Below are positions 1 to 51,687 of a stretch of DNA of 51,687 nt, one piece after another. Position numbers and translations under genes: made by a program. Each line of letters starts with the position of its first letter. Positions within the stretch are counted from its first letter, which is position 1. A model generated the notes under the pieces. It did not search any database, was not told where the DNA came from, and saw only the letters and a program-made list of their open reading frames with translations. This stretch comes from Candidatus Hydrogenedentota bacterium (GTDB lineage Bacteria; Hydrogenedentota; Hydrogenedentia; Hydrogenedentales; JAJRTN01), in the NCBI GenBank assembly GCA_024278275.1, contig JAJRTN010000180.1, positions 1 through 51,687 on the forward strand. Direction: 5' to 3'.

Positions 1-1
1 A

Positions 2-43
2 TTAAGTATAGCATATGTTATATACGCTATACTTAAAAGTCAA
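2..43 (-). promoter_or_regulatory. leftward sigma70-like promoter overlapping a palindromic operator
   Basis: On the minus strand TTGACT (complement of 38-43) lies 17 bp from TAACAT (complement of 15-20). The spacer and -10 sit inside an 11-bp perfect inverted repeat, TTAAGTATAGC at 2-12 and its complement at 26-36. A palindrome over the core promoter is typical of an autorepressed helix-turn-helix or antitoxin gene. That gene would lie left of the window, so its nature cannot be checked here. Confidence 0.5.
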
Positions 44-50
44 GAAGAAA

Positions 51-67
51 GCCCGGCAAAGCCGGGC
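51..67 (-). terminator. short GC hairpin followed by a T-rich run on the minus strand
   Basis: GCCCGGC-AAA-GCCGGGC is a perfect 7-bp stem. Read leftwards it is followed by TTTCTTCTT, so it would act as a terminator for leftward transcription. No minus-strand gene is visible immediately to its right, so it may be left over from a lost gene or insulate the promoter at 15-43. Confidence 0.45.
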
Positions 68-261
68 AGATGAAAGGGGTGGCAGTCTCTTGCGGCAGAG
101 GGTTAGCCTAAACTACACTTTGCAAACACCCTCTTAGGGCTATGGAAATCGCGGATTCTCAAAGGCAATCTCCACGAAGCCAAACGTGCGGCATCGGAGG
201 CACTGGGGGAGGCTCAACTCGCAACGCAAGATGCCGAGTCCCGTTTCCTGCCCGCCAAAAG

Positions 262-405
262 GTGAAGGTCGACGTGGATTTCCACCCGCAAGACTGGGCC
301 CTGGGTCTCGACGAGGTGATGCGCCTGGTGCAATTCTACAATTTTGAAGGCATCGCCGCCTGCGAGGGGAGCGAAGATGGCTACTGTTCCGGCGCGCGTG
401 AAGGC
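262..405 (+). pseudogene. C-terminal remnant of a surface protein with a dockerin-like segment
   Basis: The frame containing 262-393 encodes a segment with PQDWALGLDEVMRLVQFYN followed by SEDGYC. This resembles the EF-hand/dockerin-like tail (PQDW, S/DELLRxxQFYN, EDGYxxG) that I recall from large secreted proteins of Hydrogenedentota and related bacteria. No signal peptide or upstream domain is present. The open frame runs back only to 142 and forward into the 136-bp repeat array. I read it as the broken end of a larger gene, truncated where the repeats begin. It could also be chance resemblance; only about 45 residues carry the signal. Confidence 0.4.
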
Positions 406-414
406 GGGACACCG

Positions 415-1095
415 CCCATGGTAGGGGCAAGCTCCCGCTTGCCCGTTCGGCAAGCGTGCTGCGCGGATGGAATGAGCAGAAGAACCCCGGAGATAAAGGT
501 CCCGTTCCATTTACGGTCATGCGGGAGCATGACCCTACCAGCAGGATCGCCCCATGGTAGGGGCAAGCTCCCGCTTGCCCGTTTGGCAAGCGTGCTGCGC
601 GGATGGAATGGGAAGTGAAACCACGGACGGGGAGATCCTGTTCCACATACGGTCATGCGGGAGCATGACCCTACCAGCAGGATCGCCCCAGGGTAGGGGC
701 AAGCTCCCGCTTGCCCGTTCGGCAAGCGTGCTGCGCGGATGGAATGAACAGAAGAATCACGGAGACAAAGATCCCGTTCCATTTACGGTCATGCGGGAGC
801 ATGACCCTACCAGCAGGATCGCCCCGGGGTAGGGGCAAGCTCCCGCTTGCCCGTTCGGTAAGCGTGCTGCGCGGATGGAATGAGCAGAAGAACCCCGGAG
901 ATAAAGATCCCGTTCCATTTACGGTCATGCAGGAGCATGACCCTACCAGCAGGATCGCCCCATGGTAGGGGCAAGCTCCCGCTTGCCCGTTCGGTAAGCG
1001 TGCTGCGCGGATGGAATGAACAGAAGAACCCTGGAGATAAAGGTCCCGTTCCATTTACGGTCATGCGGGAGCATGACCCTACCGACAGGACCCAA
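415..1095. repeat. five tandem copies of a 136-bp repeat with paired hairpins
   Basis: The string GTAGGGGCAAGCTCCCGC begins at 421, 557, 693, 829 and 965, an exact 136-bp period. Each unit holds two perfect 8-bp-stem hairpins: GGGCAAGC-TCCC-GCTTGCCC (425-444 in copy 1) and GGTCATGC-GGGA-GCATGACC (515-534). The two loops are complementary. Copies differ by a few point changes, and the last diverges just before the Shine-Dalgarno of the gene at 1107. Open frames in all directions across the array are by-products of the repeat; I see no gene in it. Confidence 0.9.
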
Positions 1096-1106
1096 GGAGT
1101 CACCCC

Positions 1107-1997
1107 ATGCTGTCCACATTCGTCATGATGTGCATTGCCGCGTCACAGCCGGTTACCGCCGAGATCGTTGGAGACCAAGTGGTGGTCACCGTGAATGGCG
1201 TCGAGTTCACGCGCTACAAGGCCCACGGCGACCCGGGTTATGAGTCACAGAAATACCCGTACTTCTACCCCGTGAACGGCCCGGTGTCGGGGAAATCGGT
1301 GACGACCGAAACGACGCAACCCTACCCGCATCATCACTCGCTGTTCTTTGGATGCGACCGGGTGAATGGCGGGAACTACTGGCAAGGGCGCAATGATGCC
1401 GGACAAATCATCTCGCAGGGTCCACGTATCATCGAGGCAAAAGGTTCGCGGGTGGTCTTCGAGGATACCTGCCTGTGGCGGAAACCGGGGGAGGCTCCCA
1501 TCATCCGCGACACGCGGACCGTCACCATCACCGCCCCGTCATCCAAGCGGCGCATCATCGACTTTGACATCTCCCTGGAGATGCTCACCAACGTGACCTT
1601 CCTCAACACCAACCACGCCCTGTTCAGCGCGCGCGTCGTGCCTGCTCTAAGCGTGAAGGAAGGGGGCACACTGGTCAATGCCGCCGGGCAGTCGGGCGAG
1701 AAAGCCACCTTCGGCCAAAAGAGTCCGTGGATGGACTACAGCGGTACGCGCGACGGGGTTGCGGAAGGCATCGCCATTTTTCAGCACCCCGACAACCCCG
1801 GCTACCCTTTCCGCTGGTTTACGCGGGATTACGGATTCTTTTCTCCCACGCCCATGCAATGGCTCGACGGCGGGCAACTGGATCTCCCCAAGGGCGAAAG
1901 GGTTCGGCTTCGCTACCGCGTTCTCGTCCACGCGGGAGACGCCAGGGAGGCGGACATGGTGAAGGCGTTTGATGCCTACGCGGGAAAAGGGTTATAA
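1107..1997 (+). CDS. exported DUF6807 (PmoA-domain) family protein
   Basis: A 296-aa protein with a short signal peptide (hydrophobic residues 1-18, likely cleavage after VTA). It has the features of DUF6807, a family often labelled methane oxygenase PmoA although unrelated to membrane-bound methane monooxygenase. Visible family traits are HGDPGYESQKYPYFYPV near residue 40, the histidine-rich YPHHHSLFFGCDRVNG near residue 75, and GIAIFQHPDNPGYPFRWFTRDYG near 220. Members are common in Planctomycetes and Bacteroidetes polysaccharide-utilisation regions and their function is unknown. AAGGAG at 1094-1099 sits 7 nt before the ATG, supporting this start. Upstream lies only the 136-bp repeat array, so its promoter is inside or between repeats. 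An ABC exporter follows 80 bp downstream. Confidence 0.8.
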   Translation: MLSTFVMMCIAASQPVTAEIVGDQVVVTVNGVEFTRYKAHGDPGYESQKYPYFYPVNGPVSGKSVTTETTQPYPHHHSLFFGCDRVNGGNYWQGRNDAGQIISQGPRIIEAKGSRVVFEDTCLWRKPGEAPIIRDTRTVTITAPSSKRRIIDFDISLEMLTNVTFLNTNHALFSARVVPALSVKEGGTLVNAAGQSGEKATFGQKSPWMDYSGTRDGVAEGIAIFQHPDNPGYPFRWFTRDYGFFSPTPMQWLDGGQLDLPKGERVRLRYRVLVHAGDAREADMVKAFDAYAGKGL

Positions 1998-2077
1998 CGC
2001 GCCGGAGAGGTGCCGGGCGCACGGTCAGATCGCCTGCCCGTGCTGTCGCGCCGGTCCTTTTCAGGCAGGAGGCACGC

Positions 2078-2773
2078 ATGACTACGGCGAACACGATCCT
2101 GGAACTGGAGGCGGTCACCAAGGCGTATGCCGGGCCGGCCGGATCCACGCCCGTACTCAAGGGCGTTGATCTTGCCGTTGAGGCGGGTGAAACGGTGGCC
2201 ATCGTGGGACCCTCGGGCTGCGGCAAGAGCACCCTGCTCAACATGGCGGGCACCCTCGATCAGCCCGACGGCGGGCGCGTCACCTTTCGCGGCAAAAGCC
2301 TGCCCGGCATGACGCCGAAAGAAGCCGCACGATTCCGGAACAACGAGATCGGCTTTGTCTTTCAGCTTCATCACCTGCTCCCGCAGTGCAGCGTGCTGGA
2401 GAACGTGCTGGTACCCACCCTGGTACACACCGGGGGGGAGGACGCCCCGGAACGGGCCCGTCAACTGCTCGACCGCGTGGGCCTGTCGGACCGCCTCGAC
2501 TACCGGCCCGGTCAATTGTCGGGTGGCGAACGGCAGCGTGTGGCCGTGGCGCGGGCGCTCATCAACCGGCCCGCTCTCCTCCTCGCGGATGAGCCCACCG
2601 GTTCGCTGAGTCCCGAAGGGGCCATGGATCTGACGCGGTTGATGATCGCGTTGAACCGGGAAGACGCGCTCACGCTGGTGGTGGTGACCCACAGCCAGGA
2701 GGTCGCCGCGCACATGGGACGGGTGGTCGAATTGCGCGACGGCGTGCTGCGGCCCCGCGAGACGCGGCCATGA
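2078..2773 (+). CDS. ABC transporter ATP-binding protein, LolD/MacB type
   Basis: A 231-aa ATPase with all standard motifs in order: Walker A GPSGCGKST (about residues 44-52), Q-loop FVFQLHHLLP (about 93-102), signature LSGGERQR (about 147-154), Walker B LLLADEPTG (about 167) and switch histidine in VVVTHSQE (about 202). The short single-domain form and the N-terminal pattern LELEAVTKAYAGPAG match the LolD/MacB/FtsE group that powers FtsX-type permeases. AGGAGG lies just upstream of the ATG. It overlaps the permease by 4 bp (ATGA), so the two are translationally coupled. Its role is to drive a mechanotransmission-type exporter or extractor of lipoproteins or peptides; the substrate is unknown. 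Confidence 0.92.
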   Translation: MTTANTILELEAVTKAYAGPAGSTPVLKGVDLAVEAGETVAIVGPSGCGKSTLLNMAGTLDQPDGGRVTFRGKSLPGMTPKEAARFRNNEIGFVFQLHHLLPQCSVLENVLVPTLVHTGGEDAPERARQLLDRVGLSDRLDYRPGQLSGGERQRVAVARALINRPALLLADEPTGSLSPEGAMDLTRLMIALNREDALTLVVVTHSQEVAAHMGRVVELRDGVLRPRETRP

Positions 2774-5700
2774 ACCGGCTTCGCCTGATACGCCGGAGCA
2801 TGGGCTATTACCGGCGCATGCACCTGGGGGTTTTCGCGGGCGCCGTGGTGGGTGCGGCGGTGTTGACGGGCGCCCTGCTGGTGGGGGATTCCGTGGACGC
2901 TTCGCTCCGGGGCATCGCCCTGGCCCGGCTGGGCGACACGGCCCATGCCCTTGACACGCGCAAGCAGTATTTTCGGGAAGAACTCGGCGAACGACTGTCC
3001 ATGCGCATGGGCCACACGATCCCTTCGGTGCTCCGCTTGCGGGGGATGGCCCTGGCCGAGCCGCCCGCCGTGCCCGAACGGCGTCAGGCCAACCGCGTGC
3101 AGGTGCTGGGGGTCGGAAAAGACTTCTGGACACTTGCGGGCGGAGGGGACGGAATCCCTGCCTCACCGGGTCCCGCCGCTGTCATCAACACGCATCTGGC
3201 GCAACGGCTGGGTGTTGGCGCCGGTGACGAGATTGCATTGCGCATCGAGATCCCCGACCGCATGTCACGGGACGCGCCCCTGTCGGCACGGGACGAGGAC
3301 CGGTCGATCCGCGTGCGGCTCACCGTTGAACGGGTGGCGCCGGATCGCGGTTTGGGGCGCTTCAGCCTGGCCACCGACCAGACCGCGCCCTACAATGTGT
3401 TTTTGCCGCGAGCGTGGCTCCAGGAGCAGGTGCGTCTGCCGGGCGAAGTGAACCTGTTGCTGGCGGGTACCGCGGTCGAGGCGGAAAAGCTCGCCCATAC
3501 GCTGCGGGACGAATGGTCGCCGGCGGACGTGGGGCTTCATGTCCGCGGTAAGGTGCTGGAATCGGATCGCGTTTTCCTGGGCGGTCCCGTGGCGAAGGCC
3601 GCCCTGACCCTGCCGAATGCCACCGGCACCCTGGCCTACCTTGTGAACACCATCAGCAGGGACGGGAAGCGAACGCCCTATTCCTTCATGGTGGCCGGGG
3701 CGACACCGAAGGGCATGGACGATGATGAAATCATCATCAGCGAATGGCTGTCCGGGCAGATCAGCGCTTCCGTGGGCGACACGGTGACGGTGGCCTATTC
3801 CGTGCTGCTGCCCGACAACCGCTACGAAGAACGAAAACGGGACTTCACGGTACGCGGCATCGCGTCCATGGATGCCATGATCGAGGCACGAAAACTGGTA
3901 CCCTCGTTCCCGGGCCTGGAGGATGTGGAGAATTGCGCGGACTGGGACGTGGGCCTGCCCATGGACGAGGAACTCCTCGCCGACAAGGCGAACGAGGCCT
4001 ACTGGGACGCCTACCACACGACGCCGAAGGCCCTGGTGACCCTCGCGGCGGGCCAGGCCATGTGGTCAAACCGTTTCGGCAGCCTGACGGCGGTCCGCTT
4101 CGCGGGGAAGAACGATACGCCGGACGCCATCCTGGCCGGGCTGAAGGACGCCCTGGATCCGGCGGCGGTGGGGCTCGTGTTCCGCCCCGTGCGGGAGGAG
4201 GCCCTGACCGCCGTGTCCCGGGCCATCGATTTCGGGGGACTTTTTCTCGGCATGAGTTTCTTCCTGATCCTCTCCGCCTTCCTGTTGACGGGACTGCTCT
4301 TCGTCCTGGGCGCGCAATACCGGGCCGGGGAAATGGGCATCCTGCTGGCCCTGGGCTTCACCCCGGCGCAGGCCCGCCGTCAGCTTCTCGCGGAGGCCGG
4401 CCTGGTGGCCGTGGCGGGTGGCGCGACCGGGGCGTTGGCCGGATGCGGCTACACGTGGGCGCTTATCCAGGGCCTGGCGCATTACTGGCAGAGCGCGGTG
4501 GCCCATTCCCCCATCCTCTTCCACGTGACACCCGGCACGCTGCTCACGGGCGCGGTGGCCAGCTCTCTCGCGGCCCTCTTCGCCATGGTGACGGCCACCT
4601 GGCGCCAGGTGCGCCTTCCCGCCCGCCAGTTGCTCACTCTGGACTTCGCCTCAACCTCGCCGGGCCGGGAACGTTTCCCCCGGGCCGGCCTGTGGTTTCC
4701 GCTGCTGGGACTGGCCTTCGCCTGCGTGTCGGCGGTCTGCCTCGCGCTGTACGCCACGGGCAGCATCGTGGAGCCCTTCTTCGGTGTGGGTGCGCTCGTG
4801 TTGCTTTCCGGCTTGGGCCTGTGCCGGCATGCGCTCTGTGTGCTGGGTGCGGGAAGCAGCGCGCGCCATCCCACGCTCTTCCGGCTGGCCCTGCAAAACA
4901 TGGCACGCCGCCGGGCGCGCAGCCTGAGCGTTATCGTCTTGCTGGCGAGCGGTTGTTTCCTCGTTTTCGCGGTATCGGCCATGAAGGAAGACCTGACGAA
5001 AGGCGCCCATCGGCGCGCGTCGGGCACCGGCGGCTTCGCCCTCTTCGGGGAATCCACGCTGAGCCTGCTCGAAGCGCCCTCGGACACGGCCGTGGGCATC
5101 AAGGTGCGTGATGGCGACGACGCGAGTTGCCTTAACCTCAACCACGCCATGACCCCGCGCCTCCTGGGCGTCAACGGGACGGAACTGGCATCCCGCGGCG
5201 CTTTCGCGTCCCGGGAGCAGGCGAAGGCGCTGTGGTCGCTGCTGGATCTCGACCTGCCCGACGGGGTCATCCCCGCGCTGGTGGGCGACAGCGACACCGC
5301 CATGTGGGGCCTGAAGGCGAAAATGGGCGTGGAAAACGGCGACGAGCTGACCTACCTCGACGACCGGGGCGAAAGCTTCCGGGTGCGCCTGGTGGCATCG
5401 CTCCCCATGCGGCTCTCCGTGTTCCAGGGCACGATCCTCATTGCCGACCAGTACTTCACGGAACGCTTCCCCTCGGAGGCGGGTTACCGCATGTTCCTCA
5501 TCGACGCGCCGCCCGGCGAGGCCGCCACGGTGGCACGGTCGCTCAACCGGCGATTCGAGCGGGAAGGGATCGAGGTCATCCCCAGCGTGAAGCGTCTTGC
5601 ACGGTTTTACGCGGTGGAGAGCACCTACCTCGGCATGTTCCTGGTGCTGGGCGGACTGGGGGTCTTGCTGGGCACGGTCGGCATGGGCATCGTGACCCTT

Positions 5701-6003
5701 CGCAACCTGCTGGAGCGGCGGGGTGAAATTGCCATGCTTCGCGCCGTGGGATACAATACGGTCTCGATCCGCCGTCTTCTCCTCATGGAGCACGGCATGT
5801 TGGCGGCCATGGGCCTGGCGCTGGGTGTTATCGCCGCGGCGGTGGCCATGATTCCCGCAATCGCCTCGGCCTCCTCCGGTGTGGCGCTTGGCCTACAGCT
5901 TCAATTGCTGGCGGGTATCGCCCTGTGCGCGGCAGGCTGCATTGCCTTGGCCCTGCGCGCCGCCCGGCCGGGGCGGGACTTGTCCGCACTGAGAAATGAA
6001 TAA
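2770..6003 (+). CDS. large FtsX-family ABC transporter permease
   Basis: A 1077-aa inner-membrane protein. A first membrane helix lies near residues 19-40, then a large extracytoplasmic region of about 440 residues. A first FtsX domain with several helices spans roughly 485-620, followed by further helices near 640-745, a second extracytoplasmic region, and a second FtsX domain near 955-1065 (GGLGVLLGTVGMGIVTLRNL, then RRGEIAMLRAVGY). The first FtsX domain carries the matching RAGEMGILLALGFTPAQ coupling segment. This duplicated-FtsX architecture belongs to the type VII ABC superfamily, which moves lipoproteins, peptides or surfactants rather than passing solutes through a channel. No MacA-like adaptor or TolC is nearby. 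The downstream inverted repeat with a T-run suggests the operon ends here. Confidence 0.88.
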   Translation: MNRLRLIRRSMGYYRRMHLGVFAGAVVGAAVLTGALLVGDSVDASLRGIALARLGDTAHALDTRKQYFREELGERLSMRMGHTIPSVLRLRGMALAEPPAVPERRQANRVQVLGVGKDFWTLAGGGDGIPASPGPAAVINTHLAQRLGVGAGDEIALRIEIPDRMSRDAPLSARDEDRSIRVRLTVERVAPDRGLGRFSLATDQTAPYNVFLPRAWLQEQVRLPGEVNLLLAGTAVEAEKLAHTLRDEWSPADVGLHVRGKVLESDRVFLGGPVAKAALTLPNATGTLAYLVNTISRDGKRTPYSFMVAGATPKGMDDDEIIISEWLSGQISASVGDTVTVAYSVLLPDNRYEERKRDFTVRGIASMDAMIEARKLVPSFPGLEDVENCADWDVGLPMDEELLADKANEAYWDAYHTTPKALVTLAAGQAMWSNRFGSLTAVRFAGKNDTPDAILAGLKDALDPAAVGLVFRPVREEALTAVSRAIDFGGLFLGMSFFLILSAFLLTGLLFVLGAQYRAGEMGILLALGFTPAQARRQLLAEAGLVAVAGGATGALAGCGYTWALIQGLAHYWQSAVAHSPILFHVTPGTLLTGAVASSLAALFAMVTATWRQVRLPARQLLTLDFASTSPGRERFPRAGLWFPLLGLAFACVSAVCLALYATGSIVEPFFGVGALVLLSGLGLCRHALCVLGAGSSARHPTLFRLALQNMARRRARSLSVIVLLASGCFLVFAVSAMKEDLTKGAHRRASGTGGFALFGESTLSLLEAPSDTAVGIKVRDGDDASCLNLNHAMTPRLLGVNGTELASRGAFASREQAKALWSLLDLDLPDGVIPALVGDSDTAMWGLKAKMGVENGDELTYLDDRGESFRVRLVASLPMRLSVFQGTILIADQYFTERFPSEAGYRMFLIDAPPGEAATVARSLNRRFEREGIEVIPSVKRLARFYAVESTYLGMFLVLGGLGVLLGTVGMGIVTLRNLLERRGEIAMLRAVGYNTVSIRRLLLMEHGMLAAMGLALGVIAAAVAMIPAIASASSGVALGLQLQLLAGIALCAAGCIALALRAARPGRDLSALRNE

Positions 6004-6019
6004 AACACAAGGGGTTGTT

Positions 6020-6091
6020 GGACAGGATTACAGGATGGACTGGATGGGCCGTTTTCTTCATCCCGTCGATCCTGTTATCCTGTCCGTTTTT
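6020..6091 (+). terminator. long imperfect hairpin followed by a T-run
   Basis: GGACAGGATTACAGGAT (6020-6036) is complementary at 16 of 17 positions to 6069-6085, with further pairing inside the loop. The sequence then reads GTTTTTC. It lies 17 bp after the permease stop and fits a rho-independent terminator. Strings like ACAGGATTACAGGATG are also scattered repeats in related genomes, so the terminator may derive from one. The rest of the 6004-6301 gap holds only a possible promoter (TTGGCG 6251-6256, 18 bp, TACTAA 6275-6280). Confidence 0.6.
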
Positions 6092-6301
6092 CACCCCCAA
6101 ACGCCTCCAAAAGGATCCCAATAGAAGGCGGTCACCGGGTGTAGGCGTCATATCATGCTGAAAGGATTGTGTTCACGGTAACCGCCGGTGGTTTGAGGCC
6201 TGTCGGCTTCACCGCCGAGGGCGGCGGCGCCACATCCAAGAGAATACACATTGGCGAATCAGGCCGTAAACGCTTACTAACCGATTAAGAAAAAGAGCCC
6301 C

Positions 6302-7774
6302 ATGTTCAAAGGCGTCAACATACCCGACCTCAGCGGGAACCGAAAGGCCAACATGCTGGCCATCGGGTCCGCCGTGGCGGTCAGCGCCGTGGCGGCGCTC
6401 ACCGCCCTGGCGCTGTGGCTGGGCAGCGGTCCCTCCGTGGCGGTGTACACTTGCGAGCCCGGCCAGGACGGCCGGCCCGAGGGACTCGATGCACTGGGCG
6501 GCCCCATCGACATGTCCGGTGTCTTTGAGCGTTTTGGTGACGTTGCGCCCGAGATGCCCGGGGCATGGGTCCGCTTCCGGGGCGGGGATTCCCGCAATAT
6601 CGTCGAGGACGGCCCGCCCCTGGCCAATGCCTGGCCCGAAACCGGCCTCCCGATCCTGTGGTCGGTTGAACTGGGGGATGGCTATGCGGCCGCGGCGGTA
6701 TTGGACAGCCGGGTGTATGTCCTGGACTACGATCCCAAAAGGCGGGCGGACGTCTTGCGCTGCCTGGCGCTCGCGGACGGCACGGAACTCTGGCGGCGTG
6801 CTTACGAGGTGACGGTCAAGCGGAATCACGGCATGTCCCGCACCATTCCGGCGGTGACGGAAAAATACATCGTGACCATCGGTCCGCGATGCCACGTGGT
6901 GTGTCTCGACACGGCCACGGGCGATTTTCGCTGGGGTATCGACCTTCAACGGGACTACGGGACCGCGGAACCCCTGTGGTATACTGGGCAGTGTCCGATC
7001 ATCGAGGGCGGGCGCGCGATTATTGCCCCGTGCGGCGAGGAGGTGTTGATGATGGCGGTGACGTGCGAAACGGGGGAGGTGGCATGGTCCACGCCCAATA
7101 CGCACGGCTGGAATATGTCCCACTCCTCGATTATCCCCATGACCCTCCTCGGCAAGAAAACCTATGTTTACTGCGCCCTGGGAGGCATCGCGGGCGTTTC
7201 GGCGGAAGCGCAGGACGCGGGCGCGCTGCTTTGGGAACGCCCCTGGGACGCCAAGGTAGTGGCTCCCTCGCCGGTGCAGGTGGGCGACGACAAGATCTTC
7301 ATGACCGCCGGGTACGGCAAGGGCAGCATGATGCTCCAACTCAGCCGCGACGGTGACGACTGGACCGTTGAGACGCTGTATGAGCGGGTGCCGAAGGAGG
7401 GCCTTTCCTGCGAACAGCAGACGCCCCTCTACCATGATGGCCTGCTTTACGGGATCATGCCGAAAGATGCCGGCGGGCTGAAGGGCCAGTTCGTCTGCTA
7501 CCGGCCCGGCGGGGAACTGGTCTGGTCGAGCGGCCAAGACAACCGTTACGGACTGGGGCCGTTCATGCTGGCGGACAACAAGTTTTTCATCCTGGACGAC
7601 GAGGGTGAACTCACCCTGCTCGACGCCACGGCGGCGGGCTTTGCCCCCCTGGCAAAAGCGGAAGTACTCGACGGGCATGATGCGTGGGGGCCCCTGGCCC
7701 TGGCGGGAACGCGCCTGCTGCTGCGCGACTTGGGAAAAATGGTCTGTATTGACGTGGGCGCGAAAAATGAATAG
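6302..7774 (+). CDS. membrane-anchored PQQ-like beta-propeller protein
   Basis: A 490-aa protein with one N-terminal membrane helix (about residues 18-41) and a long extracytoplasmic beta-propeller. PQQ-type blade strands are visible, for example TGLPILWSVELGDGYAAAAV, LADGTELWRRAYEV, CLDTATGDFRWGIDL and CETGEVAWSTPNTHGW. The stretch WVRFRGGDSRN before the first blade resembles the FRG motif of the propeller proteins at 10818 and 19249. There is no cytochrome c motif and no clear PQQ-dehydrogenase active site, so the domain may be structural or bind another ligand. It starts the six-gene redox cluster ending at 12677. The next start lies within 25 bp, so co-transcription is likely. Confidence 0.82.
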   Translation: MFKGVNIPDLSGNRKANMLAIGSAVAVSAVAALTALALWLGSGPSVAVYTCEPGQDGRPEGLDALGGPIDMSGVFERFGDVAPEMPGAWVRFRGGDSRNIVEDGPPLANAWPETGLPILWSVELGDGYAAAAVLDSRVYVLDYDPKRRADVLRCLALADGTELWRRAYEVTVKRNHGMSRTIPAVTEKYIVTIGPRCHVVCLDTATGDFRWGIDLQRDYGTAEPLWYTGQCPIIEGGRAIIAPCGEEVLMMAVTCETGEVAWSTPNTHGWNMSHSSIIPMTLLGKKTYVYCALGGIAGVSAEAQDAGALLWERPWDAKVVAPSPVQVGDDKIFMTAGYGKGSMMLQLSRDGDDWTVETLYERVPKEGLSCEQQTPLYHDGLLYGIMPKDAGGLKGQFVCYRPGGELVWSSGQDNRYGLGPFMLADNKFFILDDEGELTLLDATAAGFAPLAKAEVLDGHDAWGPLALAGTRLLLRDLGKMVCIDVGAKNE

Positions 7775-7798
7775 GGAATGGGGGAAGGAAAGGCAGAC

Positions 7799-8791
7799 AT
7801 GAAAGAGCCGGTACGGAGACTGAAGCGCCCCTGGCTGGTGTACGTGTGCGTCGCCGCCATTGCGGTCGTCTATTTCGGCCTGCTCGCGAAGAATCGTCAC
7901 CCCGAGCCGGGCGCCAACCTTCGTTATGATGTGTCCGATTACCGGCAGGTCGACACCGTGGAAACGCGTTTCGTGGAGACCGGCCGTATCAAGCTTGCCG
8001 TAGAAGATGCCCGGGCGATGACCGTCCTTGCGGCGGGAGGGTTGATGGTGGGCGGCAAAAACGTGGTGGCCCTCTATGATGAGGGCGGCCGGGAAGTGTC
8101 GCGTTTCTCCATCAAAGGCACCCCGACCAGTATAACGCAAGCCCCCGGCGGGGAAGTGCTCATCGCCCTGCGCGACCACGTCGCCACCTTCGATCTCCAC
8201 GGAACGATGAAGAAAACCTGGGATTCCCTCGGCGAAAGGGCATATCTCACTTCCATGGCCGCGGATGAGGAGAACGTTTACGTGGCCGACGCGGGGAACC
8301 GGGTGGTGTATCGCTTCGACCGGTCGGGCCGTCTGCTGAACCGCATCGGCGAGGCGGATCCGGCCCGTGATATCCGCGGGCTGGTGGTACCCAGCCCCTA
8401 TTTCGATGTCGCCCTCGATGGGGAGGGTATGCTTTGGGTGGTGAATCCGGGAGAACTGGGACTGGAAAATTACCGCCCCAACGGCGACCTCATCACGTCG
8501 TGGTATAAACCTTCCATGAAACTGGAGGGTTTTTGTGGCTGCTGCAATCCTTCCCACATCGCCTTCACACCGGCGGGAAGCCTGGTGACCTGCGAGAAGG
8601 GGTTGGTTCGGGTCAAGATTTACGATGTGACCTCCGGGGAGTTTCAGGAACTGGTGGCGGGCTCGGAGCTGTTTCCGAAGGAACAGGCCGTGCGTGATCT
8701 CGCCGTGGACACGCGGGGCCGTATCCTGGTGCTGGATCCACGCCACGATGCCGTGCGAATCTTCGAGGTAAAGGAGAAGACCGATGGGTAA
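7799..8791 (+). CDS. membrane-anchored NHL-type beta-propeller protein
   Basis: A 330-aa protein with an N-terminal helix (VYVCVAAIAVVYFGLLA, about residues 12-30) and an exported six-blade-like propeller. Blades contain NHL-style turns such as VYVADAGNRVVYRFDRSGR, LWVVNPGELGLENYRPNGD and ILVLDPRHDAVRIFEV. A cysteine cluster, FCGCCNPSH near residue 245, is unusual for an NHL propeller and could bind metal or form a disulfide with cluster partners. I chose ATG 7799 because GGAAGGAAAGG precedes it at good spacing; an in-frame ATG at 7778 would add seven residues. It overlaps the next gene by 8 bp. Likely a periplasmic scaffold for the ferredoxin proteins downstream; this is inferred from gene order. 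Confidence 0.78.
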   Translation: MKEPVRRLKRPWLVYVCVAAIAVVYFGLLAKNRHPEPGANLRYDVSDYRQVDTVETRFVETGRIKLAVEDARAMTVLAAGGLMVGGKNVVALYDEGGREVSRFSIKGTPTSITQAPGGEVLIALRDHVATFDLHGTMKKTWDSLGERAYLTSMAADEENVYVADAGNRVVYRFDRSGRLLNRIGEADPARDIRGLVVPSPYFDVALDGEGMLWVVNPGELGLENYRPNGDLITSWYKPSMKLEGFCGCCNPSHIAFTPAGSLVTCEKGLVRVKIYDVTSGEFQELVAGSELFPKEQAVRDLAVDTRGRILVLDPRHDAVRIFEVKEKTDG

Positions 8792-8987
8792 ATCCCTTGA
8801 CCGCGAGGAATTCTTGCGAAGCCTGGGCCGGTCGGGCGCGCTGTTGGGCATGGGCCTTCTCGGCGTGGCCGCCCTGCGCGGATCGCGTTCGCCCGGGGAG
8901 TGCGTCAACACGTGGCAGTGCGCCGCCTGCCGGGTCTATGGGGACTGCCGTCTGCCGGAGAAGAAGAAGGAGGTGGAGAAGCCGTGA
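8784..8987 (+). CDS. small cysteine-rich protein with N-terminal hydrophobic segment
   Basis: A 67-aa protein: a polar start (MGKSLDREEFLRSLGRSG), a hydrophobic stretch at about residues 19-31, then four cysteines at 40, 46, 49 and 55 (CX5CX2CX5C), and a lysine/glutamate-rich tail. The first part looks like a Tat signal that has lost the second arginine (REEFLRSLGRS), or a membrane anchor. The four cysteines could hold a small Fe-S or zinc centre. It overlaps the preceding gene by 8 bp and the ferredoxin gene by 4 bp (GTGA), so it is almost certainly translated as part of the cluster. I do not recognise a named family. A standard gene caller could miss it because of its size. Confidence 0.7.
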   Translation: MGKSLDREEFLRSLGRSGALLGMGLLGVAALRGSRSPGECVNTWQCAACRVYGDCRLPEKKKEVEKP

Positions 8988-9547
8988 GTGAACGAAAGAA
9001 ACTGGACCGCCGGGATTTCATGCGGGGCGCGGCGGCGGCCGCCTTCGCGGGGGCCACGTGGTTCGCCGCCGGTTCCAAGGCGGAAGACACGGTGTGGCAG
9101 CTCGACCCGAACAAGTGTACCCAGTGCGGCCGTTGCTCCACCCATTGCACCCTGAACCCTTCGGCCGTGAAATGCCTGAATCAATTCAATATCTGCGGCT
9201 ATTGCGATTTATGCTTCGGTTATCTCCACCCGGGGTCACGGGAACGCGACACGGACGCGGAAAACCTGCTCTGTCCCACCGCGGCCATTGAACGGAAGTT
9301 CATTGAAGCCCCCTATTACGAATACAAGATTCATGAAGAACGCTGCATCGGTTGCGCGAAGTGCGTCGAGGCCTGCCTGGTCTTCGGAAACGGATCGTTT
9401 TATTTGCAGGTTCGCCAGGATATCTGCGTGAACTGCAACGAATGTTCCATCGCCAAGGCCTGCCCGTCGGAGGCTTTCAGCCGTGTGCCCGCGTCAAAAC
9501 CGTATCTTTACATTACCGGCGACACGCCGCCAAACGTCGTGAGATGA
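8984..9547 (+). CDS. Tat-exported polyferredoxin, NapG-like
   Basis: A 187-aa protein with a Tat signal (DRRDFMRG at residues 8-15, then an alanine-rich stretch). Cysteine groups suit about four [4Fe-4S] clusters: C45X2CX2CX3C, ICGYCDLCFG, RCIGCAKCVEAC and ICVNCNECSIAKACP. I chose the GTG at 8984. It follows AGGAGG (8968-8973), overlaps the upstream stop as GTGA, and places the Tat motif at the N-terminus; the longer frame from 8900 has no such logic. It overlaps the membrane partner at 9544 by 4 bp. By analogy with NapG/NapH it should accept electrons from the membrane ferredoxin outside the cytoplasmic membrane. No nitrate or nitrous oxide reductase is present, so the acceptor is unknown. 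Confidence 0.85.
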   Translation: MSERKKLDRRDFMRGAAAAAFAGATWFAAGSKAEDTVWQLDPNKCTQCGRCSTHCTLNPSAVKCLNQFNICGYCDLCFGYLHPGSRERDTDAENLLCPTAAIERKFIEAPYYEYKIHEERCIGCAKCVEACLVFGNGSFYLQVRQDICVNCNECSIAKACPSEAFSRVPASKPYLYITGDTPPNVVR

Positions 9548-10818
9548 AGCTGTATCTGATCATAGTTATTGCCGGTATCGTGTTGACGGCGACCTTCAGC
9601 GCCATGGCGATAGAAATCCGTTTCGCCATGCCCGATTTCCAATCGGGCTATTCGCTTCCGGATATCTTCACCCCCGATCCCCCGGCCGGTTTCGGCACGT
9701 GGGATGTGGCCATCCTTTTCGGTGCCCTTTCCCTCGCCACGTGGCTGGTGCTGAAGAAACGGTCCCGGCGGGGCCTGTTCCTCCTGGGCATCGCCAGCCT
9801 GCCGTACTTCGGCTTCTGGCGCAAGGGGTGTATCTGTCCCGTGGGTTCTCTCCAGAACGTGACGGCGGCGGTGCTGCTGCCCGACGTGGGCGTTTCGGTG
9901 CTGGTGGTGTCGTTTTTCCTGCTGCCCCTGCTTTTCGCCCTCTTTTTCGGGCGGGTCTTTTGCGCCGCCGTGTGCCCCCTGGGCGCCATGCAGGAGTTGG
10001 TGGCCATCTTCCCCGTTCGCATATCAACGGCCATCGACCGCAGCCTCGGCCTCTTCAAGTATGTCTACCTCGGCGTGGCGGTGCTGGGCGTGGCCATGGG
10101 CGCGGGCTTCTTCGTGTGCCGCTACGATCCTTTCGTCGGTATCTACCGCCTGGGTCACAGCTTCAACATGCTTCTTGCCGGCGGGGTTATTCTACTGCTG
10201 GGGGTCTTCATCGCCCGGCCCTACTGCCGTTTCCTCTGCCCTTACGGCGTCTTGCTGGGATGGATGTCGCGCTTTTCGAAATGGCACCTCCACATCGCAC
10301 CGGCCGATTGCGTCTCCTGCCGCCTCTGCGAGGACTCCTGCCCCTACAACGCCATCGACATGCCCACCCCGGAGATTCCGCCCGGGGAACGCGACCATGG
10401 GCGAACACGTTTGCGCCGCATGGTCTGGCTCGCACCGGTCATCATCCTGCTGGGCGCGGCGGGGGGCGCGCTCATGCACGAGCCCCTGTCGCGCATGCAC
10501 CCCCGCGTGTTACTGAGTGAGCGCATCGCGGCGGAGGAACGGGGATTGTTCGAGGAACAGAGCCAGGAAAGCGAGTCTTTCCGCGCGGGCGGTGAAACCA
10601 TTGAATCGCTTCACGCCGAGGCCGTCGCCCTGCGCGGTCGCTTCAAAACCGGCGGGGCCTGGCTGGGCGCGTTCCTGGGACTCATGGTGGCCCTCAAGCT
10701 CATCGGCCTGTCGACCGTCAAGGAACGGACGATTTTTGATCCCAATCGTGAAACCTGCTTCAGTTGTGGCCGCTGCTATCCCTATTGCCCCGTGGAAGAG
10801 GAAGTGCGAGAGACCTGA
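9544..10818 (+). CDS. NapH/NosR-like membrane-bound polyferredoxin
   Basis: A 424-aa integral membrane protein. N-terminal helix (about residues 2-22), then helices near 55-75, 120-135, 165-185 and 205-225, and another near 295-315. Cysteine motifs of the NapH/NosR/RdxA group are CICPVGSLQ (about 98), FCAAVCPLGAMQE (about 139) and CRFLCPYGV (about 227), followed by ferredoxin motifs CVSCRLCEDSCPYNA (about 259) and CFSCGRCYPYCPVEEE at the C-terminus (about 405). Such proteins oxidise quinol or relay electrons across the membrane. ATG 9544 was chosen because it overlaps the upstream stop as ATGA and starts directly at the first helix. The last cluster motif lies within 20 residues of the end, as if docking a partner. 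Next gene overlaps by one base (TGATG). Confidence 0.86.
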   Translation: MKLYLIIVIAGIVLTATFSAMAIEIRFAMPDFQSGYSLPDIFTPDPPAGFGTWDVAILFGALSLATWLVLKKRSRRGLFLLGIASLPYFGFWRKGCICPVGSLQNVTAAVLLPDVGVSVLVVSFFLLPLLFALFFGRVFCAAVCPLGAMQELVAIFPVRISTAIDRSLGLFKYVYLGVAVLGVAMGAGFFVCRYDPFVGIYRLGHSFNMLLAGGVILLLGVFIARPYCRFLCPYGVLLGWMSRFSKWHLHIAPADCVSCRLCEDSCPYNAIDMPTPEIPPGERDHGRTRLRRMVWLAPVIILLGAAGGALMHEPLSRMHPRVLLSERIAAEERGLFEEQSQESESFRAGGETIESLHAEAVALRGRFKTGGAWLGAFLGLMVALKLIGLSTVKERTIFDPNRETCFSCGRCYPYCPVEEEVRET

Positions 10819-12677
10819 TGTTAGCCAAACCTGAATTCGACAAGAATCTCTTCCTGTGGCGGACGGCGGCCGCGGTGACGGTGGTCTCCGGGCTGTTTTC
10901 CGTGCTGGTCTTTCTCCTGCTCGTGCTGAACTACCTCCAGGTTCAGCGGGCGGATCCCATTGATGATCCCACCCTTACGAACCTGCGCCAGGAATATGCC
11001 GCCGCCCCCGAACGGGACGAGGCCCTCGCCCAACGCATCCGCGAACTGGACCTCCTTACACGGAAGGCCTTCTTCACGAGCCAGAACCAACTGCGTATCG
11101 GGGGCATACTTTTATTGGCGGGAGTGGCCGTGTTTCTCGTGGCGTTCAAGAACATGGCGCGATGGAAGCCGGAACTTCCCCAACTGTCCGACCCGCCCGC
11201 GGCCGAAGAGGAATGGGCGGCGGTCGCCACGTCACGCCGGATTATCGGATGGCTAAGCGTGGCCGTGTTGGCCGCCGGTCTCCTGTCCGCCTACCTGACC
11301 GAAAGCCTCGTCGCGCCGGCGCCACCGGAGCTTGCGCAGACCCCGCCCGGAGAAGAGACCGCGACCGTCGCTTCCCCGGGAAGCGCCCCGGAACGGACCT
11401 ACCCCACATGGGAAGAAATCGAGGTCAACTGGCCGTCCTTCCGGGGACCGGGCGGCGCCGGCGTCGCCCACTTCACGAACATCCCCACCCGGTGGAATGT
11501 GGAAACGGGGGAAGGCGTCCGCTGGGTCACCGAGCTTCCCCGCGTGGCGGCCAACTCCCCCGTGATTTGGGGGAACCGCCTCTTTCTCTCGGCCGCGGAT
11601 GAAAACACCCGTGAGATGTTTTGCTATGACACCGAAACGGGGAAGTTGCTGTGGACCCACGGGCTCACGCCCTTTCCCGGCACGCCCGCTCAACCGCCCA
11701 AGGTCACCGAAGACACGGGTTACGCAGCGCCCACCATGGTGGCCCACGGCGACCGGGTCTGCGCCATCTTCGCCAACGGCGACGTGGCCTGCCTGGACTT
11801 CGAGGGCAACCCGGTCTGGGGCCGCAACCTGGGCGTGCCCGTAAATCACTACGGCTATGCCTCCTCCCTTATCGCGTATGAGAACCTCCTCCTGGTGCAG
11901 TACGACCAGAACGAGGGCGGAAAAGCAATGGCCCTGGACATGGATACGGGTAAAACCGTTTGGACCGCCGCGCGGGAAAAGATCTCCTGGGCTTCGCCCA
12001 TTATTGCCCGCACGCCTTTGGGCGACCAGCTTATGCTCTGTTCCGAAAAGCAGGTGGATGCCTACGATCCCGTGTCTGGAGCGCTTCTCTGGTCGGAGGA
12101 ATGCCTCGGCGGTGAAGTGGCTCCTTCGCCCGCCTACCGCGACGGCGTGGTTTTCGTGGCGAATGAATACGCCACCGCCACCGCCATCAAGCTGGGGGGT
12201 ACGGCGGACGCCGTCGAACCCGCGGTGCTGTGGGAGTGGGACGAACTGCTGCCGGAGGTCGCCAGTCCCGTGGGCGACGGCAAACATTTCTATATCGCCA
12301 CCTCCATGGGCGACCTGCTCAGTCTCGACGCCAGGACGGGCGAGGAAGCCTGGACCGAAATGTTCGACGACGGTTTCTACTCTTCCCCCATTCTCGTGGG
12401 CGACCGCCTCTACGTGGCCGACATGGGCGGGACCATCCACATTGTCGGCACGGGCGACACCTACCAGGAAATCGCCACGCCGTCCATGGGCGCGCCCGTT
12501 TACGCCACCCCCGCCTACCTGGACGGCCGCCTCTACGTGCGCACCGAGAAACACCTCTACTGTATTGAGAATCGAGGCGATAAGACTTCGCAGACCGAAT
12601 CCCGTCCCCCCACCATACCCGCGCAAGCCCGCATTCTTAACAGGCCCGAAGAGGCGGCAGTATGTGGCCGTGGGTGA
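10818..12677 (+). CDS. PQQ-like beta-propeller protein fused to three membrane helices
   Basis: A 619-aa protein starting at ATG 10818 (TGATG overlap with the preceding stop). Helices lie near residues 16-38, 92-112 and 138-158. A linker leads to WPSFRGPGGAGVAHF near 210 and a PQQ-type propeller with blades such as CYDTETGKLLWTHGL, ALDMDTGKTVWTAAREK, AYDPVSGALLWSEEC and SLDARTGEEAWTEMF. The helices presumably pair with the NapH-like protein, leaving the propeller outside the cytoplasm. It closes the six-gene cluster. The last nine or so residues (EEAAVCGRG) and the stop codon lie inside the left inverted repeat of the IS200-like element at 12653, so the native C-terminus has been replaced by repeat sequence. 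Confidence 0.82.
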   Translation: MLAKPEFDKNLFLWRTAAAVTVVSGLFSVLVFLLLVLNYLQVQRADPIDDPTLTNLRQEYAAAPERDEALAQRIRELDLLTRKAFFTSQNQLRIGGILLLAGVAVFLVAFKNMARWKPELPQLSDPPAAEEEWAAVATSRRIIGWLSVAVLAAGLLSAYLTESLVAPAPPELAQTPPGEETATVASPGSAPERTYPTWEEIEVNWPSFRGPGGAGVAHFTNIPTRWNVETGEGVRWVTELPRVAANSPVIWGNRLFLSAADENTREMFCYDTETGKLLWTHGLTPFPGTPAQPPKVTEDTGYAAPTMVAHGDRVCAIFANGDVACLDFEGNPVWGRNLGVPVNHYGYASSLIAYENLLLVQYDQNEGGKAMALDMDTGKTVWTAAREKISWASPIIARTPLGDQLMLCSEKQVDAYDPVSGALLWSEECLGGEVAPSPAYRDGVVFVANEYATATAIKLGGTADAVEPAVLWEWDELLPEVASPVGDGKHFYIATSMGDLLSLDARTGEEAWTEMFDDGFYSSPILVGDRLYVADMGGTIHIVGTGDTYQEIATPSMGAPVYATPAYLDGRLYVRTEKHLYCIENRGDKTSQTESRPPTIPAQARILNRPEEAAVCGRG

Positions 12678-13300
12678 GCACAGCGAGCCCACGGTAGGTT
12701 GTGTATTATTACATTAGCCCCGAAGGGGTGATAGAGTGGGAAAGGAGAGTCTCTTTTGGGCGGGACATTCAGCAATCTCTTATACCACATTGTTTTCAGC
12801 ACAAAAAGCCGAAAAAACTTTCTCACGGACACATTACGTCCGCGCCTGTATGAATACATGGGCGGCACCATTCGAAAACAACGCGGCGTTCTGTACAATA
12901 GCGGCGGCACGGGCGACCACGTTCATCTCCTTCTTCGTTGGCGACCGGATGCGTCCATTTCGGATTTGGTGCGAGATGTCAAGAGCGCTTCATCGGGTTG
13001 GATACACAAGACATTCCCCGACCTTTCGGATTTCCACTGGCAGGACGGTTTCGGCGCCTTTTCGGTAAGCTATTCACAATCTGACAAGGTCAAAGCCTAC
13101 ATCTCAAACCAGGAGCATCATCATCGTGACGCGGACTTCAAGAGTGAATTCAGGGCTTTGCTTCAGGCCCACGCGATCAAATTCGACGAGGAGTACATTT
13201 GGCTGTGAATGGAGGTTACTGTCACCCCTTCGGGGCTTGGGTATGTTGCGCACCGCAACCGTGGGCTCGCTTCGCTCACCCACGGCTACCTGCTGCCGCC
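12653..13300 (+). mobile_element. IS200/RAYT-like element bounded by 82-bp inverted repeats
   Basis: The left arm 12653-12734 and the reversed right arm 13219-13300 align over 82 bp with roughly 70% identity. Each arm carries two hairpins: CCGTGGG...CCCACGG and CCCCGAAGGGG. Between them lies one HUH transposase gene. Classic IS200/IS605 elements lack terminal inverted repeats but have subterminal hairpins; paired REP-like hairpins around a lone Y1 transposase fit a REP-associated tyrosine transposase unit. The element overlaps the 3' end of the gene at 10818 and abuts the 81-bp tandem array to the right. Confidence 0.75.
12756..13208 (+). CDS. IS200-like/REP-associated Y1 transposase
   Basis: A 150-aa HUH single-strand transposase. 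Recognisable family segments are YHIVFSTKSRKNFL near the start, the HUH motif in GGTGDHVHLLLRW (His-Val-His, about residues 50-56) and the catalytic-tyrosine helix KAYISNQEHHH near 115-125. The length matches TnpA of the IS200/RAYT group. The start is TTG 12756, preceded by AAAGGAG at 12741-12747. No accessory TnpB is present. The reading frame is intact, so the enzyme may be active and may mobilise the hairpin repeats that flank it, as RAYTs are thought to do. Confidence 0.9.
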   Translation: MGGTFSNLLYHIVFSTKSRKNFLTDTLRPRLYEYMGGTIRKQRGVLYNSGGTGDHVHLLLRWRPDASISDLVRDVKSASSGWIHKTFPDLSDFHWQDGFGAFSVSYSQSDKVKAYISNQEHHHRDADFKSEFRALLQAHAIKFDEEYIWL

Positions 13301-13560
13301 CCTTCGGGGCTGAAATGATGTTGTCCTCCCCGGGCGTTCTCTCCGGGAGAACCAGCCGTTCTGCGCCGTCCTATCGCCATCCTTTCGGGGCTGAAATGAT
13401 GTTGTCCTCCCCGGGCGTTCTCTCCGGGAGAACCAGCCGTTCTGCGCCGTCCTATCGCCATCCCTTCGGGGCTGTAATGATGTTGTCCCCCCTGGGCACC
13501 CTCCGGGAGGACCAGCCGTTCTGCGCCGTCCTACCGCCGCTCCTTCGGGGCCGTGATGGC
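13301..13560. repeat. 81-bp tandem repeat array beside the transposase
   Basis: TTCGGGGC begins at 13303, 13384, 13465 and 13544, giving about three full units of 81, 81 and 79 bp plus a partial one. Each unit contains CCTTCGGGGCTG, a CTCCGGGAG-type palindrome and CCGTTCTGCGCCGTCCTA. The first two copies are almost identical; the later ones drift. The array continues straight from the right arm of the IS200-like element, whose CCCCTTCGGGG hairpin it shares. No coding function; 13561-13658 holds nothing recognisable. Confidence 0.88.
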
Positions 13561-13658
13561 GTTGGCATGAAATGGATTGCCTGTCGGTTTACAGTAGAAC
13601 CCCGGCGGGTTGAAGACCTTCCTCCAACTTAACCAGGCGAACACAAACATCTTTACGA

Positions 13659-16142
13659 ATGACCGTTACCATGGCTGACTCATTAAACATTACCGAAATC
13701 GACCAAATCGTCGCGGCGCGGGGGCGCGGGGCGGAGGCGGTGATCCCCATTTTGCAGGCGATCCAGATGCGCTTCCGCTATCTGCCCGAGGCCGCCCTCG
13801 AACGGGTCTGCGAACTGACCGATATCACCCCGGCTTCCATCGAGGGCGTGGCTTCGTTCTATTCCCAGTTCCGCACGCGTCCCGTGGGGCGGCATGTCAT
13901 CTCCGTGTGTGACGGCACGGCCTGCCATGTAAAAGGATCGGGCGATATTTTCGACGCCGTGCGGGAGGAACTCCACCTCGAAGGGAACCGGGACACGGAC
14001 GAGGACGGTGAGTTTACGGTGCAAAAGGTGGCGTGTCTCGGATGTTGTTCCCTGGCGCCCGCCGTGCAGATCGACGGCCTGACCTATGCCAAGGTGCGCC
14101 CCGATTCCGTTCACGGCATGTTGGAGGACTTCCTGCGCCATGGGGCGGAGGGCGGGGGAATGTCGCTGGACGCGCCCCGCGCGGTGAAGGCCAACGGCGC
14201 GGAAATCCGTATCGGCCTCGACAGTTGTTGTGTGGCGGGGGGCAGCGGCAAGGTGCGGGAGGCCCTGGAACGGGCGCTGGCGGAAGCGGGCTCGACGGTG
14301 CCGGTGAAACATGTCAGTTGCGTCCACATGTGCCAGCAAATCCCCCTGATCGAGGTGGTGCTGCCCGACCGTCCCGTTCAAAGCTACTACCAGGTGCGGC
14401 CGGAGGAAGTAGCGGACATTGTGGCCCGTCATTTCAAGCCGCGCAAGCCCTTTGTCTGGATGAAGACCTCCACCAGCCGTTGGCTGGACCACCTCTACAC
14501 CCGTCCCGCCTCCCTCACCCCGGAACGCCACGAGACCGGCGTTCGGGACCGGCACATCGCTGCCTTTCTCGGCTACCAGCGCCACATCGCCACGGAACAC
14601 CGGGGCGAACTGAATCCCGGCGACCTGGACGAGTATCTCCGCAAGGGCGGCTTCATGGCCCTGGAGAAATGTCTCTTCGGCAAGGCCGCGGGCGCCGTAC
14701 TCCTGGCGCGGCACCGGGGCGAAAGCCTGGTGGACAATCCGCCCGGCGGCGCGGGCTGGTCCGCACAACGAATCATCGAGGAAATCCTGGAGAGCGGTCT
14801 GCGGGGCCGGGGTGGGGCGGGCTTCCCCACGGGACGCAAGTGGCAGTTCGTTCACGATGCGCCTGGCGACCGGAAGTTCATTATCTGCAACGGCGACGAA
14901 GGCGATCCGGGCGCGTTCATGGATCGCATGATCCTGGAATCCTACGCCTACCGGGTCATCGAGGGCATGATCATTGCCGCCCTGGCCGTGGGCGCGGCGG
15001 AAGGCTACCTCTACATCCGCGCCGAGTACCCCCTGGCGACGCGCCGCATGCGGCAGGCCATCAAGGATTGCGAGGCGGCGGGTATACTGGGCGACAATAT
15101 CCTTGGCAGTGGTCGCCGCCTGACTTTGCAGGTGAAGGAGGGCGCCGGGGCCTTTGTCTGTGGCGAGGAGACCGCGCTCATCGCCTCGCTGGAAGGACGG
15201 CGCGGCATGCCGTCCATACGTCCCCCCTATCCCGCGCAGGAGGGATTATACGGCTGTCCCACGCTTATCAACAACACCGAAACCCTGGCCATGATCCCCT
15301 GGATCATCCGCAACGGCGCGGCGGCCTTCGGCGCACTTGGCACGGCGAAGAGCAAGGGAACCAAGGTCTTCTCGCTGGCGGGCAAGATCCGCAACGGCGG
15401 CCTTATCGAGGTGCCCATGGGCATCACCCTGCGCCGGATTGTCGAGGAAATCGGCGGCGGGGTCGAGGAAGGCCGCAGGGCCAAGGCGGTTCTCGTGGGC
15501 GGTCCCTCGGGCGGCTGCATTCCCGAGCGCCTCTTCGACACGCCCGTGGACTACGAAGCGCTGTCGGAAGTGGGCGCCATGATGGGATCGGGCGGCATGG
15601 TGGTGCTCGACGATTCGGATTGCATCGTGGAAATGGCGCGGTACTTTCTCTCTTTTACCCAGGAGGAGTCGTGCGGGAAATGCACGCCCTGCCGCATCGG
15701 CACCAAGCGCATGCTGGAAATGCTGGAGCGTCTGTGCGCGGGCAAGGGCAAGGCCGCCGATCTGGACTTGCTGGAACAGCTTGGCGGCGTGGTGAAAAAA
15801 CAAAGTCTCTGCGGCCTCGGTAAGACGGCGCCGAACCCCGTCATCACGGCCCTGCGCTATTTCCGCGAAGAATTCGAGGCCCATGTGGCGGGCCAATGCC
15901 CCGCCGGCCGCTGCAAGGCGCTTATTGACTACTGGGTGGAGGACACCTGTATCGGCTGTACCCTATGCGCCCAGGTCTGTCCCGTGGATTGTATCGAGTC
16001 GCGCCCTTACCGGATGCACCTTATCGATTTGGATACTTGTACACGTTGTGATGTCTGCCGGGTGGCCTGCCCGGTAGACGCCATCAAAGCGGGGTCGCGC
16101 GATCCCGAGGAAGCCAAGAGCCTTGCCGAATCTGGTCATTAA
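13659..16142 (+). CDS. NuoE-NuoF fusion with C-terminal ferredoxin domain (NADH-oxidising diaphorase)
   Basis: An 827-aa fusion. Residues about 8-165 form a NuoE-type thioredoxin-fold [2Fe-2S] domain with C84, C89, C126 and C130 (CX4C...CX3C). About 180-270 is a second, HndC-like [2Fe-2S] domain (SCCVAGGSGK, CVHMCQQ). About 350-740 is NuoF: FMN/NADH loops LRGRGGAGFPTGRKW (near 379) and CNGDEGDPGAFMD (near 409), and the [4Fe-4S] ligands ESCGKCTPCRIG (near 670) with SLCGLGKTAPNP (near 717). The C-terminus carries two [4Fe-4S] motifs, CIGCTLCAQVCPVDC and CTRCDVCRVACPVDA. This is the electron-input module of bifurcating hydrogenases and formate dehydrogenases, with separate HndA and HndC genes fused. 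It overlaps the next gene by 20 bp. No hydrogenase or dehydrogenase catalytic subunit is adjacent. Confidence 0.9.
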   Translation: MTVTMADSLNITEIDQIVAARGRGAEAVIPILQAIQMRFRYLPEAALERVCELTDITPASIEGVASFYSQFRTRPVGRHVISVCDGTACHVKGSGDIFDAVREELHLEGNRDTDEDGEFTVQKVACLGCCSLAPAVQIDGLTYAKVRPDSVHGMLEDFLRHGAEGGGMSLDAPRAVKANGAEIRIGLDSCCVAGGSGKVREALERALAEAGSTVPVKHVSCVHMCQQIPLIEVVLPDRPVQSYYQVRPEEVADIVARHFKPRKPFVWMKTSTSRWLDHLYTRPASLTPERHETGVRDRHIAAFLGYQRHIATEHRGELNPGDLDEYLRKGGFMALEKCLFGKAAGAVLLARHRGESLVDNPPGGAGWSAQRIIEEILESGLRGRGGAGFPTGRKWQFVHDAPGDRKFIICNGDEGDPGAFMDRMILESYAYRVIEGMIIAALAVGAAEGYLYIRAEYPLATRRMRQAIKDCEAAGILGDNILGSGRRLTLQVKEGAGAFVCGEETALIASLEGRRGMPSIRPPYPAQEGLYGCPTLINNTETLAMIPWIIRNGAAAFGALGTAKSKGTKVFSLAGKIRNGGLIEVPMGITLRRIVEEIGGGVEEGRRAKAVLVGGPSGGCIPERLFDTPVDYEALSEVGAMMGSGGMVVLDDSDCIVEMARYFLSFTQEESCGKCTPCRIGTKRMLEMLERLCAGKGKAADLDLLEQLGGVVKKQSLCGLGKTAPNPVITALRYFREEFEAHVAGQCPAGRCKALIDYWVEDTCIGCTLCAQVCPVDCIESRPYRMHLIDLDTCTRCDVCRVACPVDAIKAGSRDPEEAKSLAESGH

Positions 16143-17631
16143 CAACCGCGCCGTGGAAGTAGCCGAAGGTACATCACTCCTCAAGGCGGCCCGGGAAATG
16201 GGGATCGAGGTCCCCACCCTCTGTCACTGGGAGGGCGTGCGGCCCATGAACTCGTGCATGTTGTGCGTGGTGCGCGAGGTGAAAAGCGGCCAGTTGCTGC
16301 CCTCCTGCTCGACCTTGGTCCGCGAGGGCATGGAGGTCGAGACGGACGGAAGCGAGGTCTGCGAGGCGCGCAAGGAGGTGCTGGAACTCCTCACCAGCGA
16401 GCACCTGGGCGACTGCGAAGCGCCGTGCAGCCATACCTGCCCCGCCTCGATGAACATCCCCGCCATGATGCGGCAGATCTACACGGGCGATCTCGACGCG
16501 GCGGCTTTCACCGTCACCAACGGCCTCGTTTTCCCCTGGACCCTGGGTTATGTCTGCCCGGCGCCCTGCCAAAACCCCTGCCGCCGCAAGCAATATGACT
16601 CGACCATGCAGATCCGGGAACTGCACAAGGCGGTGGCGGAGAAGGCGTTGAAAGACAACCCCGAACTGCTGGAATGTCTGCCCGATACGGGGAAGCGTGT
16701 AGCGATCATCGGCGCCGGGCTTGCGGGCATGGCGGCGGCGTGGGTGCTGCGCAAGCAGGGCCACGCCTGCACGGTATACGAGAAGGAGTCCGTGGCCGGG
16801 GGCAAGCTGCGGCGGCTGCCGGAGAAGGCGTTGCCCGCCGCCGTGCTGGACACGGAGATCGCGTGGGTGGCACGACTCGGCATCGATTTTTTCCACGACA
16901 CGGAAATCACGGAAGAGTCGCTGGAACCCATCCTGGAATCCAGTGACGCCGTCATCGTGGCGTGCAAGGGCGTGGCGAAGCCCGGCGGGAAGATTTTCCC
17001 TGCGGCGGAACACAAGCTCGCCGTCCGCTGCGTGGGCAACGGCAAGACCGCCGCGCTCTGGGCGGACCGCTACCTGCGCAGCATGGACCCCAGGCCCAAA
17101 GCCGCGGTGTTCGATTCCAAGGCGGGCAAGCTGGCCAAGACCGAACTCGAAACGATGCGCGCCGTCAATGAAAACCGCGAGGCTTTTCCGCCCGCCGGTA
17201 CCAACGGCGAACTGGCCGACGCCCGCGAAGAGGCGGGCCGTTGTCTCCATTGTGACTGCCGGAAACGCTCCACGTGCAACCTGCGCCGCTACGCTTCGGA
17301 ATACGGCGTGGAGAAGCGCAAATACACCACCACCGAGGAACGGGTCTACCAGGTCATCGGCGGCGATGGCGACGTCATCTTCGAGCCGGGCAAGTGCATC
17401 AAGTGCGGGCTGTGCGTGGAGATCGCCCGAAAGCACGGCGAGGAGATCGGCCTGACCTTCAGCGGGCGCGGCTTCGACGTGGAGATCAAGGTGCCCTTTG
17501 GCCGCGCACTGGACCAAGCGCTTCAGGCCTCCGCCGAGGAGTGCGTTGCGGCCTGCCCCACCGCGGCCATATCATTCAGGAACAAGGAAGACGCCCGGAA
17601 TTGTCACACGGCGCTCTATACCGGGAAATGA
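16123..17631 (+). CDS. [2Fe-2S]/GltD-like flavoprotein with truncated NAD(P) domain and C-terminal ferredoxin
   Basis: A 502-aa protein from TTG 16123, inside the end of the preceding gene. Residues 1-75 form a NuoG/HydA-type [2Fe-2S] domain (C34, C45, C48, C62). Residues about 95-165 match the cysteine-rich N-terminus of glutamate synthase small subunits (CEAPCSHTCPASMNIP, CPAPCQNPC). A FAD Rossmann motif IIGAGLAGMAAAW lies near 194. The usual second nucleotide-binding domain is mostly missing: the chain jumps from SDAVIVACKG to a short VGNGKTAALWADRY segment. Cysteine motifs CLHCDCRK and CIKCGLCV...CPTAA (about 367 and 425-485) end the protein. It is the natural partner of the NuoEF fusion, carrying electrons onward. 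The shortened domain suggests it no longer binds NAD(P)H itself. Confidence 0.83.
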   Translation: MPNLVINNRAVEVAEGTSLLKAAREMGIEVPTLCHWEGVRPMNSCMLCVVREVKSGQLLPSCSTLVREGMEVETDGSEVCEARKEVLELLTSEHLGDCEAPCSHTCPASMNIPAMMRQIYTGDLDAAAFTVTNGLVFPWTLGYVCPAPCQNPCRRKQYDSTMQIRELHKAVAEKALKDNPELLECLPDTGKRVAIIGAGLAGMAAAWVLRKQGHACTVYEKESVAGGKLRRLPEKALPAAVLDTEIAWVARLGIDFFHDTEITEESLEPILESSDAVIVACKGVAKPGGKIFPAAEHKLAVRCVGNGKTAALWADRYLRSMDPRPKAAVFDSKAGKLAKTELETMRAVNENREAFPPAGTNGELADAREEAGRCLHCDCRKRSTCNLRRYASEYGVEKRKYTTTEERVYQVIGGDGDVIFEPGKCIKCGLCVEIARKHGEEIGLTFSGRGFDVEIKVPFGRALDQALQASAEECVAACPTAAISFRNKEDARNCHTALYTGK

Positions 17632-17673
17632 AGTACCGGGAACCGTGTGCCCCGGGCGTGGAGTTCAGCCGGC

Positions 17674-18060
17674 ATGGGATTGAGCAAAACAACGCCGATT
17701 CTTCGGATCTTTGACGAAACCAGGGCGAGGGAGTTCTACATGGATTTCCTCGGATTCTCGGTGGACTGGGAGCACCGTTTCGAGGAGGACCTCCCGCTCT
17801 ACATGCAGATCTCGAAAGATGACTGCGTCCTCCATCTGTCGGAGCACCATGGCGATTGCAGTTCGGGCGCCGCGGTGAGAATCGAGACGGACAACCTGGA
17901 TGGTTTTCACCAGGATCTGGCGGGAAAATGTTACCGGTATTCCCGTCCGGGAATGGAGAACACCCCATGGGGTACGCGCGAGATGTCCATTCGCGACCCC
18001 TTCTTCAACCGACTGACCTTTTTCGAGACCATCACTACACGGGAGGAGAAAAACGACTGA
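17674..18060 (+). CDS. glyoxalase/bleomycin-resistance superfamily protein
   Basis: A 128-aa protein of the vicinal-oxygen-chelate fold. The segment TRAREFYMDFLGFSVDWEHR is a classic first beta-alpha unit, LHLSEHHGD supplies possible metal ligands, and EMSIRDPFFNRLTFFE is the typical closing strand of the glyoxalase superfamily subgroup related to bleomycin-resistance proteins. Only one beta-alpha-beta-beta-beta pair is present, so it should dimerise. ATG 17674 was chosen over an in-frame ATG at 17647 because it starts at the first strand; neither has a strong Shine-Dalgarno. It lies 42 bp after the flavoprotein gene and could be co-transcribed. Substrate unknown. Confidence 0.8.
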   Translation: MGLSKTTPILRIFDETRAREFYMDFLGFSVDWEHRFEEDLPLYMQISKDDCVLHLSEHHGDCSSGAAVRIETDNLDGFHQDLAGKCYRYSRPGMENTPWGTREMSIRDPFFNRLTFFETITTREEKND

Positions 18061-18083
18061 CCCAAATTGAACGAAACAGGCAA

Positions 18084-18107
18084 GAAGACAGCCTTGTCCC
18101 TGTCTTC
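18084..18107 (+). terminator. 8-bp-stem hairpin after the glyoxalase-like gene
   Basis: GAAGACAG (18084-18091) pairs perfectly with CTGTCTTC (18100-18107) across an 8-nt loop, 24 bp after the stop codon. No T-run follows, so termination is possible but unproven. It sits in the 93-bp gap before the prepilin gene. Confidence 0.4.
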
Positions 18108-18153
18108 CGATCCGGCTGGTGGGCAAGACACAATGCAACGGAGAAGTTTCTGA

Positions 18154-19155
18154 ATGAAGCGGAAGAACGGATTTACCCTTATCGAGCTGTTGGTGGTGAT
18201 TGCGATCATCGGTATTCTGGCTGCCATACTGCTGCCGGCACTGGCCCGGGCACGCGAAGCGGCCCGCCGTGCAAGCTGCGCAAACAATCTCAAACAACTG
18301 GGATTGGCCTTCAAAATGTATTCGAACGAGGACAGGGGCGCGAAATTCCCCCCCATGGCCGACCGGGTCGCCTATGAAGTGCGTGACCTGAACCCGCTGG
18401 ACCCCACGGACCCGCATAATTACAGCAACTACCGGAATACTTCCGGAAAGAGCTGTTATTACACCAATCCTTTCGAGCCGACGCCCAGCGCGGGCGGACA
18501 GGGCGCGGTGGAGTTCGTTTTCAGCGGGCCGGCCATGTATCCCGAATACCTGACCGACGCGAAGGTACTCATTTGCCCGTCCGACAGTGGAACCGATGAG
18601 GCCTACAGCGAGAACGCCGGCCGCTGGTATGACCAGGACCTGTTGAGCCAGGGCCAAACCCGTTTGGATCCCTGCGCTTTCAGTCCCGAGTCCTACAGCT
18701 ACCTGAGCTGGGCCTACAACGGCGAGCCGGGCCACGATTACCTGGCCCTGGGCGCGGATGAGAACGACCCCGGTGTGGACCAGGCGGTGAACCTGGTGGG
18801 CCAATACGTAAGCGTGCCCTTTATCATGGCCTTTGTGCAGCGTGTCGCCGAAGTGGCCTACGGTGTAAACACCTATGACAGTGACATCAGCGGCGACGGG
18901 CTGAATACCATCCCCCGTACCCGCGAGGGGGTGGAGCGTTTCTTCATCACCGACATCAACAACCCCGCCGCGGGCGCACAGGCCCAAAGCACCATCGCCG
19001 TCATGTACGACCTGGTCAGCACGGTGTCCTCGAATTTCAACCACGTGCCCGGCGGCGCGAACGTTCTCTACATGGATGGTCACGTGGATTTCGTGAAGTA
19101 CCCCGGCAAGTTTCCCGTGACCCGTGTTTTCGCCAAGTTGACTTCCCTGTTTTAA
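18154..19155 (+). CDS. prepilin-like protein with H-X9-DG motif (pseudopilin)
   Basis: A 333-aa protein with a type IV prepilin leader, KRKNG followed by [20 protein letters not shown] (cleavage after Gly6, Glu at +5 of the mature chain), then an arginine/alanine-rich helix. The C-terminus has [16 protein letters not shown], the H-X9-DG motif of the large prepilin families of Planctomycetes, Lentisphaerae and Hydrogenedentota. These proteins occur in many copies in such genomes. They are thought to enter a type II secretion or pilus-like machine; their exact role is unknown. GGAGAAG precedes the ATG. It stands alone here without other secretion genes. A strong hairpin follows at 19169. Confidence 0.9.
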
Positions 19156-19168
19156 CCCGGCAGAATCA

Positions 19169-19196
19169 CGCGGGGTGGGGATTGCCCCACCCCGCG
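19169..19196 (+). terminator. strong 12-bp-stem hairpin
   Basis: CGCGGGGTGGGG (19169-19180) pairs perfectly with 19185-19196 across a 4-nt ATTG loop, 14 bp after the prepilin stop. There is no U-tract, but the stem is very stable and probably stops or protects the transcript end. Confidence 0.6.
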
Positions 19197-19248
19197 AAGA
19201 AACGTGTGATCATGACGCAGTACCGTCCAACCATGGAGGTGGACTGCC

Positions 19249-20478
19249 ATGCGTATCTCTTACCTCGCCACAACGCTCGCCATGCTCCTGGCCGGCAGCG
19301 CCCTTGCCGATTCTCCACAGTTTCGGGGGCCGGAACGGGACGGAAAGTTCCCGGACACGGGCCTGATGAAAAGCTGGCCTGAAGGCGGACCACCGGTGAT
19401 CTGGGTGGCCGACGGAATCGGCGACGGTTACGCCGCGCCTTCGGTGGTGGGCGACACCATCTACGTGCCCGGCATGTTGCAGGACGGCAAAGGCTATCTC
19501 TTTGCCCTCGGCCTGGACGGCAGGGAGAAGTGGCGCATGGCCTATGGCGTGGAGACGAAGGACGCCCAGGCGCCGGGTTCCCGGTCCACGCCGACCATCG
19601 TTGGCGGCCGGGCATACATCATGTCCGGCATGGGCGTGCTGTATTGCATCGACCTGGCCACGCGACAGATCGACTGGAAGGTCAATATACTCCAGCGTTT
19701 TGGCGCGGAGAACATCGACTGGAGCATCGCCGAGTCGGTGCTGGTGGATGAGGGCCTCGTGTTCTGCACGCCGGGCAGCCCAAGCGTCAGCGTCGCCGCC
19801 CTCGACAAGCGAACGGGGGATACCGTGTGGACGGCGGCGGGCGTGGGCAAGAGAACGTCCTACTGCTCCCCCGGCATTATTGAACGGGGCGGCACCCGGC
19901 TGCTGGTCACGGAAACGTCCAAGTTCGTGATCGGAATTGATGCGAAAACCGGTATCCTTCTCTGGAAACATCCCCACCCGACCAAGTATGACATCCACGC
20001 CGTCACCCCGGTTTACGCCGACGGCATGATCTATTACACGGCGGGTTATCGTTCCGGCGGCGGTATGCTCGCCCTGTCGGCGGATGGCAAATCGGTCCAA
20101 CCCGTGTGGCAGGACAAGAACCTGGACGTACAGCACCATGGCGTTATCCTGCTGGACGGCTACCTCTACGGCACGGCCCATCAATCCGGACGCGAAATGA
20201 TTTGCCTGGAACTGGCTACCGGAAGAATCGCCTGGCGCACCAGGGAGGTGTCCCAGGGCGTGGTGATTTATGCCGACGGCATGATTTACCTTTACGAAGG
20301 ACCCAGGAAGGGCATTGTCAGTCTTATTCGGGCCACGCCCGATGGTTTTCACCGTACCGGACAGTTCACGCTGAACGTGGGCGACGGCAAGCACTGGGCA
20401 CACCCGGCCATCGCCGGCAAGCGCCTTTACATCCGTCATGGAAAGGCCCTGGCCGCCTACGATATCGCCGCGCGGTAA
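19249..20478 (+). CDS. exported PQQ-like beta-propeller protein
   Basis: A 409-aa protein with a signal peptide (residues 1-20, cleavage after SALA). Mature start DSPQFRGPERDGKFPDTG carries the FRGP-RDG motif common to PQQ-type proteins of this lineage. Propeller blades include ALGLDGREKWRMAYGV, CIDLATRQIDWKVNIL, ALDKRTGDTVWTAAG, GIDAKTGILLWKHPH and CLELATGRIAWRTREV. It has no transmembrane helix beyond the signal and no haem motif. GGAGG upstream of the ATG gives a strong ribosome site. Unlike the propellers at 6302 and 10818 it stands alone, so it is probably a soluble exported protein. Many such proteins are annotated as outer-membrane assembly or alcohol-dehydrogenase-like without evidence for either role. 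Confidence 0.85.
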   Translation: MRISYLATTLAMLLAGSALADSPQFRGPERDGKFPDTGLMKSWPEGGPPVIWVADGIGDGYAAPSVVGDTIYVPGMLQDGKGYLFALGLDGREKWRMAYGVETKDAQAPGSRSTPTIVGGRAYIMSGMGVLYCIDLATRQIDWKVNILQRFGAENIDWSIAESVLVDEGLVFCTPGSPSVSVAALDKRTGDTVWTAAGVGKRTSYCSPGIIERGGTRLLVTETSKFVIGIDAKTGILLWKHPHPTKYDIHAVTPVYADGMIYYTAGYRSGGGMLALSADGKSVQPVWQDKNLDVQHHGVILLDGYLYGTAHQSGREMICLELATGRIAWRTREVSQGVVIYADGMIYLYEGPRKGIVSLIRATPDGFHRTGQFTLNVGDGKHWAHPAIAGKRLYIRHGKALAAYDIAAR

Positions 20479-20493
20479 ATCCATGATCGCCGG

Positions 20494-20554
20494 GTGCCAC
20501 GGGTAAACCTGCCCGCCCCTGGGCAACAACAGCCCGAGCGCGGCAGGGTGGCAC
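20494..20554 (+). other. structured intergenic RNA element or terminator
   Basis: GTGCCAC (20494-20500) pairs with GTGGCAC (20548-20554). Directly inside, CCTGCC (20508-20513) pairs with GGCAGG (20542-20547), leaving a 7-nt bulge GGGTAAA on one side. The interior holds a further small hairpin GGGC-AACAACA-GCCC (20521-20535). It starts 16 bp after the propeller stop codon and ends before the promoter of the aminotransferase gene. I see no match to a riboswitch consensus I know. Confidence 0.4.
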
Positions 20555-20579
20555 GTTGCGGGTAACTGTTGGGGGCAAC

Positions 20580-20609
20580 TTGTCCAGGCACCGCGGGCTT
20601 CGCTATCAT
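20580..20609 (+). promoter_or_regulatory. predicted sigma70 promoter of the aminotransferase gene
   Basis: TTGTCC (20580-20585) and TATCAT (20604-20609) are separated by 18 bp, ending 79 bp before the start at 20689. Both hexamers match the consensus at 4 to 5 of 6 positions. Confidence 0.45.
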
Positions 20610-20688
20610 CCCGCCAAAGTGCGCATGGCCGGGTCCTGCATGGTGGGTGTATGCCCGGAGCCGCGCAACCATCACGAAAGGGACGACC

Positions 20689-21879
20689 ATGTTTGACCGC
20701 CTCAATGCCGCGCCGCCGGATGCCATCCTGGGACTGACGGAGGCCTTCAAGAAAGATCCGAACCCCGCGAAGATCAACCTTGGGGTCGGTGTCTATCGGG
20801 ATGAGAAGGGCGCCACGCCCATCCTCGAATCGGTCAAGCGGGCCGAAGCCAAGCTGCTGGATCAGGAAAGCACCAAGACCTACGTGGGCATCCCCGGCGA
20901 CGCCGCCTATGGCGTCAAGGTCCGTGACATGCTCTTCGGCGCCGGTCACGAGATCATCGCCGGTGGCCGTGCCGCCACGGCCCACACACCCGGTGGAACG
21001 GGAGCGCTCCGCGTGGCGGGCGATTTCATTCACACCATGCTGCCTGAAGCCACCATCTGGTTGAGTTCCCCCACGTGGGCGAACCACCCCGCCGTGTTTA
21101 AGGCGGCCGGCGTGGAGACCAGGACCTATCCCTATTATGATGCCGCCAACAAGGCCCTGGACTTCGATGGTATGATGGCGGGTCTGCGTGAAATCCCGGC
21201 GGGCGACGTGGTGTTGCTCCACGGCTGCTGCCACAATCCCACGGGCGTTGATCCGAGTCCCGCGCAGTGGAATGCCATTGCCACGCTGATGAAAGAACGG
21301 GGTCTGCTGCCGCTGATCGATTTTGCCTACCAGGGCCTTGGCGACGGGCTGGAAGAGGACGCCGCCGGACTGCGCGCCTTTTGCGCCGCCGGTTGCGAGT
21401 TGCTGATCTGCAACTCTTTCTCGAAGAACTTCGGCCTCTATAACGAGCGCGTGGGCGCGTTGACCGTCGTGGCCGCCACGCCGGAAGATCTCGGCAAGGC
21501 CTTCAGCAACCTGAAGGTTTGCGTGCGGAGCAACTACTCCAATCCGCCCTTCCATGGCGGCGCCGTCGTGAACGAGATCCTCGGCGACCCGGAATTGACC
21601 GCGCTTTGGCAACGGGAACTCGCGGCCATGCGCGACCGCATCAACGGTATGCGCAGGCTTTTCGCCGACACCATGCGCGCCAAGACGGACAAGATGGATT
21701 TCAGCTTTCTCACCGGCGAACGCGGCATGTTTTCCATGTCCGGCCTGGGCAAGGACCAGGTCAAGGCCCTTCGTGAACAATACAGCATTTATATCGTCGG
21801 GTCGGGCCGCATCAACGTGGCCGGCATGACCGAGGCTAACATGGACGTCCTCTGTTCCGCCATTGCGGCCGTGCTGTAA
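20689..21879 (+). CDS. class I aromatic/aspartate aminotransferase
   Basis: A 396-aa PLP enzyme of the AspC/TyrB subgroup. The N-terminal MFDRLNAAPPDAILGLTEAF and INLGVGVYRDEKG are typical of E. coli AspC/TyrB-type enzymes. GGTGALR lies near residue 104, the HGCCHNPTGVDP motif near 181 and the PLP-binding lysine is K246 in NSFSKNFGLYNERVG. The C-terminal arginine is in SGRINVAGM. It transfers amino groups between aspartate or aromatic amino acids and 2-oxoglutarate in the cytoplasm. The ATG at 20689 matches the family start and follows AAAGGGACG; the open frame upstream is not conserved. It stands alone with its own promoter. aspC versus tyrB cannot be decided from sequence alone. Confidence 0.92.
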   Translation: MFDRLNAAPPDAILGLTEAFKKDPNPAKINLGVGVYRDEKGATPILESVKRAEAKLLDQESTKTYVGIPGDAAYGVKVRDMLFGAGHEIIAGGRAATAHTPGGTGALRVAGDFIHTMLPEATIWLSSPTWANHPAVFKAAGVETRTYPYYDAANKALDFDGMMAGLREIPAGDVVLLHGCCHNPTGVDPSPAQWNAIATLMKERGLLPLIDFAYQGLGDGLEEDAAGLRAFCAAGCELLICNSFSKNFGLYNERVGALTVVAATPEDLGKAFSNLKVCVRSNYSNPPFHGGAVVNEILGDPELTALWQRELAAMRDRINGMRRLFADTMRAKTDKMDFSFLTGERGMFSMSGLGKDQVKALREQYSIYIVGSGRINVAGMTEANMDVLCSAIAAVL

Positions 21880-21946
21880 GCGAAGGCGGTGAAGCACGGA
21901 CGAAGAGGGTACCTGCTTTTTTTCACTTCGCCCCTTCCTGTTCGCC

Positions 21947-22660
21947 TCAGCCGCCCGCTTGGGGCACGGGCAGGATGTAGGAGAAAACGGCGAAGAAGTG
22001 GGTGACGCTGCCGGCGAGAACACAGACGTGCCAGATGGCGTGGTTGTAGGGCAACCGTTCCCACAGGTAGAAGGCCACGCCGCCCGTATAGGCCAGGCCG
22101 CCGATCAGGGTGAGCAGCATACCGCCGGGCGACACGGCCGCCACGGCGGGCTTGAGCGCAATGACCACCACCCATCCCATGCCGACATAGAGCGCGGTGG
22201 ACAGGTAGTCGAGCTTCTTGCCGTGTTTACCGCCCGCTAGGAAGACGATCTTCAGGATACACCCGACCAAGGCGCAACCCCACACGACCACGAAAAGGCT
22301 CCACCCCCAGGGGCCGCGCAGGCTCACCAGCAGAAAAGGCGTATAGGTTCCGGCGATAAGGAGGAAAATAGCGCAGTGATCACAGATGCGCAACGCCTTG
22401 CGCACGGGGGGATGGGGCAGGGCATGGTAGAGGGTGGACGCCAAATACATGAGCACCAGCGTGGCCCCGAAGATGCTCACGCTTACGATGCGCCAGGGAT
22501 CCGCTTCCCCCGCGGCGCGCGTGACCAACAGGGTGAGACCCGAAACGCTGAGTAAGGCGCCAATGCCGTGGGTGACGGCATTGGCCACTTCCTCGGGCCA
22601 ATGATGGTGTGATTCGGGGGAATACATGCTTCGGGGGATTTTCCGGGATGATTCAGCCAT
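21947..22660 (-). CDS. trhA: hemolysin III / PAQR-type membrane protein (TrhA family)
   Basis: A 237-aa membrane protein with seven helices. The PAQR/hemolysin III motifs are present: NAVTHGIGALLS near the start, STLYHALPH near residue 80, DHCAIFLLIAGTYTPF near 95-112 and YNHAIWHVCVLAGSVTHFFAV near the C-terminus. The conserved Ser, His and Asp residues in these motifs form a metal site in the wider PAQR/CREST superfamily. Bacterial members influence membrane-lipid homeostasis; the hemolysin label comes from one early heterologous experiment. Length is close to the usual 210-220 plus a hydrophilic N-terminal extension. The start lacks a clear Shine-Dalgarno; an internal ATG at 22627 is possible. 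It lies 64 bp downstream of the HAD gene on the same strand. Confidence 0.9.
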   Translation of the reverse strand: MAESSRKIPRSMYSPESHHHWPEEVANAVTHGIGALLSVSGLTLLVTRAAGEADPWRIVSVSIFGATLVLMYLASTLYHALPHPPVRKALRICDHCAIFLLIAGTYTPFLLVSLRGPWGWSLFVVVWGCALVGCILKIVFLAGGKHGKKLDYLSTALYVGMGWVVVIALKPAVAAVSPGGMLLTLIGGLAYTGGVAFYLWERLPYNHAIWHVCVLAGSVTHFFAVFSYILPVPQAGG

Positions 22661-22724
22661 TCGGAGGACGGCTGGCCGTTACAGGGCCGCGCCCATTGTA
22701 CCAAACCAGGGCGGTTTCGCCCCA

Positions 22725-23435
22725 TCAGCAGATCTCCGGCAAGGCCTCGATGAACTCCTTCCACGTGAGAAAGGTGTATTCCGCGGCGGTGGCGCCCAGA
22801 AAGCGCGCGTTGATTCCCGCGAAAAGCCCCGCCGTACCGCCGAGTTGCCGGATACCGGCGATATCGGTGGGCTCCAGGTCGCCGATGTGGAAAATCTCGT
22901 GGGGCGCGACGCCCAGGGCTGCGGCCGCGGTTTGGAAGGTGACGGGTTGGGGCTTGGACGCGCCGACCTCGTCGGAAAACACCATGGTCCGAAAATACCG
23001 GTCGAAACCATGGCGCGCCAGGAGAACGCGCAGGGAGGCGCCGGGGGAGAAACCCGCGTCGCTGATGAGGCCCACGGGCACCCGCGCGGCGGCGGCGGCC
23101 ACGGCCTCCAGCGCGTCCGGCTCGGGTTCGGGGGCGTGGTCGAGGATGGACGTGCCCAGCACATGACACAGTTCGGCGGTTTGCGCCGCGGAAAGGGTGC
23201 AACCCAGCCGTTCGCACAGCATGCCCACCGCGTCCTCGGGACCCAGGGTGCGCTGGTGCCTGATGTGGTGCTCGTAAAACCCGCGGCTGATGTCCTTCAG
23301 GTGATTCTCGACCATGGCCGCGTCGGCTCCGGTCAGGGCCGCTGCCGTCCGGGTCCGCGCGGCCCATCGCGCTTCGCCGTGCGCATCGCGAAAGAGGGTG
23401 CTCCAGAAATCAAAGGTGATGGCCCGCACCGTCAT
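22725..23435 (-). CDS. HAD-family hydrolase, haloacid-dehalogenase-like
   Basis: A 236-aa HAD superfamily protein. Motif I is ITFDFWSTLF: the nucleophile Asp is followed by F-W-S-T rather than DxDxT, as in the dehalogenase-like HAD-IA group. Motif II is VGLISDAGF, motif III contains the lysine of SKPQPVTFQ, and motif IV is HIGDLEPTD. An all-alpha cap lies between motifs I and II. Substrate probably a small phosphorylated metabolite; not predictable. ATG 23435 overlaps the stop of the acyltransferase upstream by 4 bp (ATGA), indicating coupling. The longer open frame upstream of 23435 has no similarity to the family. Confidence 0.88.
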   Translation of the reverse strand: MTVRAITFDFWSTLFRDAHGEARWAARTRTAAALTGADAAMVENHLKDISRGFYEHHIRHQRTLGPEDAVGMLCERLGCTLSAAQTAELCHVLGTSILDHAPEPEPDALEAVAAAAARVPVGLISDAGFSPGASLRVLLARHGFDRYFRTMVFSDEVGASKPQPVTFQTAAAALGVAPHEIFHIGDLEPTDIAGIRQLGGTAGLFAGINARFLGATAAEYTFLTWKEFIEALPEIC

Positions 23436-24028
23436 CGCCGGTACCGGTCGGCCTGAATGCCGTATCGTGCCACAAGTTCCTCGTATTCCCGCCGCCGTGA
23501 TTCGGGGATGTTGTCCGTGCGGTGCCCCATGCGGCGCGCCGGCGTGCCGATCCAGATTTCCCCGGGGCCGATGTCCTGCGTCACAATGCTGTGATTGCCC
23601 ACCACCGCGTTGTCCCCTATGGTCACGCCGGGACCGATGTAGCACCGGCAGCCAATGAAACAGCCATTCCCGATACGTATGGGCCGGGCCATGCGTTCCG
23701 CCGCGCCCGGCGCCAGGGTGTTGCCACCCAGTACCGGCACGAAGTCGCAGACATAGGAATACTCCGCCACGGCCGTGTACTCTCCGATTTCGATGGACGC
23801 CGCCGATTCAACGGTCACGCCCCAACTGACCCCCGAACGGTTGCCGAAGCGGATACGGCCTTCACCGTGGGTACGCAGGGTGACGTTGTTACGAAAGCGG
23901 CAGGAATTGCCCAACGAGACATGGCCCTCCACGAAAAGCAGGGGCGTGGGGAAACGGCAATGCCCGCCTTTCCGGGCGAACTTCCGGCCATGGTAATAGG
24001 TCCGCCACATGCGGGTGATGGCATTCAT
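23432..24028 (-). CDS. left-handed beta-helix (hexapeptide) acyltransferase
   Basis: A 198-aa protein. Hexapeptide-repeat turns are visible through residues about 35-165, for example VSLGNSCRFRNNVTLR, IEIGEYTAVAEYSYV and IRIGNGCFIGCRCYIGPGVT, ending in the family closing segment IGDNAVVGNHSIVTQD...IWIGTPARRMG. This is the fold of CoA-dependent O-acetyltransferases (maltose, galactoside or sugar O-acetyl or N-acyl transferases). A histidine in the GNHSIV coil is a likely catalytic base. It is coupled to the HAD hydrolase by a 4-bp overlap, suggesting a shared role in modifying a sugar or lipid-linked metabolite, but no glycan cluster surrounds it. Confidence 0.88.
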   Translation of the reverse strand: MNAITRMWRTYYHGRKFARKGGHCRFPTPLLFVEGHVSLGNSCRFRNNVTLRTHGEGRIRFGNRSGVSWGVTVESAASIEIGEYTAVAEYSYVCDFVPVLGGNTLAPGAAERMARPIRIGNGCFIGCRCYIGPGVTIGDNAVVGNHSIVTQDIGPGEIWIGTPARRMGHRTDNIPESRRREYEELVARYGIQADRYRR

Positions 24029-24055
24029 GAATGATTGTTTCCGGCACCGTGACGG

Positions 24056-25207
24056 CTACATCTTCGAGGCCTCGAAATCCACCTCGGCCTCGACCACCTT
24101 CTTTTCAAAGCGGGAGTTGGCAATAAGTTCCTTGAGCTTGGCCTCGTAGGCGGCGCCGTCAAGGGGGAGGTTCACGGTTTCTCCCGTGAAGGAAGAATAA
24201 AGCATGGCGTTGGCGAGTTCCACGCTGTGAATGCCTTCCTCCGCTTCCGCCACGAGCGGCGTTCCGTCCAGTATGGCGTCGATAAAACGCTGACAGACCT
24301 CCACGTGGTTTCCGCCGCGCGGACCGTTCGGTACGGGAATGTCAATGTTCCAGATGCCGGGCGTTCCGAAGCTGTTGCGCGTCGTGCGGGAGAATTCCGC
24401 GATGGGCGTCTCGCTCCGGTTAAAGGTGATCTTCCCGTCCTCCAGAACAATCCGGCCGCGGTCCCCGATAATTTCCAGGCGATTGGTTCCGGGCGCCTCG
24501 CTGGTGCCGGTGATGAACACGCCCCGCGCGCCATTCTCGTATTCAAGCAGGGCATGCACGTCATCCTCCACTTCGATATTGTGGTGGCGGCCCAGGTCGC
24601 ACTTGGCGTAAACCCTGGTGGGCATGCCGCAAATCCACTGAAAAAGGTCCAGTGTGTGGGGCGACTGATTCAGCAGCACACCGCCGCCTTCGCCGCGCCA
24701 GGTGGCGCGCCACCCCCCCGACGCATAGTAGGCATCGGAGCGGAACCAGGTGGTAATGATCCAGTTGGTGCGCTGGATGGCGCCCAACTCGCCCCGGTCG
24801 ATGACCTCCTTGAGCTTCTTGAATGCCGGGTCCGTGCGTAGCTGGAACATGACGGCAAAGACCTGCTCCCGGTTCTTGTGGGCGGCGAGAAGACGCTCGC
24901 AGTCGGCTTTATGCACCGAGATGGGCTTTTCCGTGAGGACATGCAGCCCCTGTTCGAGGGCGTCAATCCCGATGGTCGTGTGATCGTAATGGGGCGTGGC
25001 GATAATGACGGCGTCCACTTCGCCGGAGCGGATCAGCTCCCCGCTGTCGGCGAACTTCTTCACGCCTTCATAGGGTTCCAGCGCCTTGGGCAAAACGTCA
25101 CAGACCGCCGTCAACTCACTACGCGACACCTTGCCTTCTCGAATAGCCTGCGAATGGGCGGTACCCATGTTCCCCAAACCAATCACGCCCAACCGAACCT
25201 TGTCCAT
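24056..25207 (-). CDS. Gfo/Idh/MocA-family oxidoreductase
   Basis: A 383-aa NAD(P)-dependent sugar or inositol dehydrogenase-like protein. The N-terminal Rossmann motif is RLGVIGLGNMGTAH, the conserved catalytic lysine is in LTEKPISVHK near residue 98, and GGGVLLNQSPHTLDLFQW near 180 supplies the usual His. No signal peptide, so it is cytoplasmic, unlike the Tat-exported relative at 32091. ATG 25207 follows GAGGAG at good spacing and puts the Rossmann strand at the start. Such genes are abundant in polysaccharide-degrading planctomycete-like bacteria. Substrate unknown. Confidence 0.9.
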   Translation of the reverse strand: MDKVRLGVIGLGNMGTAHSQAIREGKVSRSELTAVCDVLPKALEPYEGVKKFADSGELIRSGEVDAVIIATPHYDHTTIGIDALEQGLHVLTEKPISVHKADCERLLAAHKNREQVFAVMFQLRTDPAFKKLKEVIDRGELGAIQRTNWIITTWFRSDAYYASGGWRATWRGEGGGVLLNQSPHTLDLFQWICGMPTRVYAKCDLGRHHNIEVEDDVHALLEYENGARGVFITGTSEAPGTNRLEIIGDRGRIVLEDGKITFNRSETPIAEFSRTTRNSFGTPGIWNIDIPVPNGPRGGNHVEVCQRFIDAILDGTPLVAEAEEGIHSVELANAMLYSSFTGETVNLPLDGAAYEAKLKELIANSRFEKKVVEAEVDFEASKM

Positions 25208-25366
25208 CCCATCTCTCCTCATTACCGCCGAACCGGAAATATACGGACCCCGGCACGGTACCGGGGCCGACACGCCCGATAGGGTACTCCCCGTAACGGG
25301 TTCATGGCAAACGGCCCAACCGGCTCCAAGCGTTTTTCCAGGGGCGGAACCGTGTCCCATCCCGTG

Positions 25367-25388
25367 CATTCCCGCTCTCGCGGGAATG
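25367..25388. repeat. palindromic CATTCCCGC hairpin (dispersed family member)
   Basis: CATTCCCGC (25367-25375), TCTC loop, GCGGGAATG (25380-25388): a perfect 9-bp stem in the gap between the pyrophosphatase and Gfo/Idh genes. Related hairpins lie at 29640-29655, 33657-33676 and 35013-35028. The 25208-25471 gap contains this and a smaller CCCCGG/CCGGGG hairpin near 25246, nothing else recognised. Confidence 0.7.
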
Positions 25389-25471
25389 ACGGAAGGGATA
25401 TGAACGCGACCGGTTCCTGGCCCCGGGCACGGCGAGCCACGGGCAGGAACAGGGACGTGGTGTTCCCGATC

Positions 25472-27538
25472 CTACGCGAACAGCGGCGCCAGCACCAGGG
25501 CAATCACGCACATCAGCTTGATAAGGATGTTGATCGAGGGCCCCACGGTGTCCTTCAGGGGGTCGCCCACGGTGTCGCCGACAACGGCCGCTTTATGGGC
25601 TTCGGAGTTCTTGCCGCCGAAGTGCCCTTCCTCGATGTACTTCTTGGCGTTATCCATGGCGCCGCCGCTGTTGGCCGTCTGTATGCCCAGCAGAACACCG
25701 GTGGCAATGGCCCCGACCAGCACCCCGGCGAGTCCTTCGGCGCCCATCACGAAACCCGCTGCAAGGGGGGTGAGCAGGGCCATCATGCCGGGCAGCAACA
25801 TGCCGCGAATCGCGCCCCGGGTGGCAATATCCACGCATTTCGTGCTGTCGGGTTTGACCCCTTCCTTACCCTCTTTCAGCCCCGGGATTTCGGCGAATTG
25901 CCGGCGCACTTCCAGGATCATCGTGTCGGCGCAGTTGCCCACGGCCCGAAACAGCATGGACGAGAAAAAGAAAGGCAGCATGGCCCCCACGAGTACGCCC
26001 GCCAGGATATGGGGTTCCGCCAGGTTCAGGACAAAGACCTCGCCCCGGACATGAGTAATCGCCAGGATGTAGGCACTCAACAGCCCGACCGCGGCGAAGG
26101 CGGCGCTGCCGATGGCGAAGCCCTTGCCGATGGCGGCCGTGGTGTTGCCCACGGCATCCAGGTGATCGGTGATTTCGCGCACCTTGGGGTCGAGTCCGGC
26201 CATTTCCGCAATGCCCCCGGCATTGTCCGCGATGGGGCCATAGGAATCCACCGCCACGACCATGCCGGTGGTGGCCAGCATCCCGAGGGCCGCCAGGGCA
26301 ACACCGTAGACGCCACAGGACATGTAGGACAACACGATGGCCAGCGCCATGAAAAGAACGGGAATGGCCGTGCTCTGCATCCCCACGGCGAGACCCTCGA
26401 CCACGGCCGTGGCCGCGCCCGTCTCGCAACGCTGGGCCAATCCCTTGACCGGGCCGTATTTGGCCGAAGTGAAGTATTCACTCACGAAACCGACAATACC
26501 CCCCGTGAGAATACCGATCACGGCGGCCAGCAGGGGGCCATACCAGGCATACGTCACGTCCGACAGCATGAAATCCGAACCAAAACGCCAGGCGTATACG
26601 CCCACGAAAATGATGGTCGCCACGGCGCTGATATAGGTCCCCATCATGAGGGAGGACTGGGGGTTCTTCCCGGGGAAGAACTTGATGTAGCAAATACCGA
26701 GGATGGAAGCGATAATTCCCGTCGTGGCCAGCATGAAGGGGAATCCGATGACGTAGCCGGAGCCTCCCGTCGTGACGATGACACTGGCGATGGCCAGGCT
26801 CGCGATAATGGATTCCACGTAGGACTCCAGCAGATCGGCGCCCAGCCCCGCCACATCCCCCACGTTGTCCCCCACGTTGTCGGCGATTACGGCCGGGTTG
26901 CGCGGATCGTCCTCGGGAATCCCCGCCTCCACCTTGCCCACGAGGTCCGCCCCCATGTCGGCGCCCTTGGTGAAAATACCGCCGCCGGAACGCGCGAACA
27001 ACGCCACCAGGGACGCGCCCATGGCATAGCCGTTCACAATAGCGGGTCCGCTTTCACCACGGCCGAAAAGCCAAAACACGAATACCAGCCCCAACAGGGC
27101 GATGCCCACGACCCCCATGCCCATGACCGCGCCGCCGCCCAGGGCCACCGCCAGGGCCGGTCGCACGCCCCCCGACGCGGCGGCCGCCGCGGTACGCGCA
27201 TTGGCCCGCGTGGCGATGTACATGCCCAGGAAGCCGGCGCTGGTACTCGCCACGGCGCCAAGGGCGAAGGTAAGCCCGGTTTTCCAGCCCAGGGCCAACT
27301 CGGGCTTTACGACGCCCACTACGATAAAGAAAAGGACGATGAGGACAACCAGGGACGCGACGTAGGTGTATTCCCGGCGGAGAAAAGCCGTGGCCCCCTG
27401 CTGTATGAGCCTGGAGAGCTCGGCCATCTGGGGTGTGCCCTGGGGATGCTTGAGCACAAAGCGCATCAGGTAGACCACGAACAGCAGGGCGATGACGGAC
27501 GCGGCGGCTGCCAACTTAAGAAACGGAAGATCCATCAT
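25472..27538 (-). CDS. hppA: membrane-bound K+-dependent pyrophosphatase (H+ or Na+ pumping)
   Basis: A 688-aa integral membrane protein with about 16 helices. The pyrophosphate-binding loops are complete: DVGADLVGKVEAGIPEDDP-like segment near residues 195-210 followed by NPAVIADNVGDNVGDVAG, and the second DNAGGIAEMAGLD near 440 with the late block GDTVGDPLKDTVGPS near the C-terminus. It couples PPi hydrolysis to cation export. The diagnostic GNTTAAIGKGF near residue 465 has Ala where K+-independent enzymes have Lys (GNTTKA), so it belongs to the K+-dependent group. Whether it pumps H+ or Na+ cannot be settled by eye. Typical of energy-limited anaerobes. Monocistronic, minus strand. Confidence 0.95.
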   Translation of the reverse strand: MMDLPFLKLAAAASVIALLFVVYLMRFVLKHPQGTPQMAELSRLIQQGATAFLRREYTYVASLVVLIVLFFIVVGVVKPELALGWKTGLTFALGAVASTSAGFLGMYIATRANARTAAAAASGGVRPALAVALGGGAVMGMGVVGIALLGLVFVFWLFGRGESGPAIVNGYAMGASLVALFARSGGGIFTKGADMGADLVGKVEAGIPEDDPRNPAVIADNVGDNVGDVAGLGADLLESYVESIIASLAIASVIVTTGGSGYVIGFPFMLATTGIIASILGICYIKFFPGKNPQSSLMMGTYISAVATIIFVGVYAWRFGSDFMLSDVTYAWYGPLLAAVIGILTGGIVGFVSEYFTSAKYGPVKGLAQRCETGAATAVVEGLAVGMQSTAIPVLFMALAIVLSYMSCGVYGVALAALGMLATTGMVVAVDSYGPIADNAGGIAEMAGLDPKVREITDHLDAVGNTTAAIGKGFAIGSAAFAAVGLLSAYILAITHVRGEVFVLNLAEPHILAGVLVGAMLPFFFSSMLFRAVGNCADTMILEVRRQFAEIPGLKEGKEGVKPDSTKCVDIATRGAIRGMLLPGMMALLTPLAAGFVMGAEGLAGVLVGAIATGVLLGIQTANSGGAMDNAKKYIEEGHFGGKNSEAHKAAVVGDTVGDPLKDTVGPSINILIKLMCVIALVLAPLFA

Positions 27539-27622
27539 GAAGCAAACTCCCCGGGCTTCCCGGTCGATTCGGAACCGGACGGCTCGCGGCGCGCCCCGTC
27601 ACTTCCAAACCCCAAGAAGCCG

Positions 27623-28339
27623 CTAGTCAAAACACATTCCCTCGTTTTCAAGCGCCTGGCGGGCGGCACGCTGCTCCGCCTCTTTCTTGCTCAGGCCTTT
27701 GCCGCGACCCGCCGGCCGGCCGCGCAAATGCACCTCTATCTCAAACTTCTTCTTGTGATCCGGCCCGTCCGAGCGTACCACGACGAAGGACGGCAGGTCT
27801 ATATGTTCCGCATGGCAGAGATTCTGCAAGCGGGATTTGAAATCCCAGACGCGGTCCGCTTCGTGGACACGAGCCAACTCGCGCGCAAAAACGCGGATGA
27901 CGAACTCGTGGGCCGTCTGCCAGCCGCTATCAAGATACACGGCGCCGATGAGCGATTCAAGGCAATCCGCCATCAGGGCGGTTCGCCTCCGGCCACCGGA
28001 AAGCTCCTCCCCCTTTCCAAGACGTATCAGGGGGACGATATCCAGTTCGCGCGCCACGCGCGCCACCACCCGCCGATTGACCAAACTCGCACGCATGCGG
28101 CTGTATTCCCCCGGCGTGCAATCAGGCAGGGTGTGGAAAAGATGGTGCGCCACGGAAAGGCCCAGCACCGCATCGCCCAGGAATTCAAGGGACTCGTAAT
28201 CGCCCGGCGCGTCCTTGGACTCGGCCACGCGCGAGGAATGGGTCAGGGCCTGGTCAAACAGGGCGGGGTCGCCCATGGGCAAGCCCAGCCGGTCGAGCAG
28301 GCCCTTGATTTCACGAACGCGATTATCCGCTTCACTCAT
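27623..28339 (-). CDS. rnc: ribonuclease III
   Basis: A 238-aa endoribonuclease that cleaves double-stranded RNA, including rRNA precursors. The catalytic domain has the signature YESLEFLGDAVLGL (residues about 47-60, with the acidic metal ligands) and the second acidic cluster ADCLESLIGAVYLD near 124-137. A C-terminal double-stranded RNA-binding domain runs from about 165, with KKKFEIEVHLRGRPAGRGKG and KKEAEQRAARQAL. The start overlaps the end of fabF by 8 bp, so it is coupled. The acpP-fabF-rnc order is conserved across many bacteria, which supports the assignment. Confidence 0.95.
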   Translation of the reverse strand: MSEADNRVREIKGLLDRLGLPMGDPALFDQALTHSSRVAESKDAPGDYESLEFLGDAVLGLSVAHHLFHTLPDCTPGEYSRMRASLVNRRVVARVARELDIVPLIRLGKGEELSGGRRRTALMADCLESLIGAVYLDSGWQTAHEFVIRVFARELARVHEADRVWDFKSRLQNLCHAEHIDLPSFVVVRSDGPDHKKKFEIEVHLRGRPAGRGKGLSKKEAEQRAARQALENEGMCFD

Positions 28340-29564
28340 AACGCCGTATAATCAGGCAACCGTTGTGGCCGCCAAAGCCCAGGGAACAAGACATGGCGAC
28401 ACGAACATCCGTCTCGCGCGCCTCACCCGCGACAATGGAGATATCGCAGTCGGGATCGGGTGTTTCGTAGTTGAGGTTGGGATGGATAATCCCCGTGCGG
28501 ATGGACTGGATACAGGCCAGTGCCTCGATGCCCCCGGCGGCGCCCAACAAATGCCCGGTCATGGACTTGGTCGAACTCACGGGCGGCGTGGTCTCGCCAA
28601 ACACCATGTGGAGCGCCTTGGACTCGCCCGCGTCGTTGAGCTTCGTGCTCGTACCGTGGGCGTTGTAATAGTCCACCTCCTCCGGATTCAGTTCCGCCTG
28701 CCGCAACGCGGCGAGCATGGCGCCGGAACAACCCGAGCCGTCCGGCCGCGGCGCGGTGATGTGGTGGGCGTCGCAGGTTTCACCCAGCCCGGCCACCTCG
28801 GCCAGGATCTCGGCGCCCCGCGCCTTGGCGTGCGCCTCGCTCTCCAGAACCACGATGCCGCAACCTTCGCCCATGACGAAGCCATTACGATCCAGGTCGA
28901 AGGGGCGACTTGCCCGCTCCGGCTCGTCGTTGCGGGTGGAGAGGGCCTTCATGGCGCCAAAGCCCGCCAAGGCGAAAGGAATGATCGTGGCCTCCGTGCC
29001 GCCCGCCAGCATGACATCCGCCTTGCCGAGACGAATGAGATCCGCCGCGCCGCCAATGCACTGGGTTCCCGTGGCGCAGGCGGTCACGATGGCGCGATTG
29101 GGGCCCTGGAAACCCGTGCGGATAGCCACCACGCCCGAGGCCATGTTGGTGAGTCCCTTGGGCACCATGAGGGGGGATACGCGGCGCGGACCGCCCTTCT
29201 CCATCTTCACTGAATCTTCGTTCACGGTGCGAAGCCCGCCGATGCCGGAGCCGATGAATACACCGCAGCGGAAAGGATCCTCCCGATCCGGATCCACGCC
29301 GGATTGGGCCAGGGCTTCGTCGCAGGCGGCCACGGCGAAAACATTGTTACGGGCCATGCGCCGCATGTCCTTCGGCCCCATTCCCTCGGGAACCACATCC
29401 TCGGCCATACCGGCGATTTTCGAGGGCAGACCCTCGGTATCGAAAAGGTCCACCTTCCGAATACCCGACCTGCCTTCGCTGAGGTTGCGCCAGAAGGTTT
29501 CCACGTTGTTCCCCAGCGGAGAAACCACACCCATACCCGTGACAACAACCTTCGTCACAATCAT
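28332..29564 (-). CDS. fabF: 3-oxoacyl-ACP synthase II
   Basis: A 410-aa condensing enzyme of fatty-acid elongation that joins malonyl-ACP to acyl-ACP. N-terminal VVVTGMGVVSPLGNNVETFW is typical. The Cys-His-His triad is in TACATGTQ (about residue 164), NAHGTSTKLND (about 303) and KSMTGHLLGAAG (about 338). Glutamine follows ATGT where many enzymes have His, a minor variation. The C-terminal SCSLGFGGHNGCLIIRR is standard. A weak AGGGG precedes the ATG. It lies 278 bp downstream of the carrier-protein gene, an unusually large gap filled by two hairpins, and overlaps rnc by 8 bp. Confidence 0.95.
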   Translation of the reverse strand: MIVTKVVVTGMGVVSPLGNNVETFWRNLSEGRSGIRKVDLFDTEGLPSKIAGMAEDVVPEGMGPKDMRRMARNNVFAVAACDEALAQSGVDPDREDPFRCGVFIGSGIGGLRTVNEDSVKMEKGGPRRVSPLMVPKGLTNMASGVVAIRTGFQGPNRAIVTACATGTQCIGGAADLIRLGKADVMLAGGTEATIIPFALAGFGAMKALSTRNDEPERASRPFDLDRNGFVMGEGCGIVVLESEAHAKARGAEILAEVAGLGETCDAHHITAPRPDGSGCSGAMLAALRQAELNPEEVDYYNAHGTSTKLNDAGESKALHMVFGETTPPVSSTKSMTGHLLGAAGGIEALACIQSIRTGIIHPNLNYETPDPDCDISIVAGEARETDVRVAMSCSLGFGGHNGCLIIRRYE

Positions 29565-29639
29565 AGCCCCTGTTCGTTCCTTACCCGTGAAGTTCTGTAC
29601 AAATCGTCACAAACATATACCTGCCCCTCCCTTCCTCAT

Positions 29640-29655
29640 CCCCGCGATGGCGGGA
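29640..29655. repeat. CCCGC-GATG-GCGGG hairpin (dispersed family member)
   Basis: A 5- to 6-bp stem in the acpP-fabF gap, preceded by CTCAT and followed by ACCCGCGGG. It resembles the GTCATTCCCGC-type hairpins at 25367, 33657 and 35013. Confidence 0.5.
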
Positions 29656-29749
29656 ACCCGCGGGAAAGGCCAGGGTACTGCTTTTCTTCGGAACCACGGT
29701 TCTTCGTGGAGACGATTCTTGTTTCCGGCCGAGCCGGGTTAGGTTGAAA

Positions 29750-29785
29750 CCCAGCCCCCGGAGTGTTTGCCCCGGCGGGCTGGGT
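29750..29785 (-). other. 9-bp-stem hairpin in the acpP-fabF gap
   Basis: ACCCAGCCC (29750-29758) pairs perfectly with GGGCTGGGT (29777-29785), with an inner CCGG/CCGG pairing possible. It lies between acpP and fabF on the minus strand and could attenuate or separate expression of the highly expressed carrier protein from the synthase. Confidence 0.45.
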
Positions 29786-29814
29786 GAAATGCCAATCTGA
29801 AGAATCTATTTTCA

Positions 29815-29831
29815 AACGCCCAAAGGGCGTT
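29815..29831 (-). terminator. hairpin directly after acpP
   Basis: AACGCCC-TTT-GGGCGTT read on the minus strand, 12 bp after the acpP stop codon. No clear U-run follows, so it may be a partial terminator or mRNA stabiliser. Confidence 0.5.
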
Positions 29832-29842
29832 GAACAAGCCCC

Positions 29843-30082
29843 TTAAAGTTTGGATTGGATATAGCTGACTGCGTCGCCGACGGTCTCGATCTGGTTGGCG
29901 TCATCATCTATCTCAACGTCAAACTCTTCTTCCAGCGCCATGAGCAACTCGGTAATATCGAGCGAATCCGCGCCCAGGTCATCAATGAAACTGGCGGAAT
30001 CGGTCACCTCATCGGCGGAACGGTCGAGCTTTTCGGCCACAATCTGCTTGATGGTTTCGGCAATATTCGTGGTATTGGACAT
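29843..30082 (-). CDS. acpP: acyl carrier protein
   Basis: A 79-aa acidic four-helix protein that carries fatty-acyl intermediates on a phosphopantetheine arm. The attachment serine is in [17 protein letters not shown], close to the universal DSL motif. AAGGAGGT lies 7 nt before ATG 30082, which fixes the start; a GTG nine bases further upstream overlaps the ribosome site and is unlikely. Followed by hairpins and then fabF and rnc on the same strand, the standard fatty-acid block. Confidence 0.96.
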
Positions 30083-30270
30083 AATACGCACCTCCTTTCT
30101 TACGGGGATTTAGACGAGAAGAAACTGCTGGGTCCCCTCGCCAGAAGACGGGGGATTATATACGGCGGCAGCCCTAAGTTCAACCCAACATTGCGTCAAG
30201 GCGGCGGACAGCCCTTACCGGCATGACGTCGCTCTTTTCCATGAATGCCCCTTTTCGCGGAAATAACCGT

Positions 30271-30287
30271 GGGGGGGCGGGGGGGGG
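30271..30287. other. G-tract (G7-C-G9)
   Basis: Seven and nine consecutive G residues separated by one C, in the 248-bp gap between acpP and hisS. It could form a G-quadruplex or be a slippage-prone site. Nearby, TTCAACG (about 30299) and CGTTGAA (about 30315) form a 7-bp stem just beyond the hisS stop. No gene is seen here. Confidence 0.6.
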
Positions 30288-30329
30288 TGCCAAACCGATT
30301 CAACGTTGATGTTCCGTTGAAACGCGGTC

Positions 30330-31787
30330 TCAGTCGCCCGTCCCGTGGGCATCGAGAATCCGGCGTACCACGGCGGCCGCCTCGGCCCGCGCGACGGTGG
30401 TCTGCCCCGCCTTGCCCGCTTCCCGGTAGGCCTCGCGGTCTTCAATGTCCGCGCGCTCCGCCTTGCCCGCCAGGAGGTCCTTCACGGAGACCACGCCCTG
30501 CGCCAGTTCGTCCTCGCCGATAATGACCGCCACGGGAATGCCGTAGTGGTCGGCATGGCTGAGCTGGTTGCCCATCTGCATTTTCTTGCGGCTGGCGAAA
30601 AAGGCCTCCGTGCGAATGCCGGCCGCGCGGAGTTCCCGGGCGAGCCGAAGCGTTTCCGCCTGGGGAACCCGCCCCATGGTCACCACCAGGGCCTGCACGG
30701 GTGTGTTGACCGGACGCACCGCGCCCAACTCGGTGAGGCAGGCCATGAGCCGGTCCAGTCCCACCGACATGCCGGTGCAGGGGATGGGACGGTTCATGAA
30801 ACGCTCGACCAGGCCGTCGTAGCGGCCGCCGCCCCCCACGCTCCCGAATTGGGGCGACGCGGGGATGACGGTTTCGAAGACCGGTCCCGTGTAGTAGTCC
30901 AGGCCCCGCGCCAGGCTGGGGTCGAAAACGGCGTGGGCCTCGGACACGTCGAGGGCCGCCAGGGCTTCCGCCATGGCGCGCATCTCGTCCAGCGCATCCG
31001 TCGTCAGTTTGCTTTCGGGCAAGGCGCCCGCCAAGGCCTCCACCACCGCCATCCGCGTCGGCGCGGTAACGGCGATAAAGGCCATGATCTTGTCAATGGC
31101 TGCCCCGTCGAGTTTCACGCCCGGAATGGGATCACCCGAATCGTCCACGCGGCCATCCGCCAACTCCAGGCGAATGTTCTCCTCGCCCACCTTGGCCAAC
31201 TTGTCAATGACCCGCATGATGTGTTTGCGCCGGGCCTCCTCGCCAATATGGCAACCATCCAGGAGGGCGTCGAAGAGCTTGCGGTTGTTGATGAGCACCC
31301 GGTAATCCGGGGCGCCCACGGCCTCCATCACCTCGCACATGATGGCCACCAGCTCGGCGTCCACCGCCACCGTCGGCGCGCCCGCCACGTCCACGTCGAA
31401 CTGCCAGAACTGGCGAAACCGCCCCGGCCCCGGTTTGTCGGCCCGCCACACGGGGCCGATGGCATAACGGCGGAAGGGAGCCTTCAGTTTGTCGGGATAC
31501 TGCGCCAGGAGCCGCGCGAAAGGCACCGTCAGGTCGAAACGCAGGGCGACGGGCTCGCCCTCGGGACTCTCCAGCCGGAACAGCTCCTTGTTGGTGTTCT
31601 CACCGCCCGCGCCGAGGAGCACGTCCAGGTGCTCCAGGGCCGGTGAATCGACCGGCGCGAAACCGTATTGCTCGAAGATGGACTCGATGCGCCGAATGAT
31701 CTCTTTGCGCGTGATCAGGTCCACGGGCAGGAAATCCTGGAACCCTTTCAGCGTGCGCGGTTCGACAAGTTGTTTTTTCTTGGACAT
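30330..31787 (-). CDS. hisS: histidyl-tRNA synthetase, long non-E. coli type
   Basis: A 485-aa class II synthetase that charges tRNA-His. Motif 1 lies in the N-terminal TLKGFQDFLP region. The histidine-A-type loop is ARGLDYYTGPVFE near residue 300, and motif 3 is SVGLDRLMACL near 355. Motif 2 reads GPVWRADKPGPGRFRQFWQF followed by DVDVAG, which differs from the E. coli RHERPQKGRYRQF form and resembles the alphaproteobacterial and eukaryote-like enzymes. The length exceeds the usual 420-430 residues through an insertion around 180-240. A C-terminal anticodon-binding domain (QALVVTMG...) is present. ATG 31787 follows AAGGGA; the open frame beyond it is not part of the protein. It is transcribed away from the Gfo/Idh gene at 32091. 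Confidence 0.94.
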   Translation of the reverse strand: MSKKKQLVEPRTLKGFQDFLPVDLITRKEIIRRIESIFEQYGFAPVDSPALEHLDVLLGAGGENTNKELFRLESPEGEPVALRFDLTVPFARLLAQYPDKLKAPFRRYAIGPVWRADKPGPGRFRQFWQFDVDVAGAPTVAVDAELVAIMCEVMEAVGAPDYRVLINNRKLFDALLDGCHIGEEARRKHIMRVIDKLAKVGEENIRLELADGRVDDSGDPIPGVKLDGAAIDKIMAFIAVTAPTRMAVVEALAGALPESKLTTDALDEMRAMAEALAALDVSEAHAVFDPSLARGLDYYTGPVFETVIPASPQFGSVGGGGRYDGLVERFMNRPIPCTGMSVGLDRLMACLTELGAVRPVNTPVQALVVTMGRVPQAETLRLARELRAAGIRTEAFFASRKKMQMGNQLSHADHYGIPVAVIIGEDELAQGVVSVKDLLAGKAERADIEDREAYREAGKAGQTTVARAEAAAVVRRILDAHGTGD

Positions 31788-31902
31788 GCACCGATCCCTT
31801 CCGGCTTTCTTGGTAACGTGCGGACGGGGCAGTGGCCCCGTATCACCTGCGTCTATGCACACGGCGGGGAAGCAATTCTAACAGACCCGCCGAAGAGGCC
31901 GC

Positions 31903-31947
31903 AAAAGACCGGAAGGGAGGCCCCCCCTATCCCCGGGGGGTCTTTTC
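31903..31947. terminator. two-part palindrome with A-tract and T-tract
   Basis: AAAAGACC (31903-31910) pairs with GGTCTTTT (31939-31946), and CCCCCC (31922-31927) pairs with GGGGGG (31935-31940) as an alternative. The symmetric A and T tracts are those of a bidirectional terminator. It lies between divergent genes where no terminator would be expected. Confidence 0.5.
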
Positions 31948-31958
31948 GCAAATGGCAC
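31943..31958 (+). repeat. TTTTCGCAAATGGCAC motif, copy 1
   Basis: A 16-bp string found again exactly at 38977-38992. It lies 133 bp before the Tat Gfo/Idh gene; copy 2 lies 75 bp before the CehA-type gene. A related TTTCGCAAATGCC occurs at 35614. It may be a shared promoter or operator element. Confidence 0.45.
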
Positions 31959-32090
31959 AGCCGTGTTCCGTTTGCGCGTGTTCGGCGAGGGGTGTATTCT
32001 TGACGGCCATCGTGTGTTTGCAAAAAATGCGCGTCCCCGTGTCAAGGGAACGCGCAAGGGAATCCGGGAGTGGGAGAGAGGAATCGCCCC

Positions 32091-33482
32091 ATGAGCAACA
32101 AACTGAGTCGGCGTGGTTTTCTTACGGCGGCGGGCGTGGCTGCGGCGGCGCCCATGATCCTTCCCTCGACGGCTTACGGCCGAACGGCGCCGTCGAAGCG
32201 CATCAACATGGGCTGCATTGGCATACGTTCCATGGGTGATGCCAACCTGAGCAACTTTATCAAGAAGGACGACTGCCGCATCGTGGCGCTGTGCGACCTG
32301 GATGACAACATCCTGGCGGAACGCACGGCCAAGGTGAACGACTATTACGGCAACAGGGACTGCAAGACCTACACGGATTACCGGGAGCTCCTGGACCGGC
32401 GCGACATCGACGCGGTGATGATTGCCACCCCCGATCACTGGCACGCGGCCATCGCCATCGCCGCGGCCCGCGCGGGCAAGGACATTTACTGCGAGAAGCC
32501 CATCACCCACACCCATGCCGAGGGAAAAATGCTGGTGGACGAGGTCAACCGCCTGGGCCGCATCTGGCAGACGGGGTCGTGGCAGCGGAGCCAATTCCCC
32601 TGGCGGCGCGCCGTGGACGTGGTACGCAACGGTCTGCTGGGCGAGGTGACCTACGCGGAAGTGGGGCTGCCTTCGGGGAACCCCTACCCGCCCGCCAACG
32701 GCGGTTTCCTGGTGCCGAAGACAATCCACTACGACCGGTGGTGCGGACCAGCCCCCATGCTGCCCTATCATCCCAAGCGCCACCATTTTAATTGGCGCTG
32801 GAATCACCACTACGGTGGCGGACAGATGATGGACTGGATGGGCCACCACAACGACATTCTCCACTGGATGCTGGACGAGGAACACGGCGGCCCCGTGGAA
32901 GTGCATACCGTGGACTTTCGGCAACCCCAAGAGCGCGAGGTGTGGGATGGCGCATGGAAGTATGAAGTGCTGTGTACCTACGCAAGCGGCGTAAAGACCC
33001 GCATCACCAACCGTACCCGTCAGGGTGTGACCGTTTACGGCACGGACGGCTGGCTTTTCATCAGCCGCGGAGAATTCATCACCTCGAACCCGGCGTGGAC
33101 GAATCCCGAGTTCAATCCCGGCCCGTTCAAGGCCTATGAATCCAACGACCACTGGCGCAACTTCCTGGACAGCGTGAAGTCGCGCAAACGCGCCGTGACC
33201 ACCGCCGAGATCTCCCATCGCTCCGTCACGCCGGGCCACCTCGCCATGATTTCCGCCGAAGTGGGCGCGGCGTTGAAGTGGGATCCCGCGGCGGAGGAAA
33301 TCATCGGCAACGAAGCCGCCACCAAGCTCATCAAGCAGCAGGGCGACAAGGCGCCCTGGAAACCATGGCGCGACGACTGGTGTGAGCTTTACCTTACGGA
33401 GCCCCCGTCCGAAGGCAGGAAGCGGTCCCACCGGGCGAGAAAGTCCCGCGACCCGAAAAGAACTTCCGTGCGACGCCCGTAA
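32091..33482 (+). CDS. Tat-exported Gfo/Idh/MocA-family oxidoreductase
   Basis: A 463-aa protein with a clear Tat signal, LSRRGFLTAAGVAAAAP (residues 5-21) and cleavage near TAYG. The Rossmann motif is atypical, NMGCIGIRSMGDANL, with Ile-Arg-Ser where GxGxxG is usual. The catalytic-lysine motif YCEKPITHTH lies near residue 137. GGGQMMDWMGHHNDILHWML near 245 is characteristic of the exported planctomycete-type subgroup. It presumably acts on sugars outside the cytoplasm with a pre-bound cofactor. ATG 32091 follows GGAGAGAGG. The last 24 residues after TEPPSEG are strongly basic (about half Arg/Lys) and run into a CCCGTAAGGG hairpin, so the native stop may have been lost. Confidence 0.9.
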   Translation: MSNKLSRRGFLTAAGVAAAAPMILPSTAYGRTAPSKRINMGCIGIRSMGDANLSNFIKKDDCRIVALCDLDDNILAERTAKVNDYYGNRDCKTYTDYRELLDRRDIDAVMIATPDHWHAAIAIAAARAGKDIYCEKPITHTHAEGKMLVDEVNRLGRIWQTGSWQRSQFPWRRAVDVVRNGLLGEVTYAEVGLPSGNPYPPANGGFLVPKTIHYDRWCGPAPMLPYHPKRHHFNWRWNHHYGGGQMMDWMGHHNDILHWMLDEEHGGPVEVHTVDFRQPQEREVWDGAWKYEVLCTYASGVKTRITNRTRQGVTVYGTDGWLFISRGEFITSNPAWTNPEFNPGPFKAYESNDHWRNFLDSVKSRKRAVTTAEISHRSVTPGHLAMISAEVGAALKWDPAAEEIIGNEAATKLIKQQGDKAPWKPWRDDWCELYLTEPPSEGRKRSHRARKSRDPKRTSVRRP

Positions 33483-33554
33483 GGGTGCCTTTCAGCGCAC
33501 CGTTCCGCCCGCGCCATGCGTTCCCGCGGAGAAAGTAGAAGAGGCTTCCAGTAC

Positions 33555-33676
33555 GTAGGGTGGGCCTTGGCCCACCCTACTTCACCATGGAGCGCCCTGT
33601 TGGCACGGGACACGTGCCGCCAACGGGCATGCGGGAGCGTGCCCCTATCGTCCGTCATTCCCGCGAAAGCGGGGAA
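33555..33676. repeat. cluster of four unrelated palindromes
   Basis: In order: GTAGGGTGGGCC, TT loop and its complement (33555-33580, perfect 12-bp stem); a GTTGGC/GCCAAC plus CACG/CGTG hairpin (33599-33624); GGGCATGC-GGGA-GCGTGCCC (33625-33644), a relative of the hairpins in the 415-1095 array; and ATTCCCGC-GAAA-GCGGGGAA (33657-33676). They fill the gap between the convergent genes at 33482 and 33742. Any could terminate transcription, but the set looks like a landing zone for mobile palindromes. Confidence 0.8.
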
Positions 33677-33741
33677 CCATGAGTAAGGGGCGACCCCTTG
33701 CCTTTTCGTAACCATTGGTACGGAATTTCACGGGTAAGGGG

Positions 33742-34947
33742 CTATGGCTGACGCCCGGGGTCGCACGAACCGGTGGCCTGGTTGATCAGCACCCGCTCCC
33801 GCGCGCCGGGAGAACGGAAAGCACCGTCGGCAACATCCGCCTCGGTGAAGACGGCCATATAGATCGCCTTCGCGCCGTGCCGCTCGAAATCGTAGATGAT
33901 GTAGATGTGGCCATCTTCCGCTTCCACGCCGTCGGGATAGGACACACCGTTCCGCTCATCGATCATGAGGCCGCCCGTCCAGGTTTTTCCATCATCATCC
34001 GAGAGAAAGGCCTTGAGATGGGAGCGGCTCCTGCCCTCGGGCGGGTCGTGCCGCACGAGCAGCAACTTGCCCGAGCGAAGCCGGCGCAGGAAGAAGCGGG
34101 CGGAGGGCAAAATCCCGAAAACCGCCGGATCCCCCGCGCTCCACGTGCGGCCCCCGTCCCTGGAAAGGCTTTCGCCAATGCCCTGCGACGTGCGAAGCAA
34201 CATCCAGAGCGAACCATCCCTTCGTTCCACCACTATGTGCTCGTCGAAGGCCGCCTTCGCCACCAGTGCCCCGCCGTAGCGGGTCCACGTGCCGCCCCGG
34301 TCGCGGGACCCCACCACGTTGGCGGCGCTTTCCTCGGGGAGGTGGTGAGGATGGAGCGGGTTCACGGGAAGCCGCCACACCGACGCGGGCAAGAGCCACG
34401 CGCCCGACGTGGTGACGGTGGGCTTGTTCATCATGATGCCGTTGCACAGGCGGCGCGGGGCCGACCACGCCGGGGCCGCGTTCCCCGGATGGTCCGTGGT
34501 GATCGCCCAGACGCCCCCACGGCCATCCCAGACGCTTTCAACCTTCGGCGGATTCGCGTTGCCCCCATACCCCTGCGCCCAGAACAGCCACAGCCGACCC
34601 GTCGGGTCGATCCACAGGCAAGGGTCGAAAGCACGCACCTCGCCCGGCGGATCCACCACCAGAACGGGCGACCACGTTGCGCCATCGTCGCCGCTGGTGT
34701 GAAGCAGCACGTAGTTCCACAGGCCCTCCGTGGGGCCGCCGCTGTACCAGGTGGCCCAAAGCCGCCCGTTCCTGGCGCGCTCGATACCGGGAATCCCCTG
34801 CCACGTTCTTGCCGCGTCCGCGTACTCGGGACCGGGATTCAAGATAATCGCGGGAGCGCGAAGGGCCAAATCGACAGGCACGGATGGCATGGCGGTTCCT
34901 CCCCGGATAAGGGCAATCGCGATTATGGCCCAATAAGACACACGCAC
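33742..34947 (-). CDS. exported sialidase-like (BNR repeat) protein
   Basis: A 401-aa protein with a signal peptide (residues 1-19) and a six-bladed sialidase-type propeller. Four Asp-box motifs are visible: SGDDGATWSPV, SRDRGGTWTRY, SRDGGRTWSAG and SDDDGKTWTGG. The segments NGRLWATWYSGG and SYPDGVEAEDGHIYIIYDFER match the planctomycete exo-sialidase-like family. The arginine triad of true sialidases cannot be confirmed by eye, so it may hydrolyse another glycan. The start is GTG 34947; AAGGAG directly abuts it, so GTG 34941 or a later codon is also possible. Convergent with the Gfo/Idh gene. Confidence 0.84.
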   Translation of the reverse strand: MRVSYWAIIAIALIRGGTAMPSVPVDLALRAPAIILNPGPEYADAARTWQGIPGIERARNGRLWATWYSGGPTEGLWNYVLLHTSGDDGATWSPVLVVDPPGEVRAFDPCLWIDPTGRLWLFWAQGYGGNANPPKVESVWDGRGGVWAITTDHPGNAAPAWSAPRRLCNGIMMNKPTVTTSGAWLLPASVWRLPVNPLHPHHLPEESAANVVGSRDRGGTWTRYGGALVAKAAFDEHIVVERRDGSLWMLLRTSQGIGESLSRDGGRTWSAGDPAVFGILPSARFFLRRLRSGKLLLVRHDPPEGRSRSHLKAFLSDDDGKTWTGGLMIDERNGVSYPDGVEAEDGHIYIIYDFERHGAKAIYMAVFTEADVADGAFRSPGARERVLINQATGSCDPGRQP

Positions 34948-35012
34948 TCCTTGGCCCGGCGTATCCGAAACCGGGGATCGCTATCGCCGTCCCCGCCACG
35001 ACCAATCGTCAT

Positions 35013-35028
35013 CCCCGCGAAAGCGGGG
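35013..35028. repeat. CCCCGC-GAAA-GCGGGG hairpin
   Basis: A perfect 6-bp stem with a GNRA-type GAAA loop, preceded by GTCAT. Member of the dispersed family at 25367, 29640 and 33657. It begins the 34948-35844 gene-free stretch, which otherwise holds only repeats. Confidence 0.7.
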
Positions 35029-35164
35029 CTCTATACCACTAACATCCAGGATCGTTAACTTTATTTGCCCTTTTCCAGGGGGATGGGCTTAAGGCATTGT
35101 GTAGTAATATGTTGACTGAGATGGCAAAAAAGGAGATCTTGACAGAGCCGAAGGCTCTCCTTTT

Positions 35165-35381
35165 ATGTGGCACAGCCGCCCTCGGCTGTGGGCCGTACTC
35201 GGCCCGAACCAAGGGCCGTGGAGTCCGCAAGGACTCCAATTGGACTCGAACTCTTATGCGCATTCAAGGTCTGTTGCTCGGAGAAAGCAAATACCCGTAA
35301 GGGTGCGGAGATGGAACCCTGCGGGTTCCACAGCCCCCGGTTCGGGCCGAGTACGGCCCACAGAGGGCGGCTGTGCCACAT
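35165..35381. mobile_element. 217-bp MITE-like inverted-repeat element
   Basis: The left arm (35165-35238) and reversed right arm (35312-35381) share ATGTGGCACAGCCGCCCTC, then, after a 3-bp insertion in the left arm, TGTGGGCCGTACTCGGCCCG and AACC. Each arm then carries its own hairpin: GGAGTCC-GCAA-GGACTCC (35220-35237) and GGAACCC-TGC-GGGTTCC (35314-35330). The central 73 bp has no gene. The whole folds into one long stem, the layout of a miniature inverted-repeat transposable element. No transposase for it is in the window. Confidence 0.75.
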
Positions 35382-35631
35382 TGAAGAAATTCTCTGCGCC
35401 GTGAACGATTTGCACTTCCTTTGGTTGCGGCCAGACGGTCGCGCCATGATACGGGACAACGCCTTAACCTTTCCCGTGGATTCCCCCATGGGATCAAAAC
35501 CTCATGACGACCATTATACCTGAAAGCGGACCCGACGGCCATGCGAGTTCCGTGGTTGGTCGGTGGTTCACCTTCTTTTTGGCTCATTCGGATGAACCAT
35601 CAAGACCGTCAATTTCGCAAATGCCTCAACG

Positions 35632-35677
35632 GGCATTTGCACTGATTCGTGAGAACGTGGAGAATAAGCGGGCCGGC
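35632..35677 (+). repeat. 46-bp direct repeat, copy 1
   Basis: Matches 37522-37567 in the same orientation with two mismatches. Its first nine bases also pair with GCAAATGCC at 35618-35626 to form a hairpin. The two copies bracket the lipoprotein gene and the adjoining pseudogene. Confidence 0.8.
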
Positions 35678-35760
35678 GGGCGTACAGGTTGAGCATCGGG
35701 GCAAACCGGATGTGCCCATTTCTCCATCCCTGTTCTCCGTGTAATCCGTGGTCGAAAAAT

Positions 35761-35824
35761 AAAGGGTGGCAGTCATCTATTATTCCCCCTATTATTCTCT
35801 AATAAAAGGTGACCGTCACCCTTT
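35761..35824. repeat. 15-bp inverted repeat ending in GGTGACCGTCACC
   Basis: AAAGGGTGGCAGTCA (35761-35775) is complementary to 35810-35824 at 13 of 15 positions. The right arm contains the palindrome GGTGACCGTCACC. The loop has two TATTATT strings. The sequence AAAGGGGTGGCAGTC also occurs near 75, so this is another dispersed element. It lies 20 bp beyond the lipoprotein stop codon and may terminate it. Confidence 0.6.
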
Positions 35825-35844
35825 AATGCCTGTCTTTCATGGGC

Positions 35845-37038
35845 TCAGTTGAGAACATTTCCCTCGCTATCCACCTCAATCAGGACGAGGTCGGTGCCCA
35901 CGTTGCCGGTGGCCATGAAGGTGCCTTCGGCGGTGGCGGTGACGCCGTAGAGGCGGGCGTCGCCGACGGTGGTTTTCCAGCGCACGTCGCCGTTGCCGTC
36001 GAGGAGGGCAATGTAGTTGCTGTACGTCACACTGATGGGCCAGAGCGTCAGGTAAACCCAGCGCTCCGTGTGGCCGACGAAGACGATGTCGCCCGTGTCA
36101 CTCACATCCACATCCCACACGTCGGTGCTTACAGTACCCGGTCCCGTGTCAGGGAATATATCATCCCGCACCCAAACGACCTCGCCGTCCGGGCTAATCC
36201 GCACAAAGGACAGACCCTCACCGTGCGTCCCCGCGAGGACGAAATCGCCGTTGGGGGCCTCGGCCAGGGAAGTAACGTCGTCGTTGCCGTTAATGTCCAC
36301 GATTTTCTGCCATTGCTCGATACCGTCGGCTGCAAGCTTCACCACCACAAATTCCGTACTGGTGGATACGTTCGGGATCCCTCCTAGGCCAGCCACCGCC
36401 ACACCCCCATCCGAGCAAATGATGGAGGTAACCGGCCAGAAGCTCTCCGGACTCAGTTCATGGACCTCCACGGAACTGCCGTCCTTTGGCAGTCGTAGGT
36501 AGAGACCTGCTCTGTTAACGCCCCAAGAATTGTTATATGCCGCTATCGCGACCTGCCCGTCAGTTAGTTCCAGTGCAGCCCTTGGAACAAAGGACTGTTC
36601 CCCATAGGTATTGTCCCACAAGACATCGCCTGTCTCATTTACCTGCATGATTCGCAGATGACTCACCGGGGTGCCCGAGTTGGTCATAGGCATATCGAGC
36701 CCCGCCATTGTCACACTTCCATCGCATGCGGAGAAGGCCAGACCCGATATGTCGTAAACCGACCTTGTGAATGGCGCGGTGCCATCACTGGCCCAAATTA
36801 CGCTGCGATCCGCATCCAGTTTGACGCCCAGCACCCGGGGCACTGAATCGCCATAACTCGCATCACCCGCGATAAAGAACCCACCACCGGACATCTCCTC
36901 GATCCGATGGCCTCGCTGCCAGTTCACCGAGGGGAAGTGGTAACTTTGCCCCGGCGTGGGGCCGCTGTTCTGCGGGCATCCGGTAAACGTGATACCCATC
37001 ATGGTAATCAGCGCGACAGAAACTGCTTTTCGCCACAT
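35845..37038 (-). CDS. lipoprotein with beta-propeller-like repeats
   Basis: A 397-aa predicted surface lipoprotein. Signal peptide with lipobox GITFTGC near residues 14-20 (after MWRKAVSVALITMM). The body has repeated blades of about 50 residues, each with a GGF/GDF-type turn and a D-x-W segment: GGGFFIAGDASYGD, VNETGDVLWDNTYGE, GGVAVAGLGGIP, NGDFVLAGTHGEGLSFVR, ISPDGEVVWVRD, LDGNGDVRWKTTVGDARL. These resemble the delta-60/SBBP-like propeller repeats of secreted bacterial proteins. ATG 37038 follows AGGAGGAG, which fixes the start. It begins only 19 bp after the end of the pseudogene at 37058 and may share its transcript. Function unknown. Confidence 0.8.
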   Translation of the reverse strand: MWRKAVSVALITMMGITFTGCPQNSGPTPGQSYHFPSVNWQRGHRIEEMSGGGFFIAGDASYGDSVPRVLGVKLDADRSVIWASDGTAPFTRSVYDISGLAFSACDGSVTMAGLDMPMTNSGTPVSHLRIMQVNETGDVLWDNTYGEQSFVPRAALELTDGQVAIAAYNNSWGVNRAGLYLRLPKDGSSVEVHELSPESFWPVTSIICSDGGVAVAGLGGIPNVSTSTEFVVVKLAADGIEQWQKIVDINGNDDVTSLAEAPNGDFVLAGTHGEGLSFVRISPDGEVVWVRDDIFPDTGPGTVSTDVWDVDVSDTGDIVFVGHTERWVYLTLWPISVTYSNYIALLDGNGDVRWKTTVGDARLYGVTATAEGTFMATGNVGTDLVLIEVDSEGNVLN

Positions 37039-37057
37039 AACACGTACTCCTCCTATG

Positions 37058-37465
37058 TCATGGGTCAACGATATTCTTCCCAACCCGCAAGGCACCGGTT
37101 TCGCTGATGATGATCTGAGCACTCGAGCCGGTATCCGATCCGTTTTTGATGACGAACTCCTTCGCGCTCGTGGTTGTCAACGACGACACCCCATCCTGAA
37201 AGCTGGACTTGACCTCCATGTCTCCGGTAGCACCGTTCACCTTGGTCACAATGCCGCCGTTGCTGTTCTTGATCAGGAATTCATGGACGGCGCTACTGCT
37301 CGTGATACTGGCGTTTACGGATAAGTCTCCCTTCAGCACGGCAAGGTTACCGTCGCTCTGGAACTATACCAGCGGCTCCCCTGAATCGTCACGGACGGTG
37401 AAGGAATTCGTAATGTCCCGGCGGAAGAAATCCTTGACTTCCGACTTGTCCCCTTCATGATCGCT
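37058..37465 (-). pseudogene. fragment of a repeat-rich structural protein with an in-frame TAG
   Basis: Read leftwards, NSFTVRDDSGEPLV is followed by TAG (37366-37364) and then, in the same frame, FQSDGNLAVLKGDLSVNAS and onward to NIVDP and a stop at 37058. The chain shows three related units: SFTVRDDSGEPLV-FQSDGNLAV, EFLIKNSNGGIVTKVNGATG and EFVIKNGSDTG...ISETGALRVG. By alignment of the units the TAG replaces a tyrosine-like position, so one base change has split the frame. There is no credible 5' end: the frame runs into the 46-bp repeat at 37522. It looks like the tail of a fibre-like or adhesin-like protein, truncated and then inactivated. Confidence 0.65.
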
Positions 37466-37521
37466 TGCAGGCTTGACAAGCCAGTCGAGCCCCCTGTCAT
37501 CCCCTGCCTGTTGTCCTGCAT

Positions 37522-37567
37522 GGCATTTGCACTGATTCGTGAGAACGTGGAGAATAGCCGGGCCGGC
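37522..37567 (+). repeat. 46-bp direct repeat, copy 2
   Basis: Partner of 35632-35677. It lies between the pseudogene and the aminotransferase gene, about 70 bp before the latter's start. Confidence 0.8.
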
Positions 37568-37638
37568 CTTGGTTGATCCATAACGTGGTTGCCCGTGCCC
37601 GCGGCCGAAGGAAGGCACGGGATAAAGGAGAGACTCCA

Positions 37639-38955
37639 TTGCAGGAATCCAGGACGGCGCAGCGGCGCGCGCTCAAGAGCAGCATGGATGTGGTGACCCG
37701 TATTGAAGCGGGGGGACAGCCAAAGATCGGCCCGGAAGAACTCCTGTCTTTGTGCGCCCGATTCGGCCTGTCGAAGCGCACCTTGGCGCGTATTCGCGAG
37801 GCCCTGCTGGAAGAGGATTGGGGGGAAGGCCCTTTCCTGGCCAACTACTACGCGAACATACCGGAGAGCTGCGTGCGAACCTTTGAGCGCGTGGCGCGGC
37901 AGGTTTTCGGCGCAAGGCATGCCCTGGGCGTGAGTTCGGGCACCGGCGCGTTGCACAGCGCCTTCGTGGCGGCCGGGGTCGGCCCGGGCACGGAAGTTAT
38001 TTGCCCGGCCATCGGTTTTTTTGCCACGGCGAACGTGGTAACCCTGTGCGGGGGAAAGCCGGTGTTCTGTGACGTGGACGACACGCTCCACATGGATCCC
38101 GCCAAGGTTGAAGCCCTCATCACCGACCGGACCGTCGCCCTCGCGCCGACCCACGTCATGGGCGGTGTGTGCGACATGGCCGGAATCATGAAGGTCGCGC
38201 GGAAACACCAACTGAAAGTCGTGGAAGACTGCGCGCAATCCTGCGGCGGCAGCTTTAAGGGGCGCTACGTGGGGATCATCGGGGACCTGGGTTGTTTCAG
38301 CATTTCGGCCTACAAGACGGTGGGCGGCGGTGAGGGGGGGCTCGTGTTGACCCGAAGCAGGCGGCTCTTGGAGCGCGCGAGCCAGGTCGCGGAGTGTGGG
38401 GGGCTCTGGCGGCCGGACCGCTTCGCGCCATCCCGTTATCCGGGAGAACTCTTCGTGGGCACGAATTACCGCATGTCGGAATTGGAGGCGGCCGTGGACC
38501 TGGTCCAGCTTCAGAAGCTGCCGCGCCTGGTGAAACGGTTCCGCGCGATAAACACGCGCATTCGGCAAAGGTTGAAGGGGTTCCGGGGCATTACCCCGCG
38601 ACGATCCAATGATCCCGAAGGCGATGTGGGCTATTTGCTCCGTTTTTACGCGGAGACCGTGGAATTGACGGACCGCGTGGTGGAGGCCGTTCGGGAGCAG
38701 GGGTTGGAGGCCCATGGACGCGGCACGCAGGGGGAAAACGACTGGCATGTCTATTGGAACATGTTCCCCCTCACGGAAAAGTACGGGTATGGACGGGGGC
38801 TGTGTCCGGTGGCCGATGATCTTTACGACCGGGTCGTTACGGTGCCGTTGAACCAGTGGTACACGGCCGCCCAATGCCGTGAGTTTGGAGATCGGATTAA
38901 CCAGGCGCTCGGGTCGCTCTGCGCCCCCGACCCCGACGCGCCGCCCTGGATCTGA
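37639..38955 (+). CDS. DegT/DnrJ/EryC1-family aminotransferase
   Basis: A 438-aa PLP enzyme of the sugar-nucleotide aminotransferase group. ALGVSSGTGALHSAFVAAG near residue 100 is the phosphate-binding turn, VVEDCAQSCGG near 205 holds the PLP-contacting Asp, and the Schiff-base lysine is K226 in CFSISAYKTVGGGEGG. NYRMSELEAA near 280 is standard. These enzymes convert ketosugar nucleotides or ketoinositols to amino sugars. About 60 N-terminal residues (MQESRTAQRRALKSS...) are extra to the family core. The start is TTG 37639 with AAAGGAG 8 nt upstream; ATG 37684 is a fallback. No sugar-nucleotide genes adjoin it, so its pathway is unclear. Confidence 0.87.
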   Translation: MQESRTAQRRALKSSMDVVTRIEAGGQPKIGPEELLSLCARFGLSKRTLARIREALLEEDWGEGPFLANYYANIPESCVRTFERVARQVFGARHALGVSSGTGALHSAFVAAGVGPGTEVICPAIGFFATANVVTLCGGKPVFCDVDDTLHMDPAKVEALITDRTVALAPTHVMGGVCDMAGIMKVARKHQLKVVEDCAQSCGGSFKGRYVGIIGDLGCFSISAYKTVGGGEGGLVLTRSRRLLERASQVAECGGLWRPDRFAPSRYPGELFVGTNYRMSELEAAVDLVQLQKLPRLVKRFRAINTRIRQRLKGFRGITPRRSNDPEGDVGYLLRFYAETVELTDRVVEAVREQGLEAHGRGTQGENDWHVYWNMFPLTEKYGYGRGLCPVADDLYDRVVTVPLNQWYTAAQCREFGDRINQALGSLCAPDPDAPPWI

Positions 38956-38976
38956 ACGGCGCCGCTGAAAATCACC

Positions 38977-38992
38977 TTTTCGCAAATGGCAC
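38977..38992 (+). repeat. TTTTCGCAAATGGCAC motif, copy 2
   Basis: Exact match of 31943-31958, 75 bp before the CehA-type gene. The following bases give a near sigma54 pattern (TGGCAC, then TTGC), but the GG-to-GC spacing is 11 rather than 10, so sigma54 is doubtful. Confidence 0.45.
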
Positions 38993-39066
38993 TTTGGGTT
39001 GCTTGGCCTTCGTTAATGTGTCATCCTGCCGTTTCCAGGGTCAACGCCTATGAAATGGGGAATGAC

Positions 39067-41646
39067 ATGCCAGTTTCAACCATCGACGGCCCCCGGTCAC
39101 CGCTGTTTCGCGCGGTGTCTTTGGCGGGGAATACCACCTTTAGCGCCCTCGCGGGTCCCCGTTCTCCCCTGGGCGAGGACATGAAGGACCAGTTGAAGCA
39201 CGCGCCCCGGGGCGAGTGCGTGGCCTGGGGCATGCCTTTTACTGTCGGGCGGCCCTTGGTGGCGAAGGACGCGCCCGCCGAAACCGATTTCACGCCCTTC
39301 CGCGCGCGGTCGCTGGTGTTCATGCACACCACGGACCGAAAGCCCCTCGAATGGAACCGGGACGGTGTCCACTCGCCCACCCGGGGCACGGGGTGTTTGG
39401 GCGAGGCCGTGGCCGATTACGTCATCCGCTACACCGATGGCACGGAAGCACGTCACACCCTGCTGCGCCGCCACGAGATCGGCATGTATTGGCGGCACTG
39501 GGGCGAGAATTGTTTCCAGGCGGTGGCCCACCAGAAGCAGCGTACGTTGACGCCGCTCACGGAGCAGCACGAGCAGCCTTTTCCCTGGGGGCAGACCCAG
39601 ACGCGAACCCTTGTGCCGGACATGATGCCCTGGGTGAATTGGATCTGGTCCTGGCGGAACCCTTTTCCGGGGAAGGAAATCGCAGGGCTTCGCATCGAAC
39701 CGCGCGGCGAAGCACTGGTTCTCTCCGGGCTTTCCGCGGGGCGGACGGAATCCTGTCCCTACCGGTGGGAAGGGCGGCGCAAGGCGGTACTCCGGCTCCC
39801 CAAGGGCGAGACCTTTGAGCCCGCGCTGGATGAAATGGGCCTGTTGAAGCAGGTTCAACTGGACCTGGGCCAGGTCATTTCCGCCCGGCCGCGCACCTGC
39901 TATCCCGACGACACCTGGGCGAAGACCTACAACAACCAGCTTCCCCTCGTCTCGGAAAACGAGGTGCTGGTGGAATACACCGCGCATCCCGAAGCGCGGT
40001 TCCATTGTCCCGGACGGAAGCCCCTGCCGGTGGCGGCGCTGGAGCAGGCGAAAGGGGCCGGCGCGCTTACGCCGGTGGCCCCGGCCACGCAGACGGTAAA
40101 GATTCGCGTGGTGGAAAAGGGTTCCCGCCGGCCCGTGGCCGTGAAGCTTCATGTCCATGGCGCGGCGGGCGAGTACCTCGCGCCCAACCACCGCCACCGC
40201 ATCCCCAACACGGCATGGTTCGAGGACTACAGCGCCGACTTTGTCCACGAGGGCCTTCACGACTGCACCTACATCGACGGCGAGGCGGTCTTCAAGCTCC
40301 CCCTGGGGCGGGTCTACATCGAAGTCAGCAAGGGCTACGAGATCAAGCCGGTCCGTAAGGTGGTCGAAATCACGCCGGGCAGGCGATCCATTACCCTTAC
40401 CCTGTCCCGCGTGCTGCCCTGGCGCGCGCGGGGCTGGGTGACCGCCGACACGCACGTCCACTTTCTTTCGCCCCAGACCGCGTTGCTCGAAGGCCGGGCG
40501 GAGGGCGTGAACGTGGTCAACCTCCTCGCCAGCCAGTGGGGCGAACTGATGACCAACGTGGGGGACTTCGACGGCAAAACCACCTTCGGTTCCCGCGAGG
40601 CCGGCGGCGACGGCGAACACCTGGTGCGGGTGGGGACCGAGAACCGCCAGCATGTATTGGGCCATATCTCGCTGCTGGGCTATGGCGGGGCAATGATTAC
40701 CCCCATGACCACCGGCGGTCCCGACGAATCGGCCATCGGCGATCCCGTCGAGGTGCTGTTGACCGAATGGGCGCGCCAGTGCCACCGGCAGGGCGGCCTG
40801 GTGGTCATCCCCCACTTCCCCAATCCCCGCTGCGAGAACGCGGTCACCCTGATCGAGGGCGACGCCGACGCCGTGGAAATGACGTCCTGGGGCAACATCC
40901 ATGGCGGCATCGATCCCTATTCCCTCAGCGACTGGTACCGGTATCTCAACTGCGGTTACGCGGTGCCGGCCGTGGCGGGCACCGACAAGATGAGCGCCGA
41001 CACCCCCGTGGGCGCCATTCGCACCTACGCCAGGATTACCGACGGCGATCCCTTCACCTATGAAAACTGGATGGCCGCCGTGCGCCGGGGCGAGACCTTC
41101 GTCACCTACGGCCCGCTCCTGGAGTTCACCGTGGATGGCCATCCCGCGGGAAATACCATCGCGGTGGGTCATCACGGCGGAACGGTCACGGTGAATTACC
41201 GTCTCGCCAGTTGCACCGTCCCCATGACCCGCGTGGACCTGGTGGTCAATGGCGAAATCGCCGAAAGCCGCACGGTGAAACCCTGGGCCGCCGAGGGGTA
41301 TTGGACCTGCGCGCTGGAAAAAAGCGCCTGGATGGCCCTGCTCGTGCGTGGCCGCTACCCGGACAAGCCCGAAATTATCGCGGCCCATTCCTCCCCGGTG
41401 ATGGTCCACGTGGAAGGGTCCGTACTTAGTTCCGCGACCGACGCCCTCACGATCCTGGAACAGATCGAGGGCGCCATGGCCTACCTGGAGACCCTGGGCA
41501 CCCGGGCCGATGACGCGGCGCGAAAGCGGATGCGCCTCGTGCTGACCGCGGCCCACCGGCGTCTGCACAACCAGATGCACCAGCGCGGGCAGTATCACCG
41601 GCACACCCCCGCGGAAAACCATGGGGAGCATGACAACGGCGCATGA
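39067..41646 (+). CDS. CehA/McbA-type PHP-fold metallohydrolase
   Basis: An 859-aa protein. Residues 1 to about 350 form a large N-terminal region of unknown fold. A short beta-sandwich-like segment follows (VKIRVVEKGSRRPVAVKLHV, about 345-450). The PHP-type metal site is ADTHVHFLSP near 460, with H583 in IPHFPNPRCE and AGTDKMSAD near 640. A C-terminal beta domain and helical tail end it. CehA/McbA relatives are PHP-family phosphoester or carbaryl-type hydrolases common in planctomycetes. No signal peptide is evident, though the N-terminus is uncertain: ATG 39067 has GGGGA 5 nt upstream, ATG 39055 is also in frame. It overlaps the next gene by 4 bp. Confidence 0.8.
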   Translation: MPVSTIDGPRSPLFRAVSLAGNTTFSALAGPRSPLGEDMKDQLKHAPRGECVAWGMPFTVGRPLVAKDAPAETDFTPFRARSLVFMHTTDRKPLEWNRDGVHSPTRGTGCLGEAVADYVIRYTDGTEARHTLLRRHEIGMYWRHWGENCFQAVAHQKQRTLTPLTEQHEQPFPWGQTQTRTLVPDMMPWVNWIWSWRNPFPGKEIAGLRIEPRGEALVLSGLSAGRTESCPYRWEGRRKAVLRLPKGETFEPALDEMGLLKQVQLDLGQVISARPRTCYPDDTWAKTYNNQLPLVSENEVLVEYTAHPEARFHCPGRKPLPVAALEQAKGAGALTPVAPATQTVKIRVVEKGSRRPVAVKLHVHGAAGEYLAPNHRHRIPNTAWFEDYSADFVHEGLHDCTYIDGEAVFKLPLGRVYIEVSKGYEIKPVRKVVEITPGRRSITLTLSRVLPWRARGWVTADTHVHFLSPQTALLEGRAEGVNVVNLLASQWGELMTNVGDFDGKTTFGSREAGGDGEHLVRVGTENRQHVLGHISLLGYGGAMITPMTTGGPDESAIGDPVEVLLTEWARQCHRQGGLVVIPHFPNPRCENAVTLIEGDADAVEMTSWGNIHGGIDPYSLSDWYRYLNCGYAVPAVAGTDKMSADTPVGAIRTYARITDGDPFTYENWMAAVRRGETFVTYGPLLEFTVDGHPAGNTIAVGHHGGTVTVNYRLASCTVPMTRVDLVVNGEIAESRTVKPWAAEGYWTCALEKSAWMALLVRGRYPDKPEIIAAHSSPVMVHVEGSVLSSATDALTILEQIEGAMAYLETLGTRADDAARKRMRLVLTAAHRRLHNQMHQRGQYHRHTPAENHGEHDNGA

Positions 41647-42434
41647 AACGGCAATACATCGAAAAACGCGTTCAGCGCGTGTTGACGGTCCTGGTGGTGG
41701 TGCTGTTCGCCGGTTGCGAGCAGGGCGTCGTGTTGCGCGGGATGGTCTACGACACCCAGGACCACGCCCTGCCCGGCGTGGCGGTGACCGTGCGGGGCAC
41801 GAGTTACCAGGATGCCACCGACGCCCTGGGCAGGTACGAAATCCGTTGCCTGCCCGGCGTGCTTGAACTGGAGTTCGCCAAGACGGGCTATACCCCCGCC
41901 CGCCTGACCGTGCCCGTCGCCGACTACCAGCCGGTGGAGGCCGAGGCGATCCGGCTCTGGAACCTGCCTCCCGAGAAGGGTGTCTTCCTCCTGGAAAACC
42001 ATCGTTACCGGGCGCTCACCCGGACCGAACCCAGGGAATACCGTCTTGCCGACGGACCCACCATCCTGGCCACGCGCAAGGCGCCCGAGTTGACCACCGT
42101 CCTGTCCGCGCCCTTCCTCGTTTGCTACAAGCTTCCCGCCTACGACGTGCGCATGCACCGTCTCGAACAGGTCGAGGCCGCCCTGCCCCAGTCCAACGCC
42201 GCGAAGGAGCGGGTCTGGGCCGCGACCGACTCCATTCCCATCGCGGCCGATGCGTTGGACGAGCCGGAGCGTTTGCTGTTGGTCCTACGCCCCGACGTGG
42301 CCCTGGCGCCGGGCCGCTACGCCATCCATTGGGGTGCCCTGGACGGTTACAACACCATCGACTCACGCGTCTTCCTCATCGAGGTGACCGATTCCACCGA
42401 GGCCGGGTCACCCCCAAAAGGTTCATCCGACTAG
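41643..42434 (+). CDS. lipoprotein with carboxypeptidase-regulatory-like domain
   Basis: A 263-aa predicted lipoprotein. Signal with lipobox LFAGC (Cys25). Residues about 30-100 are a carboxypeptidase-regulatory-like beta-sandwich (VVLRGMVYDTQDHALPGVAV, YQDATDALGRYEIRCLPG, LELEFAKTGYTPARLTV). The remaining 160 residues are not recognised, but LLLVLRPDVALAPGRYAIHWGALDGYN suggests a second small beta domain. It starts inside the stop of the CehA-type gene (ATGA, 4 bp) and is clearly co-translated. Such pairs suggest an envelope-associated hydrolase with an anchoring or substrate-holding partner; this is inference. Confidence 0.78.
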   Translation: MKRQYIEKRVQRVLTVLVVVLFAGCEQGVVLRGMVYDTQDHALPGVAVTVRGTSYQDATDALGRYEIRCLPGVLELEFAKTGYTPARLTVPVADYQPVEAEAIRLWNLPPEKGVFLLENHRYRALTRTEPREYRLADGPTILATRKAPELTTVLSAPFLVCYKLPAYDVRMHRLEQVEAALPQSNAAKERVWAATDSIPIAADALDEPERLLLVLRPDVALAPGRYAIHWGALDGYNTIDSRVFLIEVTDSTEAGSPPKGSSD

Positions 42435-42439
42435 AGCGT

Positions 42440-42650
42440 ACCTTGACCTGATGGAGGGCCGCGATCTTGAGCTTGAAGAACCCGGTGTCACGAAGTCCAT
42501 AAGCTTGCCTTTTCATGGTTTTGACCTTGTTGTTGGCGCCCTCAGGCGGTCCTGTGAAAATGGGGTCGTCATACCAGGTCAAGACGCCCGGCCTGGTCGG
42601 AACCCGTTTGCCGAGCGGCTCCACCGTTCCTTGGCCGATGGGATTTACCC
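42440..42650 (-). pseudogene. ISL3-type transposase C-terminal remnant
   Basis: On the minus strand the frame encodes VLTWYDDPIFTGPPEGANNK followed by VKTMKRQAYGLRDTGFF and KLKIAALHQ. This is the closing segment of ISL3-family DDE transposases (YD-P---TGP-EG-NNKIK--KR-AYG-RD--FFKLKI-A-H). The rest of the transposase is missing, and the fragment has no start and a read-through end. It occupies most of the gap between the lipoprotein and metallophosphoesterase genes. Confidence 0.75.
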
Positions 42651-42668
42651 AACGGTTCCGGCACCGCC

Positions 42669-42697
42669 TTGCGGCGCGCGTGGCGTCCAGTTATGAT
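42669..42697 (+). promoter_or_regulatory. predicted sigma70 promoter of the metallophosphoesterase gene
   Basis: TTGCGG (42669-42674), 17-bp spacer, TATGAT (42692-42697), ending 39 bp before the start at 42737. The string GTTATGATGG recurs at 44415, upstream of the HgdB-like gene, hinting at a shared -10 region. Confidence 0.5.
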
Positions 42698-42736
42698 GGG
42701 GGCGGAAACGTTCCTGAAACCGTGGAGATGTTGTAC

Positions 42737-44377
42737 ATGCGTTACGGGATGAAGATCGCTGTATTCCTGATGTTGGCCCTGACCCTCGGGGCCGGAGCCT
42801 TGGCGGGCGAGTTCGAAGTGCCCATACACGGGGGTGCCACCCCCTGGACCACGCTGGAAGCGGGGGCCGAACCGGGCGATTTCACCTTCGCCATCGTGCC
42901 CGATCGCACGGGGGGCAATCGACCGGGACCGTTTCGGGAAACCATGAAACGGCTCAATGCCTTGGGTCCCGATTTCGTGGTATCCGTGGGTGATCTCATC
43001 CAGGGCTATTCCGAGGATCCGGCGGTACTCCGCACGGAATGGGAGGAGTTGGACGGCATCGTGACGGGCCTGCGTATGCCATTCTTCTACACGCCCGGAA
43101 ACCATGACATCTCGAACGACGCGATGGAAGGGTTTTGGAAAGCGCGTTACGGCCGGGCCTACTACCATTTCAAGCGCGGGAACGCTCTTTTCCTGGTGAT
43201 GAATACGCAGGATCCGCCGGGCGGCGGTCCCCGTTTCTCCGAAGAACAGATAGCTTACTTCAAGCAGGTCATCGAGGAGAACCAGGACGTTCGCTGGACC
43301 TTCATCCTTTTCCATCAGCCCACGTGGGTGGATGGCGAAAACCCTCTCGCCGCGATAGAAACGGCCCTCGAAGGGCGGCCTTACACCGTTTTTGCCGGGC
43401 ATTACCACGGCTACAGCTACACCGAACGTAAAGGCCGGAACTACATTGTCTGTGCGACAGCCGGGGGGGGGAGCAACCTTGCCGGTCCGCTTCGGGGCTC
43501 CTTCGACCATGTGGTCTGGGTGCGCGTGGACCGGGACGGTCCCCACATCACGAATGTATTGCTCAACGGGCTCTATGGTCCCGACGTGGTGGGCGAGGAA
43601 ACGGAACGGCTTCGGGATACACTGGCGAAAGCCACGGGCATACTGTCGATACCGCCGGTCATTGTGGGGCCGGAAGGGCTGAAGGCCGAAACCGTGTCCT
43701 TCGAGGTGGAGAACCGCCAAATCCTTCCGGCGATACTGACCGGGAGTTTTTCGGAAAACCCGGAAGTGGCCGTTTCTCCCGCCAAGCTGGAAATCCCCCT
43801 GGCCGTGGACGGCCGTCGGCGTATCGAGCTGAAGGTCACCCCCCGGAACGGCGTGGCGGACCGGCTTCCCGCGCCGCTGGTCTTTGACGGCACGGCCGTC
43901 TACCACCTGCCGGATGGTCAGGAGGTGCGGGTGCCCTGCAGGGCCCCAATCGCTTTTGTTCGTGCCTACGAGGATCGCAGGTGGGATTTCGATGACGGTC
44001 TTGGAGGTTGGGGCAAACCGGTTCAGGCCAAGCTCTCGGTGAAGGATGGCATCCTCCAGGTGCAGGCCACCGGGATCGATCCGTACATGACCTGTTCCTT
44101 TGAGGACGACGGTTCCGCCGGTCCCACCGGTTCCATCGTGCTGCGCCTCCGTTTGCGCGGATCGTCCGATGGTCCCCTGCAGGTTTTCTGGATGACCCGG
44201 GAGAACCCCGCCGCCTCGGAGCAGCGGAGCAGCGGGTGTTTGATTGAACACGACGGCGCATGGCACGAATACGAGGTAACGTTTACCGCGAAAGCGCCGA
44301 TCACCTCGATCCGTATCGACTCCGGGAGCGCCCCGGGCCTAATAGAGTACGATTATATCGAATTGGCGCAACGGTAG
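42737..44377 (+). CDS. exported calcineurin-like metallophosphoesterase
   Basis: A 546-aa protein with a signal peptide (residues 1-23, MRYGMKIAVFLMLALTLGAG). The dinuclear metal site is intact: FAIVPDRTGG near 53, VVSVGDLIQGY near 80, TPGNHDIS near 120, LFHQPTW near 195 and AGHYHGYSY near 223. A C-terminal region of about 280 residues follows, with a beta domain (about 320-420) and a carbohydrate-binding-like jellyroll at the end (WDFDDGLGGWGKP...LIEYDYIELAQ). It presumably hydrolyses phosphoesters outside the cytoplasm, perhaps bound to a polymer. ATG 42737 has GGAG 9 nt upstream; ATGs at 42728 and 42749 are alternatives. Confidence 0.88.
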   Translation: MRYGMKIAVFLMLALTLGAGALAGEFEVPIHGGATPWTTLEAGAEPGDFTFAIVPDRTGGNRPGPFRETMKRLNALGPDFVVSVGDLIQGYSEDPAVLRTEWEELDGIVTGLRMPFFYTPGNHDISNDAMEGFWKARYGRAYYHFKRGNALFLVMNTQDPPGGGPRFSEEQIAYFKQVIEENQDVRWTFILFHQPTWVDGENPLAAIETALEGRPYTVFAGHYHGYSYTERKGRNYIVCATAGGGSNLAGPLRGSFDHVVWVRVDRDGPHITNVLLNGLYGPDVVGEETERLRDTLAKATGILSIPPVIVGPEGLKAETVSFEVENRQILPAILTGSFSENPEVAVSPAKLEIPLAVDGRRRIELKVTPRNGVADRLPAPLVFDGTAVYHLPDGQEVRVPCRAPIAFVRAYEDRRWDFDDGLGGWGKPVQAKLSVKDGILQVQATGIDPYMTCSFEDDGSAGPTGSIVLRLRLRGSSDGPLQVFWMTRENPAASEQRSSGCLIEHDGAWHEYEVTFTAKAPITSIRIDSGSAPGLIEYDYIELAQR

Positions 44378-44497
44378 GTTCCGCCATGAATGGAAGGCCT
44401 TCGCGTAAACGCGCGTTATGATGGTGGAGGCGAAGCAGGGCCGGCGACCTTCCGGGATGGACCGGACAGGCGGCGCGGCCGCGAGGAGGGGTCTTGC

Positions 44498-46237
44498 ATG
44501 TCACCGACCCATGAAGCCGGCACGTCCCGGGATTACAAGGCCGGCGGGCGGCTCTCCGGGTTCCAAATCGCCCAGCGGGTCGCCATCGAGGAACGGCGTC
44601 TTCTGCGTGAGGCGGGACTCGATGCGCCCGAATCTTTTACCCGGCCCGCGGAACGCCCCTTCACCAGGGCCGAGCGTGACCGGATGACGCTCCTCTTCGG
44701 GGGCCTCACCAAGCGCCACGACCGGCTTATCCGTGCCGCCACGCGAAACCTGGGGTATTGTGTCGAGGTGATTCCCACCCCCGTGAAAGGGGATTTCCAG
44801 ACCGGGAAGGAATACGGCAACAACGGCCAGTGCAATCCCACCTACTTCACCACGGGCGCGCTGGTCAATTACCTGCGCCGCCTGCGCGATGAGGAAGGGA
44901 TACCCACGCGGGAAATCCTGGACCACTATTGCTTCGTCACCGCGGGCGCCTGCGGGCCGTGCCGTTTCGGTATGTACGAGGCGGAATACCGTCTTGCCCT
45001 GCGTAACAGCGGCTTTGACGGATTCCGCGTGCTCCTTTTTCAGCAGAAGGGCGGGCTGCTGCAATCGGACGATGATTTTGGCTTGGCGTTGAACATCGAT
45101 TTCGCCCTGGCCCTGCTGAATGCGCTGGTCATGGCGGACATCCTCAATGCCCTGGCATGCCAGATTCGCCCCTATGAAGTGGTTTCCGGACAAACCGACG
45201 CGGTTTTTGAACAGGTGCTGGTGAAACTGGAGAAACATCTCATGGGGCGGTCCGAGGAAGACCGTCGGCCCCCCTGGTGGGCGCGGATGTCGGGCCGCCT
45301 GCTGTCGCCGTTGGGGCAGGCCTGTGACGTGGAGAAGATCGTGGCCCAGTTGGGGAACCGGTTTCACACCGACGCCCTGGCGGAATGCCGGGAGATCATT
45401 GACCGCGAAATCGAGGTGGACTATACCCGCCCGAAGCCTTTGTGCAAGATCACGGGCGAGGTCTGGGCCCAAACCACCGAGGGCGACGGCAACTATCACA
45501 TGTTCCGCTTCCTCGAGTCGCAGGGGGCCGAGGTGCTGGTGGAACCCATCACGACCTGGGTTAATTACATGATTGCCCAGGAAGTGGCCAAACGGCGGGA
45601 CCGCAAGGGGCTGAACACCGCCGGATTCGTGGGACGCATGAAAGCCGAACTGGCGTTTCTACGCGACCGCGTGCGTTTCGGCCTGGCGACACGACTGCTC
45701 AACCGCGAGTATGACCGAATGCGCGAGGCCTTGGGCGGAACGACCCGCGCCCAGGTTTGCCAGATGATGCTGCAGCGACTGGGCCATCCCTATTACAACC
45801 GGAAGACCGGCGGCGGCGAGGGGCACCTGGAGGTGGCGAAAAGCATTTACCATGGGGCCATGGGCCGCGCCCACATGGTGATGAGCCTCAAGCCCTTCGG
45901 CTGCATGCCCTCGTCCCAGTCCGACGGCGCGCAGGCCGCCGTGATGGCCCGCTATCCCGACCTCAATTTCATCCCCATCGAAACCTCCGGTGAAGGCGAC
46001 GTGAACGCCCACAGCCGTGCCCAGATGGCCCTGGGCGAGGCCAAAGCGAAATGCAGGGACGAATTCTCCAGGGCCGTGACGGAAACCGGACACGGTATCG
46101 ACGGGATTCGCGCCCATTGCGCGAAACATCCAGCCTTGCGGCGGCCGCTGCAAAGAATCCCGAAACAACCCGGCATCGCCGGTACCGCCGCCAATTTCGT
46201 GTATTATGTGGCAAAGAAAATGGGAAGGCAGGCCTAA
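44498..46237 (+). CDS. 2-hydroxyacyl-CoA dehydratase (HgdB)-like / DUF2229-type component
   Basis: A 579-aa protein related to the C-terminal part of the giant activase-dehydratase fusions of anaerobes. Family segments: MTLLFGGLTKRHDRLIRAA (about 63-81), GNNGQCNPTYFTTGALVNYL (about 107-127), TAGACGPCRFGMYEAEY near 150, and KPFGCMPSSQSDGAQAA near 465. The conserved cysteines (CNP, ACGPC, GCMP) are candidate ligands for a [4Fe-4S] or double-cubane cluster. ATG 44498 follows GAGGAGGGG. Its activator is the next gene, starting at the base after the stop. In most genomes the two are one polypeptide of about 1400 residues; here they are separate and the order is reversed. The substrate is unknown; no CoA-transferase or acyl-CoA genes are nearby. 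Confidence 0.83.
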   Translation: MSPTHEAGTSRDYKAGGRLSGFQIAQRVAIEERRLLREAGLDAPESFTRPAERPFTRAERDRMTLLFGGLTKRHDRLIRAATRNLGYCVEVIPTPVKGDFQTGKEYGNNGQCNPTYFTTGALVNYLRRLRDEEGIPTREILDHYCFVTAGACGPCRFGMYEAEYRLALRNSGFDGFRVLLFQQKGGLLQSDDDFGLALNIDFALALLNALVMADILNALACQIRPYEVVSGQTDAVFEQVLVKLEKHLMGRSEEDRRPPWWARMSGRLLSPLGQACDVEKIVAQLGNRFHTDALAECREIIDREIEVDYTRPKPLCKITGEVWAQTTEGDGNYHMFRFLESQGAEVLVEPITTWVNYMIAQEVAKRRDRKGLNTAGFVGRMKAELAFLRDRVRFGLATRLLNREYDRMREALGGTTRAQVCQMMLQRLGHPYYNRKTGGGEGHLEVAKSIYHGAMGRAHMVMSLKPFGCMPSSQSDGAQAAVMARYPDLNFIPIETSGEGDVNAHSRAQMALGEAKAKCRDEFSRAVTETGHGIDGIRAHCAKHPALRRPLQRIPKQPGIAGTAANFVYYVAKKMGRQA

Positions 46238-49200
46238 GTGAGGCACACGGACGGACACGGACAGGCACGGACGGACACCGATGGGCATGGAGTGATTTCG
46301 CGGGTTCGTCCGTGCCTGTCCGTGTCCGCCCGTGACGATTCCCGTGCCGCGGAGGCGTCCCCCCCCGCCTTCCAGCCCACGGCGCAGTATCCCGCCGGGC
46401 TGATGGTCGGGCTGGACGTGGGCAGCACGACGGTAAAGGCCGTGGTGGTGGAGCCGGTGTCGGACACGGTGCTCTGGAGGGATTACCGCCGCCACGAGAC
46501 GCGGCAGGCGGAGATGTGCCTTCAATTTCTCGACCGTATCCGCGCCGCCTTCCCCCATGTGCCCGACGGCGCCTTCCGCGTATTCGCCACGGGATCGGGC
46601 AGCGCCCCGGTGGCGCGGCATATCGGCGCGCGCTTCGTGCAGGAAGTGAACGCGGTCGCGTTGGCGGTGGAGAAGCTTCACCCCGAGGTACACAGTGTCA
46701 TCGAACTGGGCGGACAGGACGCGAAGATTATTGTTTTCAAGGACGACCCGCGCACGGGACGGAAGAAGAAAATCCCTTCCATGAACGACAAGTGCGCGGG
46801 AGGTACGGGCGCGGTCATCGATAAGATCAACGCCAAGCTCCGCATCCCCGGCGATGAACTCCGCCACATGGGCTACGACGGCGTGCGGCTCCATCCGGTG
46901 GCGGGCAAGTGCGGGGTGTTCGCGGAAACGGATATCAACGGTTTGCAGAAACAGGGCGTGCCCGCCGACGAGTTGATGGCCTCTCTCTTTGAGTCCATCG
47001 TGCAGCAGAACCTGACGGTCCTCACGCGGGGCCACACGCTGCGGCCGGTGGTGTTGCTCCTGGGCGGCCCCAATTACTTCGTGAAGGGCATGGCCGAGTG
47101 CTGGCGCAAGAACATCCCCCTTATCTGGAAGGAGCGCCATGTCCCGGTTCCCGAAGACAAGCCCCTGGAGGAGCTGATCGTGGTGCCGGAGGATGCCCAG
47201 TACTTTGCCGCCCTGGGCGCGGTGGCCCATGGTCTTGAGGAGACCGGGGACGACCCGGACACGGGGGTCTTCACGGGCACGGCGCAACTTCGCTGGTACC
47301 TCGACGCGGGTCGTAAGAAAGAAAAGCAGGCGTCGGGACGGGCGGGCTTGTCCGAGAGCGAGGAAGAACTGGCGGCCTTCCGCCGTGCCTACACCATCCC
47401 CCCGTGGGAACCCGCGCATTTCACCCCGGGCACGGTGGTCGAGGCCTTCGTCGGTGTGGACGGTGGCTCGACCAGCACCAAGGCGGTGCTCATTGATCAC
47501 CACAGGAACATCCTCGCCAAGGCCTACCAGCTTTCCCAGGGCAATCCCATCGAGGATTGCAAGGATATGTTCGCCGACCTCGATGCGCAGGTAAGCGCGC
47601 AGGGGTGTACGCTTAAGATCCTGGGCGTGGCGACCACGGGTTACGCGAAGGACATTCTCCGCGATGTCATCGGCGCGGACGTGGCGCTGGTCGAAACGGT
47701 GGCCCACACGCGGAGCGGTCTGCACTTCCACCCCGACGCGGATGTCATCTGCGACGTGGGCGGACAGGACATCAAGATTATCATCCTGCGCAACGGCGCG
47801 GTGAAGGATTTCAAACTGAACACCCAGTGTTCCGCGGGCAATGGATACTTCCTTCAATCCACGGCGGCCGATTTCGGCTACTCGGTCGAACAATACGCCG
47901 ACGCCGCGTTCCAGGCCGAGGCCATGCCGGACTTCGGTTATGGCTGTGCCGTGTTCATGCAGTCCGATATCGTGGACTTTCAGCGCCAGGGGTGGCGCGC
48001 CGAGGAGATCATGGCCGGGTTGGCGGCGGTGCTGCCCAAGAACATCTGGCTTTACGTGTCCCAGGTTCCGAACCTGCCCAAGCTGGGCAGGACCTTCATC
48101 CTGCAAGGCGGAACGCAACGCAACCTGGCGGCGGTCAAGGCCCAGGTGGACTTTATCCGGAGCCGTTTCCGGGGCACGGGGATCGACCCCGTCATCACCG
48201 TGCATCACCATTGCGGCGAGGCCGGCGCCATCGGCTGCGCCTTCGAGGCGCACCGTCTCTACCATGAAGACGGACGGCGCACAACCTTTATCGGGCTTGA
48301 CGCGGTCCGGTCCATCGCCTATCGCACCACGCGGAACGAAAACACCCGTTGCGGCTTCTGCAAGAACAAGTGCGTCCGCACCTTCATCGACGTGAAAGCC
48401 GCGCGCAACGGTAAGGCCCGCCCGGCGCCGTCCATGAAGTCGAAGGTCCCCCTGGATGTGGACGAACAACGGCTGATTATCGCCACCTGCGAAAAGGGCG
48501 GCGTGGAAGATCTCGACGCCATGAAGGCCATTAAGCAAGGCCTGGACGACACGAAGAAGCGTTATCCCAACCTGGTGGAAAGGAGTGCGAAGAAGGTCTT
48601 CCTGCCGGTTGCCACGCCGCGGGTGGCCGACCCGCCCCCGGTGGAACGCTGGTTCATGCTGCCCGCCACGCGAAAGGCCCTCCGCGCCCGTCGTGACGCC
48701 ATGGCGCGGCGGGCAACCTTCCGCATCGGCATGCCCCGCGTGCTCAACATGTACGGACAGGCCCCCTTCTTCATGGCTTATTTCCAGGCCCTTGGCCTGC
48801 GGGACCGCAATATCGTCTGGTCCGACGTGACCACCGAGGAAGGCTACAAGGAGGGCGCGAAGCGGGGGAGCATCGACCCTTGCTTTCCCAGCAAGGTTGC
48901 CATTGCCCACGTCCACAACCTGCTTCAGCACAAACACACGGCGTCGCGGCCGCTTGACGCTATCTTTTTCCCCATGGTGGATTCCTTCCCCACCTGGCTC
49001 AACGGGGTGGCCGACCACCGGGCCTGTCCCACCGCCGCGGTAACCCCTGAATCGGTCCATGCGGCTTTCGTGAAGGAGGGCGACCTTTTCGCCGAGCGGG
49101 GGCTGGTCTACAAAAAGACCTTCCTCAACCTGGACGATCCCGCGCTCTGCGCGCGGCAGATGCACGAAGACTGGCACGGTCTCCTGGGCATCTCGGAAGG

Positions 49201-49879
49201 GGAATCCCGCCGCGCGGTCCATGCGGGCTTGGCCGCCATGGCCGCTTTCCACGAAGAGCGCCGCCGGGAGGCGCGGAAAATCATCGACGCCCTCGAAGCG
49301 GAGGACCGTATCGGTATCGTGGTACTGGCCCGTCCCTACCACAACGATCCCGGTATTTCCCACGGGATCGCCGAGGCGTTTCAGAAACTCGGCTACCCCG
49401 TGCTCACCATTGACAGCCTGCCCCTCGATGAGGACCTGCTCGACCGGCTCTTCGGCGAGGATCTGGCGGCGGGCCGTATCCGGCATCCGCTGGACATCGA
49501 CGACGCATGGAAAAACAGCTACTCCGAAAACACCTCCCGAAAAATATGGGCCGCCAAATTTGTCGCGCGCCACCCCAACCTCGTGGCCCTGGAAATCAGC
49601 AACTTCAAGTGCGGCCACGACGCTCCCATCTACACCGTGGTCGAGGAAATCATCGAGCGGTCGGGCACGCCCTTTTTCTACTTCAAGGACATCGACGAAA
49701 ACCGCCCCGCCGGTTCCATGAAAATCCGGGTGGAAACCATCGCCTACTTCCTTGAGCGGCACCGCGAGACCCTGCTGTCGGCCGGCGCCGTGCGCCGTGA
49801 AATCGAGCGCAGGCTGAAACGTTTCGAGGAAGACCTGCGCAGCCCCGGCACCGAACCCCGTTCCGCCTCCGTAGCATGA
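46238..49879 (+). CDS. double-ASKHA (BadF/HgdC-type) activase with DUF2229 domain
   Basis: A 1213-aa ATP-dependent reductive activator. Two BadF/HgdC-type ATPase domains occur in tandem. The first has GLDVGSTTVKAVVVE, IELGGQDAKII, MNDKCAGGTGAVID and AGKCGVFAETD; the second has GVDGGSTSTKAVLID, DVGGQDIKII, NTQCSAGNGYFLQ and GYGCAVFMQSD. The paired cysteines in each hold the bridging [4Fe-4S] cluster. Then come a CGFCKNKC motif and a DUF2229-like domain (FRIGMPRVLNMYGQAPFFMA, SIDPCFPSKVAIAHVHN). It would energise electrons by ATP hydrolysis and pass them to the HgdB-like partner upstream. The first 55 residues from GTG 46238 are encoded largely by an inverted repeat (46246-46334); starts at GTG 46322 or ATG 46403 are plausible. 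Confidence 0.87.
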   Translation: MRHTDGHGQARTDTDGHGVISRVRPCLSVSARDDSRAAEASPPAFQPTAQYPAGLMVGLDVGSTTVKAVVVEPVSDTVLWRDYRRHETRQAEMCLQFLDRIRAAFPHVPDGAFRVFATGSGSAPVARHIGARFVQEVNAVALAVEKLHPEVHSVIELGGQDAKIIVFKDDPRTGRKKKIPSMNDKCAGGTGAVIDKINAKLRIPGDELRHMGYDGVRLHPVAGKCGVFAETDINGLQKQGVPADELMASLFESIVQQNLTVLTRGHTLRPVVLLLGGPNYFVKGMAECWRKNIPLIWKERHVPVPEDKPLEELIVVPEDAQYFAALGAVAHGLEETGDDPDTGVFTGTAQLRWYLDAGRKKEKQASGRAGLSESEEELAAFRRAYTIPPWEPAHFTPGTVVEAFVGVDGGSTSTKAVLIDHHRNILAKAYQLSQGNPIEDCKDMFADLDAQVSAQGCTLKILGVATTGYAKDILRDVIGADVALVETVAHTRSGLHFHPDADVICDVGGQDIKIIILRNGAVKDFKLNTQCSAGNGYFLQSTAADFGYSVEQYADAAFQAEAMPDFGYGCAVFMQSDIVDFQRQGWRAEEIMAGLAAVLPKNIWLYVSQVPNLPKLGRTFILQGGTQRNLAAVKAQVDFIRSRFRGTGIDPVITVHHHCGEAGAIGCAFEAHRLYHEDGRRTTFIGLDAVRSIAYRTTRNENTRCGFCKNKCVRTFIDVKAARNGKARPAPSMKSKVPLDVDEQRLIIATCEKGGVEDLDAMKAIKQGLDDTKKRYPNLVERSAKKVFLPVATPRVADPPPVERWFMLPATRKALRARRDAMARRATFRIGMPRVLNMYGQAPFFMAYFQALGLRDRNIVWSDVTTEEGYKEGAKRGSIDPCFPSKVAIAHVHNLLQHKHTASRPLDAIFFPMVDSFPTWLNGVADHRACPTAAVTPESVHAAFVKEGDLFAERGLVYKKTFLNLDDPALCARQMHEDWHGLLGISEGESRRAVHAGLAAMAAFHEERRREARKIIDALEAEDRIGIVVLARPYHNDPGISHGIAEAFQKLGYPVLTIDSLPLDEDLLDRLFGEDLAAGRIRHPLDIDDAWKNSYSENTSRKIWAAKFVARHPNLVALEISNFKCGHDAPIYTVVEEIIERSGTPFFYFKDIDENRPAGSMKIRVETIAYFLERHRETLLSAGAVRREIERRLKRFEEDLRSPGTEPRSASVA
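46246..46334. repeat. 27-bp inverted repeat at the activase 5' end
   Basis: The arm 46246-46272 (built from CACGGAC and GGACA units) is complementary at 26 of 27 positions to 46308-46334. It starts 9 bp after the HgdB-like stop and could form a stable hairpin that hides or sets the start of the activase gene. Confidence 0.85.
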
Positions 49880-49900
49880 GTTCCGCCCGCCGCCCGCCCG

Positions 49901-49929
49901 TTGCGTCTGTTTGCCACGTGGGCTATAAT
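49901..49929 (+). promoter_or_regulatory. predicted sigma70 promoter of trxA
   Basis: TTGCGT (49901-49906), 17-bp spacer, TATAAT (49924-49929): a perfect -10 and a 4-of-6 -35, ending 92 bp before the thioredoxin start. The best promoter match found in the window. Confidence 0.7.
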
Positions 49930-50021
49930 TCCGGGGCGGGGGCGTCCGTGAGAGGACGCGTGATTCCCCGTTTGGCAGGTTCGGGAAACCGGGCTGATTC
50001 CGCGAGCGAAGGAGAACCGTC

Positions 50022-50342
50022 ATGAGTAACGCGGTCGAGTTGACCCAAGAGAATTTCAAGGATGCGGTCGCCAAGGGGGTGACCCTCGTCGACTTCTGGG
50101 CCGAATGGTGCGGACCGTGCCGTATGATCGCGCCGGTATTGGACGAGCTTGGGGGGGAATACGCGGGGAAAGCCACCATTGCCAAGGTCAATGTGGATGA
50201 TGCTCCCGGTTTGGCCGAAGAATTCTCCGTGCAGAGTATTCCAACGCTGCTCATTGTGAAGGACGGCCAGGAAGTGAATCGCTTCATCGGCGTGACCGGA
50301 AAAGGCGATTTGGCTGCCGCCCTGGATGCTGCCATCGGCTGA
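50022..50342 (+). CDS. trxA: thioredoxin
   Basis: A 106-aa cytoplasmic disulfide reductase of standard thioredoxin length. The active site is WCGPC (residues 29-33) in DFWAEWCGPCRMIAP. The cis-proline is in VQSIPTLLIVKDG, and the buried aspartate is in VDFWAEW. AAGGAG precedes the ATG. It has its own promoter (TATAAT at 49924) and is followed by a hairpin, so it is probably a single-gene unit. It supplies reductant to ribonucleotide reductase and other enzymes. Confidence 0.97.
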   Translation: MSNAVELTQENFKDAVAKGVTLVDFWAEWCGPCRMIAPVLDELGGEYAGKATIAKVNVDDAPGLAEEFSVQSIPTLLIVKDGQEVNRFIGVTGKGDLAAALDAAIG

Positions 50343-50373
50343 GCCACCAGTATCGAATGGATACAGGAAGCGG

Positions 50374-50400
50374 CCGCTCCGGAACTCGATTCCGGGGCGG
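50374..50400 (+). terminator. hairpin after trxA
   Basis: CCGCTCCGGAA (50374-50384) pairs with 50390-50400 (one mismatch) across a 5-nt loop, followed by TTGTCCTGT. It lies 31 bp after the trxA stop and is a reasonable terminator despite the weak U-run. Confidence 0.6.
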
Positions 50401-50495
50401 TTGTCCTGTATGCCGCCCGGAATGGGGATTCCCACGGGATCATCTTCCGCGGGGGACCTACAATCAATCCCCAAAAAGTAAGGAGAAAACGACAA

Positions 50496-51503
50496 ATGTC
50501 CGCGAAGGTTATTGCCGTTGCCGGTGCGACAGGGGTGGTCGGCCGCCAGATGTTGCGGGTGCTCGAAGACCGGGATTTTCCCGTCAAGGAACTCAAACTG
50601 CTGGCCTCGGAACGGTCGAAAGGCATGCGTCTGCCCTTCAGGGGCGAGGAAGTCGAGGTGGAGGTTCTCGCGGAGGATTCCTTTAAGGGGATCGATATTG
50701 CCCTGTTCAGCGCGGGCGGCGGTACGAGCAAGAAGTTCGCCCCCTGTGCCGCTGCGGATGGTTGCGTGGTCGTGGACAATTCGAGCGCGTGGCGCATGGA
50801 CCCCGAAGTGCCGCTGGTGGTGCCCGAAGTCAACCCCGGCGATGCCGCCCGGCATAAGGGCATCATCGCCAACCCCAATTGCTCGACTATCCAGATGGTG
50901 GTGGTGCTCAAGCCGCTGCACGATGCCGCCACCATCAAGCGCGTCGTGGTTTCAACCTACCAGGCGGTGTCGGGCGCCGGAAGAGACGCCCTGGTCGAGC
51001 TGGAAGCCCAGACCCGGGCCGTGCTGGCCGGTGAGGCGCCGGTGTGCGAGATCTTCCCGCACCCCATCGCCTTCAACTGTCTGCCCCAGATCCCGCAAAG
51101 CGGCGAGGCCTTCATGGGCAACGGCTACAGCACCGAAGAGATGAAGATGGTCAACGAGACCAAGAAGATCCTCGGGGACGACCGCGTCCGGGTCACCGCC
51201 ACCACGGTCCGCGTTCCCGTCCATACCAGCCACAGCGAAGCGGTCAACGTGGAGACGGAAAAGAAGCTGACCGCGGACCAGGCCCGGGAGATTCTCGCCG
51301 CGGCGCCGGGCGTGGTGGTGCAAGATGATCCCGCGGGTTACGTCTACCCGCTGGCCACGGAGGCGGTGGGTAAGTATGACACCTTCGTCGGTCGCATACG
51401 CGAAGACCTCTCTCATCCGAGCGCCCTGGATATGTGGGTGGTATCGGACAACCTGCTCAAGGGCGCGGCCCTGAACGCCGTGCAGATTGCAGAGCTCTTG
51501 TAG
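50496..51503 (+). CDS. asd: aspartate-semialdehyde dehydrogenase
   Basis: A 335-aa NADPH-dependent enzyme that reduces aspartyl phosphate to aspartate semialdehyde, the branch point to lysine/diaminopimelate, threonine and methionine. The N-terminal nucleotide motif is AVAGATGVVGRQML. DNSSAWRMDPEVPLVVPEVN is the typical second segment, the catalytic cysteine is C129 in NPNCSTIQ, and RVPVHTSHSEAVNVE holds the conserved histidine region. Length matches the family. AAGGAG lies just upstream of the ATG. A 153-bp gap with a terminator-like hairpin separates it from trxA. Confidence 0.96.
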   Translation: MSAKVIAVAGATGVVGRQMLRVLEDRDFPVKELKLLASERSKGMRLPFRGEEVEVEVLAEDSFKGIDIALFSAGGGTSKKFAPCAAADGCVVVDNSSAWRMDPEVPLVVPEVNPGDAARHKGIIANPNCSTIQMVVVLKPLHDAATIKRVVVSTYQAVSGAGRDALVELEAQTRAVLAGEAPVCEIFPHPIAFNCLPQIPQSGEAFMGNGYSTEEMKMVNETKKILGDDRVRVTATTVRVPVHTSHSEAVNVETEKKLTADQAREILAAAPGVVVQDDPAGYVYPLATEAVGKYDTFVGRIREDLSHPSALDMWVVSDNLLKGAALNAVQIAELL

Positions 51504-51555
51504 ACATAATGGACCGACCGGCTCGGATCGCCTATTCGTAGGTTAAGCTATACTT

Positions 51556-51687
51556 GTAACCGTTCAGGCCACTTGAGCCAGGATTTCGGTGGACACGGGC
51601 AGTAGCGATGAAGCAGGACGACCGTGAAGACGCGCGACGCAGGCCCGTGTGATGTATTCCGTGACGTTGCGGTCGTGCTGTTTGCAG
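51556..51687 (-). mobile_element. end of an IS66-type element
   Basis: IS66-family ends begin with GTAA, and here GTAACCGTTCAGGCC starts at 51556 next to the transposase stop codon. The expected 8-bp target duplication outside it would be CTATACTT (51548-51555). The other end lies beyond the window. Confidence 0.65.
51564..51687 (-). CDS. IS66-family transposase C-terminus (partial)
   Basis: The last 40 codons of a minus-strand gene, stop TGA at 51566-51564. They encode NVTEYITRACVARLHGRP followed by ASSLLPVSTEILAQVA. The pattern NV-EYL---------G-P--SLLP is the usual close of IS66 TnpC-type DDE transposases. The gene starts outside the window. It is too short to judge whether the element is intact. 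Confidence 0.75.
   Translation of the reverse strand, partial: CKQHDRNVTEYITRACVARLHGRPASSLLPVSTEILAQVA

Follow-up and report, generated by a model that had tools for sequence, protein, structure and literature searches.

Gene cluster of membrane-anchored beta-propellers, iron-sulphur proteins, and a candidate electron-bifurcating (Bfu-type) core in a Hydrogenedentota bacterium

Organization of the locus

The window, i.e., the whole stretch of 51,687 bp analysed here (contig JAJRTN010000180.1 of a Candidatus Hydrogenedentota bacterium), contains six genes (A to F) on one strand, and the overlaps of 8, 4, 4, and 1 bp given in the initial annotation were recomputed exactly (Table 1). The six-gene cluster described there is real, but it is not the entire unit, which runs on downstream to G and H and probably upstream to K and L. 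In the window, F and G are separated by an IS200-like insertion; the gap is read in this way because relatives such as locus L038 have the two genes adjoining or overlapping each other. Scans of the window for promoters, terminators, and Rfam families yielded nothing exceeding chance, and no match was found when plasmid records were searched with E.

Table 1. Genes of the cluster and neighbouring features (positions in the window)
Feature	Position	Strand	Description
K	2078-2773	+	ABC transporter ATPase (YbbA/LolD type); PF00005 E 4.5e-36; probable associated part
L	2770-6003	+	1077-aa double-FtsX ABC permease; PF02687 twice; probable associated part
A	6302-7774	+	Membrane-anchored BamB-fold beta-propeller; core
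B	7799-8791, or start 7778	+	Membrane-anchored NHL propeller; core
C	8784-8987	+	Extracytoplasmic protein of 67 aa with four cysteines; in most lineages part of the core
D	8984-9547, GTG start	+	Tat-exported polyferredoxin; core
E	9544-10818	+	Polytopic Fe-S membrane protein, NapH-type module; core
F	10818-12677	+	Predicted three-helix membrane anchor and extracytoplasmic PQQ_2 propeller; core
IS200-like Y1 transposase	12756-13208	+	PF01797 E 2.5e-28; outside the system
G	13659-16142	+	BfuC+BfuB fusion (NuoE-NuoF type)
H	16123-17631, TTG start	+	BfuA-like NuoG-N/GltD protein

Concerning the propellers, A consists of a single N-terminal helix and a PQQ_2 propeller following it; its structure model (pLDDT 90.6) is nearest in fold to BamB, and an RNHGxSRT loop, H274, C201, C231, C399, and C482 are invariant or near-invariant among 96 sequences. 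The SGL/NHL propeller of B likewise follows one helix and exhibits vicinal cysteines (C248-C249), followed by NP, in 98-100% of 110 sequences, 13 of which also carry a Tat-like RRxF signal. F begins with ~170 residues that contain helices, and a PQQ_2 domain (E 2.7e-26) follows. Although A resembles BamB and the quinoprotein propellers in its fold, and A and F share the PQQ_2 domain with them, both remain under all equivalog thresholds: for PQQ alcohol dehydrogenase (TIGR03075, PQQ_enz_alc_DH) they score 12.7 and 32.0 bits, respectively, against a cut-off of 480, and for BamB (TIGR03300) 25.3 and 67.9 bits against 285.2. Furthermore, their invariant residues are different ones, and they are tied to Fe-S proteins.

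Two of these Fe-S proteins are exported carriers. The CX5CX2CX5C motif of C is found at 98-100% in 64 sequences, and a twin-arginine signal is present in 44 of 63 homologues, being degenerate in the copy of the window. D combines a Tat signal with 4Fe-4S motifs and possesses 16-17 invariant cysteines (108 sequences), which leaves room for four 4Fe-4S clusters; no PDB sequence profile was matched by D at 1e-6. The membrane protein E contains a Fer4_5 domain (NapH-type membrane module) and 4Fe-4S motifs. It keeps the 12 cysteines of Escherichia coli NapH and adds three invariant ones absent from that protein (C96, C98, and C192), which are predicted to lie on the outer face. A hairpin of two helices that NapH does not have is inserted in E; its split 2x4Fe-4S domain is predicted to be formed by the two ends of the last transmembrane hairpin (topology according to hydropathy, charge, and a model with pLDDT 80). 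Among PDB sequence profiles, only ferredoxin segments matched E, and a fold search against the PDB returned nothing (best E 1.2).

Conservation of gene order and co-occurrence

The order A-B-(C)-D-E-F is kept at 107 non-redundant loci from about ten phyla (assigned by record title), with Marinifilum, Labilibaculum, Sunxiuqinia, Draconibacterium, and Mariniphaga as cultured carriers. Where the flanks were long enough, A and B lie ahead of D at 82 of 88 loci and E-F follows D at 74 of 76; the run E-F-G is intact at 58 of the 62 loci whose sequence reaches far enough, and G adjoins H at 40 of 45. The arrangement of A to F is far beyond chance. Neither of the outcomes named in the initial annotation as refuting it, a gene order restricted to this genome or propellers from unrelated neighbouring operons, is observed; the propellers are an integral part of a unit conserved well beyond the source genome. 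The tree of D and E tracks the phylum, so that the association is old. At a few loci (L131, L133, and L049), G or H is absent nearby; the genome of the last one does contain H, but on another contig.

Among 60 genomes of the order, H is present in 36 of the 37 with B versus five of the 23 without it (Fisher 6e-10, phylogeny not corrected). Several families of the order include members with neither B nor H, and the five genomes having H without B are all possibly incomplete, two of them being fragmented. The cytochrome bd gene cydA is rarer where the system occurs (7/37 versus 12/23; p 0.01, phylogeny not corrected), a negative association that is compatible with an anaerobic role. Across the genomes of the order, neither NapA nor rnfC exhibits a clear co-occurrence with the system; a true rnfC of the source genome is situated on a different contig (C196).

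Comparison with NapH-type and Bfu-family systems

The organization of D and E is reminiscent of NapGH, NosR, and RdhC (PceC), with which the system shares the two CX3CP motifs and the C-terminal 4Fe-4S motifs of E, the Tat polyferredoxin, and the proposed transfer to the periplasm. Nevertheless, membership of NapG and NapH, as suggested by the NapG-like and NapH-like labels of the initial annotation, is not supported, D and E both scoring far under the family cut-offs (D as NapG/MauM, 19.1 bits versus 178.85 for TIGR00397; E as NapH/MauN, 52.8 versus 213.05 for TIGR02163). NosR was likewise rejected (34.3 bits versus 1000 for NF046105), and its FMN-binding domain is absent from the six proteins. 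Unlike these relatives, E possesses the outward C96, C98, and C192 and two extra helices inside its ferredoxin domain, and a NapA, NosZ, or RdhA partner is missing.

In agreement with the original description, the conserved extracytoplasmic redox unit with its propellers lacks a terminal reductase of a classical type as well as any gene for a cytochrome, nor did the inspected loci contain a catalytic subunit of a molybdoenzyme or hydrogenase. NapA as the reductase encoded elsewhere finds no backing either: it does not occur near the cluster, and among the 60 genomes of the order just 9 yield NapA-like matches, all of which stay under the cut-off. In the flavinylated extracytosolic systems (Meheust 2021, PMC8238504), a NapH-like protein is also modularly paired with extracytoplasmic oxidoreductases, including the propeller ExaA; here, however, no FMN-binding domain is recognised, and the donor side is a Bfu core.

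This core is encoded by G and H. According to its Pfam domains, G is a NuoE-NuoF fusion, and its best PDB matches (NfnB 9n5u, StnB 8oh5, HydB 7t2r) are all subunits of the Bfu family. The core of this family has been described as comprising an FMN domain together with six Fe-S clusters, one of which, B2, has a histidine ligand that is missing in non-bifurcating homologues (PMC9304861). All named ligands of these clusters are conserved among 47 members of G. The cluster names were given by position, not by structure, the putative ligands being C84/C89/C126/C130 for C1, C190-191/C221/C225 for B5, C672/675/678/718 for B1, C620/C655/H742/C747/C752 for B2, and C764-774 and C794-804 for B3/B4. By its domains and these residues, G has the FMN domain and the six cluster sites expected of BfuBC, and beside it lies a BfuA-type subunit, H, homologous to StnC and NfnA. 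H aligns only with StnC 6-284 and 476-671; the gap at 285-475 (~190 aa) corresponds to the region holding the GGGNTAMD NADPH Rossmann motif, and in 57 of 57 members of H the NADPH domain is missing and no second Rossmann motif exists.

The system is close to Stn/Nfn-Bfu (StnABC of Sporomusa ovata and NfnABC of Thermococcus sibiricus; 8oh5, 9n5u): G corresponds to StnA plus StnB with all core clusters, while H matches StnC in its NuoG-N and GltD parts, sharing the Fe-S cysteines and the FAD motif of these. It differs in that G is one fused chain, that H has neither the NADPH Rossmann nor the Fdh-like domain, and that both are obligately tied to the Fe-S proteins at the membrane and the propellers. 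H was not assigned to the Stn/Nfn-Bfu transhydrogenases proper, since it does not contain their NADP(H)-binding domain of GltD type. In Mbh-Bfu and Nuo-Bfu (Schut 2022, PMC9304861), a Bfu core is also gene-linked to a membrane redox module, which there consists of a [NiFe] energy-converting hydrogenase or of complex I subunits, whereas genes for a NapH-like protein, a Tat ferredoxin, or propellers occur in none of them; propellers, PQQ, and NapH are not mentioned in that study, in which 17 BfuB clades are without an assigned function. With Rnf, the system shares a NuoF-like NAD site, polyferredoxins, and the coupling of ferredoxin and NAD(H) at the membrane, but the Rnf membrane subunits are missing from the cluster and the G region scores 37.7 bits against the RnfC cut-off of 245.95 (TIGR01945).

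Possible electron route and alternatives

On balance, the window probably encodes a membrane-anchored Bfu (HydABC-type) complex whose third partner is an Fe-S wire to propellers, not NADPH. Gene content and order, co-occurrence, conservation of the ligands, and loss of the NADPH domain are observed; from these we infer that A to H form a physical complex with the docking, topology, and route outlined in the following, and we can only guess in which direction the electrons flow and which reaction takes place outside. G, with its NADH site, FMN, and clusters including the bifurcation-specific B2, would trade electrons with both NAD(H) and ferredoxin in the cytoplasm and supply them to H. The latter is related to BfuA and retains the Fe-S relay and the FAD half-domain, but the NADPH domain of Stn/Nfn-Bfu is lost. 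H may dock at the cytoplasmic 2x4Fe-4S domain of E, from where electrons would cross the membrane via the CX3CP cysteines near its inner face, reach C96/C98/C192 at its outer face, and move on through the exported proteins D and C to the three propellers (A, B, and F). It speaks against this reading that the CX3CP motifs of NosR may be disulphides and not clusters (PMC5928378). One propeller presumably binds an acceptor or cofactor, most likely A (RNHGxSRT/His/Cys loops) or B (vicinal cysteines). The most likely direction would be outward, NADH and reduced ferredoxin being confurcated and low-potential electrons pushed out of the cell. The system might even represent a widespread, ancient transmembrane class of bifurcation or confurcation that couples NADH and ferredoxin via Fe-S clusters alone to an outer propeller site, with new chemistry and no cytochrome at this step, although we put this forward only tentatively.

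If true, the Bfu family gains a member whose third redox partner lies outside the cell membrane, which bears on the fate of NADH and ferredoxin at the membrane in anaerobic Bacteroidota, Planctomycetota, Verrucomicrobiota, and relatives, and which gives a likely role as electron conduit to families matching just general '4Fe-4S binding' or 'PQQ-like propeller' models. The cultured genera named above would be the test organisms for the use of NADH and ferredoxin at the membrane. In the open-access literature, we found no paper combining NapH, propeller, and electron bifurcation, no title or abstract on this system for combinations of NHL, PQQ, polyferredoxin, NapH, and NuoF, and nothing on electron bifurcation in Prolixibacteraceae; a paper on Bfu in Hydrogenedentota deals with BfuABC hydrogenases (PMC11406978).

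Quinol had originally been suggested as a possible donor, for which there is no specific evidence; the conserved partner G/H, as an NADH/ferredoxin bifurcating core, makes a link to pyridine nucleotide and ferredoxin likelier. E could still be a quinone-reactive NapH-type module, i.e., part of an NADH (and ferredoxin)-menaquinone oxidoreductase or of a quinol-to-periplasm chain, with D, C, and the propellers as downstream carriers or scaffold. E and NapH have the four-helix module with two CX3CP motifs in common, NapH is a proposed menaquinol dehydrogenase (PMC5928378), and in Nuo-Bfu a Bfu core is wired to quinone (PMC9304861). We consider a quinone reaction unlikely, given that E and D miss the NapH and NapG thresholds widely, that the invariant outward cysteines and the two-helix insertion are absent in NapH, that NapA does not co-occur, and that no quinone site was identified.

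A reversed, inward flow, in which A or B is an extracytoplasmic dehydrogenase feeding D-E-H and finally G, with bifurcation to NAD+ and ferredoxin and generation of a membrane potential, would agree with the reversibility of Bfu enzymes (PMC9304861), with the occurrence of the propeller alcohol dehydrogenase ExaA with NapH-like systems (PMC8238504), and with the invariant polar loops of A and the vicinal cysteines of B. It seems rather improbable, as no propeller reaches the quinoprotein threshold (A and F, see above) and no hint of a substrate exists. Moreover, the working potentials of PQQ enzymes are too high for the reduction of ferredoxin. Quite improbable, finally, is a role in envelope biogenesis, where the low-potential electrons would go to an exported precursor (lipid, glycan, or protein) that K/L, J, and I handle, and reduce it: no reductase is found among I, J, K, and L, and their association is looser than that of A to H. 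It is nevertheless recurrent: of the 46 non-redundant loci in which the downstream flank exceeds 9.5 kb, 31 contain the propeller I, 21 the glycosyltransferase J, and 19 K or L. Many related loci carry homologues of K, L, or both on the same strand; in Planctomycetota (L096, L123, L134) these immediately precede A, and in Bacteroidota they come after H. The permease preceding A in L096 and L134 shares 40% identity with L. In the source genome, K/L are likewise situated directly upstream of A, and a second cluster, A'-J-I, is found on another contig (C128).

Extent and conservation of the gene cluster

The window is the entire contig C151 of a genome of 5.35 Mb (96% complete), and its six genes A to F, with overlaps of 8, 4, 4 and 1 bp, were confirmed exactly from the ORF coordinates. 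Two long antisense frames opposite real genes presumably reflect the high G+C content and are no evidence of genes.

Features of the window and of a related cluster in the same genome
Feature	Position	Strand	Assignment or situation
DUF6807 protein	1107-1997		upstream of K/L
K/L, ABC transporter ATPase and permease	2078-6003		directly upstream of A
A, propeller	6302-7774	+	PQQ_2 (Pfam)
B, propeller	7799-8791	+	SGL/NHL (Pfam)
C, four-cysteine protein	8784-8987	+	no Pfam family match
D, polyferredoxin	8984-9547	+	4Fe-4S motifs, Tat signal
E, membrane Fe-S protein	9544-10818	+	Fer4_5 membrane module, 4Fe-4S motifs (Pfam)
F, propeller	10818-12677	+	PQQ_2 (Pfam)
IS200-like Y1 transposase, 150 aa	12756-13208		PF01797; between F and G
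81-bp tandem repeat, 3.2 copies	13295-13551		after the transposase, between F and G
G	13659-16142	+	NuoE-NuoF fusion
H	16123-17631	+	BfuA-like NuoG-N/GltD protein
1213-aa protein	46238-49879		BadF/BcrA ATPase and DUF2229 domains
Antisense frame, 900 aa	6209-8911	-
Antisense frame, 1759 aa	45659-50938	-
A', J, I (second cluster)	L154 5353-9627 (G000:C128:37352-41626)		contig C128

Within the window's order, B is present in 37 of 60 genomes (the window's own counted in; many are incomplete metagenome assemblies), and the order A-B-C-D-E-F is kept across the fetched loci, although one lineage lacks C or has a diverged form of it. Concerning named genomes, a scan by alignment of D, using 80 of at least 184 matches, revealed among the matches listed loci of Bacteroidota, Planctomycetota, Verrucomicrobiota, Kiritimatiellota, Lentisphaerota, Spirochaetota, Desulfobacterales, Aminicenantes, KSB1 and Sumerlaeota, most of them metagenome-assembled and some with doubtful taxon labels (one 'Nitrospiraceae' contig is identical to a contig from a genome of the window's order); the named organisms among these matches are Sunxiuqinia elliptica, Gaoshiqia sediminis, Draconibacterium sediminis, Mariniphaga anaerophila, Labilibaculum sp. 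K2S, Marinifilum fragile and M. flexuosum. Counted with an HMM per family over non-redundant loci bearing D (or B, within the window's order), where six contigs common to both sets entered a single time, A and B lie upstream of D in 82 of the 88 loci with enough sequence, and E-F downstream of it in 74 of 76. The initial annotation, which would have been refuted by an order conserved in no other genome, thus holds in this respect. Since the tree of D+E largely tracks phylum, with Bacteroidota (46 rows) as one well-supported side, the genes are probably an ancient set that has for the most part descended together with its hosts.

The cluster extends beyond F, the last gene of the earlier reading: where the downstream sequence is long enough, G follows directly after F in 58 of 62 loci and H after G in 40 of 45. 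F and G abut or overlap in relatives (e.g., in L038), and the transposase and repeat of the window sit exactly at this junction, parting genes that are adjacent elsewhere, which may explain why the earlier reading halted at F. Among the 60 genomes, H occurs in 36 of 37 B-positive versus 5 of 23 B-negative ones (Fisher 6e-10, kinship ignored), and the families f3, f5, f10 and f11 each include genomes with both genes and genomes with neither. Two full-length copies of H exist in G042 (C18 and C58) and in G048 (C287 and C169), possibly representing duplicated or diverged systems or a strain mixture in the bin.

The Bfu-type proteins G and H

The best solved relatives of G are all subunits of the electron-bifurcating Bfu family: NfnB of T. 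sibiricus (9n5u), StnB (9bov, 8oh5), NiFe-HydB (7t2r) and FeFe-HydB (7q4v). According to Schut et al. 2022 (PMC9304861), the bifurcating core is characterised by a set of six clusters, one of them at the B2 site, where a histidine is present that is missing from non-bifurcating homologues. Across 47 sequences of G, the B2-equivalent residues C620, C655, H742, C747 and C752 are conserved to 96-100%, equally to the ligands of all remaining core clusters; judged by these ligands, the system is a member of the Bfu family.

The alignment of H to StnC (8oh5_C) covers residues 6-284 and 476-671 of the latter only, and the gap of around 190 residues is the site of the NADPH Rossmann fold; in the match to NfnA, the GGGNTAMD motif lies within the gap. 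This second Rossmann motif is found in none of the 57 H sequences of all lineages, and the FAD-side glycines and every Fe-S cysteine are retained in them, which identifies H, at the sequence level, as a BfuA relative that lost its NADP(H) site. Although G shares the core ligands of the family, identity with Nfn-Bfu or Stn is consequently rejected. The third redox partner of H must be something else and, to judge from gene linkage, is the membrane module.

Proposed membrane passage and direction of electron flow

E possesses 15 invariant cysteines (97 sequences), 12 of which, in two CX3CP and two 4Fe-4S motifs, have equivalents in E. coli NapH, whereas C96, C98 and C192 are without counterpart there. 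The CX3CP motifs of NosR and RdhC are possibly disulphides (PMC5928378). From the helices of a single-chain predicted model (pLDDT 80) and the positive-inside rule, we infer that both kinds of motif face the cytoplasm and C96, C98 and C192 the outside; the two 4Fe-4S motifs would be joined from both sides of the last transmembrane hairpin, an arrangement apparently suited to transmembrane electron transport.

In the predicted outer module, D has 16-17 invariant cysteines and carries a Tat signal. Homologues of C conserve only four cysteines and one arginine, and a twin-arginine motif in 44 of 63 of them suggests cofactor insertion before export. A has the fold of a BamB-like propeller (single-chain predicted model, pLDDT 90.6); its RNHGxSRT motif, H274 and four of its cysteines hardly vary from phylum to phylum, a degree of conservation that is, as far as sequences tell, that of an enzyme. 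In B, two vicinal cysteines with NP directly after them are conserved to 98-100%, and this pair and the near-invariant residues of A are candidate outer sites. None of the propellers reaches the quinoprotein threshold.

In the preferred reading, NADH and reduced ferredoxin would confurcate at G, from where electrons would exit via the Fe-S chain of H to the Fe-S domain on the cytoplasmic side of E, traverse the membrane through E and pass by D and C to a propeller site outside; G, H, E and D would dock into one complex of corresponding topology. The Bfu core being reversible, inward flow is possible as well. Outward flow is weakly favoured, because it is assisted by the membrane potential and because genomes with the system tend to lack cytochrome bd (present in 7 of 37 of them versus 12 of 23 genomes without the system; p 0.01, kinship ignored).

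In its mode of action, the system would resemble a Bfu enzyme connected to a transmembrane carrier of NapH type. Actual NapG/NapH identity, to which D and E had been likened, fails the curated cut-offs, and NosR, Rnf, BamB and PQQ dehydrogenase identities were rejected as scoring below theirs. The nearest published idea is that of NapH-like systems that are flavinylated and in some cases include the propeller enzyme ExaA (PMC8238504), but their FMN-binding domain was not recognised in the present proteins. No description of a Bfu core combined with a NapH-like carrier and propellers was found in the open-access literature.

Accessory and neighbouring genes

Of the 46 non-redundant loci whose downstream flank exceeds 9.5 kb, 31 contain the secreted PQQ propeller I, 21 the GT4 glycosyltransferase J and 19 the FtsX-type ABC transporter (K or L), which in many loci lies near the edge. 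One to four extra A-like propellers lie upstream of A in many Bacteroidota loci, and the families of the second cluster (A-like propeller A', J and I) are those flanking the system in Bacteroidota. A second NHL paralogue of B is found in L042 (8926-11037), L048, L060 and L061, beside B or alone elsewhere in the genome. The 1213-aa protein of the window, of the 2-hydroxyacyl-CoA dehydratase activator type, is without link to the A-H system.
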